The position numbers and the translations under genes were made by a program. Positions 1-64,000 of a DNA stretch of 64,000 bases are shown here, piece by piece. The notes beneath the pieces are model-generated. The model did not search any database and was not told the origin of the DNA. It worked only from the letters and a program-made list of their open reading frames with translations. The stretch comes from Stenotrophomonas humi (GTDB lineage Bacteria; Pseudomonadota; Gammaproteobacteria; Xanthomonadales; Xanthomonadaceae): NCBI RefSeq assembly GCF_001431415.1, contig NZ_LDJI01000010.1, forward strand, positions 1 through 64,000. The letters are read 5' to 3'. The number at the start of each line of letters is the position of its first letter. The first letter of the stretch is position 1.

Positions 1-159
1 GGGCAGGGCGCAGCGACGCCGTTTTTGTTTCTGGGAGTGTGCGGTGGAACGGGCAGGTTCAAGGGCTGCTTGAACGGCCGCAGCGCTTGCCCGGGCAAGC
101 GCTGCACATCTGGACTCATCGATCACGCTCTCGGCCCTGCGCTGCGGAAAGCGGCGGGA

Positions 160-1221
160 TCAGAGCGTCCGGCTGATGGTGAAACTGCCGAATACCGGTG
201 TTTCCTTCTGCCCATCAAATTCGCGCGTGCGGTGATACCGGGCAAGCGCGAACTTCCACTTGCCACGCATCACCGCCACGCCATAGCCGATGTCACCGAC
301 GAGCGGGCGTTTGTCCACGCTGTGGCTGCTACGGAAAGTGTTGCCGTCCAGCGTGATGTCGCGCAGCACCCAGCGGGCATCGCTGGTGAGGAACAGATGA
401 CTCGACCATCCCTGCGCGCGGCCGTAACGCGTTGGTGCGGTGTTTTCGCCAGCCGGGCGCATCGGTGAGCTGCCGAAGTCATCCGGCAACTTCCAGCCGA
501 AACGCACCTCGCCACCGGCATTGGCATAGGTGGCCAGGTTACCGATCGCACCACCCCAGTGGCTGATCGCATCCCAGCCCCAGCCGGCGGCATTGCCGTT
601 GGGCGGCCAACGCTGCATCCGTTCGTGCAGCAGTTTGAACACCGGCTCGTCGTGCAGCTGGTTGTCCCAGCCACTGAATTTCTCGTCCCCGAGCACGCTG
701 TGGACCGCATCCTGGACCTGTTCGCCCTGAGCGGAGGGGCCGACCATTCCCAGTGCCAGCTGGGTGGTGCGCAGGTGATTGCCACTGCGCGCGTTGTAGC
801 CGAAGTTGACCATCAGCACGCCGACATACGGCCGGTCGTCTTCGATCAGATCGGTGCGGGTGTTGTCGGTCGGCGTGTACAGCCCCTGGCCGAAGCTGAA
901 GATCATGTTCTGCTGCTCGAATTCACCGGGATGCAGGCGCTCGAGATGGCTGTTCATCCAGCGCGCCAGGCCCGGCAGGCAGGGGTCGTCGGTGTAGTCC
1001 TGCAGGTTTGGCGACACCAGGGTGAACATCGCCCCGTTGCTGTAGCCCTGATCCTGCTGGGCACCGCCGAGCAGATCGTTGTCAACGCGGAAATTGATCG
1101 CGGGTGGATGTTCGTGCAGCGCGCTCTGTGCACATTGCCCTGCGGCCTGGGCCGGGGTGATGAAGTGCGGGCTGACAGCGAGCGCCAGGGCCAGGGGCAG
1201 CCATGCGCGGGTGAGCATCAT
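160..1221 (-). CDS. LpxR-family outer-membrane lipid A deacylase-like protein
   Basis: The 353-residue product resembles the LpxR (DUF2219) family of outer-membrane beta-barrels that remove the 3'-O-linked acyloxyacyl chain of lipid A. After a Sec signal peptide (hydrophobic core LPLALALAV) comes NFRVDNDLLGG followed by DQGYSNGAMF, which matches the family's Asn-Asp active-site motif and the later Ser/Thr-Asn-Gly motif. A C-terminal Phe-rich strand (FGSFTISRTL) suits a barrel. The start is the first of two adjacent ATGs; a longer reading frame upstream would bury the signal peptide. Function comes from family resemblance only. It could be an LpxR relative with a different substrate. Confidence 0.75.
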   Translation of the reverse strand: MMLTRAWLPLALALAVSPHFITPAQAAGQCAQSALHEHPPAINFRVDNDLLGGAQQDQGYSNGAMFTLVSPNLQDYTDDPCLPGLARWMNSHLERLHPGEFEQQNMIFSFGQGLYTPTDNTRTDLIEDDRPYVGVLMVNFGYNARSGNHLRTTQLALGMVGPSAQGEQVQDAVHSVLGDEKFSGWDNQLHDEPVFKLLHERMQRWPPNGNAAGWGWDAISHWGGAIGNLATYANAGGEVRFGWKLPDDFGSSPMRPAGENTAPTRYGRAQGWSSHLFLTSDARWVLRDITLDGNTFRSSHSVDKRPLVGDIGYGVAVMRGKWKFALARYHRTREFDGQKETPVFGSFTISRTL

Positions 1222-1485
1222 GTCCAATCCGGAGCAAAAAAATGGTGCCCAGCTTAGCGACGGCAAAGCGATGGCAGCAGCCGTTTGCGATGGATCACAT
1301 CGTTGCACGACCGGTCGAGGGGGAGATCCGGGTCGAGAATCGGCTCTTACGTTACCTATTTATTATTATTAACTGTTAATGTTGGTGATTAAGATGTGAC
1401 GCCGCAGGATGACGGCGGCGGTTTCAGTTGGTTCGGACGTTTCATATCCGCGACTTCGCATGGAGTGCGGCAACAGGGGGAAAAC

Positions 1486-3093
1486 ATGAAGAGCACCATC
1501 CATCGGCCTGCCGTTCTGGCAGCCGGTTTCATCGCGTTCGCGTCGGCGACGGCAAGCTTTCCAAGCCACGCTTTTCTGGGAATGTCTTCGGGCAAGTGCA
1601 ATTCGGCGCAGGGCAGTCTGCGTATCGTCGAACCGGATGACGGCATGGGGGTCTGGGCGACCTACGGTCTGCCTGCACCGACGCGCATGCTGCGCGTACT
1701 GGTCAACGACTCCAAGTGCTTCACCGTGCTGGATCGCGGCGCTGGATTCACTGCGGCGCAGGCCGAGCGGGAGCTGGCCATGGGCGGGCATCTGCAGGAA
1801 GACCAGAACATCGGCGGTGGCCAGATGCGTGGTGCGGACTTCGTGCTGGTGCCGGATATCGTGTCGCAGAACGCCAATGCCGGCGGCATGAGCCTTGGTG
1901 GCGGCGCATCCAACGGCGGCAACAAGCGCGGCTTGATGGGGGCGATGTTCAACGTCGCCACCTTGGGTGTGGCCGGCAAACTGACCACCAAAAAGCAGAC
2001 CGCCGAAGTGGTGCTGACCCTGGTCGATGTACGTACGTCCGAGCAGCTCATCAGCGTGACTGGCGAAGCCAAGATCACCGACAAGGCCTGGGCAGCGGCG
2101 GTATCGGCGTCCAACCTGCAGGGCAGCGCAGGGGTGAATGTCGGCAGCTGGGACAACACCGAGATCGGTAAGGTCATCAAGGAGGCCTATGAAGAGGCCT
2201 ACGAGCGGATGGTCGATGAGATCGGCAACAAGCGCGGTGCGCTCGCGAACCGCCACGTGCCGCAGGCGACGCGGGCAGCGACGCCGATAGCGCCGCCAGA
2301 TGCCTACCAGACGCTGGCTGCATCGCAGGCAAGGCTGGCCAATGCCGCGGCAGCAAGGTTGCAGGCAGGGTCGGCAGCCCCGCAGGCGAGGCATGCCGAA
2401 ACCGGGAACGGTTACGCGATGGATGGCATGTCGCAGCAAGGCGGTATGGCGGGTCAGGCCGTGCAGCATCTTGCAGGTCAAGGTGTCGGTGCCGGCTTGG
2501 CACAGGCTGCAATGGGCGCGATGGCCGGGCAGGACGGCATGGTTGGTGCTGCAAGCCAGGTCGCCCAGCAGGTTGCAGGCCAGGGTATTGGCGCCGGTGT
2601 GGCGCAGGCTGCGATGGGTGTGATGGCTCAGCAGGGCGGCATGGCCGGTGTTGCCGGCCAGGTGGTACAGCAGGTTGCAGGTCAGGGTGTTGGTGCTGGT
2701 GTGGCGCAGGCTGCGATGGGTTTGATGGCTCAGCAGGGCGGCATGGTTGGCGCCGCCGGCCAGGTGGCGCAGCAGGTTGCAGGCCAGGGTGTCGGTGCTG
2801 GCGTGGCGCAGGCTGCGATGGGCCTGGCTGCTCAGCAGGGCGGCATGTTGGGCGCCGCTGGCCAGGTGGCACAGCAGGTTGCAGGCCAGAGCGGGAACGC
2901 GGGCACCATGATGCTGCATCGCATGGCGCGACTGCTGTCCCAGCCGGATAGCCAGGCGACCGTGGTGGCTGAACTCAAGCCGGGCATGCTCGCTTACCCC
3001 ACGGGGGGGCGTAATGGCGGAATGATCGAAGTCGACGATGAGATGGGCAATCGTGGCTGGTTGCCATCGGCGGTGCTGGGTACCAAGCAGTAA
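1486..3093 (+). CDS. CsgG-like exported protein with 34-residue Gly/Gln/Ala repeats
   Basis: The 535-residue product has a Sec signal peptide ending near SHAF with no lipobox Cys. A CsgG/HfaB-like domain follows (about residues 35-250: VFTVLDRGAGF-type core, AEVVLTLVDVRTSEQL, NTEIGKVIKEAYEEAYERM). Next is a repeat array of about five units (residues about 315-470), then an SH3-like tail (LKPGMLAYPTGG...NRGWLPS). The next gene has the same N-terminal domain and tail but no repeats, so the two are tandem paralogues. The start ATG follows a GGGGGAAAA ribosome site. CsgG proteins form outer-membrane curli secretion pores, but without a lipobox or curli genes nearby a pore role is uncertain. Confidence 0.8.
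   Translation: MKSTIHRPAVLAAGFIAFASATASFPSHAFLGMSSGKCNSAQGSLRIVEPDDGMGVWATYGLPAPTRMLRVLVNDSKCFTVLDRGAGFTAAQAERELAMGGHLQEDQNIGGGQMRGADFVLVPDIVSQNANAGGMSLGGGASNGGNKRGLMGAMFNVATLGVAGKLTTKKQTAEVVLTLVDVRTSEQLISVTGEAKITDKAWAAAVSASNLQGSAGVNVGSWDNTEIGKVIKEAYEEAYERMVDEIGNKRGALANRHVPQATRAATPIAPPDAYQTLAASQARLANAAAARLQAGSAAPQARHAETGNGYAMDGMSQQGGMAGQAVQHLAGQGVGAGLAQAAMGAMAGQDGMVGAASQVAQQVAGQGIGAGVAQAAMGVMAQQGGMAGVAGQVVQQVAGQGVGAGVAQAAMGLMAQQGGMVGAAGQVAQQVAGQGVGAGVAQAAMGLAAQQGGMLGAAGQVAQQVAGQSGNAGTMMLHRMARLLSQPDSQATVVAELKPGMLAYPTGGRNGGMIEVDDEMGNRGWLPSAVLGTKQ
2428..2892 (+). repeat. Tandem 102-bp in-frame repeats inside the CsgG-like gene
   Basis: Units begin at 2428, 2521, 2623, 2725 and 2827. The last three intervals are exactly 102 bp (34 codons) and the first is 93 bp. 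Each unit encodes a version of QQGGMxGAAGQVAQQ followed by VAGQGVGAGVAQAAMG. The composition is Gly/Ala/Gln with regularly spaced Gly and no charged residues, like a glycine-zipper or amyloid-like segment. The last unit decays after VAGQ. Confidence 0.9.
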
Positions 3094-3381
3094 CCGACGA
3101 CACCCGCCGGACGGTCCGGCACGGATCGTGGTTCTGCGCCAGGTGCTGGTTCAGGTTGATGTGATGGATTTGCTTGACCTCCTGCCGCGCCAGACGGGGC
3201 TTGGCCTGCACGCCAGGCCCCGTCGATGTTTGCTGGCAACCGTAAAGTCCGTGTTGTAGGATCGCTCGCGACCGGCCCGCGCTTGCCTGATCGGTATCAC
3301 GAAGGACCAGGATCTTGCCGCAAGGTCTCTAAGCCAAAGGAACGCACCTCGAATGGTGCAGGTAACGGGGATAGTTAAGTG
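3094..3381. other. Intergenic region between the CsgG-like paralogues
   Basis: This is 288 bp without a convincing gene. A short palindrome, GCCGGAC-G-GTCCGGC, lies just after the first gene near 3107-3121, but it has no T-run and is a weak terminator candidate. The last 20 bp carry a GGGGA-type ribosome site for the second gene. I see no clear promoter. Confidence 0.4.
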
Positions 3382-4359
3382 ATGCGTAATGTATTTTCGC
3401 CGCTCGTCGCAGCGGCTTTGACTGTGGGTATTGGTGCGGTGCTGGTCAGCCAGCCGGCCGAAGCGGCGTTCAAGACCCGTGGCACCCAGGCACAGGAACA
3501 GCGCAAGGAAGCTGCCGCGCAGATTCCGGTGTGCCAGCGTCCCATCGGTACGCTCTCGGTGATCGAGCCGGAAGACTCCACGCATTGGTGGACCGGCCAG
3601 CAGTTGCCTGCGCCGTCGCGCCTGATCAAGGCCTTCGTCAACCGTTCGCGTTGCTTCACCCTCGTTGACCGTGGCGCCGGCATGGCCGCAGGCCAGTTCG
3701 AGCGTGAGCTGGCAGCCAGTGGTGACCTGCGTGGTCGCTCCAACGTCGGCAAGGGCCAGATCCGGGCCGCCGATTACGTGATGATTCCCGATCTGATCTC
3801 GCAGAACAGCAACGCCGGCGGCAATGCCCTGGGCGGCCTGCTGGGTGGTCTGATCGGTGGTCGTGCCGGCGCGGTGGTCGGTGGTCTGAACTTCACCAGC
3901 AAGACCGCTGACGTGGTGCTGACCGTGACCGACGTGCGTTCGTCGGAGCAGGTGGCCATCTCCGAAGGTTCGGCCCGCAAGAGCGACATGGGCTTTGGTG
4001 CCAGCGGCGGCCTGTTCGGCGGCAGCGGCCTGGGCGCAGCTGGCGTTGGCGGTTATGCCAACACCGAAATCGGTCAGGTGATCACCATGGCGTACCTGCA
4101 GGCCTATACCGACATCATCGCCCAGCTGGGCGGGTTGCCGGAGAACGCCTCCGCCGCGGCTGCGCAGCAGGCCGTGACCGTGACCCGCGCTGGCCGTCTG
4201 CTGGCCAATGCGCGCGGTACCGGCGCCCCGGTGCGCACCCTGGAAGCGGGCATGATGCTGTACCCGACCGGCACCAAGGAAGGCGCGATGTGGGAAGTCG
4301 AGGACGAACTGGGCAACCGTGGCTGGGTGTCGTCCACCCTGCTTCAGCTGTCCAAGTAA
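3382..4359 (+). CDS. CsgG-like exported protein (repeat-free paralogue)
   Basis: The 325-residue product has a signal peptide cleaved near QPAEA-AF and no lipobox. It carries the same CsgG-like core as its upstream neighbour (IEPEDSTHWW, CFTLVDRGAGM, DYVMIPDLISQNSNAGG, TADVVLTVTDVRSSEQV, NTEIGQVITMAYLQAY) and the same SH3-like end (MMLYPTGTKEG, GNRGWVSS). A Gly-rich stretch (GGLLGGLIGGRAGAVVGG) sits inside the CsgG domain. A GTG lies directly before the chosen ATG, so either could be used. The gene ends 15 bp before a strong terminator hairpin. It was probably formed by tandem duplication, with the repeat array lost here or gained in the other copy. Confidence 0.8.
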   Translation: MRNVFSPLVAAALTVGIGAVLVSQPAEAAFKTRGTQAQEQRKEAAAQIPVCQRPIGTLSVIEPEDSTHWWTGQQLPAPSRLIKAFVNRSRCFTLVDRGAGMAAGQFERELAASGDLRGRSNVGKGQIRAADYVMIPDLISQNSNAGGNALGGLLGGLIGGRAGAVVGGLNFTSKTADVVLTVTDVRSSEQVAISEGSARKSDMGFGASGGLFGGSGLGAAGVGGYANTEIGQVITMAYLQAYTDIIAQLGGLPENASAAAAQQAVTVTRAGRLLANARGTGAPVRTLEAGMMLYPTGTKEGAMWEVEDELGNRGWVSSTLLQLSK

Positions 4360-4374
4360 ACCTGGGCTTTACCG

Positions 4375-4410
4375 TGAAGGGCCGCGCAAGCGGCCCTTCA
4401 TTCATTCATT
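4375..4410 (+). terminator. Rho-independent-like terminator after the CsgG-like pair
   Basis: A perfect 11-bp stem (TGAAGGGCCGC / GCGGCCCTTCA) with a GCAA tetraloop is followed by TTCATTCATT, a broken T-run. Confidence 0.75.
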
Positions 4411-4598
4411 GCGTGGAGTCACGCCCGGCTGAGGCGTTGAGCGCCGTGCTTTGACAAGAGCAGCGATGGCCAGCGGACACCTGCTTCCAGGTGCGGCCTT
4501 TGCCGAGCAGGCTGGCAACACAAGGGTTTTCGTTCATGGAAGGCTGTGGGCCGGCCATGGCCTTGGGTTTGCCTGCTTTCGGCCCGATAATGTCGGGC

Positions 4599-4877
4599 AT
4601 GGAAATCAAGTCCGACAACCCTGAACACGGCTACCAGTTCCCCGGCACCTTCGAGTTGAGCGCCATGGGCGCGGCCAACATCGGGCTGGAGCGGGAGCTG
4701 CCGCAGCTGCTGCAGAACGCAGGCATCGAAGTGCTGGAAGAGCGCATCAGCTGGAAGCACTCTTCCAACGACAAGTACGTGTCCGTGCGCATCGCCTTCA
4801 AGGCGGAGAACCGCGAGCAGTACGACGCCGCGCACGAGGCCCTGCGCAACCACCCGGAAGTGAAGTGGACGCTGTAA
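4599..4877 (+). CDS. ybeD: YbeD/DUF493 family protein
   Basis: A small cytoplasmic protein of about 92 residues in the DUF493 (YbeD) family, recognised from [29 protein letters not shown] and the terminal HPEVKWTL. The family has an ACT-like fold and no firmly established function. In many proteobacteria it precedes lipB, as here. Its last codons overlap the lipB GTG start by 13 bp, which suggests translational coupling. An in-frame ATG 9 bp upstream (4590) is an equally possible start; neither has a strong ribosome site. Confidence 0.85.
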
Positions 4878-5569
4878 CCAGCTGCGTCGCCGCCCCGGCG
4901 TTGCCGACCACGCCACGCACTGCCGTGCAGCGCGAGCTGGGGCGGCAGGCATATGAGCCGGTCTGGCACGCCATGCAGCGCTTCACCGATACGCGTGATG
5001 ACGCCACCGCCGATGAACTGTGGGTGGTCGAGCACGACCCGGTGTTCACCCTGGGCCAGGCTGGCAAGGCCGAACATGTGCTGGCAGCCGGGGATATCCC
5101 GGTGCTGCATGTGGACCGTGGCGGCCAGGTGACCTATCACGGCCCGGGCCAGATCGTGGTGTATCCACTGCTGGACCTGCGTCGGCTGGGTATCGGTGTG
5201 CGCGACTACGTGTGCCGCATCGAGCAGGCCATCATCGACACGCTCGACGAATGGAACATCGGCGCTGAACGACTCGAAGGCGCGCCCGGCGTGTATGTCG
5301 GTGGTGCCAAGATCGCCGCACTCGGCATCCGCGTGCGGCGTGGCTGCAGCTTCCACGGATTGGCACTCAACGCCGCGCTGGATCTGGAACCGTTCCACCG
5401 CATCAACCCCTGCGGCTACGCCGGGATGCAGGTGACCTCGGTGCTAGACTTGGGCGGCCCCTCGGGCATCGAGGCGATCAAGCCGGTGCTGTTGTCCCAT
5501 CTGGCACAGCAGTTCGGCCTTGAACTGCTTGCAACCCCCGAATTGCCCGACCTGACTATGCGGCTCTGA
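4865..5569 (+). CDS. lipB: Octanoyl-ACP:protein N-octanoyltransferase LipB
   Basis: The 234-residue enzyme moves octanoate from acyl carrier protein to a lysine of lipoyl domains, the first step of endogenous lipoylation. It shows the conserved [20 protein letters not shown] block, the catalytic Lys in [10 protein letters not shown] (about residue 149) and the catalytic Cys in INPCGYAGM (about residue 183). It starts with GTG inside the end of ybeD and is followed 16 bp later by lipA, forming the usual ybeD-lipB-lipA group. Confidence 0.95.
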
Positions 5570-5585
5570 GGCCGCCGATAACGCC

Positions 5586-6596
5586 ATGACTGAAATCACC
5601 ACGCGCTCCATTCCCCTGCAGGTCGTGCAGGCCGATGTTCCGTCCGCGCCGCTGCAGACCGGTGTCAAGCAGATTGGCGGTGACAAGATCGGTCGCTCGC
5701 CGGTGCAGTTCGCCGATGTGCCGGTGCTGCGCAAGCCGTCGTGGATCCGTGTGCGCATTCCCTCGGGCAATGCCGTGGCCAACCTCAAGGCCAAGCTGCG
5801 TGAGAACCGCCTGGTGACGGTGTGCGAGGAAGCCAGCTGCCCGAACATCCACGAATGCTTCGGCCATGGCACGGCGACCTTCATGATCCTGGGCGAGGTC
5901 TGCACCCGCCGTTGTTCGTTCTGCGACGTGGCCCACGGCCGTCCCAAGCCGCCGGATGCGAACGAGCCAGCCAGCCTGGGTCAAACCGTGGCCGACATGG
6001 GCCTGAAGTATGTGGTGGTGACCAGCGTCGACCGCGACGATCTGCGCGACGGTGGTGCCCAGCACTTCGTCGATTGCATCAGCGCCATCCGCGAGAAATC
6101 GCCGGGTACCCGCATTGAAGTGCTGACCCCGGACTTCCGTGGCAAGGGCCGCATGGAGCGCGCGCTGGAGATCCTCGCGCAGAACCCGCCGGACGTGTTC
6201 AACCACAACATCGAAACCGTGCCGGACCTGTACCGCAACGTGCGTCCGGGCGCGGATTACCAGTGGTCGTTGACCCTGTTGAAGAACTTCAAGGCGCAGC
6301 ATCCGAACGTTCCGACCAAGTCCGGCATCATGCTCGGCCTGGGCGAGACCCTGGAGCAGGTGCAGGCCACCCTGCGCGACCTGCGCGCGCATGACGTGGA
6401 AATGATCACCATCGGCCAGTACCTGCAGCCCACCGCGCACCACCACCCGGTGCTGCGTTACTGGACGCCGGAGGAATACAAGGCGTTCGAGGACTATGGT
6501 TACGCACTGGGCTTCACCCATGTGGCCTCGGGCCCGATGGTGCGTTCGTCCTACCATGCCGACCAGCAGGCCGCGGGCGCTGGCGTCACCGTCTGA
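5586..6596 (+). CDS. lipA: Lipoyl synthase LipA
   Basis: The 336-residue radical-SAM enzyme inserts two sulfur atoms into octanoyl groups to make lipoate. Both iron-sulfur cluster motifs are visible. The auxiliary-cluster cysteines lie in [12 protein letters not shown] (residues about 80, 85, 91), and the radical-SAM cluster cysteines in CTRRCSFC (about 106, 110, 113). The family's C-terminal Arg-Ser-Ser-Tyr (MVRSSYHAD) is present. It acts on the octanoyl domains produced by its operon partner LipB. A long hairpin follows the stop codon. Confidence 0.97.
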
Positions 6597-6626
6597 GCAC
6601 ACCCCGGACTAGCCGCATCCACCGGC

Positions 6627-6654
6627 GACCGCCTGCACGTACCTGCAGGCGGTC
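6627..6654 (+). terminator. Hairpin after lipA
   Basis: A perfect 11-bp inverted repeat (GACCGCCTGCA / TGCAGGCGGTC) with a 6-nt loop lies 30 bp after the lipA stop. There is no T-run, so this is a weak or factor-assisted terminator. Confidence 0.55.
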
Positions 6655-6803
6655 AAGGGCTGCTCATGTTGATTCACATTCCGCTACATCGCAGCGGCTA
6701 GGCTGCTGATGGACGGCGTGACAAGTGCTGAAACTTTCGGCACTGTCAGGCTGTCTGATCCATCCGCAATCTCCCCCTATCGTCCGGTGCCACGAGTACT
6801 TTG

Positions 6804-8978
6804 ATGAACTACCGAGTCCCCGCTTTCCTGCTGGCATTGGCGCTGACCGTACCTGCCGCATTGTCGGCGCGTGCCGACACCAGCGTGCCGGCATCGGCCC
6901 CCACGCTCGACCAGACCACGACGTCGCGATTGGTGTACGGCCTGCTTTCGGACAGCCGTTATGCCTATCGTCCACGCCCGCTGGATGCGGCGACCTCGCA
7001 GGACGTGTTCAAGCGTTACCTGGAGTCGCTGGACAGCGGCAAGCAGTTCTTCACCAAGGAGGACGTGGATCGTTTCGCGCCCTTGGCCGCACAGACCGGT
7101 GATGCGATCCGTACCGGCCAGTTGGACCCGGCGTTCCAGGTGTTTGCGGTGTACCGCGAGCGCGTGGGAGAGCGCGTTGCCTACGCCCGCCGCCTGCTGA
7201 GGCAGGAGCCGGATTTCACCATCGATGAGCGCTTCAACTACGACCGCAAGGACGTGCCGTGGGCGACCAGCACCGAGCTGGACGACCTGTGGCGCAAGTC
7301 GGTCAAGAACGATTGGCTGCGTTTGAAGCTGGCCGGCAAGCCGGCCTCGGACATCCGCAAGACCCTGGACAAGCGTTACGAGACGATGGGTAAGACCATC
7401 AGTGAACTGAAGAACGAGGACGTGTTCTCGTTCTACATGAACGCTTACACCAGCGCGGTGGATCCGCACACTGATTACTTCACCCCGCGCACGGCCGAGA
7501 ACTTCAACCAAGCCATGTCACTGTCGCTGGAAGGCATTGGTGCCCAGCTGCAGCGCCAGGACGACGTGGTGGTGATCCGCGAAGTGGTGCCCGGTGGCCC
7601 GGTGGCGATGGATGGCACGCTCAAGGCCGGCGATCGCATCGTCGGTGTCGGCCAGGGCCGCTCCGGTCCGGTCGAGGACGTGATCGGCTGGCGCATCGAC
7701 GACGTGGTCTCCAAGATCCGCGGTGCCAAGGACACCCAGGTGCGGCTGGAATACATTCCCGCTGCCGACGGCGTGGATGGCAAGCACCGCATGTTGACCC
7801 TGACCCGGCAGAAGATCCGCCTGTCCGAGCAGGCTGCCAAGGGCGAGACGATGACCATCCCGGGCGCGCCCGGTGAGGCCGAGCGTCGCGTGGGTATTGT
7901 CAAACTGCCCACCTTCTATCAGGACTTCGAAGGCCGTCGCCGCAACGCTACCGACTACGCGTCGGCTACCCGCGACGTGGCCAAGCTGCTGGCGGGCTTC
8001 AAGGCCGACAAGGTCGACGGCGTGGTGCTGGATCTGCGCAACAACGGCGGTGGTTCGCTGGATGAGGCCATTGAACTGACCGGTCTGTTCATCGAGCAGG
8101 GCCCGGTGGTGCAGGTGCGTGAATCCGGCGGTCGCGTCACCGTCAACAGCGATCGCAACCCGGCCGTGGCCTGGGACGGACCGTTGGCGGTGCTGATCAA
8201 CCGTGGCTCGGCTTCGGCCTCGGAGATCTTTGCCGGCGCCATCCAGGATTACGGTCGTGGCCTGGTCATTGGTGAAGCCACCTTCGGCAAGGGCACCGTG
8301 CAGAACGTCGTGCCGCTGGACCGTTGGCCGGCCAGCGAGAAGGAACGCTTTGGCCAGGTGAAGCTGACCATCGCCCAGTTCTTCCGCGTCAGCGGCTCCA
8401 GCACCCAGCACAAGGGCGTGGTGCCGGACCTGGCCTTCCCGGCCAGCGTCGACGCCAGCGAGTTCGGCGAGAGCACCTACGACAATGCGTTGCCGTGGAC
8501 CCGCATCGCCGAAGTGCCGCACACCCGCTACGGCAACTTCGCACCGATCCTGCCGCGCCTGGAATCACGCCATGCGCAGCGTATCCAGAGCGATCGCGAG
8601 TTCAAGTGGTGGGAAGAAGATGTGCAGCAGTTCCGCACCGAGGCCGCCAAGAAGTACGTGTCGCTCAACGAAGCCGAGCGCCGCACCGAGCGTGACAAGC
8701 AGGAAGCGCAGCGCAAGCAGCGCCAGCAGATCCGCAAGGACCTGGGCCTGCCGCTGGATCCGCTGGCCGAGGACAGCAGTGACGACGGCCTGACCGGCAA
8801 CGAGCGCGACATCGTCAAGGATGCCGCCCGCGAAAAGGCTGCCGAAAAGCGTCCGGACCCGCTGTTGAAGGAGTCGGCATCGATCCTGGCCGATGCATTG
8901 AACCTGCTGGAGAAGGACGGCCCGCTGTCGGCGCAGGTGCTGCCGCAGTCCACCGGTCCAGGGCGCTGGGCCGACTGA
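6804..8978 (+). CDS. prc: Tail-specific (Prc/CtpA, S41) periplasmic protease
   Basis: The 724-residue product has a signal peptide ending at LSARA and matches Prc-type C-terminal processing proteases. Order: an N-terminal helical domain (TSRLVYGLL, YLESLDSGKQFF), a PDZ domain (about residues 235-330; GIGAQLQ, VPGGPVA, LKAGDRIVGV), the S41 catalytic domain and a charged C-terminal domain. The Ser-Lys dyad is seen in RGSASASEIF (about residues 467-476) and in GEATFGKGTVQ (Lys about 496). These enzymes trim or degrade periplasmic proteins by their C-terminus. A TTG lies just before the chosen ATG. It is about the usual length for long Prc proteins. Confidence 0.93.
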   Translation: MNYRVPAFLLALALTVPAALSARADTSVPASAPTLDQTTTSRLVYGLLSDSRYAYRPRPLDAATSQDVFKRYLESLDSGKQFFTKEDVDRFAPLAAQTGDAIRTGQLDPAFQVFAVYRERVGERVAYARRLLRQEPDFTIDERFNYDRKDVPWATSTELDDLWRKSVKNDWLRLKLAGKPASDIRKTLDKRYETMGKTISELKNEDVFSFYMNAYTSAVDPHTDYFTPRTAENFNQAMSLSLEGIGAQLQRQDDVVVIREVVPGGPVAMDGTLKAGDRIVGVGQGRSGPVEDVIGWRIDDVVSKIRGAKDTQVRLEYIPAADGVDGKHRMLTLTRQKIRLSEQAAKGETMTIPGAPGEAERRVGIVKLPTFYQDFEGRRRNATDYASATRDVAKLLAGFKADKVDGVVLDLRNNGGGSLDEAIELTGLFIEQGPVVQVRESGGRVTVNSDRNPAVAWDGPLAVLINRGSASASEIFAGAIQDYGRGLVIGEATFGKGTVQNVVPLDRWPASEKERFGQVKLTIAQFFRVSGSSTQHKGVVPDLAFPASVDASEFGESTYDNALPWTRIAEVPHTRYGNFAPILPRLESRHAQRIQSDREFKWWEEDVQQFRTEAAKKYVSLNEAERRTERDKQEAQRKQRQQIRKDLGLPLDPLAEDSSDDGLTGNERDIVKDAAREKAAEKRPDPLLKESASILADALNLLEKDGPLSAQVLPQSTGPGRWAD

Positions 8979-9024
8979 GCCAAGTTCGCTGAGCCCAGGC
9001 CCAACGCCGGCTCCGATGTGAATG

Positions 9025-9057
9025 ACGCCGTCAACGTCCGTGTACGTTGGCGGCGTT
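9025..9057 (+). terminator. Hairpin after prc
   Basis: A 13-bp inverted repeat (ACGCCGTCAACGT / ACGTTGGCGGCGT, one G-U pair) sits about 46 bp after the prc stop and before the next gene's ribosome site. The T-content after it is poor. Confidence 0.55.
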
Positions 9058-9090
9058 ATGCTTTGGGTCTTCGGTAAATGTGGAGAGCCC

Positions 9091-9645
9091 ATGCGCACGC
9101 ATCCACTGCATGCAGCCATGCTGTTGCTGCCGCTGGTCCTTGCCGGTTGCACCAGCAAAGCCAGCAACAGCACCTTGCTGCGTGAATCCTTCGATTCCGG
9201 CGACACCTACGCACGCAACCTCGATGTTGCGCCCGCGCAGGCCTGCGAGGCGGCACGTCGGGTGCTGCTGGGGCAGGGCTACGCCATCGCCCGCGCCGAT
9301 GCGGCCAATGTCGAAGGCAACAAGAATTTCCAGCCCAAGGACGAAGTGCATGAGCAGCTAGTGCTGCGGGTATCGTGCGCGGCGCGTGGCGACGGCAAGG
9401 CGCAGGTATTCGTCAGTGCGGTGCAGGACCGCTATGCGCTGAAGAAGTCGCCGACGTCGGCCAGCGTTGGCGTCGGTGCCTTGGGCTCGGTATCGCTGCC
9501 GTTCGGCAGCAACGATGATTCGCTGGTGCGGGTGGCCAGCAGCACGGTGCAGGATGCGTTGTTCTACCGCAATTTCTTCGAGCGCCTGCAGCAATACGTT
9601 GATGAGATGTCACCCGCACCGACGAGCGGGGCGCCCATCCAGTGA
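9091..9645 (+). CDS. DUF2242-like lipoprotein
   Basis: The 184-residue predicted lipoprotein has a short N-region and the lipobox LVLAGC, with the mature Cys about residue 19. It resembles DUF2242 proteins through an Asp-Thr-Tyr-x-Arg start, AQACEAARRVLLGQGY and KNFQPKDEVHEQLVLRVSC. The function of that family is unknown. The start ATG follows GGAGAG. Its stop overlaps a GTG that opens the next gene (GTGA), so the two are probably co-translated. Confidence 0.75.
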   Translation: MRTHPLHAAMLLLPLVLAGCTSKASNSTLLRESFDSGDTYARNLDVAPAQACEAARRVLLGQGYAIARADAANVEGNKNFQPKDEVHEQLVLRVSCAARGDGKAQVFVSAVQDRYALKKSPTSASVGVGALGSVSLPFGSNDDSLVRVASSTVQDALFYRNFFERLQQYVDEMSPAPTSGAPIQ

Positions 9646-10934
9646 GGCACCAGGTGCGTGTGCTGGGTCGAATGGCAGGCCGCGCGCTGTGGGCAGTTGC
9701 ATTGTGCGGCGCATGCGCATCGAGCGTATCGGCCAGTGGCGGGTGTGGCATGGCGTTGTTGCGCGAACTCGGCTGGCAGGTGAGCGACAGTGCCGTCACG
9801 CAACCGTTGATTGCAGGCGGCACGCCCTGTCAGCGCGCGTCCCTGGCCGATGCACGGGCGCATCGCGATCTGCAGTTGCAGGTACCACGGAACTTCGGTC
9901 CGCTGCAGCGCGAACGGTTGGCTGCCGAGGTACTGCAGCAACCGGCCAGCGTGTGTGCGTATCTGTTCAGGCTGGGCGATGCGACGCGCACGGCTGCCAC
10001 GCGGCTGCAGGACAACCGCGGCTATCGCTTCTCGGCCGTGCAGCTGGGTTGGATAGGCTTTGGCCTGGGCGGCGCCAAGACGCAGGGTTGGCAGCGTTTC
10101 CGTAGTTTTGGCCGTGGCTATGCGCCGGTGGCCACGAATTCACAGGCACTGGATGCGTTCTACCGCGGGCATGTGCGTTCCGAATGCGGCGTGGGGCGAC
10201 AGGTTGCGCAACTGGCAACGCAGCGTGAGTTGTATGGCGATGCGTTGTTCGACCGGGAGTTCAGCGCTGGTGAGCTGTCGATTGGTACGTTCCTCACCCT
10301 GCACCAGACCGACAGCATCCTGCTGGGCCACAGTGCCGGTGAATTCTTTGCCGATGGCAAGGCGGTGCGTACCTCAGCCATGGGGCGGCAGGCGTTCATG
10401 GGTGCACCGGGTTTTATCGCGCATGTGTTCGACAGGAAGTATCTGGATGACATCCACAACCAGGCCGAGAATTTCGTCATCACCGATCTCAGTGCCGCCG
10501 CCGCGCAGGCGCTGGCGAGGCACGGTGGCTTTGCGCACTACGACGCGGTGAACCGGCAGGTATGGGAGCTGTCGCAACAGATGCCGGGCGCTGGCTGGCG
10601 CCGCTTCGAGCGCCTGCTGTATGAGCGTGACCCGGTCCTGCGCGCGGCGCTGCCGCCGGAGCAGCAGCAGGTGCTGGCGCGTATCGACACGTTGCTGGCC
10701 GATCCGGTCTATCGCGAGCTGATGCTCTACGTGCATCCCAAGGGCGTGCGCCCTTTGGGGTATCACATTGCCCGCTTGCTCGACCGTAATCCGCGCACAC
10801 CTTTCAGTATCGACCTGGCCCTGCACAATCTGCACACCACGCTTTACCGGCGCTGGGTGGACGCGCATCTGCGCGCCTGCGGCAATGTATTTGGCGACAC
10901 AACCAACGGAGATGGAACATGGAACTGGGCATGA
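9642..10934 (+). CDS. Secreted protein of unknown function
   Basis: I do not recognise this 430-residue protein. It has a signal peptide (WAVALCGACASSVSASG) and is otherwise soluble. Regions that look conserved include the segment around ECGVGRQVAQLATQRELYGD, then LFDREFSAGELSIGTF, LGHSAGEFFADGKAV, and HNQAENFVITDLS. A Cys followed by a helix with ELYGxxLF, and a later N-x-A-E-N-F-V, faintly recalls bacterial transglutaminases, but this is memory-based and weak. It starts with GTG overlapping the lipoprotein gene's stop (an ATG at 9672 is an alternative). It overlaps the following dehydrogenase gene by 16 bp, giving a tight three-gene unit. Confidence 0.6.
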   Translation: MRHQVRVLGRMAGRALWAVALCGACASSVSASGGCGMALLRELGWQVSDSAVTQPLIAGGTPCQRASLADARAHRDLQLQVPRNFGPLQRERLAAEVLQQPASVCAYLFRLGDATRTAATRLQDNRGYRFSAVQLGWIGFGLGGAKTQGWQRFRSFGRGYAPVATNSQALDAFYRGHVRSECGVGRQVAQLATQRELYGDALFDREFSAGELSIGTFLTLHQTDSILLGHSAGEFFADGKAVRTSAMGRQAFMGAPGFIAHVFDRKYLDDIHNQAENFVITDLSAAAAQALARHGGFAHYDAVNRQVWELSQQMPGAGWRRFERLLYERDPVLRAALPPEQQQVLARIDTLLADPVYRELMLYVHPKGVRPLGYHIARLLDRNPRTPFSIDLALHNLHTTLYRRWVDAHLRACGNVFGDTTNGDGTWNWA

Positions 10935-11833
10935 TCGGGCTGGGGCGCATGGGCGCCAACATGGCGCAGCGGCTGCAGCGTGGAGGCGTCACCGTCACCG
11001 GCTTTGATCCGGGCGAGCAGGCGCGCGCGCAGGTGCTTGAAAACGGCATCGCCGCGGTGGAGTCGTTGCAGGCGCTGGTGCAGGCGCTGCCGGCGCCGCG
11101 TGTGCTGTGGCTGATGGTGCCCTCCAAGGTCGTGGATGCCACACTCGATGCGCTGCTGCCCCTGTTGTCGCCACATGACGTGGTGATCGATGGTGGCAAC
11201 TCCTGGTACCGAGATTCACTGCGACGCGCAGCGCGTTGTGCCGAACAGCAGGTGGGCTTTGTCGATTGCGGTACCAGTGGCGGTGTGTGGGGGCTGCAGG
11301 AAGGTTACTGCCTGATGATCGGCGGCGAGACGGCGGTGGTGACGCAGCTGACGCCACTGTTCAAGGCATTGGCGCCAGCGGCGGACCGTGGCTGGGCGCA
11401 CGTGGGACCGGTCGGCGCCGGCCACTTCAGCAAGATGGTCCACAACGGCATCGAGTACGGAATGATGCAGGCCTATGCCGAAGGCTTCGCGTTGATGCAG
11501 AAGAAGGCCGACCTGGAGCTGGACCTGGCGCAGGTGGCCGAGGTCTGGCGCCACGGCAGCGTGGTGCGGTCGTGGTTGCTGGACCTCAGCGCCGACGCCC
11601 TGAAGCGCAACCCGGGCCTGGCCGGCATTGCGCCCTATGTGGAGGATTCGGGCGAAGGGCGGTGGACCGTCAGCGAGGCCATTGAGCTGGATGTCCCGGC
11701 ACCGGTGATCACGCTGTCATTGCTGGAGCGACTGCGGTCGCGTGAGGACAATTCGTTCACCGACCGCATGCTCGCGGCCATGCGCAACGAGTTTGGCGGA
11801 CATGCGATCAAGCCCAGTGGCGGGAGCCAGTGA
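10919..11833 (+). CDS. gnd: Short-type 6-phosphogluconate dehydrogenase (decarboxylating), GntZ/YqeC-like
   Basis: The 304-residue product matches the short (about 300 residues), usually NAD-preferring class of 6-phosphogluconate dehydrogenases, which make ribulose 5-phosphate. An N-terminal Rossmann fold shows MIGLGRMGANMAQRL. The substrate loop VDCGTSGGVWG and the catalytic Lys/Asn segment GAGHFSKMVHNGIEYGMMQ are present. The start lies in the end of the preceding gene with a good GGAGATGGA ribosome site. The symbol is used in the broad sense; cofactor preference cannot be read from the sequence. Confidence 0.9.
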   Translation: MELGMIGLGRMGANMAQRLQRGGVTVTGFDPGEQARAQVLENGIAAVESLQALVQALPAPRVLWLMVPSKVVDATLDALLPLLSPHDVVIDGGNSWYRDSLRRAARCAEQQVGFVDCGTSGGVWGLQEGYCLMIGGETAVVTQLTPLFKALAPAADRGWAHVGPVGAGHFSKMVHNGIEYGMMQAYAEGFALMQKKADLELDLAQVAEVWRHGSVVRSWLLDLSADALKRNPGLAGIAPYVEDSGEGRWTVSEAIELDVPAPVITLSLLERLRSREDNSFTDRMLAAMRNEFGGHAIKPSGGSQ

Positions 11834-12035
11834 ATCTGACCATGTAACCGTTTGCAGGAACACGGTCACAGACGGACATCACAGGCCGTTCACACCTTCA
11901 GGATTTCGTGCAATCCTGTCCTGAGAGGTCAGTAATGCTGTCGTTTCAGTGGCGACGCCGCTGGCCGCCTGTTACCACCGTTGATGACACGCCGGCCCAC
12001 AGTCGCTGCGGGCCGGCCCGTGCAAAGGGGAAGGG

Positions 12036-13853
12036 ATGGCGCTGCGACTGACCGATGAGGACTGGGGCCGCTGGCGCCTGATCGGGCTCGCGTTGGCTGC
12101 CCTGCTCATCATCATCGTGCCGGCCCTGACGCTGCAGCGGCTGTCCCACGAAAGCATCAACGCGGCCAATTGGCTGGCGCATACCCAGGCCGTCGGTGCG
12201 CGCCTGTACAGCCTGCATGCCGGCATCCGCGATACCGAGTCCGCCGCGCTGACCCTTTCGCTGGGGGTGCAGTCGCCGGCATTGCAGCAGCGGCTGTTGC
12301 GTGGCGATCGCGCCACCCACGATCTGAACGAGCTGGTGCGGCTGCTCAACGACAGTCCCGACCAGCTGGTGCGGCTGGGCAGGATTGAATCGTTGCTCGA
12401 CCACCGCATGGACCTGGCGCGGCAGATCGCGCGCAGCACCGATTCGCCGGAGCGCAAGGCACTGATCGAGGAAATGACCTTCCAGTACCCGATCCGGCCC
12501 TTGGTGGAAGAACTGCAGCAGCGCGAGAACCAGCTGCTCGCCGAGCGCACGCTCAAGGCCCGGCGCCAGCAACATCTGTCGTCGGTGGTGACCTGGTCTG
12601 CGCTGGTGGTACAGCTGCTGTTGCTGGCCCTGGTGCTGTGGTTGCTCAAGCGCCAGATCGGCAGCCGTGCAAAGGCCGAGCAGCGCCTCAGCCGGGCCAG
12701 CGCCCGAGCCAATGCGGTACTGCAGACGGTGCGTGAGCCGATCGTCCTGCTGGATGAACGACTGCGCGTGGTGTTGCACAACACGGCGTTCGCCGAGCTG
12801 TATGGCATGGACAGTGCCGAGGTTGGCCAGCGCCAGCTGCAGGATATAGGCGAGGGTGCGTGGGACGATGCCATCATCCGTCAGCGCTTGGCCGACGTGC
12901 TGCTGCGCGGCCGCGAGCTGTGGGATTTCGAGCATGAACAGCATGGCGTGGATGGCATGGCGCGCACCATGCTGATCAATGCGCGGCGCATGCACCTGCC
13001 GGACGTGGATGACGAAGTAGTGCTGATGACGATCAGCGACATCACCCTGCAGCGTGCCGTGCAGGTGCGGGTGGAGGAGCTGAACCGCCAGCTGGAAGGC
13101 AAGGTCGAGCAGATGGCCGACGTCAACCGTGAGCTGGAAGCCTTCAGTTACTCGGTGTCGCACGACCTTCGGGCGCCGTTGCGGCATGTGGCCGGTTTCT
13201 CCGACAAGCTTGGCAAGCACCTGGGTGAGGCTGCCGATGAAAGAACCCACCACTATCTGCAGGTGATCCGCGAATCGGCGCAGCGCATGGCCGAACTGAT
13301 CGACGATCTGCTGGTGTACTCACGGCTGGGGCGTGGTGCGATGCGGATGCAGCCGGTGGACATGCAATCGCTGGTGGCCGATACGCGCGCGCTGCTGGAT
13401 TCCAATCTGAAAGCCGAGGCTGGCATGGACGGCACCTACCGGCACGTGGAATGGAACATCGGCCCGCTGCCGGTGCTGGTGGCCGACGAGAACATGATGC
13501 GGCAGGTGTGGTTGAACCTGCTTGGCAATGCGGTGAAATACACCGCCGGTCGCGACAAGGCCGTGATTGACGTATCAGCGCAGCATCTGCCCGATGGCAG
13601 TCACCAGTTCTCGGTGAGTGACAACGGTGCGGGCTTCGACATGCAGTACGCCTCCAAACTGTTTGGTGTCTTCCAGCGCCTGCACAAAGCGTCGGAATAC
13701 GCCGGTACCGGTATTGGCCTGGCCAGCGTACGCCGTGTGGTAACCCGCCATGGCGGCCGGGTCTGGGCCGAGGCACAGGTGGGCAAGGGGGCCACTTTCA
13801 GTTTCATCGTTCCTCCCGTTTCCGAACTCACTTACAAGGATGCTTCGATATGA
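12036..13853 (+). CDS. Membrane sensor histidine kinase (CHASE3-like, PAS, HisKA, HATPase)
   Basis: The 605-residue kinase has two membrane segments (about residues 15-33 and 183-205) bracketing a helical CHASE3-like periplasmic domain. A PAS domain follows (about 225-335), then a coiled linker and a HisKA box SYSVSHDLRAPLRH with the phospho-His near residue 374. The ATPase domain has NLLGNAVKYTAGR, DNGAGFD, and GTGIGLASVRR. The kinase core is of the cyanobacterial phytochrome type, but there is no chromophore domain. Its stop overlaps the start of the following single-domain response regulator (ATGA), the classic pairing for this kinase class. The stimulus is unknown. Confidence 0.9.
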   Translation: MALRLTDEDWGRWRLIGLALAALLIIIVPALTLQRLSHESINAANWLAHTQAVGARLYSLHAGIRDTESAALTLSLGVQSPALQQRLLRGDRATHDLNELVRLLNDSPDQLVRLGRIESLLDHRMDLARQIARSTDSPERKALIEEMTFQYPIRPLVEELQQRENQLLAERTLKARRQQHLSSVVTWSALVVQLLLLALVLWLLKRQIGSRAKAEQRLSRASARANAVLQTVREPIVLLDERLRVVLHNTAFAELYGMDSAEVGQRQLQDIGEGAWDDAIIRQRLADVLLRGRELWDFEHEQHGVDGMARTMLINARRMHLPDVDDEVVLMTISDITLQRAVQVRVEELNRQLEGKVEQMADVNRELEAFSYSVSHDLRAPLRHVAGFSDKLGKHLGEAADERTHHYLQVIRESAQRMAELIDDLLVYSRLGRGAMRMQPVDMQSLVADTRALLDSNLKAEAGMDGTYRHVEWNIGPLPVLVADENMMRQVWLNLLGNAVKYTAGRDKAVIDVSAQHLPDGSHQFSVSDNGAGFDMQYASKLFGVFQRLHKASEYAGTGIGLASVRRVVTRHGGRVWAEAQVGKGATFSFIVPPVSELTYKDASI

Positions 13854-14290
13854 GCCCGCTGCGTACGATCCTGATTGCCGAAGACAGCCCCGCCGACGCC
13901 GAAATGGCGATGGATGCGTTGCGTGAGGCCAATCTTGCCAATCCCATCGTGCATGTCGAGGATGGTGTGGAGGCGCTGGACTTCCTGCTGCGCCGGGGCA
14001 ACTTCGCCAACCGTGAGGAAGGCTTGCCGGCGGTCCTGCTGCTGGATATCAAAATGCCCCGGATGGATGGGCTGGAAGTGCTGCAACGCATCCGCGCCGA
14101 AGAAGAGCTCAAGCGGCTGCCGGTGGTGATCCTGTCGTCCTCGCGCGAAGAGAGTGATCTGGCATGCAGCTGGGATCTGGGAGTGAATGCCTACGTGGTA
14201 AAGCCGGTGGATATCGAGCAGTTCTTCAAGGCGGTCAAGGCGATCGGCGTGTTCTGGGCGGTCATCAATCAATCACCGGAAACCGAGTAA
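13850..14290 (+). CDS. Single-domain response regulator (Rcp1-like)
   Basis: The 146-residue stand-alone receiver domain shows IAEDSPADAEM (acidic pocket), the phospho-acceptor Asp in VLLLDIKMPRMDG, the Ser in VILSSSREE, and the Lys in YVVKPVD. It resembles Rcp1-type partners of CHASE/phytochrome-like kinases. The start overlaps the kinase stop by 4 bp, and a receiver-containing hybrid kinase begins 5 bp after its stop. With no output domain it probably passes phosphate on or acts by protein contact. Confidence 0.92.
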   Translation: MSPLRTILIAEDSPADAEMAMDALREANLANPIVHVEDGVEALDFLLRRGNFANREEGLPAVLLLDIKMPRMDGLEVLQRIRAEEELKRLPVVILSSSREESDLACSWDLGVNAYVVKPVDIEQFFKAVKAIGVFWAVINQSPETE

Positions 14291-14295
14291 ACCCC

Positions 14296-15822
14296 ATGCC
14301 GAACCGGGATACAGCGCTGGGGCCCCTGCGGATTCTGCTGGTGGAGGATTCGCCCGAAGATGCGGAGTTGATCGCCGATCAGCTGCTCGAATCCGGGCTG
14401 CAGGCCAGCTTTGACTGCGTGGACAACGAAGCGTGCATGTACCGTGCGCTTTCCGAGCGGATGCCGGACATCGTGTTGTCGGACCTGAGCATGCCGGGGT
14501 TCTCCGGCTACCAGGCGCTGCGCATTCTGCGTGAAATGTATCCACGGGTTCCCTTCATCTTTGTCTCCGGCACGATGGGTGAAGAGACGGCGGTGAATGC
14601 GCTGCAGGAAGGTGCCAACGATTACATCATCAAGCACCTGCCGGCGCGGCTGCCCTCGGCGGTGGTGCGCGCCATCCGCGAGGCACGCAGCGAGATCGAG
14701 CGGCTGCGGGTGGAAGATGAATTGATGCGTGCACAGCGTCTGGAAAGCCTGGCGTTGCTGGCCGCCGGGCTGGGACACGACCTGCGCAACATCCTGCAGC
14801 CGTTGTTGATCGTGCCGGACCTGATCCGCGACCGCAGCGTTGATCCCAAGATCACGCGTCTGGCCGACGTGATCGCCGAATGCGGTCGCCGTGGTCATGA
14901 GATGGTGGATTCGATGCTGTCGTTCGTGCGCGGCTCCAGCCAGCGCAGCGAGCGCATCGTGCTGCAGCGCTTGTTCCAGGCCGTTGGGATGTTGCTCAAG
15001 AGCAGCCTGCCACGCGACGTGGAGCTGCACCTTGAGGTGTCCGATGACCGGATGACGGTGGATGCCAATTACACCGAATTGCAGCAGGTGCTGTTGAACC
15101 TGGCGCTCAACGCCATCCAGGCCATGCCTGACGGTGGCAAGTTGAGTCTGGTGGCCGAGCACTGTCGTGATGCGCAGGGCGACGAACAGGTGCGCATCCG
15201 GGTGAGTGATGAAGGCATCGGTATGGACGAGGTCACGCTGCAGCGCTTGTTCAGCCCGTTCTTCACCACCAAGCCGAAGGGCACCGGTCTGGGGCTGGTG
15301 TCCTGCCACCGCATTGTCGACAGCATTGGCGGCCGGATCGAAGTAAGCAGCGTCCTGGACCGCGGCACCACCTTCGACCTGCTGTTGCCGCTGCAGATGG
15401 CAGCCTCCATCGAGGATACGGCGCCGGTGCCAAGTACCATCCGGCCTGGACGCGGCGAGCGCCTGCTGGTGGTGGACGATGAAGCCACACGGTTGTCGCT
15501 GCTGGGCAATGCACTGTCGAGCCAGGGCTATCGGATGCGCCTTGCCAGCGATGGTGCAGCGGCGATGCGGCTGATGCAGGATGCCGGCCTGCCCGACGTG
15601 GTGCTGGTGGACAGCGGTATCCCGCTGCTGTCGGCCGAGCAGTTGCTCAGGGAAATGCAGGCCATGGGATATCGCGGGCCGGCCATCGTGCTGGAGGACG
15701 CGCAGATGCCGGCATTCGTCGATGGCCAGGCACCGCCCGGCATCAGCGTGCATGTGCTGCCCAAGCCACTGGAGATGCAGCGGGTATTCCGCGCGGTGGC
15801 CGACGCATTGGGCGCGGAGTAA
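14296..15822 (+). CDS. Hybrid REC-histidine kinase-REC protein
   Basis: The 508-residue soluble hybrid has an N-terminal receiver (about residues 10-130; LVEDSPEDAELI, IVLSDLSMPGFSG, FVSGTMGEET, YIIKH). A kinase core follows with the His in AAGLGHDLRNILQP (about residue 160) and ATPase motifs NLALNAIQAMPDG, DEGIGMDE, and GTGLGLVSCHRIV. A C-terminal receiver (about 390-505) keeps VVDDEA and LPKPLE, but its acceptor loop reads VLVDSGIP rather than the usual D-x-x-M-P and may be weakened. It forms one unit with the preceding kinase and regulator, so a branched or retrograde phosphorelay is likely. Confidence 0.88.
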   Translation: MPNRDTALGPLRILLVEDSPEDAELIADQLLESGLQASFDCVDNEACMYRALSERMPDIVLSDLSMPGFSGYQALRILREMYPRVPFIFVSGTMGEETAVNALQEGANDYIIKHLPARLPSAVVRAIREARSEIERLRVEDELMRAQRLESLALLAAGLGHDLRNILQPLLIVPDLIRDRSVDPKITRLADVIAECGRRGHEMVDSMLSFVRGSSQRSERIVLQRLFQAVGMLLKSSLPRDVELHLEVSDDRMTVDANYTELQQVLLNLALNAIQAMPDGGKLSLVAEHCRDAQGDEQVRIRVSDEGIGMDEVTLQRLFSPFFTTKPKGTGLGLVSCHRIVDSIGGRIEVSSVLDRGTTFDLLLPLQMAASIEDTAPVPSTIRPGRGERLLVVDDEATRLSLLGNALSSQGYRMRLASDGAAAMRLMQDAGLPDVVLVDSGIPLLSAEQLLREMQAMGYRGPAIVLEDAQMPAFVDGQAPPGISVHVLPKPLEMQRVFRAVADALGAE

Positions 15823-15944
15823 GCCCAGAGGCGCAGGTGGATGTCGGCCTGCGCGCTCGCTGCCCTATCATGTGCATCCCCACCACGATGCGGGGCCATG
15901 GCTCGCCCCGTCCGGCGCGGGCCGGCCCGTAGGCAATCCACTCC

Positions 15945-16439
15945 ATGACCACCGTGCTCCTCAGTCTGGGCAGCAATCTCCAACCACAGCGTTACCTGCA
16001 ACTGGCCGTGGCCGTGTTGCGCGAACGCTTCGGCGATATCCAGGTTTCACCGGCTTACCGCACGCCAGCGGTGGGCTTCGATGGGCCGGATTTTCTCAAC
16101 AACGCGGTGAAGCTGGAAACCGGATTGCCGTTGATCGAACTGGACGCCTGGTTGCACGCAGTGGAGGATGCGCACGGCCGTGACCGTTCCGGCCCGCGCT
16201 TCAGCGACCGCACCCTGGATATCGACGTGGTGTATTACGGCGATCTGGTGGTGGAAGGCCCCAAGAACCTGCGCATCCCCCGGCCGGAGTTGAAGCATGC
16301 CTTCGTGCTCAAGCCATTGGCCGACATCGCCCCGGAGTTTGTCGACCCTGTCCGCAAGCTGACGTTGGCGCAGATGTGGCGTGAGCATCCGCAGTACGGG
16401 CAGGCCTTCGATGTGGTGGCGCTCGAAGGGTGGGGGTAA
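15945..16439 (+). CDS. folK: 6-hydroxymethyl-7,8-dihydropterin pyrophosphokinase (HPPK)
   Basis: The 164-residue enzyme transfers pyrophosphate from ATP to hydroxymethyl-dihydropterin in folate synthesis. The family signature reads GRDRSGPRFSDRTLDIDVV, and the N-terminal LSLGSNLQPQRYLQ and PAYRTPAVGFDGPDFLN are typical. It faces a pteridine reductase gene tail-to-tail with 19 bp between the stops, giving a small pterin neighbourhood. Confidence 0.93.
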   Translation: MTTVLLSLGSNLQPQRYLQLAVAVLRERFGDIQVSPAYRTPAVGFDGPDFLNNAVKLETGLPLIELDAWLHAVEDAHGRDRSGPRFSDRTLDIDVVYYGDLVVEGPKNLRIPRPELKHAFVLKPLADIAPEFVDPVRKLTLAQMWREHPQYGQAFDVVALEGWG

Positions 16440-16458
16440 CGCTGCGCGCGCAGAAAAC

Positions 16459-17196
16459 TCAGGTCAGCGTGCGCCCGCCATCCAGGCGCAGGGTCTGCCC
16501 GGTGATGTAACCGGCGTCATCCAGCAGCCAGCGCACCGCCGAGGCGATCTCATGTGGTGTGCCGATGCGCGCCATGGGCGTGCGTTCCATCAGTTTCTGC
16601 TTGGCCTGCTCACTCTTGCCCTGCTCCGGCCACAGGATGGCGCCCGGTGCGACCGCGTTGACCCGCACATGGGGGGCAAGTTCCAGTGCCAGTGAACGCG
16701 TGACCATTTCCAGCGCGGCCTTGGCCGTGCTGTAGACCGGATGCTCGCGCAGCGGCTGGGTGGCATGCAGGTCGGTCAGGTTGACGATGGCGCCGCGCTG
16801 CTTGATCAGGTGCGGTGCCGCGGCCTGGGCCAGGAAGAACGGTGCACGCGCATTGACCGCCAGCAGCTCGTCCCACTGTTCCACTTCCACCTGTCCAAAC
16901 GGGGTGGGGAAGAAATTGGAGGCGTTGTTGACCAGCGCGTCGAGCCGGCCGAAATGGCTGACCACCTGTTCCACCATGTCCGGCAGCGTGGTCGGATCGC
17001 GCAGGTCCGCTTCCACGGTCAACACGCTGCCGGGGCGTTCACTTTCCAGGTCGAAGGCCAGCGACTGCATCTCCTCGCAGGACAGGTGTGCATGCAGGGC
17101 CACCCGGTAGCCATGGGCATGCAGGTGCCGGGCGATGGTGGCGCCGATACGGCGGGCACTTCCGGTGACCAGGGCCACCCGTTGGGATTCTGTCAT
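16459..17196 (-). CDS. folM: Pteridine reductase (short-chain dehydrogenase, FolM/PTR1-like)
   Basis: The 245-residue short-chain dehydrogenase has the pteridine-reductase style cofactor motif TGSARRIG (Arg in place of the second Gly). It also has NNASNFFPTPFG and the catalytic Tyr-x-x-x-Lys in YSTAKAALEM, then NAVAPGAILWPE. Such enzymes reduce dihydropterins or unconjugated pterins with NADPH. The start chosen is MTESQRVALVTG, which places the cofactor loop correctly. It is divergent (54 bp) from a methyltransferase gene and convergent with folK. Confidence 0.85.
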   Translation of the reverse strand: MTESQRVALVTGSARRIGATIARHLHAHGYRVALHAHLSCEEMQSLAFDLESERPGSVLTVEADLRDPTTLPDMVEQVVSHFGRLDALVNNASNFFPTPFGQVEVEQWDELLAVNARAPFFLAQAAAPHLIKQRGAIVNLTDLHATQPLREHPVYSTAKAALEMVTRSLALELAPHVRVNAVAPGAILWPEQGKSEQAKQKLMERTPMARIGTPHEIASAVRWLLDDAGYITGQTLRLDGGRTLT

Positions 17197-17250
17197 CTGC
17201 GCTTTCCTCACTCGGCTATCCTGTGCATTGTCCTCGCAAACCGCATTCCC

Positions 17251-18435
17251 ATGCATTCCGACCTGCCCACCCCCGACCCTGACGCGCTTGCGCACAGCGA
17301 CCAGCTGGCGACGCACCTGCGTGAGGACATCCTCGCCCAAGGTGGTGCGGTGCCGTTCTCACGCTTCATGGAACTGGCCCTGTATGCCCCGGGTTGGGGC
17401 TACTACAGCGCCGGTGCCAGCAAATTCGGCGCAGCCGGTGACTTCGTTACCTCGCCGGAGTTGGGGCCGTTGTTTGCCGCCACCACCGCCAACGTGGTGG
17501 CGCCAGTGCTGCAGCAGCTGGGGCCGCAGGCGCGGATGCTGGAACTGGGAGGCGGCAGCGGTGCCTTCGCCGAGATCATGCTCAAGCGGCTGCTGGAACT
17601 GGATGCGCTGCCCGCACGCTATGCCATTCTCGAACCCAGTGCCGATCTGCGCGAGCGTCAGCGCGAACGTCTTGAGAAGGCCCTGATCCCGCCGGTGTTC
17701 GCGTTGGTGGAATGGCTGGACCGCCCGTTTGAGGACGACTGGGATGGCTTGGTGTTCGCCAATGAAGTGATCGATGCGTTGCCAACGCCCCGTTTCCTGG
17801 TCAACGAAGGCGAGATCTACGAAGAAACCGTGGAGCTGGATGGTGAAGGCCGCTTCGTGCGCGGCGCACAGCCGGCCGATGCGTTGACGTCGGCAGCGGT
17901 GCGGCACATCGAGCGTTACCTGGAGCGACCTTTCGCTCAGGATTACCGTTCCGAAGTGCTGCCGCAGTTGCCGTACTGGATCCAGGCCGTGGCCGGTGGC
18001 ATGCAACGCGGCGCGATGCTGTTTGTCGACTATGGCTACACGCGTGCGGAGTTCTACCAGGATGATCGCACCGACGGCACGTTGCGGGCGTTCTATCGGC
18101 ATCGCGTACACAACGATGTCTACCTGTGGCCAGGGCTGCAGGACATCACCGCTTCGGTGGATTTCACCGCGCTGGCCGAAGCGGGCACCAATGCCGGGTT
18201 TGATCTTGCCGGTTACTGCAGCCAGACCAATTTCCTGCTCGGCAACGGCATTACCCAGCTGCTGGAACAAGCCGAAGAACGCAGTGACGAAGTAGGGCGT
18301 ATGCGCCTGCGCGGCCAGCTCAAGCGGCTGACCTTGCCGACCGAGATGGGCGAGCGCTTCCAGGTGATGGCCTTCAGTCGCGATGTGGACATGTCCATGT
18401 CGTTCCTGCTCGGCGATATGACCTGGCGCCTGTGA
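17251..18435 (+). CDS. MidA/NDUFAF7-like SAM-dependent methyltransferase
   Basis: The 394-residue product matches the MidA (DUF185) family. Visible are SRFMELALYAPGWGYY, GDFVTSPELGPLF, the SAM-binding MLELGGGSGAFA, the FANEVIDALP motif, and the late MLFVDYGYTRAEFY. The mitochondrial member methylates an arginine of complex I; the bacterial target is not established. It is followed directly by a vanZ-like gene starting inside its stop codon. Confidence 0.88.
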   Translation: MHSDLPTPDPDALAHSDQLATHLREDILAQGGAVPFSRFMELALYAPGWGYYSAGASKFGAAGDFVTSPELGPLFAATTANVVAPVLQQLGPQARMLELGGGSGAFAEIMLKRLLELDALPARYAILEPSADLRERQRERLEKALIPPVFALVEWLDRPFEDDWDGLVFANEVIDALPTPRFLVNEGEIYEETVELDGEGRFVRGAQPADALTSAAVRHIERYLERPFAQDYRSEVLPQLPYWIQAVAGGMQRGAMLFVDYGYTRAEFYQDDRTDGTLRAFYRHRVHNDVYLWPGLQDITASVDFTALAEAGTNAGFDLAGYCSQTNFLLGNGITQLLEQAEERSDEVGRMRLRGQLKRLTLPTEMGERFQVMAFSRDVDMSMSFLLGDMTWRL

Positions 18436-18815
18436 AAGCGCTCAAGCCGCTGCGGCGGCAGAAATTCTGGCTGCTGCTGTGGTGTACGGCGGTGCTGGGG
18501 GTGATCGTGGTGTGCCTGGTCCCACCGCCACCCCTGGCGCTGCCGCAGAACAGCGACAAGGTCGAGCACTTCCTTGCGTACTTCCTGCTGGCCGGCAGCG
18601 CGGTGCAGCTGTTCGCCACACGTCGCGCGCTGTGCGTGGTGGCACTGGGCCTGGTGGTGATGGGGATTGGCATCGAAGGCTTGCAGGGCGCGTTGACTGA
18701 GACGCGCATGGCCGATCCGATGGATGCGTTGGCCAACAGTGTTGGCGTGCTGGCGGGGATGCTGACGGCATTCACGCCGCTGCGTGATCTGCTGCTGCGT
18801 CTGCAGCCGCGCTGA
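18432..18815 (+). CDS. VanZ-like membrane protein
   Basis: This 127-residue protein has about four hydrophobic segments and a VanZ-type core (DKVEHFLAYFLLAGSAVQL, GIEGLQGALTETRMADPMDALANSVGVLAG). VanZ proteins are associated with low-level teicoplanin resistance, but most family members, this one included, have no proven role. The GTG start overlaps the methyltransferase stop (GTGA). Confidence 0.8.
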   Translation: MKALKPLRRQKFWLLLWCTAVLGVIVVCLVPPPPLALPQNSDKVEHFLAYFLLAGSAVQLFATRRALCVVALGLVVMGIGIEGLQGALTETRMADPMDALANSVGVLAGMLTAFTPLRDLLLRLQPR

Positions 18816-19163
18816 GCCGGCGAACGCGACACGCCATGCTGGCGACATCGCATGGCCCGGTCCCGCTACGGGGATCGCAGTGAGTCATCCCTGTGGATGG
18901 GGCTGCTGTATCGGCTGTCGGTGGGATGCCGCGCAGAAATGCGTTCACTGGGCAACCGTATCCGTGGTTGCGCCTGCAACCACGTTGAAGCGGCGGCCCC
19001 TGTGGTTGTTGCACACGGGAAGTACTTTCCTGTCGCCTTTCCGGCCTGTTAGGGTCCCGCTTCACGGTGCCGTGCCCGGCACCCGTGACAGCGGTAAAAG
19101 ACGGCGCGATGCGGGACGGGGGGTGGAGAGTACCTCACGTTCCGCACCGCGCCTTCCCGGGAA
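18816..19163. other. Intergenic region, no gene seen
   Basis: About 350 bp separate the vanZ-like gene from the converging hexosaminidase gene. Only short, uncharacteristic frames are present. I see no strong terminator for either neighbour. Confidence 0.4.
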
Positions 19164-21518
19164 CTAGTGCGCTGGCTGCAGCTCGATCCTGTTCAGCACC
19201 CACATCTGCGGTCGGGTATCACCACTGAAGGTGATGCACAGGTCGGTGACCTGTTCCGGCCCTGCACGCAGCGGTGCTTCCAGCTCGATGAAACCGTCCT
19301 TGCCCGGCTTTTCCGGCAATGGCGCGCTGGCCAGCACGCGACCGTGACAACCGGCGCGCACTTCGAACTCGCCATACCTTGCCACTGGCTTGCGGTAGCC
19401 GCGCTTGGCTTCCTCCGGCTTCAGCAGGCCGAAATTGTAGGGAATGCGACCGGCACGTACCTTGATCGAACCGATATCGGCCAACTGTGCGTCTTCCCAC
19501 AGCCAACACGGGTTGAAGATGGTCACGTCGAAGTTGGCGCGCGGGCCCTCCAGCGGATTGTCGTCTTCCAACCGCAGCAGCAGGCGGCCACCTTCGGGAC
19601 ATTGCGCCAGGGTCTTGTCGGTACGGCTCAACAGCGAGGCCGCATCGAAGTTCCAGCTGCTGGGCTTGTCGGCCAAGGGCACGCCGTTGAAGAACGTCTG
19701 CGCCTTCAGTTCGGTGGGAACCGGCAAGGTCAGTGCACCGCCGTAGCTGGGTGACTGTGCGGTGGGCGTGCTGCCATCGGTGGTGTAACGGATGTCGCGA
19801 TAGCTCAGCGGATTGGACAGCTCCACCGTCACCTTGTCGCCGGCGCGATCATCCTGCCGCTTCATCGCCACCGACAACGCGGTCTGGCCATAGGCGATGT
19901 CCAGCGCCTTGTAGCGCTGCAGCTGTGCCGGCAGGCGCGCCAGGAAATCGTCATAGCTCTTGCGCTCCAGCGGCGTCCAGGCAATTTCGGCCAGCGCCGA
20001 CATGCGCGGAAACAGGTTGTGCTGCAGGCGCTCGTAATTGCGCGTGTGCTCGGTCCACATGTTGGCCTGCACGCCGAGCACATGCTTGCGCTGTGCTTCG
20101 TTCAACTGCGCAGGCACCGGGTCATACGCGTAGATGCGCTGCATCGAGGTGAACTTGGGGCGGCCCGGCGGTTCGTCCGGCAGATTGGTCTGCAGGAAAT
20201 CCAGGTACAGCGTATTGCCCGGGGTCATCACCACATCGTGGCCGTGCGTGGCCGCTTCAATGCCGCCCTCGATGCCGCGCCAGGACATCACGGTGGCTTC
20301 CGGTGGCAGGCCGCCTTCGATGATCTCGTCCCAGCCGATCAGCTTGCGGTCGTGTGCTTCCAGATACTTCTCCAGACGCTTCAGCATGTGCGACTGCAAT
20401 GCTTCTTCGTCCTTCAGGCCCAGCTCACGGATGTAGGCCTGCACCTGCGGCGAATCCTGCCACTGGTACTTGACCGCTTCATCGCCACCGATGTGGATGT
20501 ACTTGCCCGGGAACATTTCCATGACTTCGGCCAGGATGTTTTCCAGGAACTGCAGCGTTTCATCGCGCGGATTGAACAGGTACGGGTTGACACCCCAGTT
20601 GGCGGAAGGCTGGGTCGGCCCATCCACCACACCGTGTTCCGGATAAGCGGCAACTGCGGCCTGCGCATGGCCGGGAACGTCCACTTCCGGGACCACGGTG
20701 ATGTGACGTGCGGCGGCATACGCCACCACATCGCGGATCTGTTCCTGCGTGTAAAAGCCGCAGTACAGATGTGGCGTGCCGTCCGGATTGATGCCCGCTT
20801 CGCCAGCGGCCGAACGGCAACCGCCGATTTCGGTCAGCTTCGGGTAGCGCTTGATCTCCATGCGCCAGCCCTGGTCATCGGTGAGATGCCAATGGAAGGT
20901 GTTGAGCTTGTGCGTTGCCATGGCGTCGAGCAGCGTCTTGATCTGCTCGATGCTCTGGAAGTGGCGGGCCGAGTCGAGCATGAAGCCACGCCAGCTGAAG
21001 CGCGGTGCGTCCTCGATACGCATCGCCGCCAGGCTGACCGTGTTGGAGGGGGTGCCGGCGAGCAGCTGCCACAGCGACATCGCGCCGTAGAACAGGCCGC
21101 GGTCATCGCTGGCTTCGATCACGACGCCGTTGCTGTCCACATGCAGCGAATAGGCTTCAGCAGAGTCGCCTTCGCGTGCGGCGACGCGGCGGAATTCAAT
21201 GGAGTTCTTGCCGGCCTTCTGGCTGCCGACCTGCAGCTTGAGCGGGGTGGTATCGGCCAACAGCGCCGTGAACTGCGTGGCGACCGTGCCGGTGTCACCG
21301 CTGCCGACAACGCGGGTGGACCCATCAACAGTGAAACGTCCGGCCGCCGGCTGCACCGATACCGGACGCGGAATGATGCTGGCACGGGTCGATTCCACCG
21401 GTTGTACCTGGGCAGATGTTGCCGTCGGCGCAGCGAAGACCTGTGTGCTGGTGGCAGCCAGGGCAACCAGCATCGCGGCGTGCAGGGTGTGGGTGGAAAG
21501 TCGGTGTCGGGTCATCAT
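19164..21518 (-). CDS. Exported GH20 beta-N-acetylhexosaminidase (copy 1)
   Basis: The 784-residue enzyme releases terminal GlcNAc (or GalNAc) from chito-oligosaccharides and glycans. It has a signal peptide (ML-VALAATSTQVFA), a GH20b N-terminal domain (about residues 45-170), then the TIM barrel with RGFMLDSARHF, WHLTDDQGWRMEIK and the catalytic Asp-Glu pair in YIHIGGDEAVKYQW (about D346-E347). The C-terminal part is a chitobiase-type accessory domain. The start has AAGGA five bases upstream. It is the last of a minus-strand group (receptor, propeller protein, hexosaminidase) and a paralogue of the enzyme at 31106-33412. Periplasmic location is inferred. Confidence 0.93.
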   Translation of the reverse strand: MMTRHRLSTHTLHAAMLVALAATSTQVFAAPTATSAQVQPVESTRASIIPRPVSVQPAAGRFTVDGSTRVVGSGDTGTVATQFTALLADTTPLKLQVGSQKAGKNSIEFRRVAAREGDSAEAYSLHVDSNGVVIEASDDRGLFYGAMSLWQLLAGTPSNTVSLAAMRIEDAPRFSWRGFMLDSARHFQSIEQIKTLLDAMATHKLNTFHWHLTDDQGWRMEIKRYPKLTEIGGCRSAAGEAGINPDGTPHLYCGFYTQEQIRDVVAYAAARHITVVPEVDVPGHAQAAVAAYPEHGVVDGPTQPSANWGVNPYLFNPRDETLQFLENILAEVMEMFPGKYIHIGGDEAVKYQWQDSPQVQAYIRELGLKDEEALQSHMLKRLEKYLEAHDRKLIGWDEIIEGGLPPEATVMSWRGIEGGIEAATHGHDVVMTPGNTLYLDFLQTNLPDEPPGRPKFTSMQRIYAYDPVPAQLNEAQRKHVLGVQANMWTEHTRNYERLQHNLFPRMSALAEIAWTPLERKSYDDFLARLPAQLQRYKALDIAYGQTALSVAMKRQDDRAGDKVTVELSNPLSYRDIRYTTDGSTPTAQSPSYGGALTLPVPTELKAQTFFNGVPLADKPSSWNFDAASLLSRTDKTLAQCPEGGRLLLRLEDDNPLEGPRANFDVTIFNPCWLWEDAQLADIGSIKVRAGRIPYNFGLLKPEEAKRGYRKPVARYGEFEVRAGCHGRVLASAPLPEKPGKDGFIELEAPLRAGPEQVTDLCITFSGDTRPQMWVLNRIELQPAH

Positions 21519-21536
21519 GATTCCTTGTTTGTGAAG

Positions 21537-21559
21537 CCGGGCCTTGTTTCCAGGCCCGG
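21537..21559 (-). other. Hairpin upstream of hexosaminidase copy 1
   Basis: An 8-bp inverted repeat (CCGGGCCT / AGGCCCGG, 7-nt spacer) lies between the propeller gene and the hexosaminidase gene. It may attenuate or process the message. No T-run follows. Confidence 0.4.
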
Positions 21560-21634
21560 GTGCTGCGTTGTCAGACGTTGATGTGGTGGTGCTACCCATG
21601 GGGGAGGGCACAGCAACGGGGTGCTACAAGGGTG

Positions 21635-23182
21635 TCACGGGGTGTGCGTCGTACTGATCGATGACATTGAAGAATTGCGGATCATCGCGTCCAGTTCAAA
21701 CCCCATCAGTACTCCTTCAATATCGGCCGCGACCAGCATCTGTGCATCGCCTGTGATGCTGCCGGCAATGCCCCACTGGAAGCCGCGTCCCGGCGGCAAC
21801 GGATAGTGCGATACAAGCACGCCGTCGTCGCGCCGGATCACGCTGATTCCGGCCACATGCTGCAGGAAATACGGTTGGCCGGCGGCGGTGCCGACGATCA
21901 GGTGATCGTTCACCACCAACGGCGTGCCCCAGCTCCAGCCACCGACGTCGGTACGCCAGCGCACGCGGCCGGTAGCGGTATCGATGGCGGTGATCTTGCG
22001 AAGATCAGACGCGCCGATATAGAGCGTTTCGTTGTCGAAGGAAGGCTCCGATTCAATCCATGACGTCCAGAACTGCGTCAGCCACAGAGCACGGCCGCTG
22101 CGCGCGTCGACGGCGTGCAACACGCCGCTGCGGTCATTGATAAAGACACGGCCGTTGTGGACGACAGGTGCGGAACCCGGTCGCATCGACAACGGATAAG
22201 TCCATGCCTTGCGCCCGCTACGTGCGTGCAGCGCATGCAGCTCGCCGGGTTCGGTGGCGACATGCAGGGTGCCATCAACGAACGAGAGGCCGTGTTGAAT
22301 GCGTCCTGGCAGTTGCGTCCTCCAGATGCTGGCACCGGTGGCCGCAGCGAACGCCTGGACGCAGCCATCGCTGCCGCCAACATACAGCACGCCATCGACC
22401 AGCAACGGGCGTGGCGCTTGCCATTCCCATGCGGAAGACTGCGGATGCGGCAACTCGCGGCTGGTGCGGGAGTCCTCGATGGAGGCGCGCCATTGCTCGC
22501 GCCCGGTGCTGCGTTCGAGCCGATGCAGATAGCCGCCATCGCTGACCACGAACGCCGCCTCGTCGGTCACCAGCGCAGCACCGAGAATGGGATGGCCGAT
22601 TGCGCTGCTCCAACGCAGGTTGCCGTCGGCGAGGTTCACCGCGCTGAAAGTGCCGCCGGTGGTTCCCACATAGACGATGTCGTCATGGATGACAGGTGAG
22701 GCGAATATCTGCCCGCTGAGGCGCGTCGTCCAGTGCGGACCGGGCAGGGTGGGTAGATCCTTCGGTGGCGTTGCGGGCAGCGGAAGATGTCCGCGATTTG
22801 CACGCTCCAGGCTGACGGATTCGCCATTGCCAAACAGCGTTCCAGTCAGCCTTTCACCGTTGTGGCGCAGGCTCATGTGCAGGCCGTCATGCACCAGCGT
22901 GTCGCTTTCGATGCTGGCCTTGCCGTGAAGAGGAAGCGCCTGCAGATGCGAGACCGGCAGATCGAGCTTCATGTCGTAGCGGCCGTTGATATCGGCCTGC
23001 AACTCAAGGCCCATGACCACGCGTTCGCGCTTGCTCCCGATATCGCCAAGCCAGTAGCCGGAAAGATCGGGCTCCGCGGCCGCCAGCGCGGTGCTCACCG
23101 ACAGAGCGCTGGCAGCCAGCATCAACCACCAGGGGCGGTGTGCACGGAGCGATGCGATCGAGGTGGCGTTGTCGTTGGACAT
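21635..23182 (-). CDS. Exported PQQ-like (BamB-type) beta-propeller protein
   Basis: The 515-residue protein has a signal peptide (LMLAASALSVSTALA) and a small N-terminal beta domain (about residues 35-130, starting DLSGYWLGDIG). A propeller of repeated PQQ/quinoprotein-like blades follows: SPVIHDDIVYVGTTGGTFSAV, DLADGNLRW-type, ATGASIWRTQ, ARSGRKAWTY, ATGRVRWRTD. No catalytic residues of quinoprotein dehydrogenases are evident. It sits between a TonB receptor and a GH20 enzyme in the same direction, so it may be a periplasmic scaffold or binding protein for oligosaccharide uptake. That role is inference. Confidence 0.8.
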   Translation of the reverse strand: MSNDNATSIASLRAHRPWWLMLAASALSVSTALAAAEPDLSGYWLGDIGSKRERVVMGLELQADINGRYDMKLDLPVSHLQALPLHGKASIESDTLVHDGLHMSLRHNGERLTGTLFGNGESVSLERANRGHLPLPATPPKDLPTLPGPHWTTRLSGQIFASPVIHDDIVYVGTTGGTFSAVNLADGNLRWSSAIGHPILGAALVTDEAAFVVSDGGYLHRLERSTGREQWRASIEDSRTSRELPHPQSSAWEWQAPRPLLVDGVLYVGGSDGCVQAFAAATGASIWRTQLPGRIQHGLSFVDGTLHVATEPGELHALHARSGRKAWTYPLSMRPGSAPVVHNGRVFINDRSGVLHAVDARSGRALWLTQFWTSWIESEPSFDNETLYIGASDLRKITAIDTATGRVRWRTDVGGWSWGTPLVVNDHLIVGTAAGQPYFLQHVAGISVIRRDDGVLVSHYPLPPGRGFQWGIAGSITGDAQMLVAADIEGVLMGFELDAMIRNSSMSSISTTHTP

Positions 23183-23258
23183 CGTACGGACCTGGCTGGG
23201 AGTGACGGCGGGGTGGCGCGGTGTTGAAGTGAACGTTGTGGTCGTGTTTCAGGATGAA

Positions 23259-23282
23259 GCGGGCCCGATGTATCGGGCCCGC
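23259..23282 (-). terminator. Hairpin after TonB-dependent receptor 1
   Basis: A perfect 10-bp stem (GCGGGCCCGA / TCGGGCCCGC) with a 4-nt loop lies 27 bp after the receptor stop. It lacks a T-run on the minus strand and may be a leaky terminator or stabiliser before the propeller gene. Confidence 0.55.
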
Positions 23283-23309
23283 CGTGCTGCCACATCTACT
23301 ATGCGAGGA

Positions 23310-25958
23310 TCAGAAATCGAATCGCAGTGACGCCATGTAACGGCGGCCGGTGGTGTACAGGCCGTTGGTCAGTGCCTTGTTGCCAAAGTAGCTGCGATAG
23401 TTCTCGTTGAGCAGGTTCATCGCGTTGAGTTGTATCGCCAGGTTGTCGTTGACCCGATAGCCGACGGATGCATCCAGTGAGCCGTAGTCATCGGTCCAGA
23501 CCTGCGTATTGGCTGCCGCCATGCGGGTGAAGTATTTGTCGCGCCAGCCGTAGGTGACACGAGCGCTCCAGTTGCCCTGCTCGAAGTACGGGCTGATGTT
23601 GAACTGGTGCTCTGAGTTGAACGGCAGGGGACGCCCATCGTCGGCCTCGCCATCGGAGAACGTGTAGTTGGCCACGATGCCGAAGCCGGCACCCAGGTTC
23701 TGCTGCCATGCCAGGGAGTAGCCACGCACCTTGGCGTTGCCCGCGTTCTGTGGGCGGGTCACGTCATAGACGTCGTTGCGGTTCTGGTTGATGTTGTAGT
23801 GCGTTTCTTTCTGCGACTGGTTGAGGATGTAGTCCTTGACGTCGCGGTAGAACAGGGATGCTGCCAGGATGGCGTTCTCCGACATGTACCACTCGGCGGA
23901 GAAGTCGAAGTTGGTGGACTTGTACGGATCGAGGTCAGGATTGCCGCCGGCACCGGACAGGTTCAGGTCGGTCAGCCAGATGTAACTGGACATGTCCGCG
24001 TAGTTGGGGCGGGCAATGACCTTTGCCGCCGAGAAGCGCAGCACCATGTCCTCGTTGAGGTCGTAGATCAGGTTGAGGTTGGGCAGCGTGCTGTTGTACT
24101 TCTTGCCCTCCACGATGGTCTGCCACTGGGGGCAGGGATTCAGGTTGCTGGCGCAGGTGTAACCTTCGTTGACGGTTTCGGTGCGGATGTAGCGGACGCC
24201 GACATTGCCGCGCAGGCGATCAACGCTGAAGTCCGCCTGGGCATATGCGGCCTTGCTGTCTTCTTCGATTGACCAGGTGTTGCGGGCGAACTCACCGGAA
24301 TTGAAGGGTGACAGCGCCGGCATCGTTGCGCCCGGAGCCAACCATGCACCGCTCGTGATCCAGTCGTACAGCTTCTTGGGATCGACGGTGAAGCGGTCTG
24401 ACAGTGCGCCGCCGTTGCCCATCCCGGACAGGTAATCGCCGGGCATCGGGCGCGGACCAAATTCACCGGCGTTGTTGGTGGCCGGCGTGTTGAGCGCGAA
24501 GCCCTTCTGTACCTGGCCGACGAAGTGGTCACGCTGCTTGTAACCGAAACGCAGCAGGTACACCGGCGACTCGAGCTTGAGGCCGAAGTCGACCTGGCCG
24601 TACTTCTCCTTGTCCACGGTCGGCTTCTCGACGACGTTGCCTGCCCAGCCATCAAAGCGGAACAGCGAAGGATCGTTGAACGGGTTGCCGTTCGGGAAGC
24701 TCACTTCGAATGGGTTGCTGTCCGAATCCCTGACCTGCCACGCATAGTCGGTGCGCGCCAGGAACTCGCTGTAGAACTGGCGCGGGCCAGCGTCGGCGCG
24801 GGTGCTGCCCAGCTGTGCACTGGCTGACCAGCGTTCGTCGTTCCACGCCGCCTTCAGGTCATAGGTGCGCGACTCCGTGGTGGCCCAGCGGCTCTGCAGG
24901 TCGAAGATCGACAGCGCGTTCTTCATCTTGCCGCCGGTGACGATGCCATCCTTGATGGTGATGTCGGTCAGCTTGTCCGCGCTGTTGAAATTGTTGCCCG
25001 GGTTGATGAACATCGGGTGCGCCTGATGGTCATAGCTGGCATCGATGGCGAACGCGTTGAACTCGATGTCGAGCTTGTCCACCGGCTTGGCCTGCAGGCT
25101 CAGCGTGTAGATGTCGCGCTTGCGTTCCTGCTCGAAGAAGGCCGCGCCTGCGGAGTTGACGCCGATGGCGTTGGGGTTGGCACGGATGGCATCGGCGCAC
25201 GCGCCGGCGCAGTTGCCGTTGGCGATGGAGGCGTTGAACGCGCTGGCGGTGATGACATTGAACGACTCGAAGCCTTCGCGGCGGATGTTCTCTTCGTCAC
25301 GCTGGGCGGAGAACACCACGCCGAAATTCTCGGCCTGGTTCTTCCAGCCCACCAGCAGTGCGGCGTTCGGATCGGTGGAGCTTGCGACTTCGTTGCGGGT
25401 TACGCCGACCTGGCCGGAGATCGTCAACGGCCTGTCCAGATCCAGTGGCTTGCGGGTGGAGATCATCACGCTGCCGCCGATCGAGCCTTCATCCAGGCGC
25501 GCTTCGGGGGACTTGAATACTTCGACCTTGCCCACCAGCTGCGGTGCCAGCAGTGAGTAGTTGAAAGTACGGGTGGGGAAGTCGGACATGTTCCAGTCGC
25601 CGGAGGCGATGGTCTGGCCGTTGAGGAGGGTGCGGTTGAGTGAAGGGTCGGTGCCGAGGATGCTGACGCGCTCACCCTGGCCGAAAGCGCGATCGATGGC
25701 GATGCCGGGGATGAGGGTCATCGCTTCAGCGACGTTGGTGGCGGGGAACTTGCCCACGTCCTCGGCGGTGATCACATCGACGATGGCATCGGCGTTGCGC
25801 TTGGTTTCCAGTGACTGCTGGAGGCTGGCGCGGATGCCGGTGACGACAACACGATCAAGCTCGGTGGCATCCGGCTTCGTATCCTGGGCGACAGCGGAAA
25901 AGCTGAGCGCCAGACAGCTGACGATGGCCGCGGTTAGCGGTGACTTGCGATGGTTCAA
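23310..25958 (-). CDS. TonB-dependent receptor 1 (Xanthomonas/Caulobacter type)
   Basis: The 882-residue outer-membrane receptor probably imports chito- or other oligosaccharides with TonB energy. It has a signal peptide (ends SAVAQ), a TonB-box-like LDRVVVTGIRASLQQSL, a plug domain (VITAEDVGKFPATNVAEAM, LNRTLLNGQ, DEGSIGGSV), then a beta-barrel ending in Arg-Phe-Asp-Phe. It is closely related to receptor 2. The only start that fits the signal peptide is TTG, inside a hairpin (25956-25975). No GlcNAc operator is seen upstream; instead there is an AT-rich region with inverted repeats. Substrate is inferred from the neighbours. Confidence 0.92.
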   Translation of the reverse strand: MNHRKSPLTAAIVSCLALSFSAVAQDTKPDATELDRVVVTGIRASLQQSLETKRNADAIVDVITAEDVGKFPATNVAEAMTLIPGIAIDRAFGQGERVSILGTDPSLNRTLLNGQTIASGDWNMSDFPTRTFNYSLLAPQLVGKVEVFKSPEARLDEGSIGGSVMISTRKPLDLDRPLTISGQVGVTRNEVASSTDPNAALLVGWKNQAENFGVVFSAQRDEENIRREGFESFNVITASAFNASIANGNCAGACADAIRANPNAIGVNSAGAAFFEQERKRDIYTLSLQAKPVDKLDIEFNAFAIDASYDHQAHPMFINPGNNFNSADKLTDITIKDGIVTGGKMKNALSIFDLQSRWATTESRTYDLKAAWNDERWSASAQLGSTRADAGPRQFYSEFLARTDYAWQVRDSDSNPFEVSFPNGNPFNDPSLFRFDGWAGNVVEKPTVDKEKYGQVDFGLKLESPVYLLRFGYKQRDHFVGQVQKGFALNTPATNNAGEFGPRPMPGDYLSGMGNGGALSDRFTVDPKKLYDWITSGAWLAPGATMPALSPFNSGEFARNTWSIEEDSKAAYAQADFSVDRLRGNVGVRYIRTETVNEGYTCASNLNPCPQWQTIVEGKKYNSTLPNLNLIYDLNEDMVLRFSAAKVIARPNYADMSSYIWLTDLNLSGAGGNPDLDPYKSTNFDFSAEWYMSENAILAASLFYRDVKDYILNQSQKETHYNINQNRNDVYDVTRPQNAGNAKVRGYSLAWQQNLGAGFGIVANYTFSDGEADDGRPLPFNSEHQFNISPYFEQGNWSARVTYGWRDKYFTRMAAANTQVWTDDYGSLDASVGYRVNDNLAIQLNAMNLLNENYRSYFGNKALTNGLYTTGRRYMASLRFDF

Positions 25959-25975
25959 AGGTCTCTCTCCCTTTG
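25956..25975 (-). promoter_or_regulatory. Start-codon hairpin with Shine-Dalgarno in loop, receptor 1
   Basis: On the minus strand, stem CAAAGG / CCTTTG (6 bp, perfect) closes the 8-nt loop GAGAGAGA. The Shine-Dalgarno purines are in the loop and the TTG start codon forms the end of the 3' arm. The same geometry is found at 29581-29600 and 36282-36301 with different stem bases. Confidence 0.65.
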
Positions 25976-26353
25976 CTGATGGATGGTCGACATGGAGATG
26001 CCGTCCAGTTGTTTCCGCGCCGATAGGTGCGCGGAGAAGTCCAGCGGCCGGATGGCGCCGCGTTGAAAGCGGGGTAAGGCGACGAACGAACTGCGTGCGT
26101 GGCTGTCAGTGACTGGCAGTGCTGCCGTTCACCCGAGGGTCGTGCGGTGGTTGGGCAGTGTTGAAGGCAAGCGTCATCAGCGCCCGAATTGCCGCGTTAT
26201 GGCGGCGCGCGGGACGCGCGGCGGGAGTTGCATGGGTGATGAAGGGCGGCGCCTGCTTGTCCACGTCGTGCCTCGATGGCGGGTTGAACGCGTAATGACT
26301 GTTGTTCAGCTGCGCAGGGAGTTTGCTATCAAAGTGGCGCATTTTGCAAAAAT

Positions 26354-26370
26354 AATTTTCATTGAAAATT
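26354..26370. promoter_or_regulatory. 17-bp inverted repeat AATTTTCA-T-TGAAAATT
   Basis: A perfect dyad of 8-bp arms around one base in the AT-rich region about 400 bp upstream of receptor 1. It looks like a regulator binding site; the regulator is unknown. Confidence 0.45.
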
Positions 26371-26447
26371 CATGGCGGCGCGACGCTGTTTTCATCTGAA
26401 TTTCGCTTTTTTTATGCAATTTTCTTCGTGAAAACGAGTTCTATTTC

Positions 26448-26476
26448 ACGCTGGATGGCGGCGAACGTGAAAAGTT
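26448..26476. promoter_or_regulatory. TTTCACG / CGTGAAA inverted pair
   Basis: Two half-sites, TTTCACG and CGTGAAA, are inverted around a spacer of about 15 bp in the same AT-rich block as the other TTTTCA-type dyads. This may be a paired operator; confidence is low. Confidence 0.3.
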
Positions 26477-26478
26477 TG

Positions 26479-26493
26479 TTTTCAAAATGAAAA
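26479..26493. promoter_or_regulatory. TTTTCA-AAA-TGAAAA inverted repeat
   Basis: A second dyad with the same arms (TTTTCA / TGAAAA) as the 17-bp repeat, here with a 3-bp spacer, about 110 bp further from the receptor 1 start. The repeated arm sequence argues for a common binding protein. Confidence 0.4.
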
Positions 26494-26715
26494 TATTGTT
26501 CATGATGAATTCATTGATAATTTGAATTCCGTTCTTCCGCTGTAGGTGTGCCGGTGGGCGCGTTTGTCGGCGCTCGCTCAAAGGCAGTGGCGAAAGGGAG
26601 TTACGGGCCATCGGGCGGGATGAGCGATGGCCTTGCGCTGGCATCGCCCGCCGTAATCGCACCGCTTCACACGCAGGGCACGAACGTGGTGGGAGTGGCT
26701 TTACCGAAAGTTGAA

Positions 26716-26750
26716 GCAAAAAAAACGGGCCTGGAAAACCCAGGCCCGCT
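26716..26750 (-). terminator. Rho-independent terminator of receptor 2
   Basis: On the minus strand, stem CGGGCCTGG / CCAGGCCCG (9 bp) with a 5-nt loop is followed directly by eight T residues. It sits about 50 bp after the receptor 2 stop. Confidence 0.9.
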
Positions 26751-26795
26751 GGAGGAGAAAAACAGCGGAAAACAGGTGAAGCGGTTGGTGCCGGC

Positions 26796-29582
26796 TTAGA
26801 AGGCGAAGCGCAGCGAAGCGTTGTAGCGACGACCGCTCAGGTAAGCGCCGCGCAACAGCTGCTCGGTACCGGAGTAGCTGTGGTACTTCTCATCAAGCAG
26901 GTTCATGCCTTCCAGCGCCACGGTCAGGTTGTCGGTGATCTTGTACGACAGCGACGCATCAACCGAGGTGTAGTCCATGGTCCACAGGTCGCGACCGCCG
27001 CTGACGTTGGTGAAGTACTTGTCGCGCCAGTTGTAGGTCACGCGTGCCGCGAACTTGTCGTTCTCGAAGAACGGGGCGATGTTGAACTGGTTCTTGGAGT
27101 TGAACGGCAGCGGACGCCCGTTGGTCGCTTCACCATCGGAGTAGGTGTAGTTGGCGACGATGCCGAAGCCCATGCCGAAGTTCTGCTGCCATGCCAGTGA
27201 AACGCCCTTGATCTTTGCATCGCCAGCGTTCTGCGGGCGGTCCACCAGGTAGGAGTCTTCACGGCTCTGGTTGATGTTCCAATGCGTTTCCTTGCGCGAG
27301 GCCATCAGGATGTAGTCGGAAATGTCACGGTAGAAGACCGAGCCGGCCAGGATTGCATCCTTCGAGAAGTACCACTCGGCCGAGAAATCCAGGTTGGTCG
27401 ACAGATACGGCTTCAGATCCGGATTGCCGCCGCCGCCGGTCAGCTGCTGGTCGGACAACCACATGTAGCTGGAGAGGTCCGCATAGCTTGGGCGTGCCAT
27501 GGTCTTGGCGGCAGAGAAACGCAGCACCAGGTCTTCGCTGGCGTCGAAGGCCAGGTTCAAGTTTGGCAGGGCGTTGTTGTACTTGCTCGGCTTGACCTTC
27601 CACTCGTACTTGTCTTCCGGACACGCCGGGACATTGACTGTGCACGCATAGGCGCCGCTGCCGACATCGGTCTGCACATAACGCAGGCCGATGTTGCCGC
27701 GCAGACGATCGAAGCTGAAATCAGCCTGCACATAGGCAGCCTTGATGTCTTCCTCGATGGTCCAGGTGTTGCGGGCGAACTCGCCGTTGCCCAGCGTGGT
27801 CGGAACCGGCGCGTCCTGCCAGGGTGCCAGCCACTTGTTGCTCTTGACGTAATCGGCCAACGCCCAGCCGTCGATCGTGAAACGGTTGGCCAGATCACCA
27901 TAGCCACCAAAGCCACTCAGATAATTGCCCGGCAGCGGACGCGGATTGAACATGTCCGCAGTGGCGTCGCCGTAGCCCTGGATCGAAGCCAGCACGACGC
28001 CGCGCTGGATCTGCCCGGTTTCATGCGAGCGCTGTTTGTAGCCGGCTCGGATCATGTACACCGGTGAATCCAGCTTCAGGCCGAAATCGATCTGGCCGTA
28101 GGTTTCCTTGTCCAGCGTCGGCTTCTCAACCAGGTTGCCGCCCCAGCCCGAAGCCCAGTTGCCTTCTGCCGGCGGGTTGGTGTGCCACGGGTTGGCGTAG
28201 CCGCCGTCCATCTTGAACTGTTCCGGGTTGGTGAACGGATTGTCGCCGTGGAAGGTCAGGCTGCCCGGATTCTTCGGGCCGCCAGCGATTGACCACGTGT
28301 AGTCCGCGCTGCCCAGGAAGCTGCCGTAGACCTGTTCCGGGCCGCCTTCGGCCTTGGTATGGCCGATATGGGTGGAGAGGAACCAGCGCTCGTCGTTCCA
28401 CGTTGCCTTGATGTCGTAGGTTTCAGATTCCACCTTGGCGCGACGATTCTGCAGATCGAACGCCATGCGGCCACCCTTGTTGGTGCCGCTGGTCATCAAA
28501 CCGTTTTCGATGGTGACGTCGGTCAAGGTCATCAGGCCGCCATAGGCATTGCCCGGCCAAGCGAACATGGACTGCGCCATGTGATCGAAGTTGGCATCAA
28601 TCTTCAACGCATTCAGTTCGATATCCAGTTGTTCGACCGGCTTGAACTGAAGCGACGCGGAGAAGGTGTCGCGCTCGCGCTTCTGTTCGAAGAAGTGTGC
28701 GCTCATCGAGCCGGGACCCACGGCCTCCGGGTTTGCTTTCAGTGCATCGGCACAGGCGCCCTGGCAGGTGCCGGGCAGTTTCGGCTGGCTGCCGTCCGGG
28801 TTGGCCGGGACCGACCAGTCGGTGTTGGTGTTGTTGACCGAACCCCAGGAGCCGTTGCCATTGAGGTAATCCTTGGCCTTTACGGTGCCGTAGGATTCGA
28901 TACCGTCACGGCGGATGCTCTCGCGCGCGGACTGCGCCGAAATGATGAAGCCAAAGTTTTCAGCATCATTCTTCCAGCCGAAAGCGGCCGATGCGCTGGG
29001 GTCGGTTTTGTCGACGCGGTCGTTGCGGCTGAAGCTGACGCGGCCGTTGACGCTGATCTTTTCCGGCATGTCCAGCGGCTTGCGCGTGGAGATGTTGACG
29101 GTGCCGCCAACCGAGCCCTCATCCAGGCGAGCTTCCGGCGATTTGAATACTTCCACCTTGCCGACCAGCTCAGGTGCCAGAAGCGAGTAGTTGAAGGTAC
29201 GGGTTGGGAAGTCGGACATGTTCCAGTCGCCCGAGGCGATGGACTGGCCATTGAGCAGCGTGCGGTTCAGTGCCGGGTCGGTGCCAAGGATGGAAACCTT
29301 CTCACCCTGGCCGTAAGCACGGTCGATGGTGACACCGGGGATGATGGTCATCGCCTCGGCCACGTTGGTGGCCGGGAACTTGCCGACATCTTCTGCGGTG
29401 ATGACGTCGACGATGGCATCGGCGTTGCGCTTGGTTTCCAGCGACTGCTGAAGACTGGCGCGGATGCCGGTGACGACAACGCGGTCGAGGTCGGTCGCAT
29501 CGGGCTGTGCGTCCTGGGCCATGGCCGGGAAGCTCAAACACGTGACGATTGCGGCGGATAGTACGGACTTGCGGTACCTCAT
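26796..29582 (-). CDS. TonB-dependent receptor 2 (Xanthomonas/Caulobacter type)
   Basis: The 928-residue receptor has a signal peptide ending PAMAQ, the TonB-box-like LDRVVVTGIRASLQQSL, a plug nearly identical to that of receptor 1 (LNRTLLNGQSIASGDWNMSD) and a barrel ending LRFAF. It follows GlcNAc kinase copy 1 by 14 bp and likely shares its transcript, and so its operator at 30783. The start ATG has an AGGAG site in the loop of a hairpin whose 3' arm contains the start codon. A frame extends further upstream, but that would overlap the kinase gene and lose the signal peptide. GlcNAc or chito-oligosaccharide uptake is inferred from context. Confidence 0.93.
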   Translation of the reverse strand: MRYRKSVLSAAIVTCLSFPAMAQDAQPDATDLDRVVVTGIRASLQQSLETKRNADAIVDVITAEDVGKFPATNVAEAMTIIPGVTIDRAYGQGEKVSILGTDPALNRTLLNGQSIASGDWNMSDFPTRTFNYSLLAPELVGKVEVFKSPEARLDEGSVGGTVNISTRKPLDMPEKISVNGRVSFSRNDRVDKTDPSASAAFGWKNDAENFGFIISAQSARESIRRDGIESYGTVKAKDYLNGNGSWGSVNNTNTDWSVPANPDGSQPKLPGTCQGACADALKANPEAVGPGSMSAHFFEQKRERDTFSASLQFKPVEQLDIELNALKIDANFDHMAQSMFAWPGNAYGGLMTLTDVTIENGLMTSGTNKGGRMAFDLQNRRAKVESETYDIKATWNDERWFLSTHIGHTKAEGGPEQVYGSFLGSADYTWSIAGGPKNPGSLTFHGDNPFTNPEQFKMDGGYANPWHTNPPAEGNWASGWGGNLVEKPTLDKETYGQIDFGLKLDSPVYMIRAGYKQRSHETGQIQRGVVLASIQGYGDATADMFNPRPLPGNYLSGFGGYGDLANRFTIDGWALADYVKSNKWLAPWQDAPVPTTLGNGEFARNTWTIEEDIKAAYVQADFSFDRLRGNIGLRYVQTDVGSGAYACTVNVPACPEDKYEWKVKPSKYNNALPNLNLAFDASEDLVLRFSAAKTMARPSYADLSSYMWLSDQQLTGGGGNPDLKPYLSTNLDFSAEWYFSKDAILAGSVFYRDISDYILMASRKETHWNINQSREDSYLVDRPQNAGDAKIKGVSLAWQQNFGMGFGIVANYTYSDGEATNGRPLPFNSKNQFNIAPFFENDKFAARVTYNWRDKYFTNVSGGRDLWTMDYTSVDASLSYKITDNLTVALEGMNLLDEKYHSYSGTEQLLRGAYLSGRRYNASLRFAF

Positions 29583-29600
29583 GATGTCTCTCCTCATCAT
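29581..29600 (-). promoter_or_regulatory. Start-codon hairpin with Shine-Dalgarno in loop, receptor 2
   Basis: On the minus strand, stem ATGATG / CATCAT closes the loop AGGAGAGA. The AT of the ATG start codon is paired. The TGA stop of the upstream kinase gene lies in the 5' arm, so ribosomes finishing the kinase would open the structure. Confidence 0.65.
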
Positions 29601-30697
29601 TGATGGAATCCGGCGTGCTGGCCGGCAGCTGCTGGGTGGGAATCCATGCATGGACGGGCCGCCACATGCATCTGCGTTACTGCGGAAGGCGGTGCGCCGG
29701 GGTCGGTTTCCCTGCGTCCCAGATACCAACTGGCGGCGCCGATGACGCCCAGTTGCCCGTGCTCTACCAGCTTCACGGGAATGCTTTGCAACGCCTTGGT
29801 CATCGGTCCCTTGTTGAGGAAGCGTTCGACGAAGGTGCTGTTCAAAAGAAATTGACTGATCTTTGGCAGGATGCCGCCGGCCAGATAGATGCCGCCCTGC
29901 ACGCCATAGAGCAGGGCCATGTCGCCGATGGTGGAGCCGAGGATTCCACAGAACAGCTGCAGGGTTTCCACAGCCAACGGATCGCTGCCATCACAGGCGG
30001 CGGCACTCACGGCATCGGGCGTCGCATGCGTGGGCGAGGTGCCACGCACCGCGCACAGCGCGTTGTAGAGGTTGAGCAGGCCGGGGCCGGACAGCGCCTG
30101 TTCGATGGAGACATGGCTGCGGTCGCGCAACATCTGCTGCAACACGGCCATTTCCAGTTCGGTGGTGGCGGCCAGCGACGCCTGACCGGCTTCGGTAGCC
30201 AATACGACGGAGCGGTTGCCAACCGGAATCCAAACCGCTGCACCCAGGCCGGTACCCGGGCCAATGACCAAGGTGGGGCCGCGCGGCGCGTCGGCCGGGC
30301 CGGTGAGCTGCAGCACCTGGCTCGCACTGATGTGCGCGGCGGCGTGGGCGACGGCTTCGAAATCGTTGACCAGATGCACCGCCTCGAACCCCAGGTCCTG
30401 GCGGATGCGGTTGGACGACAGCGGCCAGGGCAGGTTGGCGGTGATCACGGTGCCGTCCGGCAGTGCGTAGCCAGCGGTGGCGATGACGCAGGCGGCCAGC
30501 GTCGACCGCTCGACCGGGAACTCGGCAAGGATCGCGCTGAGGCTGGGGTAGTCGGCGCAGCGGTATTGGCGATAGGCCAGCATCGACAGCGGCGCGCCCG
30601 CATCCTCTCCTGGTTGCAGTAGGCCCACGCGGACATGGGTACCGCCCACGTCGGCGGCCAGCAAGGCGGCTGAAGTGGAGGTGGTCAGCTTGGACAT
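29597..30697 (-). CDS. nagK: GlcNAc kinase / glucokinase-family sugar kinase (copy 1)
   Basis: The 366-residue kinase of the Glk family (PF02685 type) probably phosphorylates cytoplasmic GlcNAc to GlcNAc-6-P for NagA. It shows the phosphate-binding AADVGGTHVRVGL, a catalytic-Asp region LVNDFEAVAHA, and VIGPGTGLGAAVW. Residues about 70-326 are identical to copy 2 (36373-37407) except for one Ser/Thr change, while the N-terminus and the 40-residue C-terminal tail differ. The upstream operator TGACAACGATGTCA lies 85 bp before the start. It is first in a kinase-receptor pair with receptor 2. Substrate could also be glucose or glucosamine. Confidence 0.85.
   Translation of the reverse strand: MSKLTTSTSAALLAADVGGTHVRVGLLQPGEDAGAPLSMLAYRQYRCADYPSLSAILAEFPVERSTLAACVIATAGYALPDGTVITANLPWPLSSNRIRQDLGFEAVHLVNDFEAVAHAAAHISASQVLQLTGPADAPRGPTLVIGPGTGLGAAVWIPVGNRSVVLATEAGQASLAATTELEMAVLQQMLRDRSHVSIEQALSGPGLLNLYNALCAVRGTSPTHATPDAVSAAACDGSDPLAVETLQLFCGILGSTIGDMALLYGVQGGIYLAGGILPKISQFLLNSTFVERFLNKGPMTKALQSIPVKLVEHGQLGVIGAASWYLGRRETDPGAPPSAVTQMHVAARPCMDSHPAAAGQHAGFHQ
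29719..30490. repeat. 772-bp block duplicated between kinase genes (copy A)
   Basis: Aligns without gaps to 36405-37176 (constant offset 6686). By eye I count about 21 substitutions, nearly all synonymous. Similarity stops abruptly at both ends. Confidence 0.9.
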
Positions 30698-30782
30698 GGT
30701 GTTCAACCTGGCAACCACGGAATCCCCCGGGAGTTCGCACGACGCCTGTTGGTGTCGCGGTATCGGGAGTGTCATTGCTATG

Positions 30783-30796
30783 TGACAACGATGTCA
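30783..30796. promoter_or_regulatory. Predicted NagQ operator (nag box) of kinase copy 1-receptor 2
   Basis: TGACAACGATGTCA, an inverted repeat of TGACA around ACGA. The identical 14-mer occurs upstream of kinase copy 2 and a variant upstream of nagP. On the minus strand it extends to TTGACATCGTTGTCA, so the TTGACA could serve as a -35 element blocked by the repressor. Confidence 0.75.
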
Positions 30797-30874
30797 AGCT
30801 GCTATGCAAAAAATTTTCAAGATGACACTTGCCGGTGATTGCTATCTATCTAGATGATTTGCAGGGAAATTTTT

Positions 30875-30888
30875 ATTTCATATGAAAT
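30875..30888. promoter_or_regulatory. 14-bp palindrome ATTTCATATGAAAT
   Basis: A perfect palindrome in an AT-rich stretch about 180 bp upstream of kinase copy 1. Its TTTCA/TGAAA arms resemble the dyads upstream of receptor 1. Confidence 0.4.
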
Positions 30889-30983
30889 TGCAATGGCGGG
30901 GATTGGCGCTCTGAGAGGAATCTTGTTGATCGCGTGAAAATTTTGGCAGGTCAACTGGCGCAGCCGGATGACAACAGCGGCCG

Positions 30984-31052
30984 GTAGTGTCGAGGCTCGC
31001 TAGGCAGGGGCATTGCCGAGGAAAGCCTCAGCGCAGCATGGCTGCGCCCTAC
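30984..31052. repeat. GTAG-headed REP pair in inverted orientation
   Basis: The left element begins GTAG followed by an imperfect stem. The right element on the minus strand reads GTAGG followed by GCGCAGC-CAT-GCTGCGC, a good stem. This head plus hairpin is the form of Stenotrophomonas GTAG repeats. Confidence 0.6.
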
Positions 31053-31055
31053 AAA

Positions 31056-31086
31056 GCAGAAGGCCACCGCGAGGGTGGCCTTCTGC
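31056..31086 (-). terminator. Terminator hairpin of hexosaminidase copy 2
   Basis: A perfect 13-bp stem (GCAGAAGGCCACC / GGTGGCCTTCTGC) with a 5-nt loop lies 20 bp after the stop. On the minus strand it is followed by TTTGT. Confidence 0.75.
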
Positions 31087-31105
31087 ATGCATCACGCGGC
31101 GGCGA

Positions 31106-33412
31106 TCACTTGCCCGGTTCGAGCTTGATCCAATCCAGCGTCCACATGTTCGGACGGGTATCACCGGTGAAGCGCACGCACAGATCGCCGCGCGTTGCCG
31201 GTGCGGTGATGGCCGCTTCCAGCTCCACGAAGCCATCGGCGCCCGGGGTCGCCGGCAGCGGCACCGAGGCCAGCGGCTTGCCTTCGCAGTTGGCCAGGAT
31301 CTCCAACTCACCGTGCCTGCTGCGTGCCGGCGCGAACTTGCGCGACGGCTCGTCGTGGGCCAGCTGGAAGTTGTACGGAATGCGACCCACCCGCACCTTC
31401 ACCTTGCTGATGCCTGCCAGGTTCACGTCCGACCACAACCAGCATGGGTTGAAAATGTTGACGTTGAAGATGGCGCGCTCGCCTTCCGCCGGACCATCGT
31501 CTTCCAGCCGCAGCAGCAGCTTGCCGCCGTTCGGGCACAGGCCCAGCTGCGTGTCATCACGCGTCAACAGCGATTCGGCAGTGAAGTCATAGGCACGCGT
31601 TGCCGCCAGCGGCTTGCCGTCGAAGAACGCAGCGGCGCGTACTTCGCTGGGAACCTTCAGCTGCAGTGGCTGGCTGTACAGCGGCGCGTTGGCGGTGACA
31701 TCGCTGCCGTCGAGCGTGTAGTGCACCGGGTAGCCGAGCGGATTGACGAGCGTGACATCGGCGGTGCCGGTGACATGGTCGCCCTTGTCCAGCACGTCCA
31801 CCTGGAACGGCGTCTGCGCGTAGCGGATGCCCATGGCCTGGTAGCGCTGCAGCTGGCGCGGCAGGCGCTGCAGGAAGTTGCTGAAATTGCGCTTGTCCTG
31901 CGGGCTCCAGCCGGTTTCAGCAACCGCGGCCAGACGCGGGAACAGGTTGTGTTCCAGACGAACATCATTGCGCGTGTGCTCGTTGAACATGTTGGCCTGC
32001 AGGCCAAGGATGTGCGAACGCTTGTCGGCGGCAAGTTCGGCCGGCACCGGCTCGAACTCATAGGCCTTCTGCAGCGGAATGGTCGTCGGGCGGCCGGGCA
32101 CTTCGTACGGCGACTCGGTCTGCAGGTAATCCATGTACATGTGGGTGACCGGTGACATCACCACATCGTGGCCTTCGCTGGCGGCTTTCAGGCCACCTTC
32201 GGTGCCGCGCCACGACATCACCGTGGCTTCCGGCGGCAGGCCGCCTTCGAGGATTTCATCCCAGCCGATCAGGCGCCGATCATGCTGCTCCAGGAATTTC
32301 TCCAGGCGCTTGATCATGTGGCTCTGCATTTCCATCTCGTCCTTCAGGCCGAGTTCGCGCATGTGCGCCTGCACGCGTTTGGATGCGATCCACTGATCCT
32401 TCACCGCTTCATCGCCACCCACATGCACGTACTTGGCCGGGAACATGGCGATCACCTCTTCCAGCACGTTCTCGATGAACTGCAGCGTGCTTTCTTCGGT
32501 GTTGAACAGGTTTGGCAGCACGCCCCATTCGCTGGAAGTGATCAACTTCTGGTCGGTGACGCCCAGCTCCGGGTAAGCGGCGATGGCGGCAGTGGCATGG
32601 CCGGGGACGTCGATCTCCGGAATCACCTGGATATGCAGCCGTGCGGCATAGGCGATGATTTCGCGGATCTGATCCTGCGTGTAGTAGCCGCAATAAGTAC
32701 GCGGCTGGCCGGTGGCGGCATCAACCCCGGCATCGCCGAGCGGTACGCGGCAGCTGCCCACTTCGGTGAGCTTGGGGTAACGCTTGATTTCCATGCGCCA
32801 GCCCTGGTCGTCGGTCAGGTGCCAATGGAAGGTATTGAGTTTGTGCTGCGCCATTGCATCGAGGATCTTCTTGATCTCGTCCATGCTCTGGAAGTGGCGT
32901 GCCGAGTCGAGCATGAAGCCGCGCCACGGGAAGCGCGGCGTGTCCTTGATGGTGGCTGCGGCAACATGCCCCGGGTTGTCACCGGTGAGCAGCTGCATGG
33001 CGGTGACGGCACCGTAGAACAGGCCAACATCGTCACCGGCACTGACGTCGATGCCGGTGTTGGAGACCTTCAGTTCATAACCTTCAGCAGTGTTGGTGGC
33101 CGATGGATCGAGGCGGAAGCGGATCTTCGCCTTGCTGGCGTTGTCGGCCACGGCGAGCGTGGGGCCACCATTGCGCGCCAGCATCTGCACGAACTGGCCG
33201 GCAGCGCGGTGTGCGGCCTCGTCGTTGCCGCCGACCAGGTCCGAGCCCTTCAGTACGAAGTCCTTTCCGGTCGTTGCCTGGTAGTTGGCCGGCAAGGGGA
33301 CCAGCGACGGCGTGGCGGCAGTATCGGCCGCATGTGCCTGCAGGGCGGAAAGGCCAAGCAGCACGCAGCTGCTGAGCCAAGGCGCGCGGCTGCGCTTGAG
33401 GGACTTCGTCAT
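31106..33412 (-). CDS. Exported GH20 beta-N-acetylhexosaminidase (copy 2)
   Basis: The 768-residue enzyme has a signal peptide (LLGLSALQAHA), a GH20b domain, then the catalytic barrel with RGFMLDSARHFQSMDEI, WHLTDDQGWRMEIK and the catalytic pair in YVHVGGDEAVKDQW (about D334-E335). The C-terminal accessory region matches copy 1 (NIFNPCWLW, RIPYNFQL). AGGAG lies 8 bp before the ATG. It follows receptor 3 on the same strand, but a terminator and a GTAG repeat lie between, so it may have its own promoter. It would trim imported oligosaccharides to GlcNAc in the periplasm. Confidence 0.93.
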   Translation of the reverse strand: MTKSLKRSRAPWLSSCVLLGLSALQAHAADTAATPSLVPLPANYQATTGKDFVLKGSDLVGGNDEAAHRAAGQFVQMLARNGGPTLAVADNASKAKIRFRLDPSATNTAEGYELKVSNTGIDVSAGDDVGLFYGAVTAMQLLTGDNPGHVAAATIKDTPRFPWRGFMLDSARHFQSMDEIKKILDAMAQHKLNTFHWHLTDDQGWRMEIKRYPKLTEVGSCRVPLGDAGVDAATGQPRTYCGYYTQDQIREIIAYAARLHIQVIPEIDVPGHATAAIAAYPELGVTDQKLITSSEWGVLPNLFNTEESTLQFIENVLEEVIAMFPAKYVHVGGDEAVKDQWIASKRVQAHMRELGLKDEMEMQSHMIKRLEKFLEQHDRRLIGWDEILEGGLPPEATVMSWRGTEGGLKAASEGHDVVMSPVTHMYMDYLQTESPYEVPGRPTTIPLQKAYEFEPVPAELAADKRSHILGLQANMFNEHTRNDVRLEHNLFPRLAAVAETGWSPQDKRNFSNFLQRLPRQLQRYQAMGIRYAQTPFQVDVLDKGDHVTGTADVTLVNPLGYPVHYTLDGSDVTANAPLYSQPLQLKVPSEVRAAAFFDGKPLAATRAYDFTAESLLTRDDTQLGLCPNGGKLLLRLEDDGPAEGERAIFNVNIFNPCWLWSDVNLAGISKVKVRVGRIPYNFQLAHDEPSRKFAPARSRHGELEILANCEGKPLASVPLPATPGADGFVELEAAITAPATRGDLCVRFTGDTRPNMWTLDWIKLEPGK

Positions 33413-33471
33413 GGGCGGAGCTCCTGTTCTGTTCTTTGGATGTTCGGTGAAAGCGTATGCAAGGCCTGATG

Positions 33472-33494
33472 GTAGTGCCGAGCTGTGCTCGGCA
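33472..33494. repeat. GTAG-headed REP element
   Basis: GTAG followed by a perfect 8-bp stem TGCCGAGC / GCTCGGCA with a 3-nt loop. It lies between receptor 3's terminator and hexosaminidase copy 2. Confidence 0.8.
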
Positions 33495-33514
33495 GGGAGG
33501 CGTAGCGTCATTGC

Positions 33515-33552
33515 AAAAAAAACGCCGGGCCCGGAATGATCCAGGCCCGGCG
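33515..33552 (-). terminator. Rho-independent terminator of receptor 3
   Basis: On the minus strand, a 12-bp stem CGCCGGGCCTGG / CCGGGCCCGGCG (one T-G pair) with a 6-nt loop is followed by eight T residues. Confidence 0.9.
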
Positions 33553-33589
33553 CGTCACACTAACCGGCGATGCTGCGTGCCGGGATGGC

Positions 33590-36283
33590 TCAGTACTTGA
33601 AGCGGAAGTTCAGGTAGTACTGACGACCGTTCTCATAGAACGCACTCGGGATGACCGAGCTCTGGTAGTACTTGAGGGTCGGGTTGTTGAGGTTCAGGGC
33701 ATCGAAGCTGACGCTCAGCCAATCGGTTGCCTTGTAGCTCAGCGACAGCGACAGGGTGCCGAAGTCGTCCTGGTAGTACGGGCTCGGGCCCTTCAGGCCG
33801 ATAAGGAACGACGAACGGTAGGTGTAGCTGACGCGTGCACCGAAGGTGTCGTTCTCGAAGTAACCGCCCACGTTGTAGGTGTTCTTCGAGGTGCCCAGCA
33901 GGTTGTTGCTGCCATCGGCCCAGGTGTGCGAGGTGCTGCCATCGGCGTAGGTGTAGTTGGCGTTGACGCCGAAGTTGTCGCCGATCGGCTGTTCATAGGC
34001 GACTTCGACACCGGTGACCTTGCCGTTGGAATTGACCGGCACGGCGACCTGGTAGGCCTCCAGCTGGTTGGTCAGCTCACTGAACAGCATCTGCGTTTCG
34101 GTACCGAAGGCCACATAGTCCTTCAGGTTCATCGAGTACGCACCCACCGACAACAGACCGCGCGGCATGAAGTACCACTCGATGTTGGCATCGAAGTTGG
34201 TCGACAGCACCGGCTTCAGGTTCGGGTTGCCGCCGCCGCCCACGCGGCTCAGGTCCGAGCCCCACGAAGAAGCGCCCAGTGCCGAGAAGTCCGGCAGTGT
34301 CTGGGTCTGCGACGCGGCGAAGCGGAACACGAGGTCGTCACTCATGTCGAACTTGATGTTCGCGCTCGGCAGGATGCGGTCGTGCTTGTTGTTGTAGGCC
34401 AGTGCCTTCCACTTGCCGAACAGGCTGCTGACGTCGGCGTTGGCGATATCAGCGACAGCCTGGTAGGTGTTGATGTCCTGGTCGATGTTGACGTAACGCA
34501 GGCCGACATTGCCGCTCCAGCGGTCGCCCACGAAGTTGGCCTGCACGTAACCGGCGAAGTTCTTCTCCTCCACCTTCCACTCGGCACCGTAGTTGTGGCG
34601 ACCGGTCGGGCCGTCATTGTTGGACAGCCAGTCGGAATTGTTGAGGATGGCGTCCTTCAGTGCGCCCGGGGTGAAGTACCACAGCTTGCGCGGGAAGTTG
34701 CCGCCGATGCCGCCGGCAAAACCGCCCGGGAAGTTGGCGGTGGCGCCGTTCTTCAGTTCAGACCAGATATCGCCCGGGCTGGCGCCTTCCGGCGACAGCG
34801 CTTCGCGCTTGTGGTCGGCATAACGCACGCCGAAATCGATCGAGCTCAGCGTGCCGCTGTCGAAGTACTGGCTGAAGTCGGCGGTGAACCACTTCTCCTT
34901 GTCCTCGGCGGTGACTTCCTGGTTGCCCCAGGTGCCGAAGCTGGTGACGCCGGCCGGGCTGATGTCGCCGCCGACGTTCCAGTCGATAGGCTTGCCGGCG
35001 CCGTGCGTGGTCCAGTTTGCGCCGCCGCCGTTGGCAGCGGTCACCTCAGCAATGAACTGACGCGGGGTCGAGCCGGTGCCCTTGGTGCTGCCGGCCTGGA
35101 ACTTGGCGTTCAGGGTGTCATTGATCTGCCAATCCGCATCGGCAGTGATGTAGCTGCTCTTGGCGGTGGCTTCGCGGTAGATCATGTCGTACACGGCATA
35201 GTCGCGACCGGCCTGGCCGGTGAAGTTGGCGTTGGTCAGCACGCCATTCTTGACCACGTAGCCCGCATCCGGCGCCTGGCCCGGACGGGTGACGTTGCCG
35301 TCGTCGTCCTTCACGTCGCCCATGATGGACGAGCCCCACAACATGAAGTTGCGGTTGTAGTTGTTGGCGTCCATCTTCGAGCTGAAGCCTTCCAGGCCCA
35401 GCGTCAGGTTGTCGGCCGGCTTGAACTGCAGTGCGACCAGGCCGCCCTTGCGCTCGCGGGTCTGTTCGAACAGGGTCGAGCCCAACAGGCTGGGGGCGTA
35501 TACGCCAGCCAGGTCCGGATTGCTCTGTGCAACCGTGCCTTTCGGGTCGATCTGGAAGAAGCCCGACGGGATTTCCTGTGCTTCGCGGCGCAGTTCACGC
35601 TTCTGGCTGAAAGCCTGCACCATCACGCCGAAGGTGCCTTCGTCATTCTTGTAGTTGAACAGGCCCGACAGCTGCGGATCGTTGGACTTAGCCGAATCCG
35701 AACGCACTGCGCCGATCGAAGCTTCAGCGGTGATCTGGTTGGCGAATTCCAGTGGCTTGCGGGTGATGATGTTGACGGTACCGGTGGTGCCGCCGTCCTG
35801 CAGCTTGGCCTGCGAGGACTTGTTCACTTCCACCGAGCTGACCAGCTCGGACGGCAGCAGGGTGTAGCTGACGCTACGGCCCACGTTGCTGCCCTGGCTG
35901 AGCACAAACCAATCGGCCGAACCGACGCTGTGGCCGTTGATCAGGGTCTGGGTCAGGCTCGGGCTGGTGCCGCGCAGGCTGACGCGGTCGGCTTCGTCGA
36001 AGCCGCCTTCGTCGGCGCTGGAAGAGCTGATGTTCACGCCCGGCAGGCGCTGCAGGGTGTCGGCCACGTTGTGCGCCGGCAGCTTGCCGACGTCTTCAGC
36101 GGTGACCACTTCAACGCGCGAATTGGCTTCGCGCTTGGTGTCCAGCGACTTTTCCATCGAGCCACGGATACCGGTGACGGTAACGGTGTCCAGATCGGTC
36201 GCAGTGGGGGCGGCTTCCTGCGCGTGGGCACTGAAAGCAAGGCAGCTGACGATCGCTGCAGAAAGCAGGGTCTTGCGATGCAT
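33590..36283 (-). CDS. TonB-dependent receptor 3 (Xanthomonas/Caulobacter type)
   Basis: The 897-residue receptor has a signal peptide (ends SAHAQ), TonB-box-like LDTVTVTGIRGSMEKSL, and a plug (VVTAEDVGKLPAHNVADTL, SLRGTSPSLTQTLINGH, GGTTGTVNIITRKPL). The barrel ends with FRFKY. It belongs to the same superfamily as receptors 1 and 2 but is clearly divergent, with a different plug loop (SSSSADEGGFDEADR). It lies 89 bp after kinase copy 2, giving a second kinase-receptor pair. The start ATG lies in a Shine-Dalgarno hairpin. Its divergence suggests another oligosaccharide length or type. Confidence 0.93.
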   Translation of the reverse strand: MHRKTLLSAAIVSCLAFSAHAQEAAPTATDLDTVTVTGIRGSMEKSLDTKREANSRVEVVTAEDVGKLPAHNVADTLQRLPGVNISSSSADEGGFDEADRVSLRGTSPSLTQTLINGHSVGSADWFVLSQGSNVGRSVSYTLLPSELVSSVEVNKSSQAKLQDGGTTGTVNIITRKPLEFANQITAEASIGAVRSDSAKSNDPQLSGLFNYKNDEGTFGVMVQAFSQKRELRREAQEIPSGFFQIDPKGTVAQSNPDLAGVYAPSLLGSTLFEQTRERKGGLVALQFKPADNLTLGLEGFSSKMDANNYNRNFMLWGSSIMGDVKDDDGNVTRPGQAPDAGYVVKNGVLTNANFTGQAGRDYAVYDMIYREATAKSSYITADADWQINDTLNAKFQAGSTKGTGSTPRQFIAEVTAANGGGANWTTHGAGKPIDWNVGGDISPAGVTSFGTWGNQEVTAEDKEKWFTADFSQYFDSGTLSSIDFGVRYADHKREALSPEGASPGDIWSELKNGATANFPGGFAGGIGGNFPRKLWYFTPGALKDAILNNSDWLSNNDGPTGRHNYGAEWKVEEKNFAGYVQANFVGDRWSGNVGLRYVNIDQDINTYQAVADIANADVSSLFGKWKALAYNNKHDRILPSANIKFDMSDDLVFRFAASQTQTLPDFSALGASSWGSDLSRVGGGGNPNLKPVLSTNFDANIEWYFMPRGLLSVGAYSMNLKDYVAFGTETQMLFSELTNQLEAYQVAVPVNSNGKVTGVEVAYEQPIGDNFGVNANYTYADGSTSHTWADGSNNLLGTSKNTYNVGGYFENDTFGARVSYTYRSSFLIGLKGPSPYYQDDFGTLSLSLSYKATDWLSVSFDALNLNNPTLKYYQSSVIPSAFYENGRQYYLNFRFKY

Positions 36284-36301
36284 GTTGTCTCTCCTCAACA
36301 T
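36282..36301 (-). promoter_or_regulatory. Start-codon hairpin with Shine-Dalgarno in loop, receptor 3
   Basis: On the minus strand, stem ATGTTG / CAACAT closes the loop AGGAGAGA. The loop is identical to that of receptor 2. One stem pair is swapped from A-T to T-A, a compensatory change. The AT of the ATG start is in the 3' arm. Confidence 0.65.
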
Positions 36302-36372
36302 CGGGTTGGATGGCACTGGCGTGCCGCGGTGTTCGTGTCGCTTTACTGCTGTCTTGCTGGTGGATCTGTTGC

Positions 36373-37407
36373 TTATGCTGCGAAGGCTTTGGTTGCCGTC
36401 TTTTCCAGATACCAACTGGCGGCGCCGATGACGCCCAGTTGCCCGTGCTCTACCAGCTTCACGGGAATGCTTTGCAACGCCTTGGTCATCGGCCCCTTGT
36501 TGAGGAAGCGTTCGACGAAGGTGCTGTTCAAAAGGAATTGGCTGATCTTCGGCAGGATGCCGCCGGCCAGATAGATGCCGCCCTGCACGCCATAGAGCAG
36601 GGCCATGTCGCCGATGGTGGAGCCGAGGATTCCGCAGAACAGCTGCAGGGTTTCCACGGCCAGCGGGTCGCTGCCATCACAGGCGGCGGCGCTCACGGCA
36701 TCGGGCGTTGCATGCGTGGGCGTGGTGCCGCGCACCGCGCACAGCGCGTTGTAAAGATTGAGCAGGCCGGGGCCGGACAAGGCCTGTTCGATCGAGACAT
36801 GGCTGCGGTCGCGCAACATCTGCTGCAACACGGCCATTTCCAGTTCGGTGGTCGCGGCCAGCGACGCCTGACCGGCTTCGGTAGCCAATACGACGGAGCG
36901 GTTGCCAACCGGAATCCACACCGCTGCACCCAGGCCGGTACCCGGGCCAATGACCAAGGTGGGGCCGCGCGGCGCGTCGGCCGGGCCGGTGAGCTGCAGC
37001 ACCTGGCTCGCACTGATGTGCGCGGCGGCGTGGGCGACGGCTTCGAAATCGTTGACCAGATGCACCGCCTCGAACCCCAGGTCCTGGCGGATGCGGTTGG
37101 ACGACAGCGGCCAGGGCAGGTTGGCGGTGATCACGGTACCGTCCGGCAGTGCGTAGCCGGCGGTGGCGATGACGCAGTCGGCTACCGCATTGGTATGGCT
37201 GGCGAAGTCGGCAAGGATCGCGCTGAGGCTGGGGTGATCGGCGCAACGGTATTTGCGGTAGGACAGCACGTCGATGGCGTGCCCTTCACCCACGCCCGGC
37301 TGGATCAAGCCGACGCGGACATGGGTGCCGCCGACGTCGGCGGCGAAGAACGGCCGGGCGGCGCAGTCGTAACGGGTGGTCTGCAGCGGGGGGACGACAG
37401 CGGTCAC
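36373..37407 (-). CDS. nagK: GlcNAc kinase / glucokinase-family sugar kinase (copy 2)
   Basis: The 344-residue Glk-family kinase has the same motifs as copy 1 (AADVGGTHVRVGL, LVNDFEAVAHA, VIGPGTGLG) and the same predicted role. The only start fitting the phosphate loop is GTG, preceded by AGGGA. The operator TGACAACGATGTCA lies 69 bp upstream. It is divergent from the nag operon, with both promoters in a 369-bp gap. The conserved block ends close to the C-terminus, after which the tail is just EKTATKAFAA. Confidence 0.85.
   Translation of the reverse strand: MTAVVPPLQTTRYDCAARPFFAADVGGTHVRVGLIQPGVGEGHAIDVLSYRKYRCADHPSLSAILADFASHTNAVADCVIATAGYALPDGTVITANLPWPLSSNRIRQDLGFEAVHLVNDFEAVAHAAAHISASQVLQLTGPADAPRGPTLVIGPGTGLGAAVWIPVGNRSVVLATEAGQASLAATTELEMAVLQQMLRDRSHVSIEQALSGPGLLNLYNALCAVRGTTPTHATPDAVSAAACDGSDPLAVETLQLFCGILGSTIGDMALLYGVQGGIYLAGGILPKISQFLLNSTFVERFLNKGPMTKALQSIPVKLVEHGQLGVIGAASWYLEKTATKAFAA
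36405..37176. repeat. 772-bp block duplicated between kinase genes (copy B)
   Basis: Partner of 29719-30490. The alignment has no gaps, and the paralogues diverge sharply outside it. Confidence 0.9.
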
Positions 37408-37475
37408 TCGATTTCCCTATGGCGATGGCCAGCGCCCGACAGGACGCCATTCGGGGGCCGAGTCTGTAATCCTTC

Positions 37476-37489
37476 TGACAACGATGTCA
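37476..37489. promoter_or_regulatory. Predicted NagQ operator (nag box) of kinase copy 2
   Basis: TGACAACGATGTCA, identical to the site before kinase copy 1 and 69 bp upstream of the GTG. The minus-strand TTGACA within it may be the -35 element. Confidence 0.75.
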
Positions 37490-37675
37490 ACGAATAATTG
37501 CAAGTTTCGATGCTGCACTGCAGCGCTTCCGCGCAAACTCTGCAATCACCGTATTTGTTGCATTCGATAACGTCATCAACGTTGCATCAAGGGTTTTGGG
37601 GGGTAAACCCTGAGCGGTCCGGCCTTGCGCCGGTTTGTGGGCGTATTGCGGTGTTCTGCTAGCCGACACGCATTG

Positions 37676-37704
37676 TTGACAAACCTGTCGGCAGCAAACA
37701 ATAA
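37676..37704 (+). promoter_or_regulatory. Sigma70-type promoter of the nag operon
   Basis: TTGACA (37676-37681), a 17-bp spacer, and CAATAA (37699-37704) about 70 bp before the nagP ATG. The operator-like site begins 4 bp after the -10 box, so a bound repressor would cover the transcription start. Confidence 0.65.
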
Positions 37705-37707
37705 ATG

Positions 37708-37721
37708 TGACAACGTTGTTC
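37708..37721. promoter_or_regulatory. Predicted NagQ operator of the nag operon
   Basis: TGACAACGTTGTTC shares the left arm TGACAACG with the other two sites; the right arm is degenerate, although ACAACGTTGT is itself palindromic. It overlaps the predicted transcription start. Confidence 0.7.
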
Positions 37722-37776
37722 CCACATGATCACCTGACGGCCTGATCCGTTTCCCGCATCTGCAGGAGCCTTGCCC

Positions 37777-39069
37777 ATGTCTGCTGTTCCCGCTTCTTCG
37801 CCGCGTACCGGTACGGCGTCGTCCATCGCCATCGTCGGCGTGCTGTTTTTCATCCTTGGCTTCTTCACCTGGCTCAACGGGCCGCTCATCACCTTCGTGC
37901 AGTTGGCTTTCCAGGTCAGCGAGATTTCCGCATTCCTGGTGCTGATGGTGTTCTACCTCTCGTACTTCTTCCTCGCGATTCCAGCGTCATGGATCCTGCG
38001 CCGGACCGGCATGAAGAAGGGCCTGGCCCTGAGCCTGATGGTGATGGCGGTCGGGGCAGCGGCGTTCGGTCAGTTCGCCACCTGGCGCATTTTCCCGGGC
38101 GCACTGGCGAGCCTGTTCGTGCTCGGCGGTGGCATGGCATTGCTGCAGACCTCGGTCAATCCATACATCTCCATCCTCGGCCCGATCGAAACCGCGGCGC
38201 GCCGCATCGCATTGATGGGCATCTGCAACAAGATCGCCGGCATCCTCGCGCCGCTGCTGCTTGGCTCGCTGGTACTGCATGGGGTAGGCGACCTGGCCGC
38301 TGAAGTGGCCAAAGCGGATCCGGCAACCCGTGAAGCGCTGCTCGATGGCTTTGCCGGCGGCATTCGTGGCTTCTACATGGTGATGTTCGCGATTCTGCTG
38401 GTGGCTTCGGTCGCCGTGCTGATGTCGCCGCTGCCGGAAGTCAGTGCCGAGGAATCCAACTCCGCGCCGGGTCAGGGGGGCGGTGCGGCCAAGCAGAGCA
38501 TCTTCCAGTTCCCGCACCTGTGGCTGGGTGTGATCTGTCTGTTCCTGTATGTGGGCGTTGAAGTGATGGCCGGTGATGCCATCGGCACCTACGGCCATGC
38601 GTTTGGCCTGCCGCTGGACCAGACCAAGTTCTTCACTTCCTTCACCCTGTTCGCGATGCTGGTGGGTTATCTCGCCGGCCTGCTGCTGATCCCGCGTTAT
38701 ATCTCGCAGGAAAAGTACCTGGCCGTGTCAGCGGTGCTGGGTGTGCTGTTCACCCTGGGGGCCTTCTTCACCCACGGCTACGTGTCGGTGGGCTTCGTGG
38801 CCGCGCTGGGCTTTGCCAACGCCATGATGTGGCCGGCAATTTTCCCGCTGGCCATCCGTGGCCTGGGGCGCTTCACCCAGACCGGTTCGGCCCTGCTGGT
38901 GATGGGTATCGCCGGTGGCGCGATCATTCCGCAGGCCTTCGCCCTGCTCAAGCACGCGTACCCGGAAGACTTCCAGATGGTGTTCGCGGCGCTGATGATC
39001 CCCTGCTACCTGTACATCCTGTATTTCGGCACGGTCGGACATAGCGCGGGCAAGGCACGTGGCGCCTGA
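37777..39069 (+). CDS. nagP: GlcNAc inner-membrane transporter (FucP-like MFS)
   Basis: The 430-residue product is a major-facilitator transporter with about 12 hydrophobic segments, of the FucP/NagP sugar:proton symporter type (FFILGFFTWLNGPLITF, QTSVNPYISILGP, ANAMMWPAIFPLAIRGLG). It would carry GlcNAc from periplasm to cytoplasm. AGGAG lies 9 bp before the ATG; a TTG two codons earlier is less likely. It is the first gene of nagP-nagQ-nagB-nagA-nagX and sits directly behind the operator and promoter. Confidence 0.92.
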   Translation: MSAVPASSPRTGTASSIAIVGVLFFILGFFTWLNGPLITFVQLAFQVSEISAFLVLMVFYLSYFFLAIPASWILRRTGMKKGLALSLMVMAVGAAAFGQFATWRIFPGALASLFVLGGGMALLQTSVNPYISILGPIETAARRIALMGICNKIAGILAPLLLGSLVLHGVGDLAAEVAKADPATREALLDGFAGGIRGFYMVMFAILLVASVAVLMSPLPEVSAEESNSAPGQGGGAAKQSIFQFPHLWLGVICLFLYVGVEVMAGDAIGTYGHAFGLPLDQTKFFTSFTLFAMLVGYLAGLLLIPRYISQEKYLAVSAVLGVLFTLGAFFTHGYVSVGFVAALGFANAMMWPAIFPLAIRGLGRFTQTGSALLVMGIAGGAIIPQAFALLKHAYPEDFQMVFAALMIPCYLYILYFGTVGHSAGKARGA

Positions 39070-39112
39070 ATCGAGCATCATGGCGGCCATCAAGCCAACG
39101 CAGGAACCGGTT

Positions 39113-40189
39113 ATGCGTAGACCCACCATCAAGGATGTTGCCGAGCGGGCCAAGGTATCGCTGAAGACCGTCTCGCGGGTCATCAACAACGAGCCTTCGG
39201 TGATGCAGGCCACGCGCGCGCGCGTACTGCGCGCCGTGGCGGAACTGGATTACGAACCGGATCCGTCCGCACGCAACCTGCGCAGCAACACCACCTTCGT
39301 GATCGGGCTGGTGTATGACAACCCCAATCCGTACCACATCATCGGTGTGCAGAACGGCGTGTTGTCGGCGTGTCGAGAGACCGGCTTCGGCCTGCAGATC
39401 CACCCGTGCGATTCCACCTCGCCAATGCTGGCCGAGGAGCTGGCCGACTGGGTGCAGCGCTCGCGCCTGGCGGGTCTGGTGCTGACCGCGCCGATGTCCG
39501 AGCGCCCGGAACTGGTCGCCGCGCTCAACGCGCGTGGCATCAAGACGGTGCGCATCATCGCCGCCACCGAAGACCCGGGCGATGGTCCGTGCGTGTTCGT
39601 TGACGACCGCGATGCCGCTTACGAAATCACCGAGCACCTGATCCAGCTGGGCCACCAGCGCATCGGTTTCCTGTGGGGCGGCACCTCGCACCATTCCAGT
39701 GGCGAACGCTATGCCGGCTACGAAGCGGCGCTGAAGGATTACGGCATCCCGCTGGACAAGCACCTGGTGATTCCGGGTGATTACACCTTCGACGATGGCT
39801 TCCGCGGTGCGCGCCGCTTGCTGGCACTGCGTGAACCGCCGACCGCCATCTTCGGCTCCAACGATGAAATCGCCGCCGGCGTGCTGGCGGCGGCCAATTC
39901 AGCCGGCTTGAACGTGCCGTACGACCTGTCCATCGCCGGTTTCGAGGACAGCCCGTTCTCGCGCCAGTCGTGGCCGGCGCTGACCACCGCCAAGCAGGCG
40001 ACCGGCGATATCGCCCGGCACGCCGCGCGCTTGCTGATCAGCCAGCTGCGCAGCGATGCCTACGACGACAGTCCCCTGCAATTGCAGAACCAGGGCTTCG
40101 TGCCGCAGCTGGTGGTGCGTGGTTCCACCGCGCCGCTGCGTCAGCAGCCCGCGCGCCCCCCTTCAACTCCCCCCGACCTTTCCGAGTAA
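39113..40189 (+). CDS. nagQ: LacI-family repressor of GlcNAc genes (NagQ-like)
   Basis: The 358-residue LacI-family regulator has an N-terminal helix-turn-helix (TIKDVAERAKVSLKTVSRV, hinge region ARNLRSN) and a periplasmic-binding-protein-like effector domain (VIGLVYDNPNPYHI, FVDDRDAAYEIT, TAIFGSNDEIAAG). It lies inside the nag operon and probably binds the TGACA-N4-TGTCA sites, with GlcNAc-6-P or a related sugar phosphate as inducer. The start at 39113 has a weak CAGGAA site; an ATG at 39080 is an alternative. Confidence 0.9.
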   Translation: MRRPTIKDVAERAKVSLKTVSRVINNEPSVMQATRARVLRAVAELDYEPDPSARNLRSNTTFVIGLVYDNPNPYHIIGVQNGVLSACRETGFGLQIHPCDSTSPMLAEELADWVQRSRLAGLVLTAPMSERPELVAALNARGIKTVRIIAATEDPGDGPCVFVDDRDAAYEITEHLIQLGHQRIGFLWGGTSHHSSGERYAGYEAALKDYGIPLDKHLVIPGDYTFDDGFRGARRLLALREPPTAIFGSNDEIAAGVLAAANSAGLNVPYDLSIAGFEDSPFSRQSWPALTTAKQATGDIARHAARLLISQLRSDAYDDSPLQLQNQGFVPQLVVRGSTAPLRQQPARPPSTPPDLSE

Positions 40190-40195
40190 TGATCC

Positions 40196-41224
40196 ATGGC
40201 ACTGCCGAGTGAGACGCAAACCCTGATGTTCCGCGAGGCTGCCGAAAGCGCCTCCGTCATCGCCGCCCAGTTCGCCCGCAACCGTGACGTGGTCCAGGCC
40301 CTTGCGACCGACCTGCGGCAGAGCCCGCCGCCGTTCGTTGTGACGTGCGCACGCGGCAGTTCCGATCACGCGGCAACCTATGCCAAGTACCTGTTCGAGA
40401 CCCAACTGGGGCTCGTGACGGCCTCGGCATCGCCGTCGGTGGGTTCGGTCTATGAAGCACCGCTGCAGGTACGCGGTGCGCTGTACATCGTGATCTCGCA
40501 GTCGGGCAAGAGCCCGGACCTGCTGCGCAATGCCGAAGCCGCCAAGGCCGCTGGCGCACGCGTGGTGGCGCTGGTCAACGTCGAGGATTCGCCGCTTGCG
40601 CTGCTGGCCGACACGGTGATCCCGCTGGGCGCCGGTGCCGAGCGCAGTGTTGCCGCGACCAAGAGCTACCTCGCTTCGCTGGCTGCAATCCTGCAGTTGG
40701 GTGCGTACTGGAAGAACGATCCGACGCTGATTGCCGCGCTTGATGCATTGCCGGCGGCGATGTCCAAGGCATGGGAGTGCGATTGGACCGCACTGACCGA
40801 TGGTCTGGTCGAAGCGCACAACCTGTTCGTACTGGGCCGGGGCCCGGGCCTGGCCGCCGCGCAGGAAGCCGCCCTCAAGTTCAAGGAAACCTGCGGCCTG
40901 CATGCCGAAGGCTACAGCTCGGCCGAAGTGAAGCACGGCCCGATGGCGCTGGTCGGCAAGGATTTCCCGGTGCTTGCGTTTGCGCAGCCCGATGAAACCG
41001 GCACCGGTACCCGCGCGGTGGCCGAAGAATTCGCCGCGCGTGGTGCGCACGTATGGCTGGCGGGTGAGGGCGGCAGCCTGCCGACCGTTGCTGCACCGCA
41101 TGCCTTGTGCGCGCCGCTGCTGACCATCCAGAGTTTCTACCGCGCGATCAATGCGCTGGCGCTGCGCCGTGGCAACAACCCGGACCTGCCGCCGCATCTG
41201 AACAAGGTCACGGAAACGGTCTGA
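40196..41224 (+). CDS. nagB: SIS-domain glucosamine-6-phosphate deaminase (NagB-II)
   Basis: The 342-residue protein has two SIS domains related to the isomerase half of GlmS but no glutaminase domain, as in NagB-II enzymes that turn GlcN-6-P into fructose-6-P and ammonia. Motifs: TCARGSSDHAATYAKY, VISQSGKSPDLL, AATKSYLASLAA, and the isomerase-like CGLHAEGYSSAEVKHGPMAL. It begins 6 bp after nagQ, and its stop overlaps the nagA ATG by one base. It is not homologous to the E. coli NagB type. Confidence 0.92.
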   Translation: MALPSETQTLMFREAAESASVIAAQFARNRDVVQALATDLRQSPPPFVVTCARGSSDHAATYAKYLFETQLGLVTASASPSVGSVYEAPLQVRGALYIVISQSGKSPDLLRNAEAAKAAGARVVALVNVEDSPLALLADTVIPLGAGAERSVAATKSYLASLAAILQLGAYWKNDPTLIAALDALPAAMSKAWECDWTALTDGLVEAHNLFVLGRGPGLAAAQEAALKFKETCGLHAEGYSSAEVKHGPMALVGKDFPVLAFAQPDETGTGTRAVAEEFAARGAHVWLAGEGGSLPTVAAPHALCAPLLTIQSFYRAINALALRRGNNPDLPPHLNKVTETV

Positions 41225-42366
41225 TGAAAACCGTACTGCGCAATGGCCGCATTCTTGTCGGCGAGGACTTCCGTGACGATGTTGCCGTCGTGATCGAGGA
41301 CGACCGCATCGTTGCGGTCGTGGCGGCGGATGATGCCGCCGTTGCCGGTGCTGAGATGCAGGTGGATCTGGGCGGTGGCTGGCTGATGCCGGGCTTCATC
41401 GATGCCCAGGTCAACGGCGGCGGCGGTGCGTTGTTCAACAACCAGACCGATGTCGATGCGCTGCGCACGATGGTTGCCGGTCACCGCAAATATGGCACCA
41501 CCGGCATGCTGCCGACGCTGATCAGCGATGACGTCGAGGTGATGGCGCGTGCGGTGCAGGCCACGCGTGAAGCCATCGCGGCGAAGCTGCCGGGCGTGCT
41601 CGGCATCCACCTGGAAGGCCCGTACATCGCGCCTGCGCGCAAGGGCACGCATGACGCCGGCAAGTTCCGCGTCCCGGATGCCGATGAAGTGCGCATGGCC
41701 ACGTCGCTGGACAACGGCGTCACCCTGATCACGCTCGCGCCGGAACGCGTGCCGTTACAGACCATCAAGCAGATGGTGGCCAATTGCGCCATCGTCGCCG
41801 CCGGCCATACCGCCGGCACCTATGATGAAATCCGCGCCGGTCTGGATGCGGGCGTCACTGGCTTCACGCATCTGTACAACGCCATGTCACCGCTGCAGGG
41901 GCGCGATCCCGGTGCGGTGGGCGCGGCGCTGGAGGATGCCGACAGCTGGTGCGGTGTGATCGTCGATGGCGTGCACGTGCATCCGGCCAGCCTGCGCGTT
42001 GCGCTGGCAGCCAAGCCGCGTGGCAAGGTGTTCCTGGTGACGGATGCGATGCCGATGGTCGGCTCGGACAATCCCGCGTTCGAGCTGTATGGCGAAGTGA
42101 TCACCGCCGTCGATGGGGTGGTGCGCAATGCGGCCGGTTCGCTGGCGGGCTCGGCGCTGGACATGGTCACGGCGGTGCGCAACACGGTGAACCTGCTCGG
42201 TTTGCCGCTGGCGGAAGCCTCGCGCATGGCTTCGACCTATCCGGCACAGTTCCTCGGTCTGGATGATCGTTACGGTCATATCGCAGCGGGCTACCAGGCA
42301 GATTTCGTGTGGCTGGATCAGGACATGCAGGTCCAGGCGACCTGGATTTCCGGTCAGCGCGACTGA
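41224..42366 (+). CDS. nagA: N-acetylglucosamine-6-phosphate deacetylase
   Basis: The 380-residue amidohydrolase removes acetate from GlcNAc-6-P to give GlcN-6-P for NagB. Signature segments: GGWLMPGFIDAQVNGGGG, the metal-ligand Glu in HLEGPYIAP, His in AAGHTAGTYDE, His in THLYNAMSPL, and the catalytic Asp in LVTDAMPMVG. It is translationally coupled to nagB by an overlap of stop and start. Confidence 0.95.
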   Translation: MKTVLRNGRILVGEDFRDDVAVVIEDDRIVAVVAADDAAVAGAEMQVDLGGGWLMPGFIDAQVNGGGGALFNNQTDVDALRTMVAGHRKYGTTGMLPTLISDDVEVMARAVQATREAIAAKLPGVLGIHLEGPYIAPARKGTHDAGKFRVPDADEVRMATSLDNGVTLITLAPERVPLQTIKQMVANCAIVAAGHTAGTYDEIRAGLDAGVTGFTHLYNAMSPLQGRDPGAVGAALEDADSWCGVIVDGVHVHPASLRVALAAKPRGKVFLVTDAMPMVGSDNPAFELYGEVITAVDGVVRNAAGSLAGSALDMVTAVRNTVNLLGLPLAEASRMASTYPAQFLGLDDRYGHIAAGYQADFVWLDQDMQVQATWISGQRD

Positions 42367-42377
42367 GTCAGCTCTCG

Positions 42378-43445
42378 ATGAACAAGCTCGCCCGTTACGC
42401 CTCGGTGGATGCCCTGCGGGGCATCACCGTGGCAGCCATGCTGCTGGTCAACAATCCCGGCAGCTGGAGCTACATTTACGCGCCGCTGCGGCATTCCGAG
42501 TGGCATGGCTGCACGCCGACGGATCTGGTGTTCCCGTTCTTCCTGGTGATTGTTGGCGTGTCCATCGCGCTGGGCGTGGTGCCGCGAGTGGAGCAGGGCG
42601 CGGATCGTGCCGCACTCAGCCGAACCTTGTTGGTGCGGGTGGTGCGCATTCTCGGTCTCGGTCTGCTGCTGCATGTTCTTGCGTGGTGGTGGCTGGATCT
42701 TCCGCACTACCGGCCATGGGGCGTGCTGCAACGTATTGGCCTGTGTTTTGCGGCCGCGGGGATGATTGCGATCTGGCTGCGGCCACGCACACAGTGGCTG
42801 TGCCTTGGCGTGCTGTTGTCCGGCTACGCCGCATTGCTGGTAGCCGGCGGTTCGCTGGAGCCTTGGCTCAATCTGGCAAGTCGGGTTGATGCAACGCTGC
42901 TGGGGCCGCTGTTGTATCAGTACGACCCGGCCACGGGCCTCGGTCACGATCCGGAAGGCCTGCTGTCCACGCTGGGCGCACTGGCTTCGACGCTGATCGG
43001 CCTGCGGGCTGGCGCCATGCTGCGGCAGCGCCCCTGGCGATTGCTGCCGACCGCCGCGGTGTTGTTGATTGCAGGTTGGCTGTGGTCGCAATGGCTACCC
43101 TTCAACAAGAACCTGTGGACGCCTTCCTATGTGCTGTGGACCGCAGGGTGGGCGCTCGCCGCGCTGTGGCTGGCGCACATCCTGATTGATTGCAGGCAGT
43201 GGCCTGCGTTGGGTCGCCGCTTCGGGGTCAACGCCATCACCGCCTATGCCGGTTCCTCGGCCATGGTGCTGGCAATGATGGCCAGCGGCAGCTGGGGCTG
43301 GTTGTACACGCATGTGTTTGATCGCTTGATCACCCCGTTGGCTGGCGCCCAGGCCGCGTCACTGGCGATGGCGGTGGCGTTCCTCGCGCTGTGGTGGTTG
43401 CCGATGGCGTGGATGGACCGGCGCAGGATCTATCTGAAGGTCTAA
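42378..43445 (+). CDS. nagX: NagX-like membrane protein (HGSNAT/DUF5009 acyltransferase family)
   Basis: The 355-residue integral membrane protein has about ten hydrophobic segments. The N-terminal RYASVDALRGITVAAMLLVNNP and HSEWHGCTPTDLVFPFFLVIVGVSIA match the family of heparan-alpha-glucosaminide N-acetyltransferase and bacterial NagX. The conserved active-site His region, the HAxWHG-like motif, is present as HSEWHG. A transmembrane acetylation role is plausible but not shown for NagX; its place at the end of a nag operon is common. It begins 11 bp after nagA. Confidence 0.87.
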   Translation: MNKLARYASVDALRGITVAAMLLVNNPGSWSYIYAPLRHSEWHGCTPTDLVFPFFLVIVGVSIALGVVPRVEQGADRAALSRTLLVRVVRILGLGLLLHVLAWWWLDLPHYRPWGVLQRIGLCFAAAGMIAIWLRPRTQWLCLGVLLSGYAALLVAGGSLEPWLNLASRVDATLLGPLLYQYDPATGLGHDPEGLLSTLGALASTLIGLRAGAMLRQRPWRLLPTAAVLLIAGWLWSQWLPFNKNLWTPSYVLWTAGWALAALWLAHILIDCRQWPALGRRFGVNAITAYAGSSAMVLAMMASGSWGWLYTHVFDRLITPLAGAQAASLAMAVAFLALWWLPMAWMDRRRIYLKV

Positions 43446-43456
43446 CAACCTCGACG

Positions 43457-43528
43457 GTAGAGCGGAGCCATGCTCCGCTGATGCGCTCCCGGTTTAGCCT
43501 CTGTCGAGCGTGGCTCGGCATTACAGGG
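43457..43528. repeat. GTAG-headed REP pair after nagX
   Basis: The left element reads GTAG then AGCGGAGC-CAT-GCTCCGCT (perfect stem). About 30 bp on, an inverted, degenerate partner follows (on the minus strand TGCCGAGC-CAC-GCTCGACA, preceded by GTAA). It may stabilise or end the nag message. Confidence 0.7.
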
Positions 43529-43642
43529 TTGCTGTGGCGTTTGTGGCTGCAGTTGCAGGGTCTGCACCCTGTCGAAAGGCATGCTGTGGCGACATATGAC
43601 TTCATCCTATGCTGCCGCCTGACCAGTCATGGAGCAGACGCG

Positions 43643-44722
43643 ATGGTTGCTGAGAGGCGAGGGGTGTTGTTTCCGTTCTTTGGGTTGGCAGCAATTGCGT
43701 TGGCGTTTTCTGCCGACGCACAGCTGCCGACTGTGTCGGCACGTGAGCAGATGCTGACGTTGCTTGAGCGGGCCGCGCTGCACCGCGATCACGTGGATTG
43801 GCGCGGGTTGCGCCGCGATCTTGCAAATACCCCCGACCCACAGCGGCAACGAGTACTGCTGGATGACGCCATCCGGCGTGCAACCGCGGGCCATGGGCGA
43901 TGGCTGTCTGCGGACGAGGTCGACAGCAGAAGCAAACGCGTGAGTGTTCTGCAGCAGGGGACGGCAAGCTCAAGCGAACCTGTTGTCGCATCCACAACGG
44001 TGACGCTGGATCCTCGGCTTGGAATGATTGGTGTTGGTCCATATCTGACAGATCGCAGGCTCTCTGAGGCCCAACAATCGGCAGGTGGACGCCAATGGGC
44101 ATTGAATCTACAGGCCGCGATACGTCGACAGGACGATGGCAGCCGCTGTGGCTGGATACTGGATCTGCGTCAGAACAGTGGTGGCAATATGTGGCCAATG
44201 CTGCTCGGGGCCGGGCCGCTCCTGCATGGAAGTGTTGAGGAGTCGACGCCTGTTGGTTACTTCAGTGATGGTCGCAACACGCAGCCTTGGTACTACCGCA
44301 ATGGGACGGTGGGAGCGGGTCATCAGGTACACGTTGCACTGGGTGCGGAGGGCTATGTTCTCAAGCGGCCTGGATCGCCGGTTGCCGTGTTGCAGTCCGG
44401 ACGCACTGCAAGCTCCGGCGAAGCGATCGTATTGGCTTTGCGCGGGCGCCGGAACAGCCGCAGTTTTGGCTTTCCCACGGCGGGCTATTCCACCGGCAAC
44501 AACCCTGTGACGTTGGTGGATGGCAGCCTGCTGGTGTTGACCGGGACTGTGATGAAGGATCGAAACGGTATGGGCGACGGTGCAAGGATCTTTCCGAATA
44601 TGCCATCCAGAGACGATGAGGACATGGAGCGGGCAGCACGGCAATGGTTGCTGGCGCAGCCCGCCTGTACCGGAAGGCGGGAAGCGGCGGTGGCTCCCCT
44701 CCCCATCAACGTATCGCGCTGA
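43643..44722 (+). CDS. Exported S41-family peptidase-like protein
   Basis: The 359-residue protein has a signal peptide (LAAIALAFSADAQ) and an S41 (tail-specific protease/TSP) domain. Motifs: GWILDLRQNSGGNMWPMLLG, the likely nucleophile Ser in QSGRTASSGEAIVLAL, and FGFPTAGYSTGN where the basic residue would lie. A PDZ domain is not evident, unlike the Prc homologue at 6804. Codon use looks less GC3-biased than its neighbours, so it may be acquired. GGAG precedes the ATG. Confidence 0.78.
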   Translation: MVAERRGVLFPFFGLAAIALAFSADAQLPTVSAREQMLTLLERAALHRDHVDWRGLRRDLANTPDPQRQRVLLDDAIRRATAGHGRWLSADEVDSRSKRVSVLQQGTASSSEPVVASTTVTLDPRLGMIGVGPYLTDRRLSEAQQSAGGRQWALNLQAAIRRQDDGSRCGWILDLRQNSGGNMWPMLLGAGPLLHGSVEESTPVGYFSDGRNTQPWYYRNGTVGAGHQVHVALGAEGYVLKRPGSPVAVLQSGRTASSGEAIVLALRGRRNSRSFGFPTAGYSTGNNPVTLVDGSLLVLTGTVMKDRNGMGDGARIFPNMPSRDDEDMERAARQWLLAQPACTGRREAAVAPLPINVSR

Positions 44723-44763
44723 GCAGTGCATCCATGTCGCTTTTGACTGAGGAAGCCGATTGC

Positions 44764-44835
44764 TGTTGAGCGGAGCGATGCCCCGCCGCAGCGTCTCCGG
44801 TAAAGACTCTACCGAGCATGATTCGGCAATACGTG
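44764..44835. repeat. Degenerate GTAG-type REP pair
   Basis: GAGCGGAGCGATGCCCCGC and, inverted, GCCGAATCATGCTCGGTA form imperfect stems of the same type as the other repeats but with decayed heads. They lie between two convergent genes. Confidence 0.35.
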
Positions 44836-44849
44836 TAGTTACTCCTTGA

Positions 44850-46070
44850 TCAACGTGCTGCGTTGATCGCGTCGATCCGCGCCCTCTTCAATGCTTCACC
44901 GATGGCCGGGCCTTGCAGCCCTTCGGTGGCGATGTCGCGGGCGTTGATCGCCAATGCTGCGGCGTGCAGGCGTTGCAGGGTGGCGCGTTGCGGGTAGTCG
45001 CTGTCCTCGAAACCGAGTCGGCCTCGCTTGTCGCATTCGCACGCCAGCGCCATCTGCGCGATGCGCTCCGGGCGGCGGAAGCCATCGCAGCGCTGGATCA
45101 GCTCCAGCACGGTTGCATCGCGCAGTTCATCGATGCGGTGCACGTTGAGATGTTCGCGGCATACCGCCTCGGCCAGCAGGCGATGGTCGACCGGAATCTT
45201 CAGGCGCTCGCACAGTCTGGCCAGCGGCTTGAGCCCGAGCTGCTCGTGCATGATGTGGCGTGGCAACTCATCCTGCGGGGTCAATGCCTTGCCCAGGTCG
45301 TGGGTGAGAGCGGCGAAGCCGATCAGGTCATTGCCCGGTGCCAGCTGCGCGGCCATGTCGCTGACCATTTCCTGGTGTACGCCAGTGTCGACCTCCGGGT
45401 GGAACTCAGCGCGTTGCGGCACGCCATACAACGCATCCACTTCCGGCAGGATCGAGGCCAGCGCATTGGTGTCGTGCAGGCAGCGCAGGAACGCGGAAGG
45501 CTTTGGCAAGGTCAGTGCGCGCCGCAGCTCCTGCCAGATGCGTTCGGGAACCAATGCATCCAGTTCGCCGCTGGCGGCAATCTGCCGCATCAGTTCGGCA
45601 GTTTCCGGTGCCAGGGTGAAGCCCAGCGGCGCGAAGCGTGCCATGAAGCGCGCCGCACGCAGCACCCGCAACGGATCCTCGACGAAGGCCGGGCCGACAT
45701 GGCGCAGCACTCGCTGTTCGATATCGCGTACGCCCCCCCAGGGGTCAACCAGTGCGCCGGACTCTTCATCGCGGGCGATGGCGTTGATGGTGAAGTCGCG
45801 GCGTTGCAGGTCCTCTTCCAATGACACCGACGGGTCGGCATCGACCACGAAGCCGCGATAGCCCCGCCCCGATTTGCGTTCGGTGCGTGCCAGCGCGTAC
45901 TCCTCGCCGCTGTCCGGATGCAGGAAAACCGGGAAATCCTTGCCCACGGCCTTGAAGCCGCGCGCTTCCATTTCCGCCTGGGTGGAGCCCACCACGACCC
46001 AGTCACGGTCACCCGGCTTCAGGCCCAGCAGTGCATCGCGGACAGCGCCGCCTACTAGATAGATCTTCAT
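44850..46070 (-). CDS. cca: Multifunctional CCA tRNA nucleotidyltransferase
   Basis: The 406-residue enzyme adds or repairs the 3'-CCA end of tRNAs. The nucleotidyltransferase head shows [14 protein letters not shown], catalytic Asp residues in [10 protein letters not shown], and [12 protein letters not shown]. An HD phosphohydrolase domain ([23 protein letters not shown]) marks the multifunctional gammaproteobacterial type. The start was chosen at MKIYLVGG, the family start; the frame runs on upstream through the repeat pair. It lies 94 bp after slt on the same strand. Confidence 0.95.
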
Positions 46071-46098
46071 GTGCGCATTAGAGCAGGAGTGAGCACAG

Positions 46099-46168
46099 GT
46101 GGAGTGCCGAGCCACGCTCGGCAGGGTTTTTCCCGGAAATGCTTCGCCGGAGCATGACTCCGCGCTAC
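46099..46168. repeat. GTAG-type REP pair overlapping the slt stop codon
   Basis: The left element is GTGGAG then TGCCGAGC-CAC-GCTCGGCA, facing an inverted element on the minus strand reading GTAG then CGCGGAGTCATGCTCCGGCG. The TAG of the second head is the stop codon of slt. Confidence 0.75.
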
Positions 46169-48108
46169 GGGGTTGGGCAGACGAAATTCTTCCGTGCGCC
46201 ATCAATCCTGCCGACCATGCGGTCACTCAAGGTCAAGGCGTTGCCATTGAGGCGCCAGTCGTAGATCACGCTGAAGGCCAGCACGCGCGCGACGTACTCG
46301 CGCGTCTCCTTGTAGCTGATGGTCTCGATCCAGAAGTCCGGATCGTAGTTCGGACGCTGCGATTGCCAGCGCGCCGTCGGCGTGGGGCCGGCGTTGTAGG
46401 CGGCGATGGTGACGTAGGGCTGGCCGTTGTACTTGTCCATCAGCTGGCGCAGGTAAGCGGTGCCGATGGTGATGTTGGTGTCCGAGTCGTACAGGCTGGC
46501 AGCGCCACCATAACCACTCAGGCCGATGCTTTTGGCCACGGCCGCGCCCGTGGCCGGCAGTACCTGCATCAGGCCCATGGCATTGGCCGGCGAGCGCGCC
46601 TTCGGGTTGAAGATGCTCTCGGCGCGGATTTCGGCGGCAATCCAGGCCGGGTCCAACGCATTGCGCGAGGCTTCGCGGCGGATGGTGTCGTCGTGGTGCA
46701 GCGGGAAACGCAGTGTGTACAGACGCTGTTCCTGCGGGCCCTTGAGCGCAAACACCGCGCGGTCGAACCAGCCGTCGTTGCTGGCCACTTCCACGGCCAG
46801 GCGACGCTGGGTGTCGTCAAAGCGGGTCAACGCATCAGCCCATTCGCGGGCGGCCCAGGTGGGGCGCTCGATCTTGTTCAACTCCAATGCACGCACCAGC
46901 GCCGGATCGCGCGTGACGGCGGCTTTGGACTGCGCGCTGTCGTTGGGATTCCACGGGCACAGGGCGTATGGCTGCTTGAGCTTGTCCGCCGCCAGGAAGC
47001 CGTGGAAGGTCGGCTCGGTCGCGGCGGCGCGGTACAGCGCGGTGGCATCGGCCGGCCTTCCGGTCTTCTCCAACAGACGCCCTTCGAACCAGCGCCAGCG
47101 CGAATCGTTGCGCTGGCTCGACGGCATCTTGCGGATGGCGGCCAGCGCCGCCGGCCAGTCGCCGCGTGACATCGCTTCGCGCGTGCGCCATTCGTGCAGA
47201 CGCTCGTCGTAAGCCGACTCCGGCACGGCCGCGAGCCGGCGCGCGGAGTCGGGCAGGTACGACGCCACGGTCCACAGGGCGATTTCATAGCGCACCTGGG
47301 CTTGCTGCTCGCTGGTCAGCGCCAGCGCCTGCGCGTATTGCGGCAACTGCTGCTCAGCGGCATCCGGGCTGGCCTTGGCAAGCTTCTGCAGGCCATCGGT
47401 GGCGATGCGGCGGCTGCGTTCGTTCTTCGGCCAGTTCAAGGCGCGCACATCGGGTTTGTCGACGAAGGCGGCGTAGTCGTTGGCCTGCGCCAACTCCGTG
47501 GCCGGCAGGCCACGCGCAGCCGAACGCATCACCGCCGGCTGTTGGGCGTCGGCGGCAGCGTCGATACGTTCCCAGCGCAATGCAGGCGTCAGCCCGCCGC
47601 GACTGGCCAGTACCGCGAATACCGGGTCGCAGGCGTCGGGCAGTGATTTACCGCTGCTGCGCCACAGCGCCTGTGCGTCGCTGGTCCACTGGGCATCGGC
47701 CTTGCCGGTGGCCTGGCGCGCGTTGAGTTCGGCGCAGCGCATGCCGGCATCGTTGCTTGGCTTCCAGTTGGCCAGAAGCGTCGGCCAATCCTGGCGGCGG
47801 GCCAGGGCGGGCAGCCAGGCCGAACGGAAGGTTTCGGCCACGGCCTGGCCTTGGTAACGCTTGAGGAAATCCTGCGCCTGCGTATTGCTCAGCGTATCGA
47901 TGTTACGGCGCAGGGTGCTGTATTCCAGCCAGCCGTACAGCGGGTGGTTGCGCAGTGCGCTGGCGGCGTTCGCATCGAACTGGCCGCGTTCGGCGTTGTC
48001 GATGGCCGTACGCATGGCCGCGCGCTGCGCATCCAGGCTCTGGGCGGAAGCGGCGCTGCAGGCAAACACAGCAAGCGCGGCCAATGGCATCAGGGAAAGT
48101 TGTTTCAT
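46165..48108 (-). CDS. slt: Soluble lytic murein transglycosylase
   Basis: The 647-residue periplasmic enzyme cleaves peptidoglycan glycan strands with formation of 1,6-anhydro-MurNAc. A signal peptide ([16 protein letters not shown]) is followed by the long alpha-helical U/L ring of Slt70 and a C-terminal SLT domain. That domain has the catalytic Glu in [20 protein letters not shown] (about E497), GLMQVLPAT, and [12 protein letters not shown]. Length fits Slt70. Its TAG stop is formed by the head of a GTAG repeat, so the natural C-terminus (NFVCPTP) may reflect repeat insertion. Confidence 0.93.
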
Positions 48109-48458
48109 GGCCGAAGCATAACGGCCGCTGCGTCAACGGCCGAGCAACAGTCCGACTACTGCATGAACGGGGCGGACTGCGTGGCTTCTTGGGGGGCACA
48201 ACAAGAGGAGCGTGCTTGAAGGGCTGAGCTTGGTCCGCTCGAAGCCGAACCGGGTTTACGGCCGGCTTTGGTGGCATGCACAGCGGGTTCGTCCGGTGCC
48301 GACCTCGGTTTGCCCTCACCCCCAGCGTATCTCCCAGGGAATGGGGAAGGGCTCGCCTTCTGGAAGCTGAACGGAAGACGTCAAGGCAGATGGCACCGCC
48401 TCACCGTGGGCGTAGCGTCGGCGATGAGGCAGCCGGCCTCGCTCTGGGGGAACGGGAC
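48109..48458. other. Intergenic region between slt and exbD
   Basis: 350 bp between divergent genes, so it should hold both promoters. A CCCTCACCCCCA...GGGGAAGGGCTCGCC segment near 48310-48357 resembles a degenerate intergenic repeat. I see no gene and no clear -35/-10 pair. Confidence 0.4.
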
Positions 48459-48869
48459 ATGGCATTCAGTGCAGCTGGCAATTCCGGACGTCCGTTGGCC
48501 GACATCAATGTCACCCCGCTGGTGGACGTGATGTTGGTGTTGTTGATCATCTTCATCGTCACTGCGCCGATGGTGGCCATCCCCATCCCGGTGGATCTGC
48601 CACAGCACACTGATCGGGTCATTGAACGCCCCGATCCACCGCCGCCGATTGAACTGCGGGTGGATGCCGGCAACCAGCTGTACTGGAACGGCCAGCCCTT
48701 GGCCCGCGAGGACGTGCAGTCGCGGTTGTCGGAGCAGGCGCAAGTGCATGCCGGCAACCTGCCGGAGCTGCGCATTGCCGCCTCTCCGGATGCGCAGTAC
48801 GAAGTGATGGCGCAGGTGCTGGCCGCTGCCAACAACGCACATATGGAACGCATCGCGTTCGTGCAGTAG
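48459..48869 (+). CDS. exbD: Orphan ExbD/TolR-family biopolymer transport protein
   Basis: The 136-residue inner-membrane protein has one N-terminal membrane segment with the proton-path Asp ([19 protein letters not shown]) and a periplasmic ExbD/TolR domain ([30 protein letters not shown]). ExbD energises TonB-dependent receptors with ExbB and TonB. Neither partner lies next to it here. A clear GGGGAACGG ribosome site precedes the ATG. It may add to a main tonB-exbB-exbD set elsewhere and could support the receptors in this window. Confidence 0.88.
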
Positions 48870-48921
48870 GCGCTGCACGGTGTGCCCGTGAACCCTCGCG
48901 CGGTTCACGGGCGCATGCGGC

Positions 48922-49392
48922 TCACAGTGGAATGGCGAAGCTGCGTTTGAGTGTGCCCAGGGCCACGGAGGTGCGGAAGCGTTCGACATTCTGGTCGCTG
49001 CCGAACAGACGCTCGCTCAAGGCCTCGTATTCCTCCATGGATGCCACGCTGAGCACGAGCAGGAAGTCGCCGTCACCGGTGATCGAATAGCACTGCTGCA
49101 CCGCAGGCTCTTCCTGCACGCGCTGCTTGAATGGCGCGACCTTGGCCTTCTGCTCGCTGATCACCCGTACCTCGACGATGAGGGTCAGTGGGCGGCCCAG
49201 CAAACGTGCATCCAGCACCGCCGTGTTCGCAGCGATCACACCGCTGTCCTGCAGCCGGCGGATGCGTCGTTGCACCGCCGGTGCCGATAGATACACGGCC
49301 TCGGCGATCTCGCGTTGCGGTGTACTGTTGTCCTGCTGCAACAAGGCAAGGATGGCGCGGTCGAAGTCATCGAGAACGGGGGGCTTGGCCAT
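48922..49392 (-). CDS. Lrp/AsnC-family transcriptional regulator
   Basis: The 156-residue regulator has an N-terminal winged helix-turn-helix (LDDFDRAILALLQQDNSTPQ, LSAPAVQRRIRRLQDSG) and a C-terminal RAM ligand domain (VQQCYSITGDGDFLLVLSV). It is divergent, with 73 bp between starts, from an EamA exporter. This layout suggests it controls the exporter in response to an amino acid. Confidence 0.88.
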   Translation of the reverse strand: MAKPPVLDDFDRAILALLQQDNSTPQREIAEAVYLSAPAVQRRIRRLQDSGVIAANTAVLDARLLGRPLTLIVEVRVISEQKAKVAPFKQRVQEEPAVQQCYSITGDGDFLLVLSVASMEEYEALSERLFGSDQNVERFRTSVALGTLKRSFAIPL

Positions 49393-49465
49393 GGCGAGCG
49401 GAAGTTGCGCAGACGGGCTGTCAATTGAGCCAAGCACTCGCGTCCAGCGCAATACAATACGCGCC

Positions 49466-50344
49466 ATGCAGACTTCTCGATTCGCGCCGCTTGTACCGGT
49501 GCTGGCGGTGCTTGGCGCGGTGACTTCACTGGCCATTGGCACGTCCTACGCAAAACAGTTGTTCCCGTTGATCGGCGCCCAGGGCACCAGCGCGTTGCGC
49601 GTGGGTTTTTCGGCGCTGTTTCTGTTGTTGCTGTGGCGGCCCTGGCGCTGGCATACCAGCCGCATCGATGCTGCCGCGATCCTGCGCTACGGGCTGACCC
49701 TGGGCGTGATGAACCTGCTGTTTTACATGGCCATCCGCACCATTCCGTTCGGTATCGCGGTGGCCATCGAGTTTACCGGCCCGCTCGCGGTGGCGATGTG
49801 GTCCTCGCGCCGGGTGATCGATTTTGTCTGGGTGGGCTGCACGGTGGTCGGGCTGGCGTTGTTGCTGCCACTGGGCGGGGCACAGTCGCTGGATCCGATC
49901 GGTGTGATGTATGCACTCGGCGCGGCTGCGTGCTGGGGCCTGTACATCGTGTTCGGCAAGCGTGCCAGCCACCTGCATGCGGGCCACAGCGTGTCACTGG
50001 GCCTGGCGGCGGCAGCACTGGTGGTGGTGCCGATCGGGGTCGCGCACGCCGGCAGCCTGTTGTTGAACCCGAAGATCCTGCTGGCCGGTGCATTGGTCGC
50101 GGTGGTATCGAGTGCTATCCCGATGTCGCTGGAAATGATGGCGCTCAAGCGTTTGCCGAAGGAGACCTTCGGCATCCTCATCAGCATGGAGCCGGCCGTG
50201 GCGGCGCTATGGGCGATGTTGCTGCTGCATGAGCAGCTCACCGGCCTGCAGTGGCTGGCGATCGGCTGCACGGTATTGGCGTCGGTGGGCAGCACCCTGA
50301 CGGCCCGGCGCCAGCCTCCTCCGGTCATTCCCGCAGGCGCGTAG
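49466..50344 (+). CDS. EamA-family exporter (RhtA-like)
   Basis: The 292-residue protein has ten predicted membrane segments in two EamA repeats (second from about LDPIGVMYALGAAACWGLY). Similarity is to RhtA-type threonine/homoserine exporters (IPFGIAVAIEFTGPLAVA, LKRLPKETFGILISMEPAVAAL). It likely exports amino acids or analogues and is probably regulated by the divergent Lrp-type protein. Confidence 0.85.
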   Translation: MQTSRFAPLVPVLAVLGAVTSLAIGTSYAKQLFPLIGAQGTSALRVGFSALFLLLLWRPWRWHTSRIDAAAILRYGLTLGVMNLLFYMAIRTIPFGIAVAIEFTGPLAVAMWSSRRVIDFVWVGCTVVGLALLLPLGGAQSLDPIGVMYALGAAACWGLYIVFGKRASHLHAGHSVSLGLAAAALVVVPIGVAHAGSLLLNPKILLAGALVAVVSSAIPMSLEMMALKRLPKETFGILISMEPAVAALWAMLLLHEQLTGLQWLAIGCTVLASVGSTLTARRQPPPVIPAGA

Positions 50345-50350
50345 CCAGGC

Positions 50351-51115
50351 TCAGCGCAGGCTGTGGTCGGGGACTTCGACTTCCATTTCCACGGCCAGAT
50401 GGTCCGAATGCGCGGCCGGTACGGCACGCGTGTCGAGGACCTTGAGCGTGTCGCTGGTCAGGATGTGGTCGATGGCGCGGTCCGGTCCCCAGCTGGGGAA
50501 GGTGTGCACCAGACAGCCGGGTGGCTGCAGCCGGGTCTTGCGGTAAAGCACCTGCATTTCCGGGCGGTCGGCGGTGCAGTTGAAATCGCCCATCAGCACC
50601 GCGTTGGGGTGGTCGCTGAGCAGGTCGGAGATGAAATCCAGCTGTGACAGGCGCGAGCTCACGCCAAGCGACAGGTGCGCCACCGCCACGGTCAGGCCTT
50701 CGTCACCATCGCCGAACCGGGCCAGCAGCACGCCGCGTCCGCCCAGGCGGCCGGGCAGGGCATGGTCCTGTACTTCCACCGGTTCCAGCCGGCTGAGCAG
50801 GCCGTTTGCGCTGGACGCCACGCCGCCCATGCGGCGGTTGGGCTGGTGGCTCCAATAGTTGAAGCCAGCCCGTTGCGCCAGGTAGTGGGTCTGGTTGGTG
50901 AAGCCTGAGCGCAGGCTGCCGGGGTCGGCCTCCTGCAGGCCCACGATGTCGCGACCGCTGGCCAGCTGGGCAATGGCGTCCAGGCTGGAGCGTTTCTGGC
51001 CCGCAGGCAGGGCATGCGACCAACTGCGGGTCACATAGTCACTGTAGCGGCGGGTGCTGGAACCGGCCTGGATGTTGGCCGTCAGCAACCGCAATGTCTG
51101 GGTGGGGGATTTCAC
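50351..51115 (-). CDS. Endonuclease/exonuclease/phosphatase-family protein
   Basis: The 254-residue protein of the EEP superfamily shows RLLTANIQAG, the catalytic Glu region IVGLQEADPGS, VLMGDFNCTADRPEM, and AIDHILTSD ending with AHSDHLAVEMEV. The family is metal-dependent and hydrolyses phosphodiesters; the substrate here is unknown. In Pseudomonas and relatives an EEP gene lies next to dsbA and cytochrome c4, as here. The start is uncertain: GTG at 51115 or TTG at 51124. Confidence 0.85.
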   Translation of the reverse strand: MKSPTQTLRLLTANIQAGSSTRRYSDYVTRSWSHALPAGQKRSSLDAIAQLASGRDIVGLQEADPGSLRSGFTNQTHYLAQRAGFNYWSHQPNRRMGGVASSANGLLSRLEPVEVQDHALPGRLGGRGVLLARFGDGDEGLTVAVAHLSLGVSSRLSQLDFISDLLSDHPNAVLMGDFNCTADRPEMQVLYRKTRLQPPGCLVHTFPSWGPDRAIDHILTSDTLKVLDTRAVPAAHSDHLAVEMEVEVPDHSLR

Positions 51116-51158
51116 GGCTTGCAATCAGGGGCCTCGAAACCGAGGCCCCAGGAATACC

Positions 51159-51974
51159 TTACTTGGCGTTGGCAGCGCGTTCGCGCGCGATCAGGTGGTC
51201 GGCGATGCGGAGCATGTCTTCAAAGCTCTTGCCCTTCACCAGGTACTTGCCACCGACGATGATCGACGGGGTGCCACCAATCTTGCTGCGCTGGGCGAAC
51301 TGCTTGGCGCGGTTGACCTTGGCAGCGACGGAGAAGCCGCTCATGGTGTCCAGGAAGGTCTTGGCGTCCACGCCGTGCTGGCCGTAGAACTTGGCGATGT
51401 CTTCCGGCGAATCCACACCCATCTCACCCTTCAGGGTCTTCTCGACGTGGATGGCGGCATACAGCGGGTCATGGGTCTTTTCCTGCACGCCCAGGGCTTC
51501 GGCGGCGTAGAAAGCGCGTGCGTAGTTGTCCCAGATACCGCCAAAGCCGGCCGGCACATAGACAAAGTTCACGTCAGCCGGCAGGCCGGCCTTCCACGAG
51601 CCAACCAGCGGCTGGAAGCGGGCGCAGGCCGGGCAGACGTAGCCGAAGATCTCGACGACTTCGATCTTGCCGGTCGCCGGCTGGAACGGCTGGCCGCCTT
51701 CGATGACAACGTAGTCGGTACCTGCGACCGGCTCCGGGCCGACCGGGCGGGCCGGGGCGGGAACGGGGGTGTTGGCGGCAGCGGCTTCGGTGCTGGCGCC
51801 TTCGGCAGCAGCCGGGGCCGCGGTGTCGGTGGCGGCCGGTGCAGCTGCCGGAGCGGCTTCAGCGGCAGCCGGCGTGGCAGCCGGGGCGGTGGTTTCGGCA
51901 GTGCCGTCCTGGGCCTTGCAGGCCACCATCAGCGGAAGCAGGGCCGTCAGGGCCAAGGCGAAGCGGATCTTCAT
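51159..51974 (-). CDS. dsbA: DsbA-like thioredoxin-fold lipoprotein with Ala/Pro-rich linker
   Basis: The 271-residue protein has a lipobox (LMVAC, Cys about 19), a low-complexity Ala/Pro/Glu/Thr linker of about 55 residues, and a DsbA domain. Its active site is CPAC (in IFGYVCPACARF) and its cis-Pro loop GGTPSIIVGGKYL. It would oxidise or shuffle thiols in the periplasm from a membrane anchor. The downstream paralogue has the classical CPHC. The CPAC dipeptide should shift redox potential relative to CPHC. Confidence 0.9.
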   Translation of the reverse strand: MKIRFALALTALLPLMVACKAQDGTAETTAPAATPAAAEAAPAAAPAATDTAAPAAAEGASTEAAAANTPVPAPARPVGPEPVAGTDYVVIEGGQPFQPATGKIEVVEIFGYVCPACARFQPLVGSWKAGLPADVNFVYVPAGFGGIWDNYARAFYAAEALGVQEKTHDPLYAAIHVEKTLKGEMGVDSPEDIAKFYGQHGVDAKTFLDTMSGFSVAAKVNRAKQFAQRSKIGGTPSIIVGGKYLVKGKSFEDMLRIADHLIARERAANAK

Positions 51975-52100
51975 CGGGGGATCTCCAGCGGGGTTTCGTT
52001 GATGCATCAGGCCGCTACACCGCGGCGGGCGCGGGCATGATGCCATTATTGATGGCGATGGCTGAACCGGCGACGCGGTGCCCGCGCCGCCGTAATGGCC

Positions 52101-52745
52101 TCAGCGGCCCTTGCCGGCAGCGCGCTCGCGGGCGATCAGTGCATCGGCAATACGCAGCGTATCGTCGAAGGAACGGGCGCGGACCAGGTACTTGCCGTTG
52201 ACGATCACCGCCGGGGTGCCCGGCACCTGGGTGCGCACGGCGAAGTCGCGGGCCTTCTTGATCTTCTCGTCGACCTGCGTGCTGCGCAGGGCGTCGATGT
52301 AACGCTGCGGCTCCACACCGTAGCTGGCGTAGAACGTGGCCAGTTCCTGCGGCGAGACGCTCTGCATCGGCAGGCTGCGCTGCTCATGCAGGGCCTTGAA
52401 CACGTCGGCATGGCTGCGCTTGAGCACGCCCACCTGCTCGGCGGCATAGAAGGCACGGGCATAGGCATCCCAATAGCCGCCGAACGCAGCCGGCACCGCG
52501 GTGAAGCGGACATCGGCCGGGAGCTTGGCCGTCCATGCTTCCAGCTGCGGCTCGAAATGCGCGCAATGTGGGCAGGTGTAGCCAAATACCTCCACCACCT
52601 CGATCTTGCCGGCCAGCGGCTCAAACGGGCCGGGGGCGGCGATCAATTCATAGTCCTCGCCCTGCACCGGAGCGGTGGGCGAGGCGCAGGCGGTCAGCGG
52701 CAGCACGGCAGCGAGCAGCAGGAACAGGCGGGGCAACAACTTCAT
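52101..52745 (-). CDS. dsbA: DsbA-like thiol:disulfide interchange lipoprotein
   Basis: The 214-residue DsbA protein has lipobox LTAC, active site CPHC (VFGYTCPHCAHF) and cis-Pro GTPAVIVNGKYLV. It introduces disulfides into exported proteins. It is adjacent to a second DsbA-like gene and to cytochrome c4 on the same strand, a conserved grouping. Both DsbA proteins appear membrane-anchored, unlike soluble E. coli DsbA. Confidence 0.92.
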   Translation of the reverse strand: MKLLPRLFLLLAAVLPLTACASPTAPVQGEDYELIAAPGPFEPLAGKIEVVEVFGYTCPHCAHFEPQLEAWTAKLPADVRFTAVPAAFGGYWDAYARAFYAAEQVGVLKRSHADVFKALHEQRSLPMQSVSPQELATFYASYGVEPQRYIDALRSTQVDEKIKKARDFAVRTQVPGTPAVIVNGKYLVRARSFDDTLRIADALIARERAAGKGR

Positions 52746-52840
52746 TGCAGCGAATCTCCAGTGGAAAAAGCAGACGCCGACCTCGCGGCCGGCGTGTCTG
52801 CGGACAGCAGCGGTGCCAGCCGCCGGAGCGGCCAGCAGGG

Positions 52841-53626
52841 TCAGGGTTGTGCGGCGGCGGCAACCACCTTGGCATCGTTGGCGCGATCATGCAGGCCCTG
52901 CACATAGCTGGCCAGCGCCTGGATTTCCTGCTCGGTCAGGGTCTTGCTGATCTGCTCCATGATCTTGAACTGGGCGGTGTCGGTCTCGCTGGTCTGCCCG
53001 GCCTGGTAACGCTGCAGGCGCTGGGCGACATAGCCGGCGTACTGGCCACCGATATGCGGGTAGGCCGGGCCTGGATTGCCGGCACCAGCCGGGCCATGGC
53101 AGGCCATGCAGGCCGGAATGTCGCGGCTGGCGTCGCCGCCCCGGTAGAGCTTCTGGCCGACCTCATAGAACTTCATGCCGGCATACGGACCGTCAGCCAC
53201 CACCGCGTCATCGGCGACACCGGCACCGGCTTTCTGGGTGGCGAAGTAGGCGCCGAGGTCGCGCATGTCCTGCGGGGTTAGGTCCTGCACGAACGGCATC
53301 ATCGCGGCCACCGCGCCTTCATTGCGCTGGCCGTTGGCAATGAGCGCCAGCTCCTTTGCGATGTAACGCTCGCTCTGGCCGGCAATGCGCGGGTAGATCT
53401 CCACCGACGAATTGCCATCGGCACCATGGCAGGCGGTGCAGGTGGCCGACTTGGCCTCACCGGCCTTGGCGTCACCCGGGCGGGTTTTGCTGAAGTCCAC
53501 TTCCAACGGTGCGGTCTGCACCGGGGCGTTGTCCGGAACCGGGATGACCGAACTCTGGGCGAACGCTACGGCGGCAATGACGGGTACAACAAGTGCGGTA
53601 ACGGCAAGAACACGAGCATGGCGCAT
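52841..53626 (-). CDS. Di-heme cytochrome c4
   Basis: The 261-residue periplasmic protein has a signal peptide (VIAAVAFAQ) and two heme c sites, CTACHGADG and CMACHGPAG, each with a distal Met region (AAMMPFVQDLT; KIMEQISKTLT). The two-fold internal repeat is that of cytochrome c4, an electron donor to terminal oxidases. It is first of the minus-strand group c4-dsbA-dsbA-EEP and is divergent from engB. Confidence 0.93.
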   Translation of the reverse strand: MRHARVLAVTALVVPVIAAVAFAQSSVIPVPDNAPVQTAPLEVDFSKTRPGDAKAGEAKSATCTACHGADGNSSVEIYPRIAGQSERYIAKELALIANGQRNEGAVAAMMPFVQDLTPQDMRDLGAYFATQKAGAGVADDAVVADGPYAGMKFYEVGQKLYRGGDASRDIPACMACHGPAGAGNPGPAYPHIGGQYAGYVAQRLQRYQAGQTSETDTAQFKIMEQISKTLTEQEIQALASYVQGLHDRANDAKVVAAAAQP

Positions 53627-53835
53627 GCGGAAGCTCCGTGTGGACCGGGCCAGGCGGGGCTTCCGCCGGCATCGCCCGGATTATCAACGCCGTTTCGCGG
53701 CAGGGTCAACGCAGCAGTGCAGCAAAAACGGGGTCGGCCGCGTCCGCATGGCCCGCCGATTGCCGTCGGAGAAGCCGCTCGTGGCCCCTGCAGCGGCTGA
53801 TACAGCCGACGCGCGGCGCCGCAACATGCGATCCT

Positions 53836-54477
53836 ATGCGCATGTCACAGCTTCTTGAAAATGCCCGTTACCTGCTTTCCGCCCACACCAGCCGGCAGTT
53901 GCCGCCTGACGACGGGGCCGAAGTCGCATTCGCCGGCCGCTCCAACGCAGGCAAGTCCAGCGCACTCAATGCGCTGACCCGCCGCAATGCGCTGGCCCGC
54001 GTCTCCAAGACCCCGGGTCGCACCCAACAGTTGGTGTTCTTCGAGGTCGCGCCGCAGGCGAGCCTGGTGGACTTGCCCGGCTACGGTTACGCCAAGGTTC
54101 CATTGGAGCTGCAGGCGCACTGGCAGGCCTTCATTGATCAGTATTTCCGTACCCGCCAGGCGCTCAAGGGCCTGGTGGTGGTGATGGACATCCGCCATCC
54201 GCTCAGGGATTACGATCGGCAGATGCTCGGTTATGCCGTACAGCGCGGCCTGCCGGCGCACGCGCTGCTGACCAAGGCTGACAAGCTTGGCCGTGGCCAG
54301 CAGATGCAGACGCTGAAGCAGGTACGCAAGGAGCTGTCCTCTGCGTTCGGCGACACCGTCGGCGTGCAGCTGTTCTCCGGCGAATCGAAGCAGGGCGTGG
54401 ATGAAGCCCGCCTGGTCATCGGCAGCTGGCTGGGTCTGAACCCCGCCCCCGCCGCCGCTGAGATCCCGCAAGGCTGA
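53836..54477 (+). CDS. engB: Ribosome biogenesis GTP-binding protein EngB (YsxC/YihA)
   Basis: The 213-residue essential GTPase is involved in large ribosomal subunit assembly. G1 is FAGRSNAGKSSALNAL, G2 SKTPGRTQQLVFF, G3 VDLPGYGYAK, and G4 LTKADKLGR. A second ATG two codons on (53842) is possible. It is followed by a strong hairpin repeat. Confidence 0.95.
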   Translation: MRMSQLLENARYLLSAHTSRQLPPDDGAEVAFAGRSNAGKSSALNALTRRNALARVSKTPGRTQQLVFFEVAPQASLVDLPGYGYAKVPLELQAHWQAFIDQYFRTRQALKGLVVVMDIRHPLRDYDRQMLGYAVQRGLPAHALLTKADKLGRGQQMQTLKQVRKELSSAFGDTVGVQLFSGESKQGVDEARLVIGSWLGLNPAPAAAEIPQG

Positions 54478-54517
54478 CAAGGCTGGGGTCAGCCATTGAG
54501 CCATCCGATGAAGTATC

Positions 54518-54541
54518 CCTTCTCCCGCAAGCGGGAGAAGG
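54518..54541 (+). terminator. Hairpin repeat after engB
   Basis: An 11-bp perfect stem CCTTCTCCCGC / GCGGGAGAAGG with a 2-nt loop lies 40 bp after engB. This sequence type is common between genes in xanthomonads and pseudomonads and may end transcription. The rest of the gap to 54769 holds no gene. Confidence 0.6.
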
Positions 54542-54769
54542 TGCGCTACAGGGGCGGATGAGGGGAGCTGTTGGTGACACTAGGTAGCGTGTCGCCCGTC
54601 TGATGGGTGGACGACCGTCTGAGCAACCAGTCTCCGGCCTTGCTCCTCCCCCGGTTCCGCGTCCCGGTTGCTGCGTCAGCGCAAGGCCGTTCGTGGTGCT
54701 GCGAACCGGTGGTTCGCAGGCTCTGCTCCTCTCGTCGCGCATGCGGGGGATAGATTTCCTGCCTGCTTG

Positions 54770-55744
54770 TTACTTCTCCGGCAACGGGGCGAACTCGCCC
54801 GGTACCCAGGCGAAGGCATCGTCTTCGCGGCGGACGTGACCCAGACCCGGGAACGGCAGGTGCGCACCGGCGACCCACCAACCATTGCCGGCAGCCTCGG
54901 CCATCGTGTGGCGGCGGCTGGCGATGGCTGCATTGCGATCACTGTCGGCCTCGTAAGAGGCATCCGGGCGGGTGAACTGCACCGCATGGAAATGCACGAT
55001 GTCGCCCCACACCAGCAGTTGCTGGCCGGCGCCGCCGTCCACCAGATACGACACATGCCCGGGCGTGTGGCCGTGGCTGTCCAGCGCGGTGACGCCGGCA
55101 GGCAATGCATCGCCGGGGGCGAAGCGGCGCAGCGTACCTGTGGCGGCATACGGTGCCACCGCATCGCGGGCCAGCTTGAATGCAAAGCGCAGCGGCTGCG
55201 GTGCGGTGCTCTCACTGGCCGGGTCCAGCCAGTAATCGGCGTCGGCTTTGGACAGCCACACCGTCGCCTTGGGGAAGGCGAGCTTGCCGTGTGTGTCGAG
55301 CAGGCCGCACAGGTGGTCAGGATGGGCGTGGGTCAGCAGAACATCATCGACTTGGTCGGGCGTATATCCGGCGGCGCGCAGGTTGGTCAGCACCTGGCCC
55401 AGACCCGGGCCGAAGCACTGCGCGGTGCCGGCATCAACCAGGGTCAGGTGATTGCCACGCTGCACCAGGTAGGCGTTGACGGCGGTCTGCAGGCCCTTGT
55501 TGTCTTCGGGCACATAACGATGGTCGAGCAGCCGGGTGACGGCGCCAGGGTCGATGCCCACCAGTTCCTGCCGGCCCAGTGCGACGGTGCCGTCGAACAA
55601 CGCGGTGACCTGCAGCTGCCCGATCTGCTGGTGATAGACGCCAGGCACTTGCTGCGGTGTGTGCGTGGTGCCCGCAAGCGTGGTGCTGGCGCAGGCGCTC
55701 AGCAGCAGTGCGACAGCGAGACGTTGGACGGCGGAAGAATGCAT
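54770..55744 (-). CDS. Exported metallo-beta-lactamase-fold hydrolase
   Basis: The 324-residue protein has a signal peptide (LAVALLLSACASTTLAG, possibly a lipobox) and an MBL fold with the zinc motif LLTHAHPDHLCG, then DSHGHTPGHVSYLV and WVAGAHLPFPGLGH. Family members include quorum-quenching lactonases and other hydrolases, so the substrate cannot be assigned. The chosen ATG has GGAAC upstream; an earlier ATG (55756) lies in a C/G run. Confidence 0.82.
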   Translation of the reverse strand: MHSSAVQRLAVALLLSACASTTLAGTTHTPQQVPGVYHQQIGQLQVTALFDGTVALGRQELVGIDPGAVTRLLDHRYVPEDNKGLQTAVNAYLVQRGNHLTLVDAGTAQCFGPGLGQVLTNLRAAGYTPDQVDDVLLTHAHPDHLCGLLDTHGKLAFPKATVWLSKADADYWLDPASESTAPQPLRFAFKLARDAVAPYAATGTLRRFAPGDALPAGVTALDSHGHTPGHVSYLVDGGAGQQLLVWGDIVHFHAVQFTRPDASYEADSDRNAAIASRRHTMAEAAGNGWWVAGAHLPFPGLGHVRREDDAFAWVPGEFAPLPEK

Positions 55745-55848
55745 GACGGGTTCCATGGGGGGGGGCGGCGTCGCCGCGGGACCTTCATGCTGCCGGTGAC
55801 GGGGGTTGCAGTCCGCTCACAATGGCGCGCGAACCGCTCGCGTGCGGT

Positions 55849-56682
55849 TCAACTGTTGCCGATGGCAGCGGGTTCCAGGCCGTAGCGCGTGGAAAAACGC
55901 TTGTTGAAACTGCCCAGCGAGCGATAGCCCACCCGCGCGGCGACGGTCTTCAGTGGCAGCTGCGTGGTGTAGAGCAGCTGCATCGCATGGGCCAGCCGCG
56001 CATCGCTGATCAACTCGCGCAGGCCAAGCCGTTCACTGGCCAGGCGTCGCCGCAACGTCGCGCCGCTCAAGCCCAGCTGCTGCTCGAAGTCGCGTGATTG
56101 CCAATCGCGTTCCGGTTGTGCCGCGACGAGGTCTCGGATGCGTTCACCCAGGCCGGGCTCCGGCGGAATCAACAGGCTGCCGTGGCCGCGCCGGCAGAAG
56201 GCGAGCGCCAATGCCGCCAGTGCCAGCCGTGCTTCGATGTAGTTGCCCGATTCCAGCGCCTGCCGCCACTGCAGCAGCGTGGCGCCGTGGTCGGCCAGCG
56301 CGAGCTGCGCCAGCGCAGCGCCGGCGTCGGGCAGGGGTTCGTTCCACAAGGTGCGTGCCGCGCTCAGTGCCTCGGCGCAGAACGGCACGATCGCACTGAG
56401 GTAGAGGCCGCTGTGCGGATCGGGGATGTTGACCACGTCGATGCGGCAGCGGCGGCTGACCAGGAAGATATCGCCCGGCGCCAGTTCCAGCGATTGCTGC
56501 GCGGTACGCACCTGCTTGCGTCCCTGCAGCAGGATGGCGAACTGCGGCTGTGGGATCTCCACCGACGATGCACCGTGTTCGCGGCGCGCGGTGATGCAGG
56601 CGTAACCATCGGCACGCTGGCAGTCAGCCAGTGTGGCCATCTGTGCAAGCAACGCGGCATTGGCGGGAGGCTGGCGGCTCAT
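55849..56682 (-). CDS. AraC-family transcriptional regulator
   Basis: The 277-residue regulator has an N-terminal cupin-like effector domain (IPQPQFAILLQGRKQV, LAPGDIFLVSR) and a C-terminal double helix-turn-helix (LGLSGATLRRRLASERLG, TVAARVGYRSLGSFNKRFSTRYG). It starts 4 bp after the VIT-family gene, with which it is probably co-transcribed, and it lies upstream of the MBL-fold gene that it may control. Confidence 0.87.
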   Translation of the reverse strand: MSRQPPANAALLAQMATLADCQRADGYACITARREHGASSVEIPQPQFAILLQGRKQVRTAQQSLELAPGDIFLVSRRCRIDVVNIPDPHSGLYLSAIVPFCAEALSAARTLWNEPLPDAGAALAQLALADHGATLLQWRQALESGNYIEARLALAALALAFCRRGHGSLLIPPEPGLGERIRDLVAAQPERDWQSRDFEQQLGLSGATLRRRLASERLGLRELISDARLAHAMQLLYTTQLPLKTVAARVGYRSLGSFNKRFSTRYGLEPAAIGNS

Positions 56683-56686
56683 CGGT

Positions 56687-57385
56687 TCACAGCGCGGTGT
56701 TGAACAGCCTGCCGATGGCCGCGGCTGCCGCCATCGCCAGTGCGCCCCAGAACATCACCCGCAGCGCGCCACGTACCGGGGCTGCTCCGCCGGCATACGC
56801 GGCCAGCGCGCCGGTGATGCACAGGCCGACCAGGGTGGAAGCGGTGGTGATCTGCGCCACATGCGCATGCGGTGCGAGCAGCGCGGTCAGCACCGGCAGC
56901 GCGGCGCCCGCGATGAACGCCGCCGCCGATGCAGCCGCTGCCTGGACAGGGCGCGCGCGCAGTTCCTCGGTGATGCCCAGCTCATCGCGTGCATGTGCGG
57001 CGAGTGCGTCGTGGGCGGTGAGTTGCACTGCGACTTCGCGTGCCAGTTCCGGCGACAGGCCGCGGTGGCGGTAGATGGCGGTGAGCTCGTCCAGTTCGCT
57101 GCGTGGATCTTCGTGCAGTTCGCGGCGTTCCACCGTCAGGTCGGCGTGCTCGGCATCGGCCTGTGACTGCACGGAGACATATTCGCCAGCGGCCATCGAC
57201 ATGGCGCCGGCGACGGTACCGGCAACCCCCGTGGCCAGGACCGTCGAGGCCGGCGCGCCACTGGCGGCGATGCCCACCACCAGACCGGCCACCGAGACGA
57301 TGCCGTCGTTGGCGCCCAGTACCGCGGCGCGCAGCCAACCTACACGGTCGGAGCGGTGGACTTCCGGATGTCTTGATCGGCTCAT
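56687..57385 (-). CDS. VIT1/CCC1-family membrane transporter
   Basis: The 232-residue protein of the vacuolar iron transporter family has five hydrophobic segments, with the family start GWLRAAVLGANDGIVSVAGLVVGIAAS. The cytoplasmic helical metal-binding insert is present (ERRELHEDPRSELDELTAIYRHRGL). Such proteins move Fe2+ or Mn2+. It is upstream of an AraC regulator on the same strand. Confidence 0.88.
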   Translation of the reverse strand: MSRSRHPEVHRSDRVGWLRAAVLGANDGIVSVAGLVVGIAASGAPASTVLATGVAGTVAGAMSMAAGEYVSVQSQADAEHADLTVERRELHEDPRSELDELTAIYRHRGLSPELAREVAVQLTAHDALAAHARDELGITEELRARPVQAAAASAAAFIAGAALPVLTALLAPHAHVAQITTASTLVGLCITGALAAYAGGAAPVRGALRVMFWGALAMAAAAAIGRLFNTAL

Positions 57386-57593
57386 GCGTGCAGTTTAGGA
57401 CGGCTCGGCGGCCTGCGCCGGAACGACTCGCAGGCGCAGTTGCAGCGGCCGGGCCAGTCAAGCCAGCGTCGGTAGGATGCTGAAACCCGCCACGGTGACA
57501 TGATGGCAAGGGGGGCCGCGATATAGTGCGCCCTTGCGATGCCGGGCTCCGGCCCCACATCCCACCCCAAACCAGATTCCTGCGAGCCTCCCC

Positions 57594-58958
57594 TTGTCGA
57601 GCCCCAGCCACGTCGCCGATACCCCCATCACCGACCGCGACCAGCTGGTCCAGAACATTGCCTCGGGCGAAAAACCCAAGTCGCAGTGGCGGATCGGCAC
57701 CGAGCACGAGAAGTTCGGGTTCCGCCTGGATGACCTGCGCCCGCCCACCTTCGAGGGCGAGCGCGGCATTGAAGCGCTGCTCACCGGGTTGACCCGCTTC
57801 GGCTGGGAGCCGGTGCTGGAGAACGGCAACACCATCGCGCTGCTGCGCGACAGCGCCTCGGTGTCGCTGGAGCCGGCCGGGCAGCTGGAATTGTCCGGCG
57901 CGGCGCTGGAAGACATCCACCAGACCTGCGTGGAAACCGGCACCCATCTCAACGAGGTGGCGCAGGTGGCCGGCGAGCTGCAGCTGGGCTTCCTGGGCAT
58001 GGGCTTCCAGCCCAAATGGCGCCGCGATGAAATGCCGTGGATGCCCAAGGGCCGCTACCAGATCATGAAAAGCTACATGCCCAAGGTCGGTTCACTCGGC
58101 CTGGACATGATGACCCGCACCTGCACGGTGCAGGTCAACCTGGATTACGCCAGCGAAGCGGACATGGTGAAGAAGTTCCGCGTGTCGCTGGCCCTGCAGC
58201 CGATCGCCACCGCGCTGTTCGCCGACTCGCCGTTCACCGAAGGCAAGCCCAACGGCTTTCTGAGCTACCGCTCGCACATCTGGACCGACACCGACGCCGA
58301 TCGCACCGGCATGCTCGACTTCGTGTTCGAGGATGGCTTCGGCTACGAGCGTTACGTGGACTACCTGCTCGATGTGCCGATGTACTTCTCCTACCGCGAC
58401 GGCATCTACCACGACGCCAGCGGCCAGAGCTTCCGCGACTTCATGCAGGGCAAGCTGCCGGTGCTGCCGGGCGCGATGCCGACCCTGCGCGACTGGTCGG
58501 ACCACATGACCACCGCGTTCCCGGAAGTGCGCTTGAAGAAGTACCTGGAAATGCGCGGTGCCGACAGCGGCCCGTGGAGTCGCATCTGTGCGCTGCCGGC
58601 GTTCTGGGTGGGCCTGCTGTATGACCAGACCGCGTTGGATGCGGCCTGGGACCTGGTCAAGGATTTCAGCCTGGTCGAACGCAACGTGCTGCGCGACGGC
58701 GTGCCGAAGCATGCGATGAACCTGCCGTTCCGCAATGGCACCGTGCGTGACCTTGCTGCACGCGCGCTGGAGATTTCACGCGACGGCCTGCGTCGTCGCG
58801 CCGCGCTCAACAGCGACGGCCAGGACGAGACGCATTACCTGGATGTGCTGCAGGAGATCGTCGATTCCGGCAAGACCGCTGCCGAGCGCAAGCTGGAACT
58901 GTTCCATGGCCGCTGGAATGGCAGCGTGGAGCCGGTGTTCGGCGAATTCGCCTACTGA
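57594..58958 (+). CDS. gshA: Glutamate-cysteine ligase (plant/alphaproteobacterial type)
   Basis: The 454-residue enzyme makes gamma-glutamylcysteine in glutathione synthesis. It belongs to the GCS2-type class shared with plants and xanthomonads, with [44 protein letters not shown], and [11 protein letters not shown]. The start is TTG (encoding [11 protein letters not shown]), which gives the normal family length; longer frames are implausible. A glutaredoxin-like gene and a glutathione S-transferase gene follow. Confidence 0.93.
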
Positions 58959-59040
58959 TTTTCCGGCCTCGCCACGCGCTTGAGACGCGTCGCGGGGCCG
59001 TGTTAGCGTCGCCGCCAGACACGGTGTGCAAGGACGCGCA

Positions 59041-59424
59041 ATGAATCGAATTCTCGGGTTGTTGGTGCTGCTGGGCGTGGCCGGTGGCGCGATGCATGTG
59101 TACAAACGCCACGATGCGGTGAAGCAGCAGGAGCAGGCTGCGACCGCTGCGCGGGTGCTGCCGGACCGCAGCGTGATCGATGTCTATGGCCGCCCCGGCT
59201 GCGTCTATACCCGCCGGATGCTGTCCGAGCTGGAGCAGGCCAACGTGCCGATACGCTTTCACAATATCGACTACCCACACACCCAGGCGGCCTTCCAGGA
59301 TCGCTTTGCCGGCAGCGGTTTGGCGACCTCGCGTGGCTATGCATTGCCGATCATCGCAGTGGCCGGGCAGGCGCTGGCACGCCCGCAGCCGTCCAGCGTG
59401 GTCTACGCGTACCGGCACCGCTGA
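59041..59424 (+). CDS. Membrane-anchored glutaredoxin-like protein
   Basis: The 127-residue protein has an N-terminal membrane segment (ILGLLVLLGVAGGAMHVY) and a glutaredoxin fold (IDVYGRPGCVYTRRMLSEL, cis-Pro region GYALPIIAVAGQ). The active site is a monothiol-like CVYT. Location between gshA and a glutathione S-transferase gene suggests glutathione-linked thiol chemistry. AAGGA precedes the ATG. Confidence 0.78.
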   Translation: MNRILGLLVLLGVAGGAMHVYKRHDAVKQQEQAATAARVLPDRSVIDVYGRPGCVYTRRMLSELEQANVPIRFHNIDYPHTQAAFQDRFAGSGLATSRGYALPIIAVAGQALARPQPSSVVYAYRHR

Positions 59425-59477
59425 CGACAGCCACGGCGGATGGCTAGACTGCGCACTCACCCAGCGGAGTCACAGGC

Positions 59478-60116
59478 ATGAGCAGCGCGGCTGAAGAGAT
59501 CGTTTTCTACACCAACCCGCAGTCACGCGGCCGCATCGTGCGCTGGATGCTGGAGGAGGTTGGCCAGCCGTATCGCACCGAAGTGCTCAGCTTTGGCGAA
59601 GGCATGAAATCCCCGGAATACCTGGCCATCAACCCGATGGGCAAGGTGCCGGCCATCGTCCATCGCGGCACGGTGGTGACTGAGGGTGCGGCAATCTGCA
59701 GCTATCTGGCCGATGCCTTCCCCGACTCCGGGCTGGCGCCGGCGTTCAATGATCCACGGCGGGGTGACTATTTCCGTTGGCTGTTCTTTGCTGCCGGCCC
59801 GGTAGAGGCGGCGGTCAGTGCCAAGGCCCTGGGCCTGTTGGCACCACCGGAGAAGGCGGGCACGGTGGGTTACGGCAGCTACGAGCAGACGGTGGATACG
59901 TTGGAGCGCGCGGTTGCCGGCGCCTCGCCGTGGCTGCTCGGTGAGCAGTTCACTGCCGCCGATGTGTACGTGGGCAGCCAGGTGCTGTGGGGCACGATGT
60001 TCAAGACCTTGCCCGCGCGCGATGCCTTCAGCGCTTATGGCCAGCGGCTGCAGTCCCGCGAAGCGTGGCAGCGGGCGACGGCGCTGGATGACGCGTTGAT
60101 TCCGCCGCGCGGCTGA
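59478..60116 (+). CDS. Glutathione S-transferase family protein
   Basis: The 212-residue cytosolic GST has a thioredoxin-like N-terminal domain (VFYTNPQSRGRIVRWML, NPMGKVPAIVHRGTVVTEGAAICSYL) and an all-helical C-terminal domain with the N-capping region FTAADVYVGSQVLW. The substrate is unknown. It lies 53 bp after the glutaredoxin-like gene. Confidence 0.88.
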   Translation: MSSAAEEIVFYTNPQSRGRIVRWMLEEVGQPYRTEVLSFGEGMKSPEYLAINPMGKVPAIVHRGTVVTEGAAICSYLADAFPDSGLAPAFNDPRRGDYFRWLFFAAGPVEAAVSAKALGLLAPPEKAGTVGYGSYEQTVDTLERAVAGASPWLLGEQFTAADVYVGSQVLWGTMFKTLPARDAFSAYGQRLQSREAWQRATALDDALIPPRG

Positions 60117-60144
60117 GCGCACAGGGACATTGCAGGCGAGATGC

Positions 60145-60894
60145 TCAGATACCCGGTGCCACGTGTGCACCGGGTGTGGTGCTGCGCGGTTGTTGCGGTA
60201 TGGCTTGCATCCTTGCCCGGGCGCGCGCACGGATATCCGGGTCCGCATCATTGGCGAGCAGGGCGACGGCCTCGCTCGGCACCTTCGGGTGTTGTAGCAG
60301 CAACGAGCGCACGGACGCGTGCGGGTGTCTGGCCAACGCCAGCAGCACATCGGAAGGTGTGTTGGGGTTTTGTGCGAGGAACAGCGGCACGCTGAAGCCA
60401 TCGGCCTCACCGCGTTGTGATGCGGCGTACAGATCGCGCAGGGTTTGCGGGCTGGTGGCACGTTCGGCCACAGTCATGCCGTAGCTGTCGTGGGCGAGTT
60501 TCACCACACCGGCCAGCAGCACCGCCAACAGGCAGATCGGGGCCAGCCAAGCCAAGCGCGTGATGCCGGAGACCGGTGCACTTGCCGCGATCCCGCGGCC
60601 AGCAAGCAGTGCGACCAGGTAGGTGGCGACATACGCGAGCAGCGTGTAGACCGGGGCAACAACGAAGATCAGTGCCGAGGTGGATGAGTGCGCGAGTCCA
60701 TCGGCGAACAGGTACTCCCACAGCAGCGACAGGGCGGTGATGCCGGCAACGGTGCCTGCTGCCACTTGGCGCAGGTAGGCGCGCGGCCGTTGACGGCGCA
60801 GGTGGCAAGCAGCCATCAGCAGCGCGAAGACCATCGGCAGCGCGGAGAGCGCGCTCAGCAGGAAGCGGGGAAGGATGGCCAGGAATGCGTCCAT
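60145..60894 (-). CDS. Membrane protein with C-terminal LRV-like repeats
   Basis: The 249-residue protein has four hydrophobic segments in its first 140 residues. Its cytoplasmic tail carries short helical repeats of leucine-rich-variant type (LAQNPNTPSDVLLALARHP, VRSLLLQHPKVPSEAVALLANDADPDIRARA). Such repeats usually mediate protein contacts. I do not recognise the full-length protein. It lies at the 3' end of a run of SUKH-like genes. Confidence 0.65.
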   Translation of the reverse strand: MDAFLAILPRFLLSALSALPMVFALLMAACHLRRQRPRAYLRQVAAGTVAGITALSLLWEYLFADGLAHSSTSALIFVVAPVYTLLAYVATYLVALLAGRGIAASAPVSGITRLAWLAPICLLAVLLAGVVKLAHDSYGMTVAERATSPQTLRDLYAASQRGEADGFSVPLFLAQNPNTPSDVLLALARHPHASVRSLLLQHPKVPSEAVALLANDADPDIRARARARMQAIPQQPRSTTPGAHVAPGI

Positions 60895-60981
60895 ATGGTT
60901 TCCCGTGAGGGCGTGGCGGTTACCGATTATTGTCGATACCAGGAACGCCGACGCAGTGCAGGGCGGTTCTTGACTATGCGC

Positions 60982-61467
60982 TCAGCCATCCAGCGCATAG
61001 GGATAACGCGCGGCCAGGCCGGCGGAGATGGTTTCCAGCAACGCCTGGATGTGGGCGGGCGCTGGCGGGGGTTCGCACTGCTCCCATTGGTCGAGCAGGT
61101 CGGCAAGCTGCAGCCACTGCGCGAAGTCCAGTTGCATCGGCTGCGGAACGGCATCCGGGCCGGCGTCATGGTCGAGGAAGGCGATGCTGCTTCCGTCCAC
61201 CAGCGACATCAGCCAGGCATCGCCGGTGCCGGACGTGGCGAACACCCACCAGTGCGTGCCGAGCCTGGCCAGGGGCGCGTCGCGGCCGCGTGTTTCGGCA
61301 GCGGCACCGCGTGAATCAAGCAGGATGAAGTCACCGGCAAGCGGGGTTTCCGGCAGTGCGTGACTCCGCTCAAGCACGCGCGGCAGCTCCACGCCCAACC
61401 GGTGCCGGGCAACCTGCTCCGGTGTGCGGAGCTGCAACGTGGCGGTTGGGTCGTCGTGTCTGCTCAC
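60982..61467 (-). CDS. Hypothetical small protein, possibly SUKH-related
   Basis: The 161-residue soluble protein begins with GTG overlapping the stop of the upstream SMI1/KNR4-like gene (GTGA). Its segments (WWVFATSGTGDAWLMSL, IAFLDHDAGPDA, QWLQLADLLDQWEQ) recall the SUKH fold, where a central strand set displays an aromatic/acidic pocket. I do not firmly recognise it. The tight overlap implies function with its neighbour. Confidence 0.6.
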   Translation of the reverse strand: MSRHDDPTATLQLRTPEQVARHRLGVELPRVLERSHALPETPLAGDFILLDSRGAAAETRGRDAPLARLGTHWWVFATSGTGDAWLMSLVDGSSIAFLDHDAGPDAVPQPMQLDFAQWLQLADLLDQWEQCEPPPAPAHIQALLETISAGLAARYPYALDG

Positions 61468-62015
61468 TCGGCCAGCAGGTCTTCGGGCTCGGCCTCGATC
61501 TGTGCCAACGATTCGACGAGCAGGGTCGCGAAGTCACTGCACACGTAGTCCATCGCATCCGGGTCGTGGGTGAAGGCGATGACCTGGCCAGGCGTGCCTT
61601 GCCCGGACGGGGTGTGATCGAGCAGCAGCATCAGCGTCGGTGCGGCGAAGCCGGCAAACGGCAGCCAACCGTGCTGGAACCAACCCTCGCGCAGGCGTGG
61701 GTCGCGTGGATGGGGCTGCGTGTAATCGGCATAGCGCGGCGCACGTTCGCGCATTCCCCGCCATTGCTTCATCGCCGCCTGCAGCGAAAGAAACTCGTAG
61801 CCGGTGAGGTAGCCGGTACGGGCGAATACGGTCTGCCAAGCGGTACCGCCATTGGCGCTCAGCCACGCGGCCTTGAGCGCCGGGCAGATTGCGAAGCCCA
61901 GTTCGGCTTCGGCCTCGGCGATTTCCTCCGGGCTGGCACCGGGCTTGAGCTGGAGCGGTTCCCCGTTGGCGTCATGCAACGCTGCGAGAGTGGAAACGAA
62001 GGTGGGGAACTGCAT
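61464..62015 (-). CDS. SMI1/KNR4 (SUKH-1) family protein
   Basis: The 183-residue protein has the SUKH-1 core: GASPEEIAEAEAELGFAICPALKAAWLSANGG, an internal WLPFAGF strand and a late LLLDHTPSGQGTPGQVIAFTHDPD. SUKH proteins commonly act as immunity proteins against contact-dependent or polymorphic toxins. AGGAG precedes the ATG. No toxin gene is visible in the window. Confidence 0.82.
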   Translation of the reverse strand: MQFPTFVSTLAALHDANGEPLQLKPGASPEEIAEAEAELGFAICPALKAAWLSANGGTAWQTVFARTGYLTGYEFLSLQAAMKQWRGMRERAPRYADYTQPHPRDPRLREGWFQHGWLPFAGFAAPTLMLLLDHTPSGQGTPGQVIAFTHDPDAMDYVCSDFATLLVESLAQIEAEPEDLLAE

Positions 62016-62062
62016 GTGATTCTCCTGTGCAGCAGCTGCTGCCGGTGGGACGGGCACGCCGT

Positions 62063-62779
62063 TCAACCTGCGTCGGATTTGAGTCGGCTGAAATCGCGCG
62101 CTGCCAGGCGCTGTTTCTCGATGAACACCATCAGCTTGTCGCCATCGTGCCAGCACCAGTCGAATGCTTCATGCGACTGCACGGTCAGCAGCGAACACCA
62201 GTCCGGCCCCGGCATGGGGTCATAGGCCAGCGAGTAATGCGAGGGATGGCCGAGCAGGTAGTCGTCCGGCAGCGCCTGGCCCAGGTCTTCGAGCTGATCG
62301 ACATCGAATGGCCAGTCGTTGCGCAGTTCGCGATGGCGCGGCAGGTCGATCGCGCCGCGCAGGTGGATGCGTCGTGCCGGTGCAGGTCTGCCGTGCGGCG
62401 ATGCCATCGGCACCAGTACGGTTGGATCTGGCCAGTAGTAGCCGAGCACGTAGCCGTCATTGCCCCAGAACACTTCGCCTTCCTCATCCTGCGCATGGAA
62501 CAGCGACAGCACGCCCGAATCCGGCAAGGCTTCCGGACGGTCGACGATCTCGGCGAAATCGATGTGACCGATGAAGCAGTACTCGCCGATGGGATGAAGC
62601 GGCCACTCGAAGCCCGGCCCAACCAGCGGGTTGCCACCGAAACGGCTCTGGTGACCGAAGGGGCCCTGTTCATCGATCTGGACGGTAACGCTGGGCCGGG
62701 CGATGCCGTGCAGGTAGTCACGGTGTGCGTGGAGCGTGGGATGGGCGTCGACCAATGCGTCGATGTCGGTGCGTTGCAT
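62063..62779 (-). CDS. YwqG/DUF1963 family protein
   Basis: The 238-residue protein matches the YwqG family: SRFGGNPLVGPGFEWP, FIGHIDFAEI, GVLSLFHAQDEE, then HYSLAYDPMPGPDWCSLLTVQSH. YwqG-like proteins recur in toxin-immunity neighbourhoods, and this one is flanked on both sides by SUKH-like genes. Biochemical function is unknown. Confidence 0.82.
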   Translation of the reverse strand: MQRTDIDALVDAHPTLHAHRDYLHGIARPSVTVQIDEQGPFGHQSRFGGNPLVGPGFEWPLHPIGEYCFIGHIDFAEIVDRPEALPDSGVLSLFHAQDEEGEVFWGNDGYVLGYYWPDPTVLVPMASPHGRPAPARRIHLRGAIDLPRHRELRNDWPFDVDQLEDLGQALPDDYLLGHPSHYSLAYDPMPGPDWCSLLTVQSHEAFDWCWHDGDKLMVFIEKQRLAARDFSRLKSDAG

Positions 62780-62820
62780 GGGGCTTCTTCGTGTGGTTCT
62801 GGAATGGGTTCGACGGCGCG

Positions 62821-63462
62821 TCAGACGGACGGCGGATTGTCGCGGTCCAATGCGTCATTCACGCGCTGCAGCAGCTCGGCCGGTGTCATGAACGAGGCCA
62901 GCCATTCCCGCAGGGAACCGCGACGGGTGATGTCCGACAGGTACTGCTCGTGGTCGGTGCTGTACACCGGTGGATTGAGCTCACCTGCATCGGCCACGCA
63001 CACGAAGTGGTGGTTCGGATAGCCCTCGGAGAAACCGATGAACAGGAATTCGGGCGTGGCATGGCCGGTGATTTCCGCCAGATAGGCGCTGTCGAAATCA
63101 TCACCCCCCGCCCATTCGATGTAGTCGTCGCTGCCCTCGAGGAATGGCGTGAAGCGTTGCAGCCGGAACTCGACCTGGCCGCGCAGTTCTTCGGTGGGTG
63201 CGTAGTAGTGCGCCTGGACATCGCGCAGCAGTGCAGCACGGTCGTTAGCCGCATGGGCGGGGTGGGCGGCGATGAACTCGCTGATGCCGAAGATGGGTTC
63301 CTGCTCGTCCGCGCGGGCCCAGGGCGTATCCCGTGGTGCGGGATAAAGCGGGAACGGCAACTGCGTCGCCAACAATAGCTCCAACGCATCGCGCGGGGTG
63401 GCCACGGCAACGTCGCCGCCCAATGCGTTGATTCTTTCCCGCAAGCAGTCCTGCATCGCCAT
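62821..63462 (-). CDS. SMI1/KNR4-like small protein
   Basis: The 213-residue protein has features of the SUKH superfamily (PIFGISEFIAAHP, YIEWAGGDDFDSAYL, EFLFIGFSEGYPNHHFVCV, SLREWLASFMTPAELL). Assignment is by pattern only. The ATG has GGAAG upstream; a second ATG lies two codons later. Probably immunity-like, as its neighbours. Confidence 0.7.
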   Translation of the reverse strand: MAMQDCLRERINALGGDVAVATPRDALELLLATQLPFPLYPAPRDTPWARADEQEPIFGISEFIAAHPAHAANDRAALLRDVQAHYYAPTEELRGQVEFRLQRFTPFLEGSDDYIEWAGGDDFDSAYLAEITGHATPEFLFIGFSEGYPNHHFVCVADAGELNPPVYSTDHEQYLSDITRRGSLREWLASFMTPAELLQRVNDALDRDNPPSV

Positions 63463-63700
63463 CGTTACTTCCCTGTGGTGGATCGATTGGCCCGCATTGC
63501 ATGCATACGTGGGCCGGGGAAGGATCATCCCATGCCGGTGTTGTCCGGCACATGAAGGTCGAGGTGATGATGGTTGTCGGCTGCAGCATGCCGCGCTTGC
63601 AGCGATGGAGCAGGTGGAACGCGACGGCTGGGCGCTTACCGCCTGCGTGCCTGCCGAAGATTCCGGCAGGTGACGCTGGACACGCCACCTGCCGGAGCCG
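63463..63700. other. Intergenic region, no gene seen
   Basis: About 240 bp between the SUKH-like gene and the gene at the window edge. I see no clear repeat or terminator. Confidence 0.35.
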
Positions 63701-64000
63701 TTACGCGGACGCCAGCGCTTCCAGATGTTGCGCGAAGCCGCCGCTGTCGCTGGCGGCGTTGATGTGGTCGAAGTAGTCGTACCAGCCACTGGCGCGGATG
63801 CCAGCCAGCAGGGCGTCACGCAGCGACGGATCCGGGAAACGCCAGATGCCGAGATAGCGATGCGCGCTTGCCGCGTCGATGCCGGCCTGCGTCTCGGCCA
63901 GCGCCAGCACTTCCACGCCCATGCTGGACAGCGGTCCCATCGCGGCGCCAATGCCTTCCAGGAACTGCGAGCGCTGTGCGGCAGGCAGGGCCAGCCAGTT
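63701..64000 (-). CDS. DUF6616-like small protein, cut by the window edge
   Basis: The frame is open to the window's right edge, so only the C-terminal 99 residues are seen. MGVEVLALAETQAGID, YLGIWRFPDPSLRDALL, and ASGWYDYFDHINAAS resemble small alpha-beta barrel (dimeric ferredoxin-like) proteins of the DUF6616 type. Function is unknown. Confidence 0.65.
   Translation of the reverse strand, partial: NWLALPAAQRSQFLEGIGAAMGPLSSMGVEVLALAETQAGIDAASAHRYLGIWRFPDPSLRDALLAGIRASGWYDYFDHINAASDSGGFAQHLEALASA

Follow-up and report, generated by a model that had tools for sequence, protein, structure and literature searches.

A predicted start-codon hairpin conserved in one subfamily of Xanthomonadaceae TonB-dependent receptor genes

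A stretch of Stenotrophomonas humi DNA (64,000 nucleotides, hereafter the window) carries on its minus strand three full-length TonB-dependent receptor genes, p1, p2 and p3, all of which score above the curated cut-off of family TIGR01782 (310 bits). They lie among genes for two proteins of the glucokinase family, two family-20 glycoside hydrolases and an MFS protein, and from this gene content the locus is probably one for the utilisation of chitin or N-acetylglucosamine. A small hairpin is predicted at the start codon of each receptor gene. In the list below, R1 is a covariance model of 27 positions that was built from the receptor subfamily, and its E-values are those of the search of this organism's own genome.

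19164-21611, minus strand: second family-20 glycoside hydrolase gene (PF00728), downstream of p1
23310-25958, minus strand: TonB-dependent receptor p1, TTG start (TIGR01782, 637 bits)
25956-25975, minus strand: hairpin p1, CAAAGG[GAGAGAGA]CCTTTG, covering the p1 ribosome site (R1, E 5.5e-4)
26724-26750, minus strand: terminator-like hairpin after receptor p2, 12 pairs and a T run
26796-29582, minus strand: TonB-dependent receptor p2, ATG start (TIGR01782, 665 bits)
29581-29600, minus strand: hairpin p2, ATGATG[AGGAGAGA]CATCAT, covering the p2 ribosome site (R1, E 1.7e-5)
29597-30775, minus strand: glucokinase-family gene (PF02685), upstream of p2, its reading frame stopping in the 5' arm of the p2 hairpin
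31106-33511, minus strand: family-20 glycoside hydrolase gene (PF00728), between p3 and p2
33522-33553, minus strand: terminator-like hairpin after receptor p3, 14 pairs and a T run
33590-36283, minus strand: TonB-dependent receptor p3, ATG start (TIGR01782, 605 bits)
36282-36301, minus strand: hairpin p3, ATGTTG[AGGAGAGA]CAACAT, covering the p3 ribosome site (R1, E 5.4e-6)
36373-37407, minus strand: glucokinase-family gene (PF02685), upstream of p3

Taken whole, the scan that yielded the two terminator-like hairpins gave no excess over shuffled sequence; a scan for sigma-70 promoters found none, and none of the Rfam 15 families matched the window over its gathering score. Elsewhere in the own genome, four consecutive Y-RNA-like (YrlA, RF02553) matches, one of them above the gathering score, lie on the minus strand of L196 at 6797-7383. 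About 765 bases separate the p1 start from the terminator-like hairpin that follows p2 (25959-26723, minus strand); they hold no minus-strand ORF of 100 amino acids and include an A+T-rich part in which a promoter may reside. At their ends (29693-29992 and 36379-36678) the two glucokinase-family genes share 94% identity over 300 bases, which points to a recent duplication, or to gene conversion, next to the receptors. The glucokinase-family frame before p2 continues beyond its domain and stops within the 5' arm of hairpin p2, as also happens in the related loci L040 and L163, and such a stop could couple the translation of the glucokinase-family gene and receptor p2 there.

Each of the three start-codon hairpins consists of a 6-bp stem that closes a purine loop of 8 nt with the ribosome site inside it. 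The TTG start of p1 (25958-25956) lies entirely within the 3' arm, and the ATG starts of p2 (29582-29580) and p3 (36283-36281) each contribute their A and T to it. The coordinates, strand and letters that the original prediction gave for the three hairpins are exact in every case, and its attribution of them to "all three TonB receptor genes" holds for the three in the window but not for the genome as a whole, which has 38 TIGR01782 matches at E<=0.001, seven of them over the curated cut-off. Rough calling in the window together with 400 kb of the own genome gave 341 gene starts. At four of them, three being the receptors, a stem of at least 6 bp extends to the start codon and closes a loop that contains the ribosome site; shuffled upstream sequence yields 0.84 genes with a stem of at least 6 bp at the same starts. 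A lack of excess of 6-bp/8-nt hairpins at receptor starts, which the prediction had named as refuting it, was not what was seen. One hairpin of this kind is by itself unremarkable, and it is conservation that raises it above chance.

Within the own genome, a GGAGAGA site combined with a 6-bp stem occurred, among 30 loci of the receptor family, only at the three receptors of the window, and a rough start-by-start look for stems of at least 5 bp at 21 of these loci, in which several starts were placed without confidence, revealed no others. The R1 searches were run with stricter filters, under which weak matches are lost, and with a model made from this subfamily they would overlook hairpins that stand at other genes with different loops; at E<=1 they returned three matches in the own genome, all of them hairpins p1 to p3. 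In the genus there were 46 matches in 37 of 41 genomes, and all 46 were read at receptors of this subfamily. The four genomes lacking a match were G123, G134 and G159, which also have no DNA match to the gene-1 query, and G209, which has one weak match. The family yielded 70 matches in 63 of 247 genomes, 61 of them at receptors and the nine others all weak (E 0.0056 to 0.19), and the order (151 genomes) added beyond the family just two weak matches (E 0.07 and 0.09). The hairpin therefore has a fixed place at the starts of one receptor subfamily, and the broader suggestion of an element belonging to xanthomonad TonB receptors at large is not borne out.

A collection of 121 distinct leaders was assembled from 77 related loci and further genome matches, and 30 rows were dropped before counting: 26 rows from 25 betaproteobacterial and other distant loci, and four rows of L165, L187 and L190. 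The remaining 91 leaders have at least five Watson-Crick pairs in 63 cases, four pairs in four, and no hairpin under the rule used in 24 (eight of Rhodanobacteraceae type, eight of Lysobacter type or from unassigned Lysobacteraceae, six from Pseudoxanthomonas and two others). Three of the six Pseudoxanthomonas rows (p2 of L055, L076 and L087) have a one-mismatch stem, found by RNAfold for L055 and L087, and L076 has the same core letters as these two. The arm pairs encountered were ATGATG/CATCAT, GTGATG/CATCAT (with an outer G-U), TGATG/CATCA, ATGTTG/CAACAT and CAAAGG/CCTTTG, and the loops were AGGAGAGA, GGAGAGA, GAGAGAGA, GGGAAGAG, AGGGAGAGA, AGGAGAGGGA and AGGAGAGC, so that loop length ranges from 7 to 10 nt across the relatives while the arms remain complementary. 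Three orthologous leaders, with 83-86% identity over 251 bases, keep the gene 1 hairpin letter for letter. In leaders of orthologues outside the hairpin group (L063, L064, L069-L071, L092-L098, L101, L102 and L104), folding often predicts another hairpin, in which the ribosome site falls within an arm of the stem (as in CCTC/GAGG or CCTTC/GGAGGG), and these alternative stems may be chance in G-rich sites. Leader L065 (JAHREJ010000014.1), from a record titled Bacillus subtilis, carries the hairpin before a receptor 90% identical to p3, and the record is probably a contaminated or mislabelled assembly.

Conservation of the arms was examined in a less selected set of 46 leaders from distinct proteins, picked only by an A and GGAGAGA at -12 to -5 with the arms left free, a set that covers only the 8-nt spacing class with GGAGAGA. 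Mean pairwise identity in these leaders is 0.38 at -45 to -19 (0.67 at -19 itself, which adjoins the stem) and 0.36 in column -18, the outermost of the stem; it is 0.93 in the 5' arm at -17 to -13 and 0.92 at -4 to -1, to be compared with 0.58 at the four-fold coding sites of codons 3-20. The one clearly variable arm base is column -15 (identity 0.68), and it is complementary to -2 in 46 of 46 leaders, of which 36 have TGATG/CATCA, nine TGTTG/CAACA and one CGATG/CATCA, the last losing another pair. In a second alignment, A3, whose 26 rows (23 distinct) were chosen for the 8-nt-loop hairpin and whose counts consequently favour structure, 96.4% of cells pair, against 13-57% in slid controls, and five of the six pairs change on both sides. 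The expectation that pairing is kept while the stem sequence changes is thus matched by coupled arm changes in the relatives, and the covariation that was looked for among orthologues was seen.

The number of independent events behind these changes is small. In a protein tree of 53 p3-type receptors, the distribution of GUUG (8 rows) and GAUG (24 rows) needs four changes, of which supported branches force at least two, and a single GUUG clade is rejected (p-AU 0.006). The GUUG form goes with a protein that starts M-H-R in nine of nine rows, and this start is found in no other row; leader and signal peptide may therefore move as a block by recombination. Independent compensatory events are few, and because of this possible joint movement we limit the claim to two kinds of coupled change in the arms, one an A-U/U-A switch, the other the exchange of four pairs in p1. 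In L158 (G029:C8:922697-) a p3-like leader and signal peptide stand before a receptor body that groups in another clade, on a long branch whose placing is unsure, which suggests exchange of the receptor body behind a kept 5' module. Since the arms are conserved beyond their surroundings and show coupled changes, the comparisons make it very likely that this is a cis-acting RNA hairpin which selection has conserved in one subfamily of receptors.

The isolated hairpins have computed energies of -3.6 to -7.6 kcal/mol at 37 C, with a computed unpaired probability of 0.80-1.00 for the ribosome sites and a computed probability that the start codon is paired upstream of the ribosome site of 0.47 (p3), 0.98 (p2) and 0.99 (p1). 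In longer contexts the computed hairpin probability is 0.50-1.00 for p1 and p2 and only 0.34-0.54 for p3. By pairing probability alone, 26% of the 341 gene starts have a start codon paired upstream at >0.4, and the folding energy of the receptor start regions is ordinary, 43 to 82% of the 341 starts being lower. The predicted stems are weak, and alone they may hardly limit translation.

Several explanations other than a poised translational hairpin might account for such a structure. Target hairpins of the CsrA/RsmA proteins present a GGA in the loop over the ribosome site, and the receptor hairpins might be such targets, on which a protein bound to the loop GGA blocks the 30S subunit. The 8-nt and 7-nt forms, p2 and p3 included, have GGA in the loop over the ribosome site, and a single CsrA-family gene is present in the own genome; the loop contains no GGA, however, in gene 1 and its three orthologues or in the ATGG[GAGAGAGA]/[GAGAGACA] forms of three Pseudoxanthomonas rows, and the GGA is in any case weak evidence because any AGGAG ribosome site contains it. 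We consider this explanation rather unlikely, and the same holds for a structure that serves merely to free the Shine-Dalgarno sequence in a G+C-rich mRNA, with no regulator involved; the high unpaired probability of the ribosome sites (0.80-1.00) and the weakness of the stems speak for it, but it leaves unexplained both the start codon's place in the stem and why other receptor genes do without the hairpin. It is also unlikely that the displayed loop pairs with a C-rich, anti-Shine-Dalgarno sRNA such as sX13, which is present in the own genome (RF02232, 117.6 bits) and whose UCUCUCC-CAUC is complementary by eye, over 11 nt, to GAUG-GGAGAGA of the 7-nt-loop form. Against this explanation, the longest perfect complement to the own-genome sX13 is 7-8 nt at the three receptors and at least 8 nt at 29 of the 341 gene starts, the complementary part of sX13 lies mostly inside a stem, and p3 (GUUG) has lost the CAUC extension while keeping its own stem. 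By raw duplex energy the receptors rank 254, 270 and 308 of 341, in a list dominated by G+C-rich starts. A special match to sX13, the sole sRNA compared, was thus not found, the longest-complement count being unexceptional against the 341 starts. Excerpts of published work report that sRNAs act at start regions in Xanthomonas, among the targets of sX13 (PMC3771888), and on TonB receptor mRNAs in Caulobacter (PMC12559287).

The remaining alternatives are far less probable. A perfect inverted repeat adjoining a regulated sugar locus might be the DNA site of a dimeric transcription factor, but its half-site spacing varies from 7 to 10 bp, its letters change (TGATG, TGTTG, CAAAGG) and it always sits at the same place relative to the start codon; a loop that varies from 7 to 10 nt while the arms are kept fits RNA better, and we hold a DNA operator to be very unlikely. 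The pattern of a NagR-type box had no matches in the window. The arm might instead be conserved for TGA/ATG in translational coupling to an upstream stop or mini-ORF, and the glucokinase frame before p2 does end within it in the window, L040 and L163; in only these 3 of 91 rows, however, does a frame that looks coding, with high third-position G+C, terminate in the arm, the frame of the upstream ATG differs among the 7, 8 and 9 nt loops, and the p1 arm has neither ATG nor TGA. This explanation, of very low probability, was rejected on the 91-row comparison. An RNA thermometer, which the position of the stem over the start codon would allow, is the most improbable: between 20 and 42 C the pairing computed for the start codon's first two bases goes from 0.99 to 0.94 in p2 and p3, from 1.00 to 1.00 in p1, from 0.94 to 0.90 in the S. 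maltophilia form, from 0.94 to 0.87 in the 9-nt-loop form and from 0.72 to 0.59 in the weakest; one of eight folded strings, in which the start codon had been misplaced, is excluded. Computed start-codon pairing shifts little over this range in most forms, and temperature control, which the original prediction had named as an alternative, is unlikely on this computed melting.

We return to the reading of a cis-acting hairpin in the translation-initiation region of one Xanthomonadaceae TonB receptor subfamily that is poised for translational control, to which we assign a probability of roughly 0.6. On the comparative evidence, the hairpin probably influences receptor translation. The purine loop would offer the Shine-Dalgarno sequence, at which the 30S subunit would dock, and the start codon would be gated in a weak stem, such that initiation would need one local melting step, with the strength of the stem lying near the point where the ribosome just wins. 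A candidate factor acting on loop or stem, such as an RsmA-like protein or an sRNA, might then set receptor output after transcription; this putative bound factor could tip initiation towards either repression or activation.

Among the closest known systems is the initiator hairpin of the MS2 coat gene, also a small hairpin spanning an initiation region, whose free energy, according to excerpts of one report (PMC9894550), sets the competition with the ribosome. In the series described there, at 42 C, the wild type has -7.93 and output falls at -9.49 and -10.27. The MS2 hairpin holds both start codon and Shine-Dalgarno sequence. The receptor hairpins differ from it in that their loop contains the ribosome site and their 3' arm the start codon, in their weaker computed stems, in belonging to bacterial chromosomal genes and in being conserved across genera. 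With stems weaker than these MS2 values, they would by themselves probably hold translation back only a little, and a bound factor might shift the outcome. The targets of sX13 in Xanthomonas and the TonB receptors controlled by SisA/CrfA in Caulobacter likewise involve control near the start codon, with TonB receptors among the affected genes (PMC3771888, PMC12559287); a conserved start-codon hairpin is not described in the excerpts of these reports, and the receptor leaders studied here differ from sX13 targets in having no special sX13 match. Titles and the opening parts of abstracts in the open literature contain no description of such a hairpin at these receptors.

A more ambitious version of the poised hairpin is tentative and, in our estimation, less likely than not: that it is a subfamily-specific translational operator through which one protein or sRNA sets these sugar receptors together by way of the purine-loop start-codon hairpin, with paralogues and receptors with exchanged bodies keeping a common 5' RNA control module. 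Each xanthomonad has dozens of TonB receptor genes, and, judged from the portions of papers available, little is known of their post-transcriptional control. A sharply bounded, conserved hairpin of 20 nt is a small module that can be tested by one reporter experiment, and its natural variants, which comprise three arm pairs and a number of different loops 7-10 nt long, might help to reveal how ribosomes start at a site displayed in a loop when the start codon is paired.
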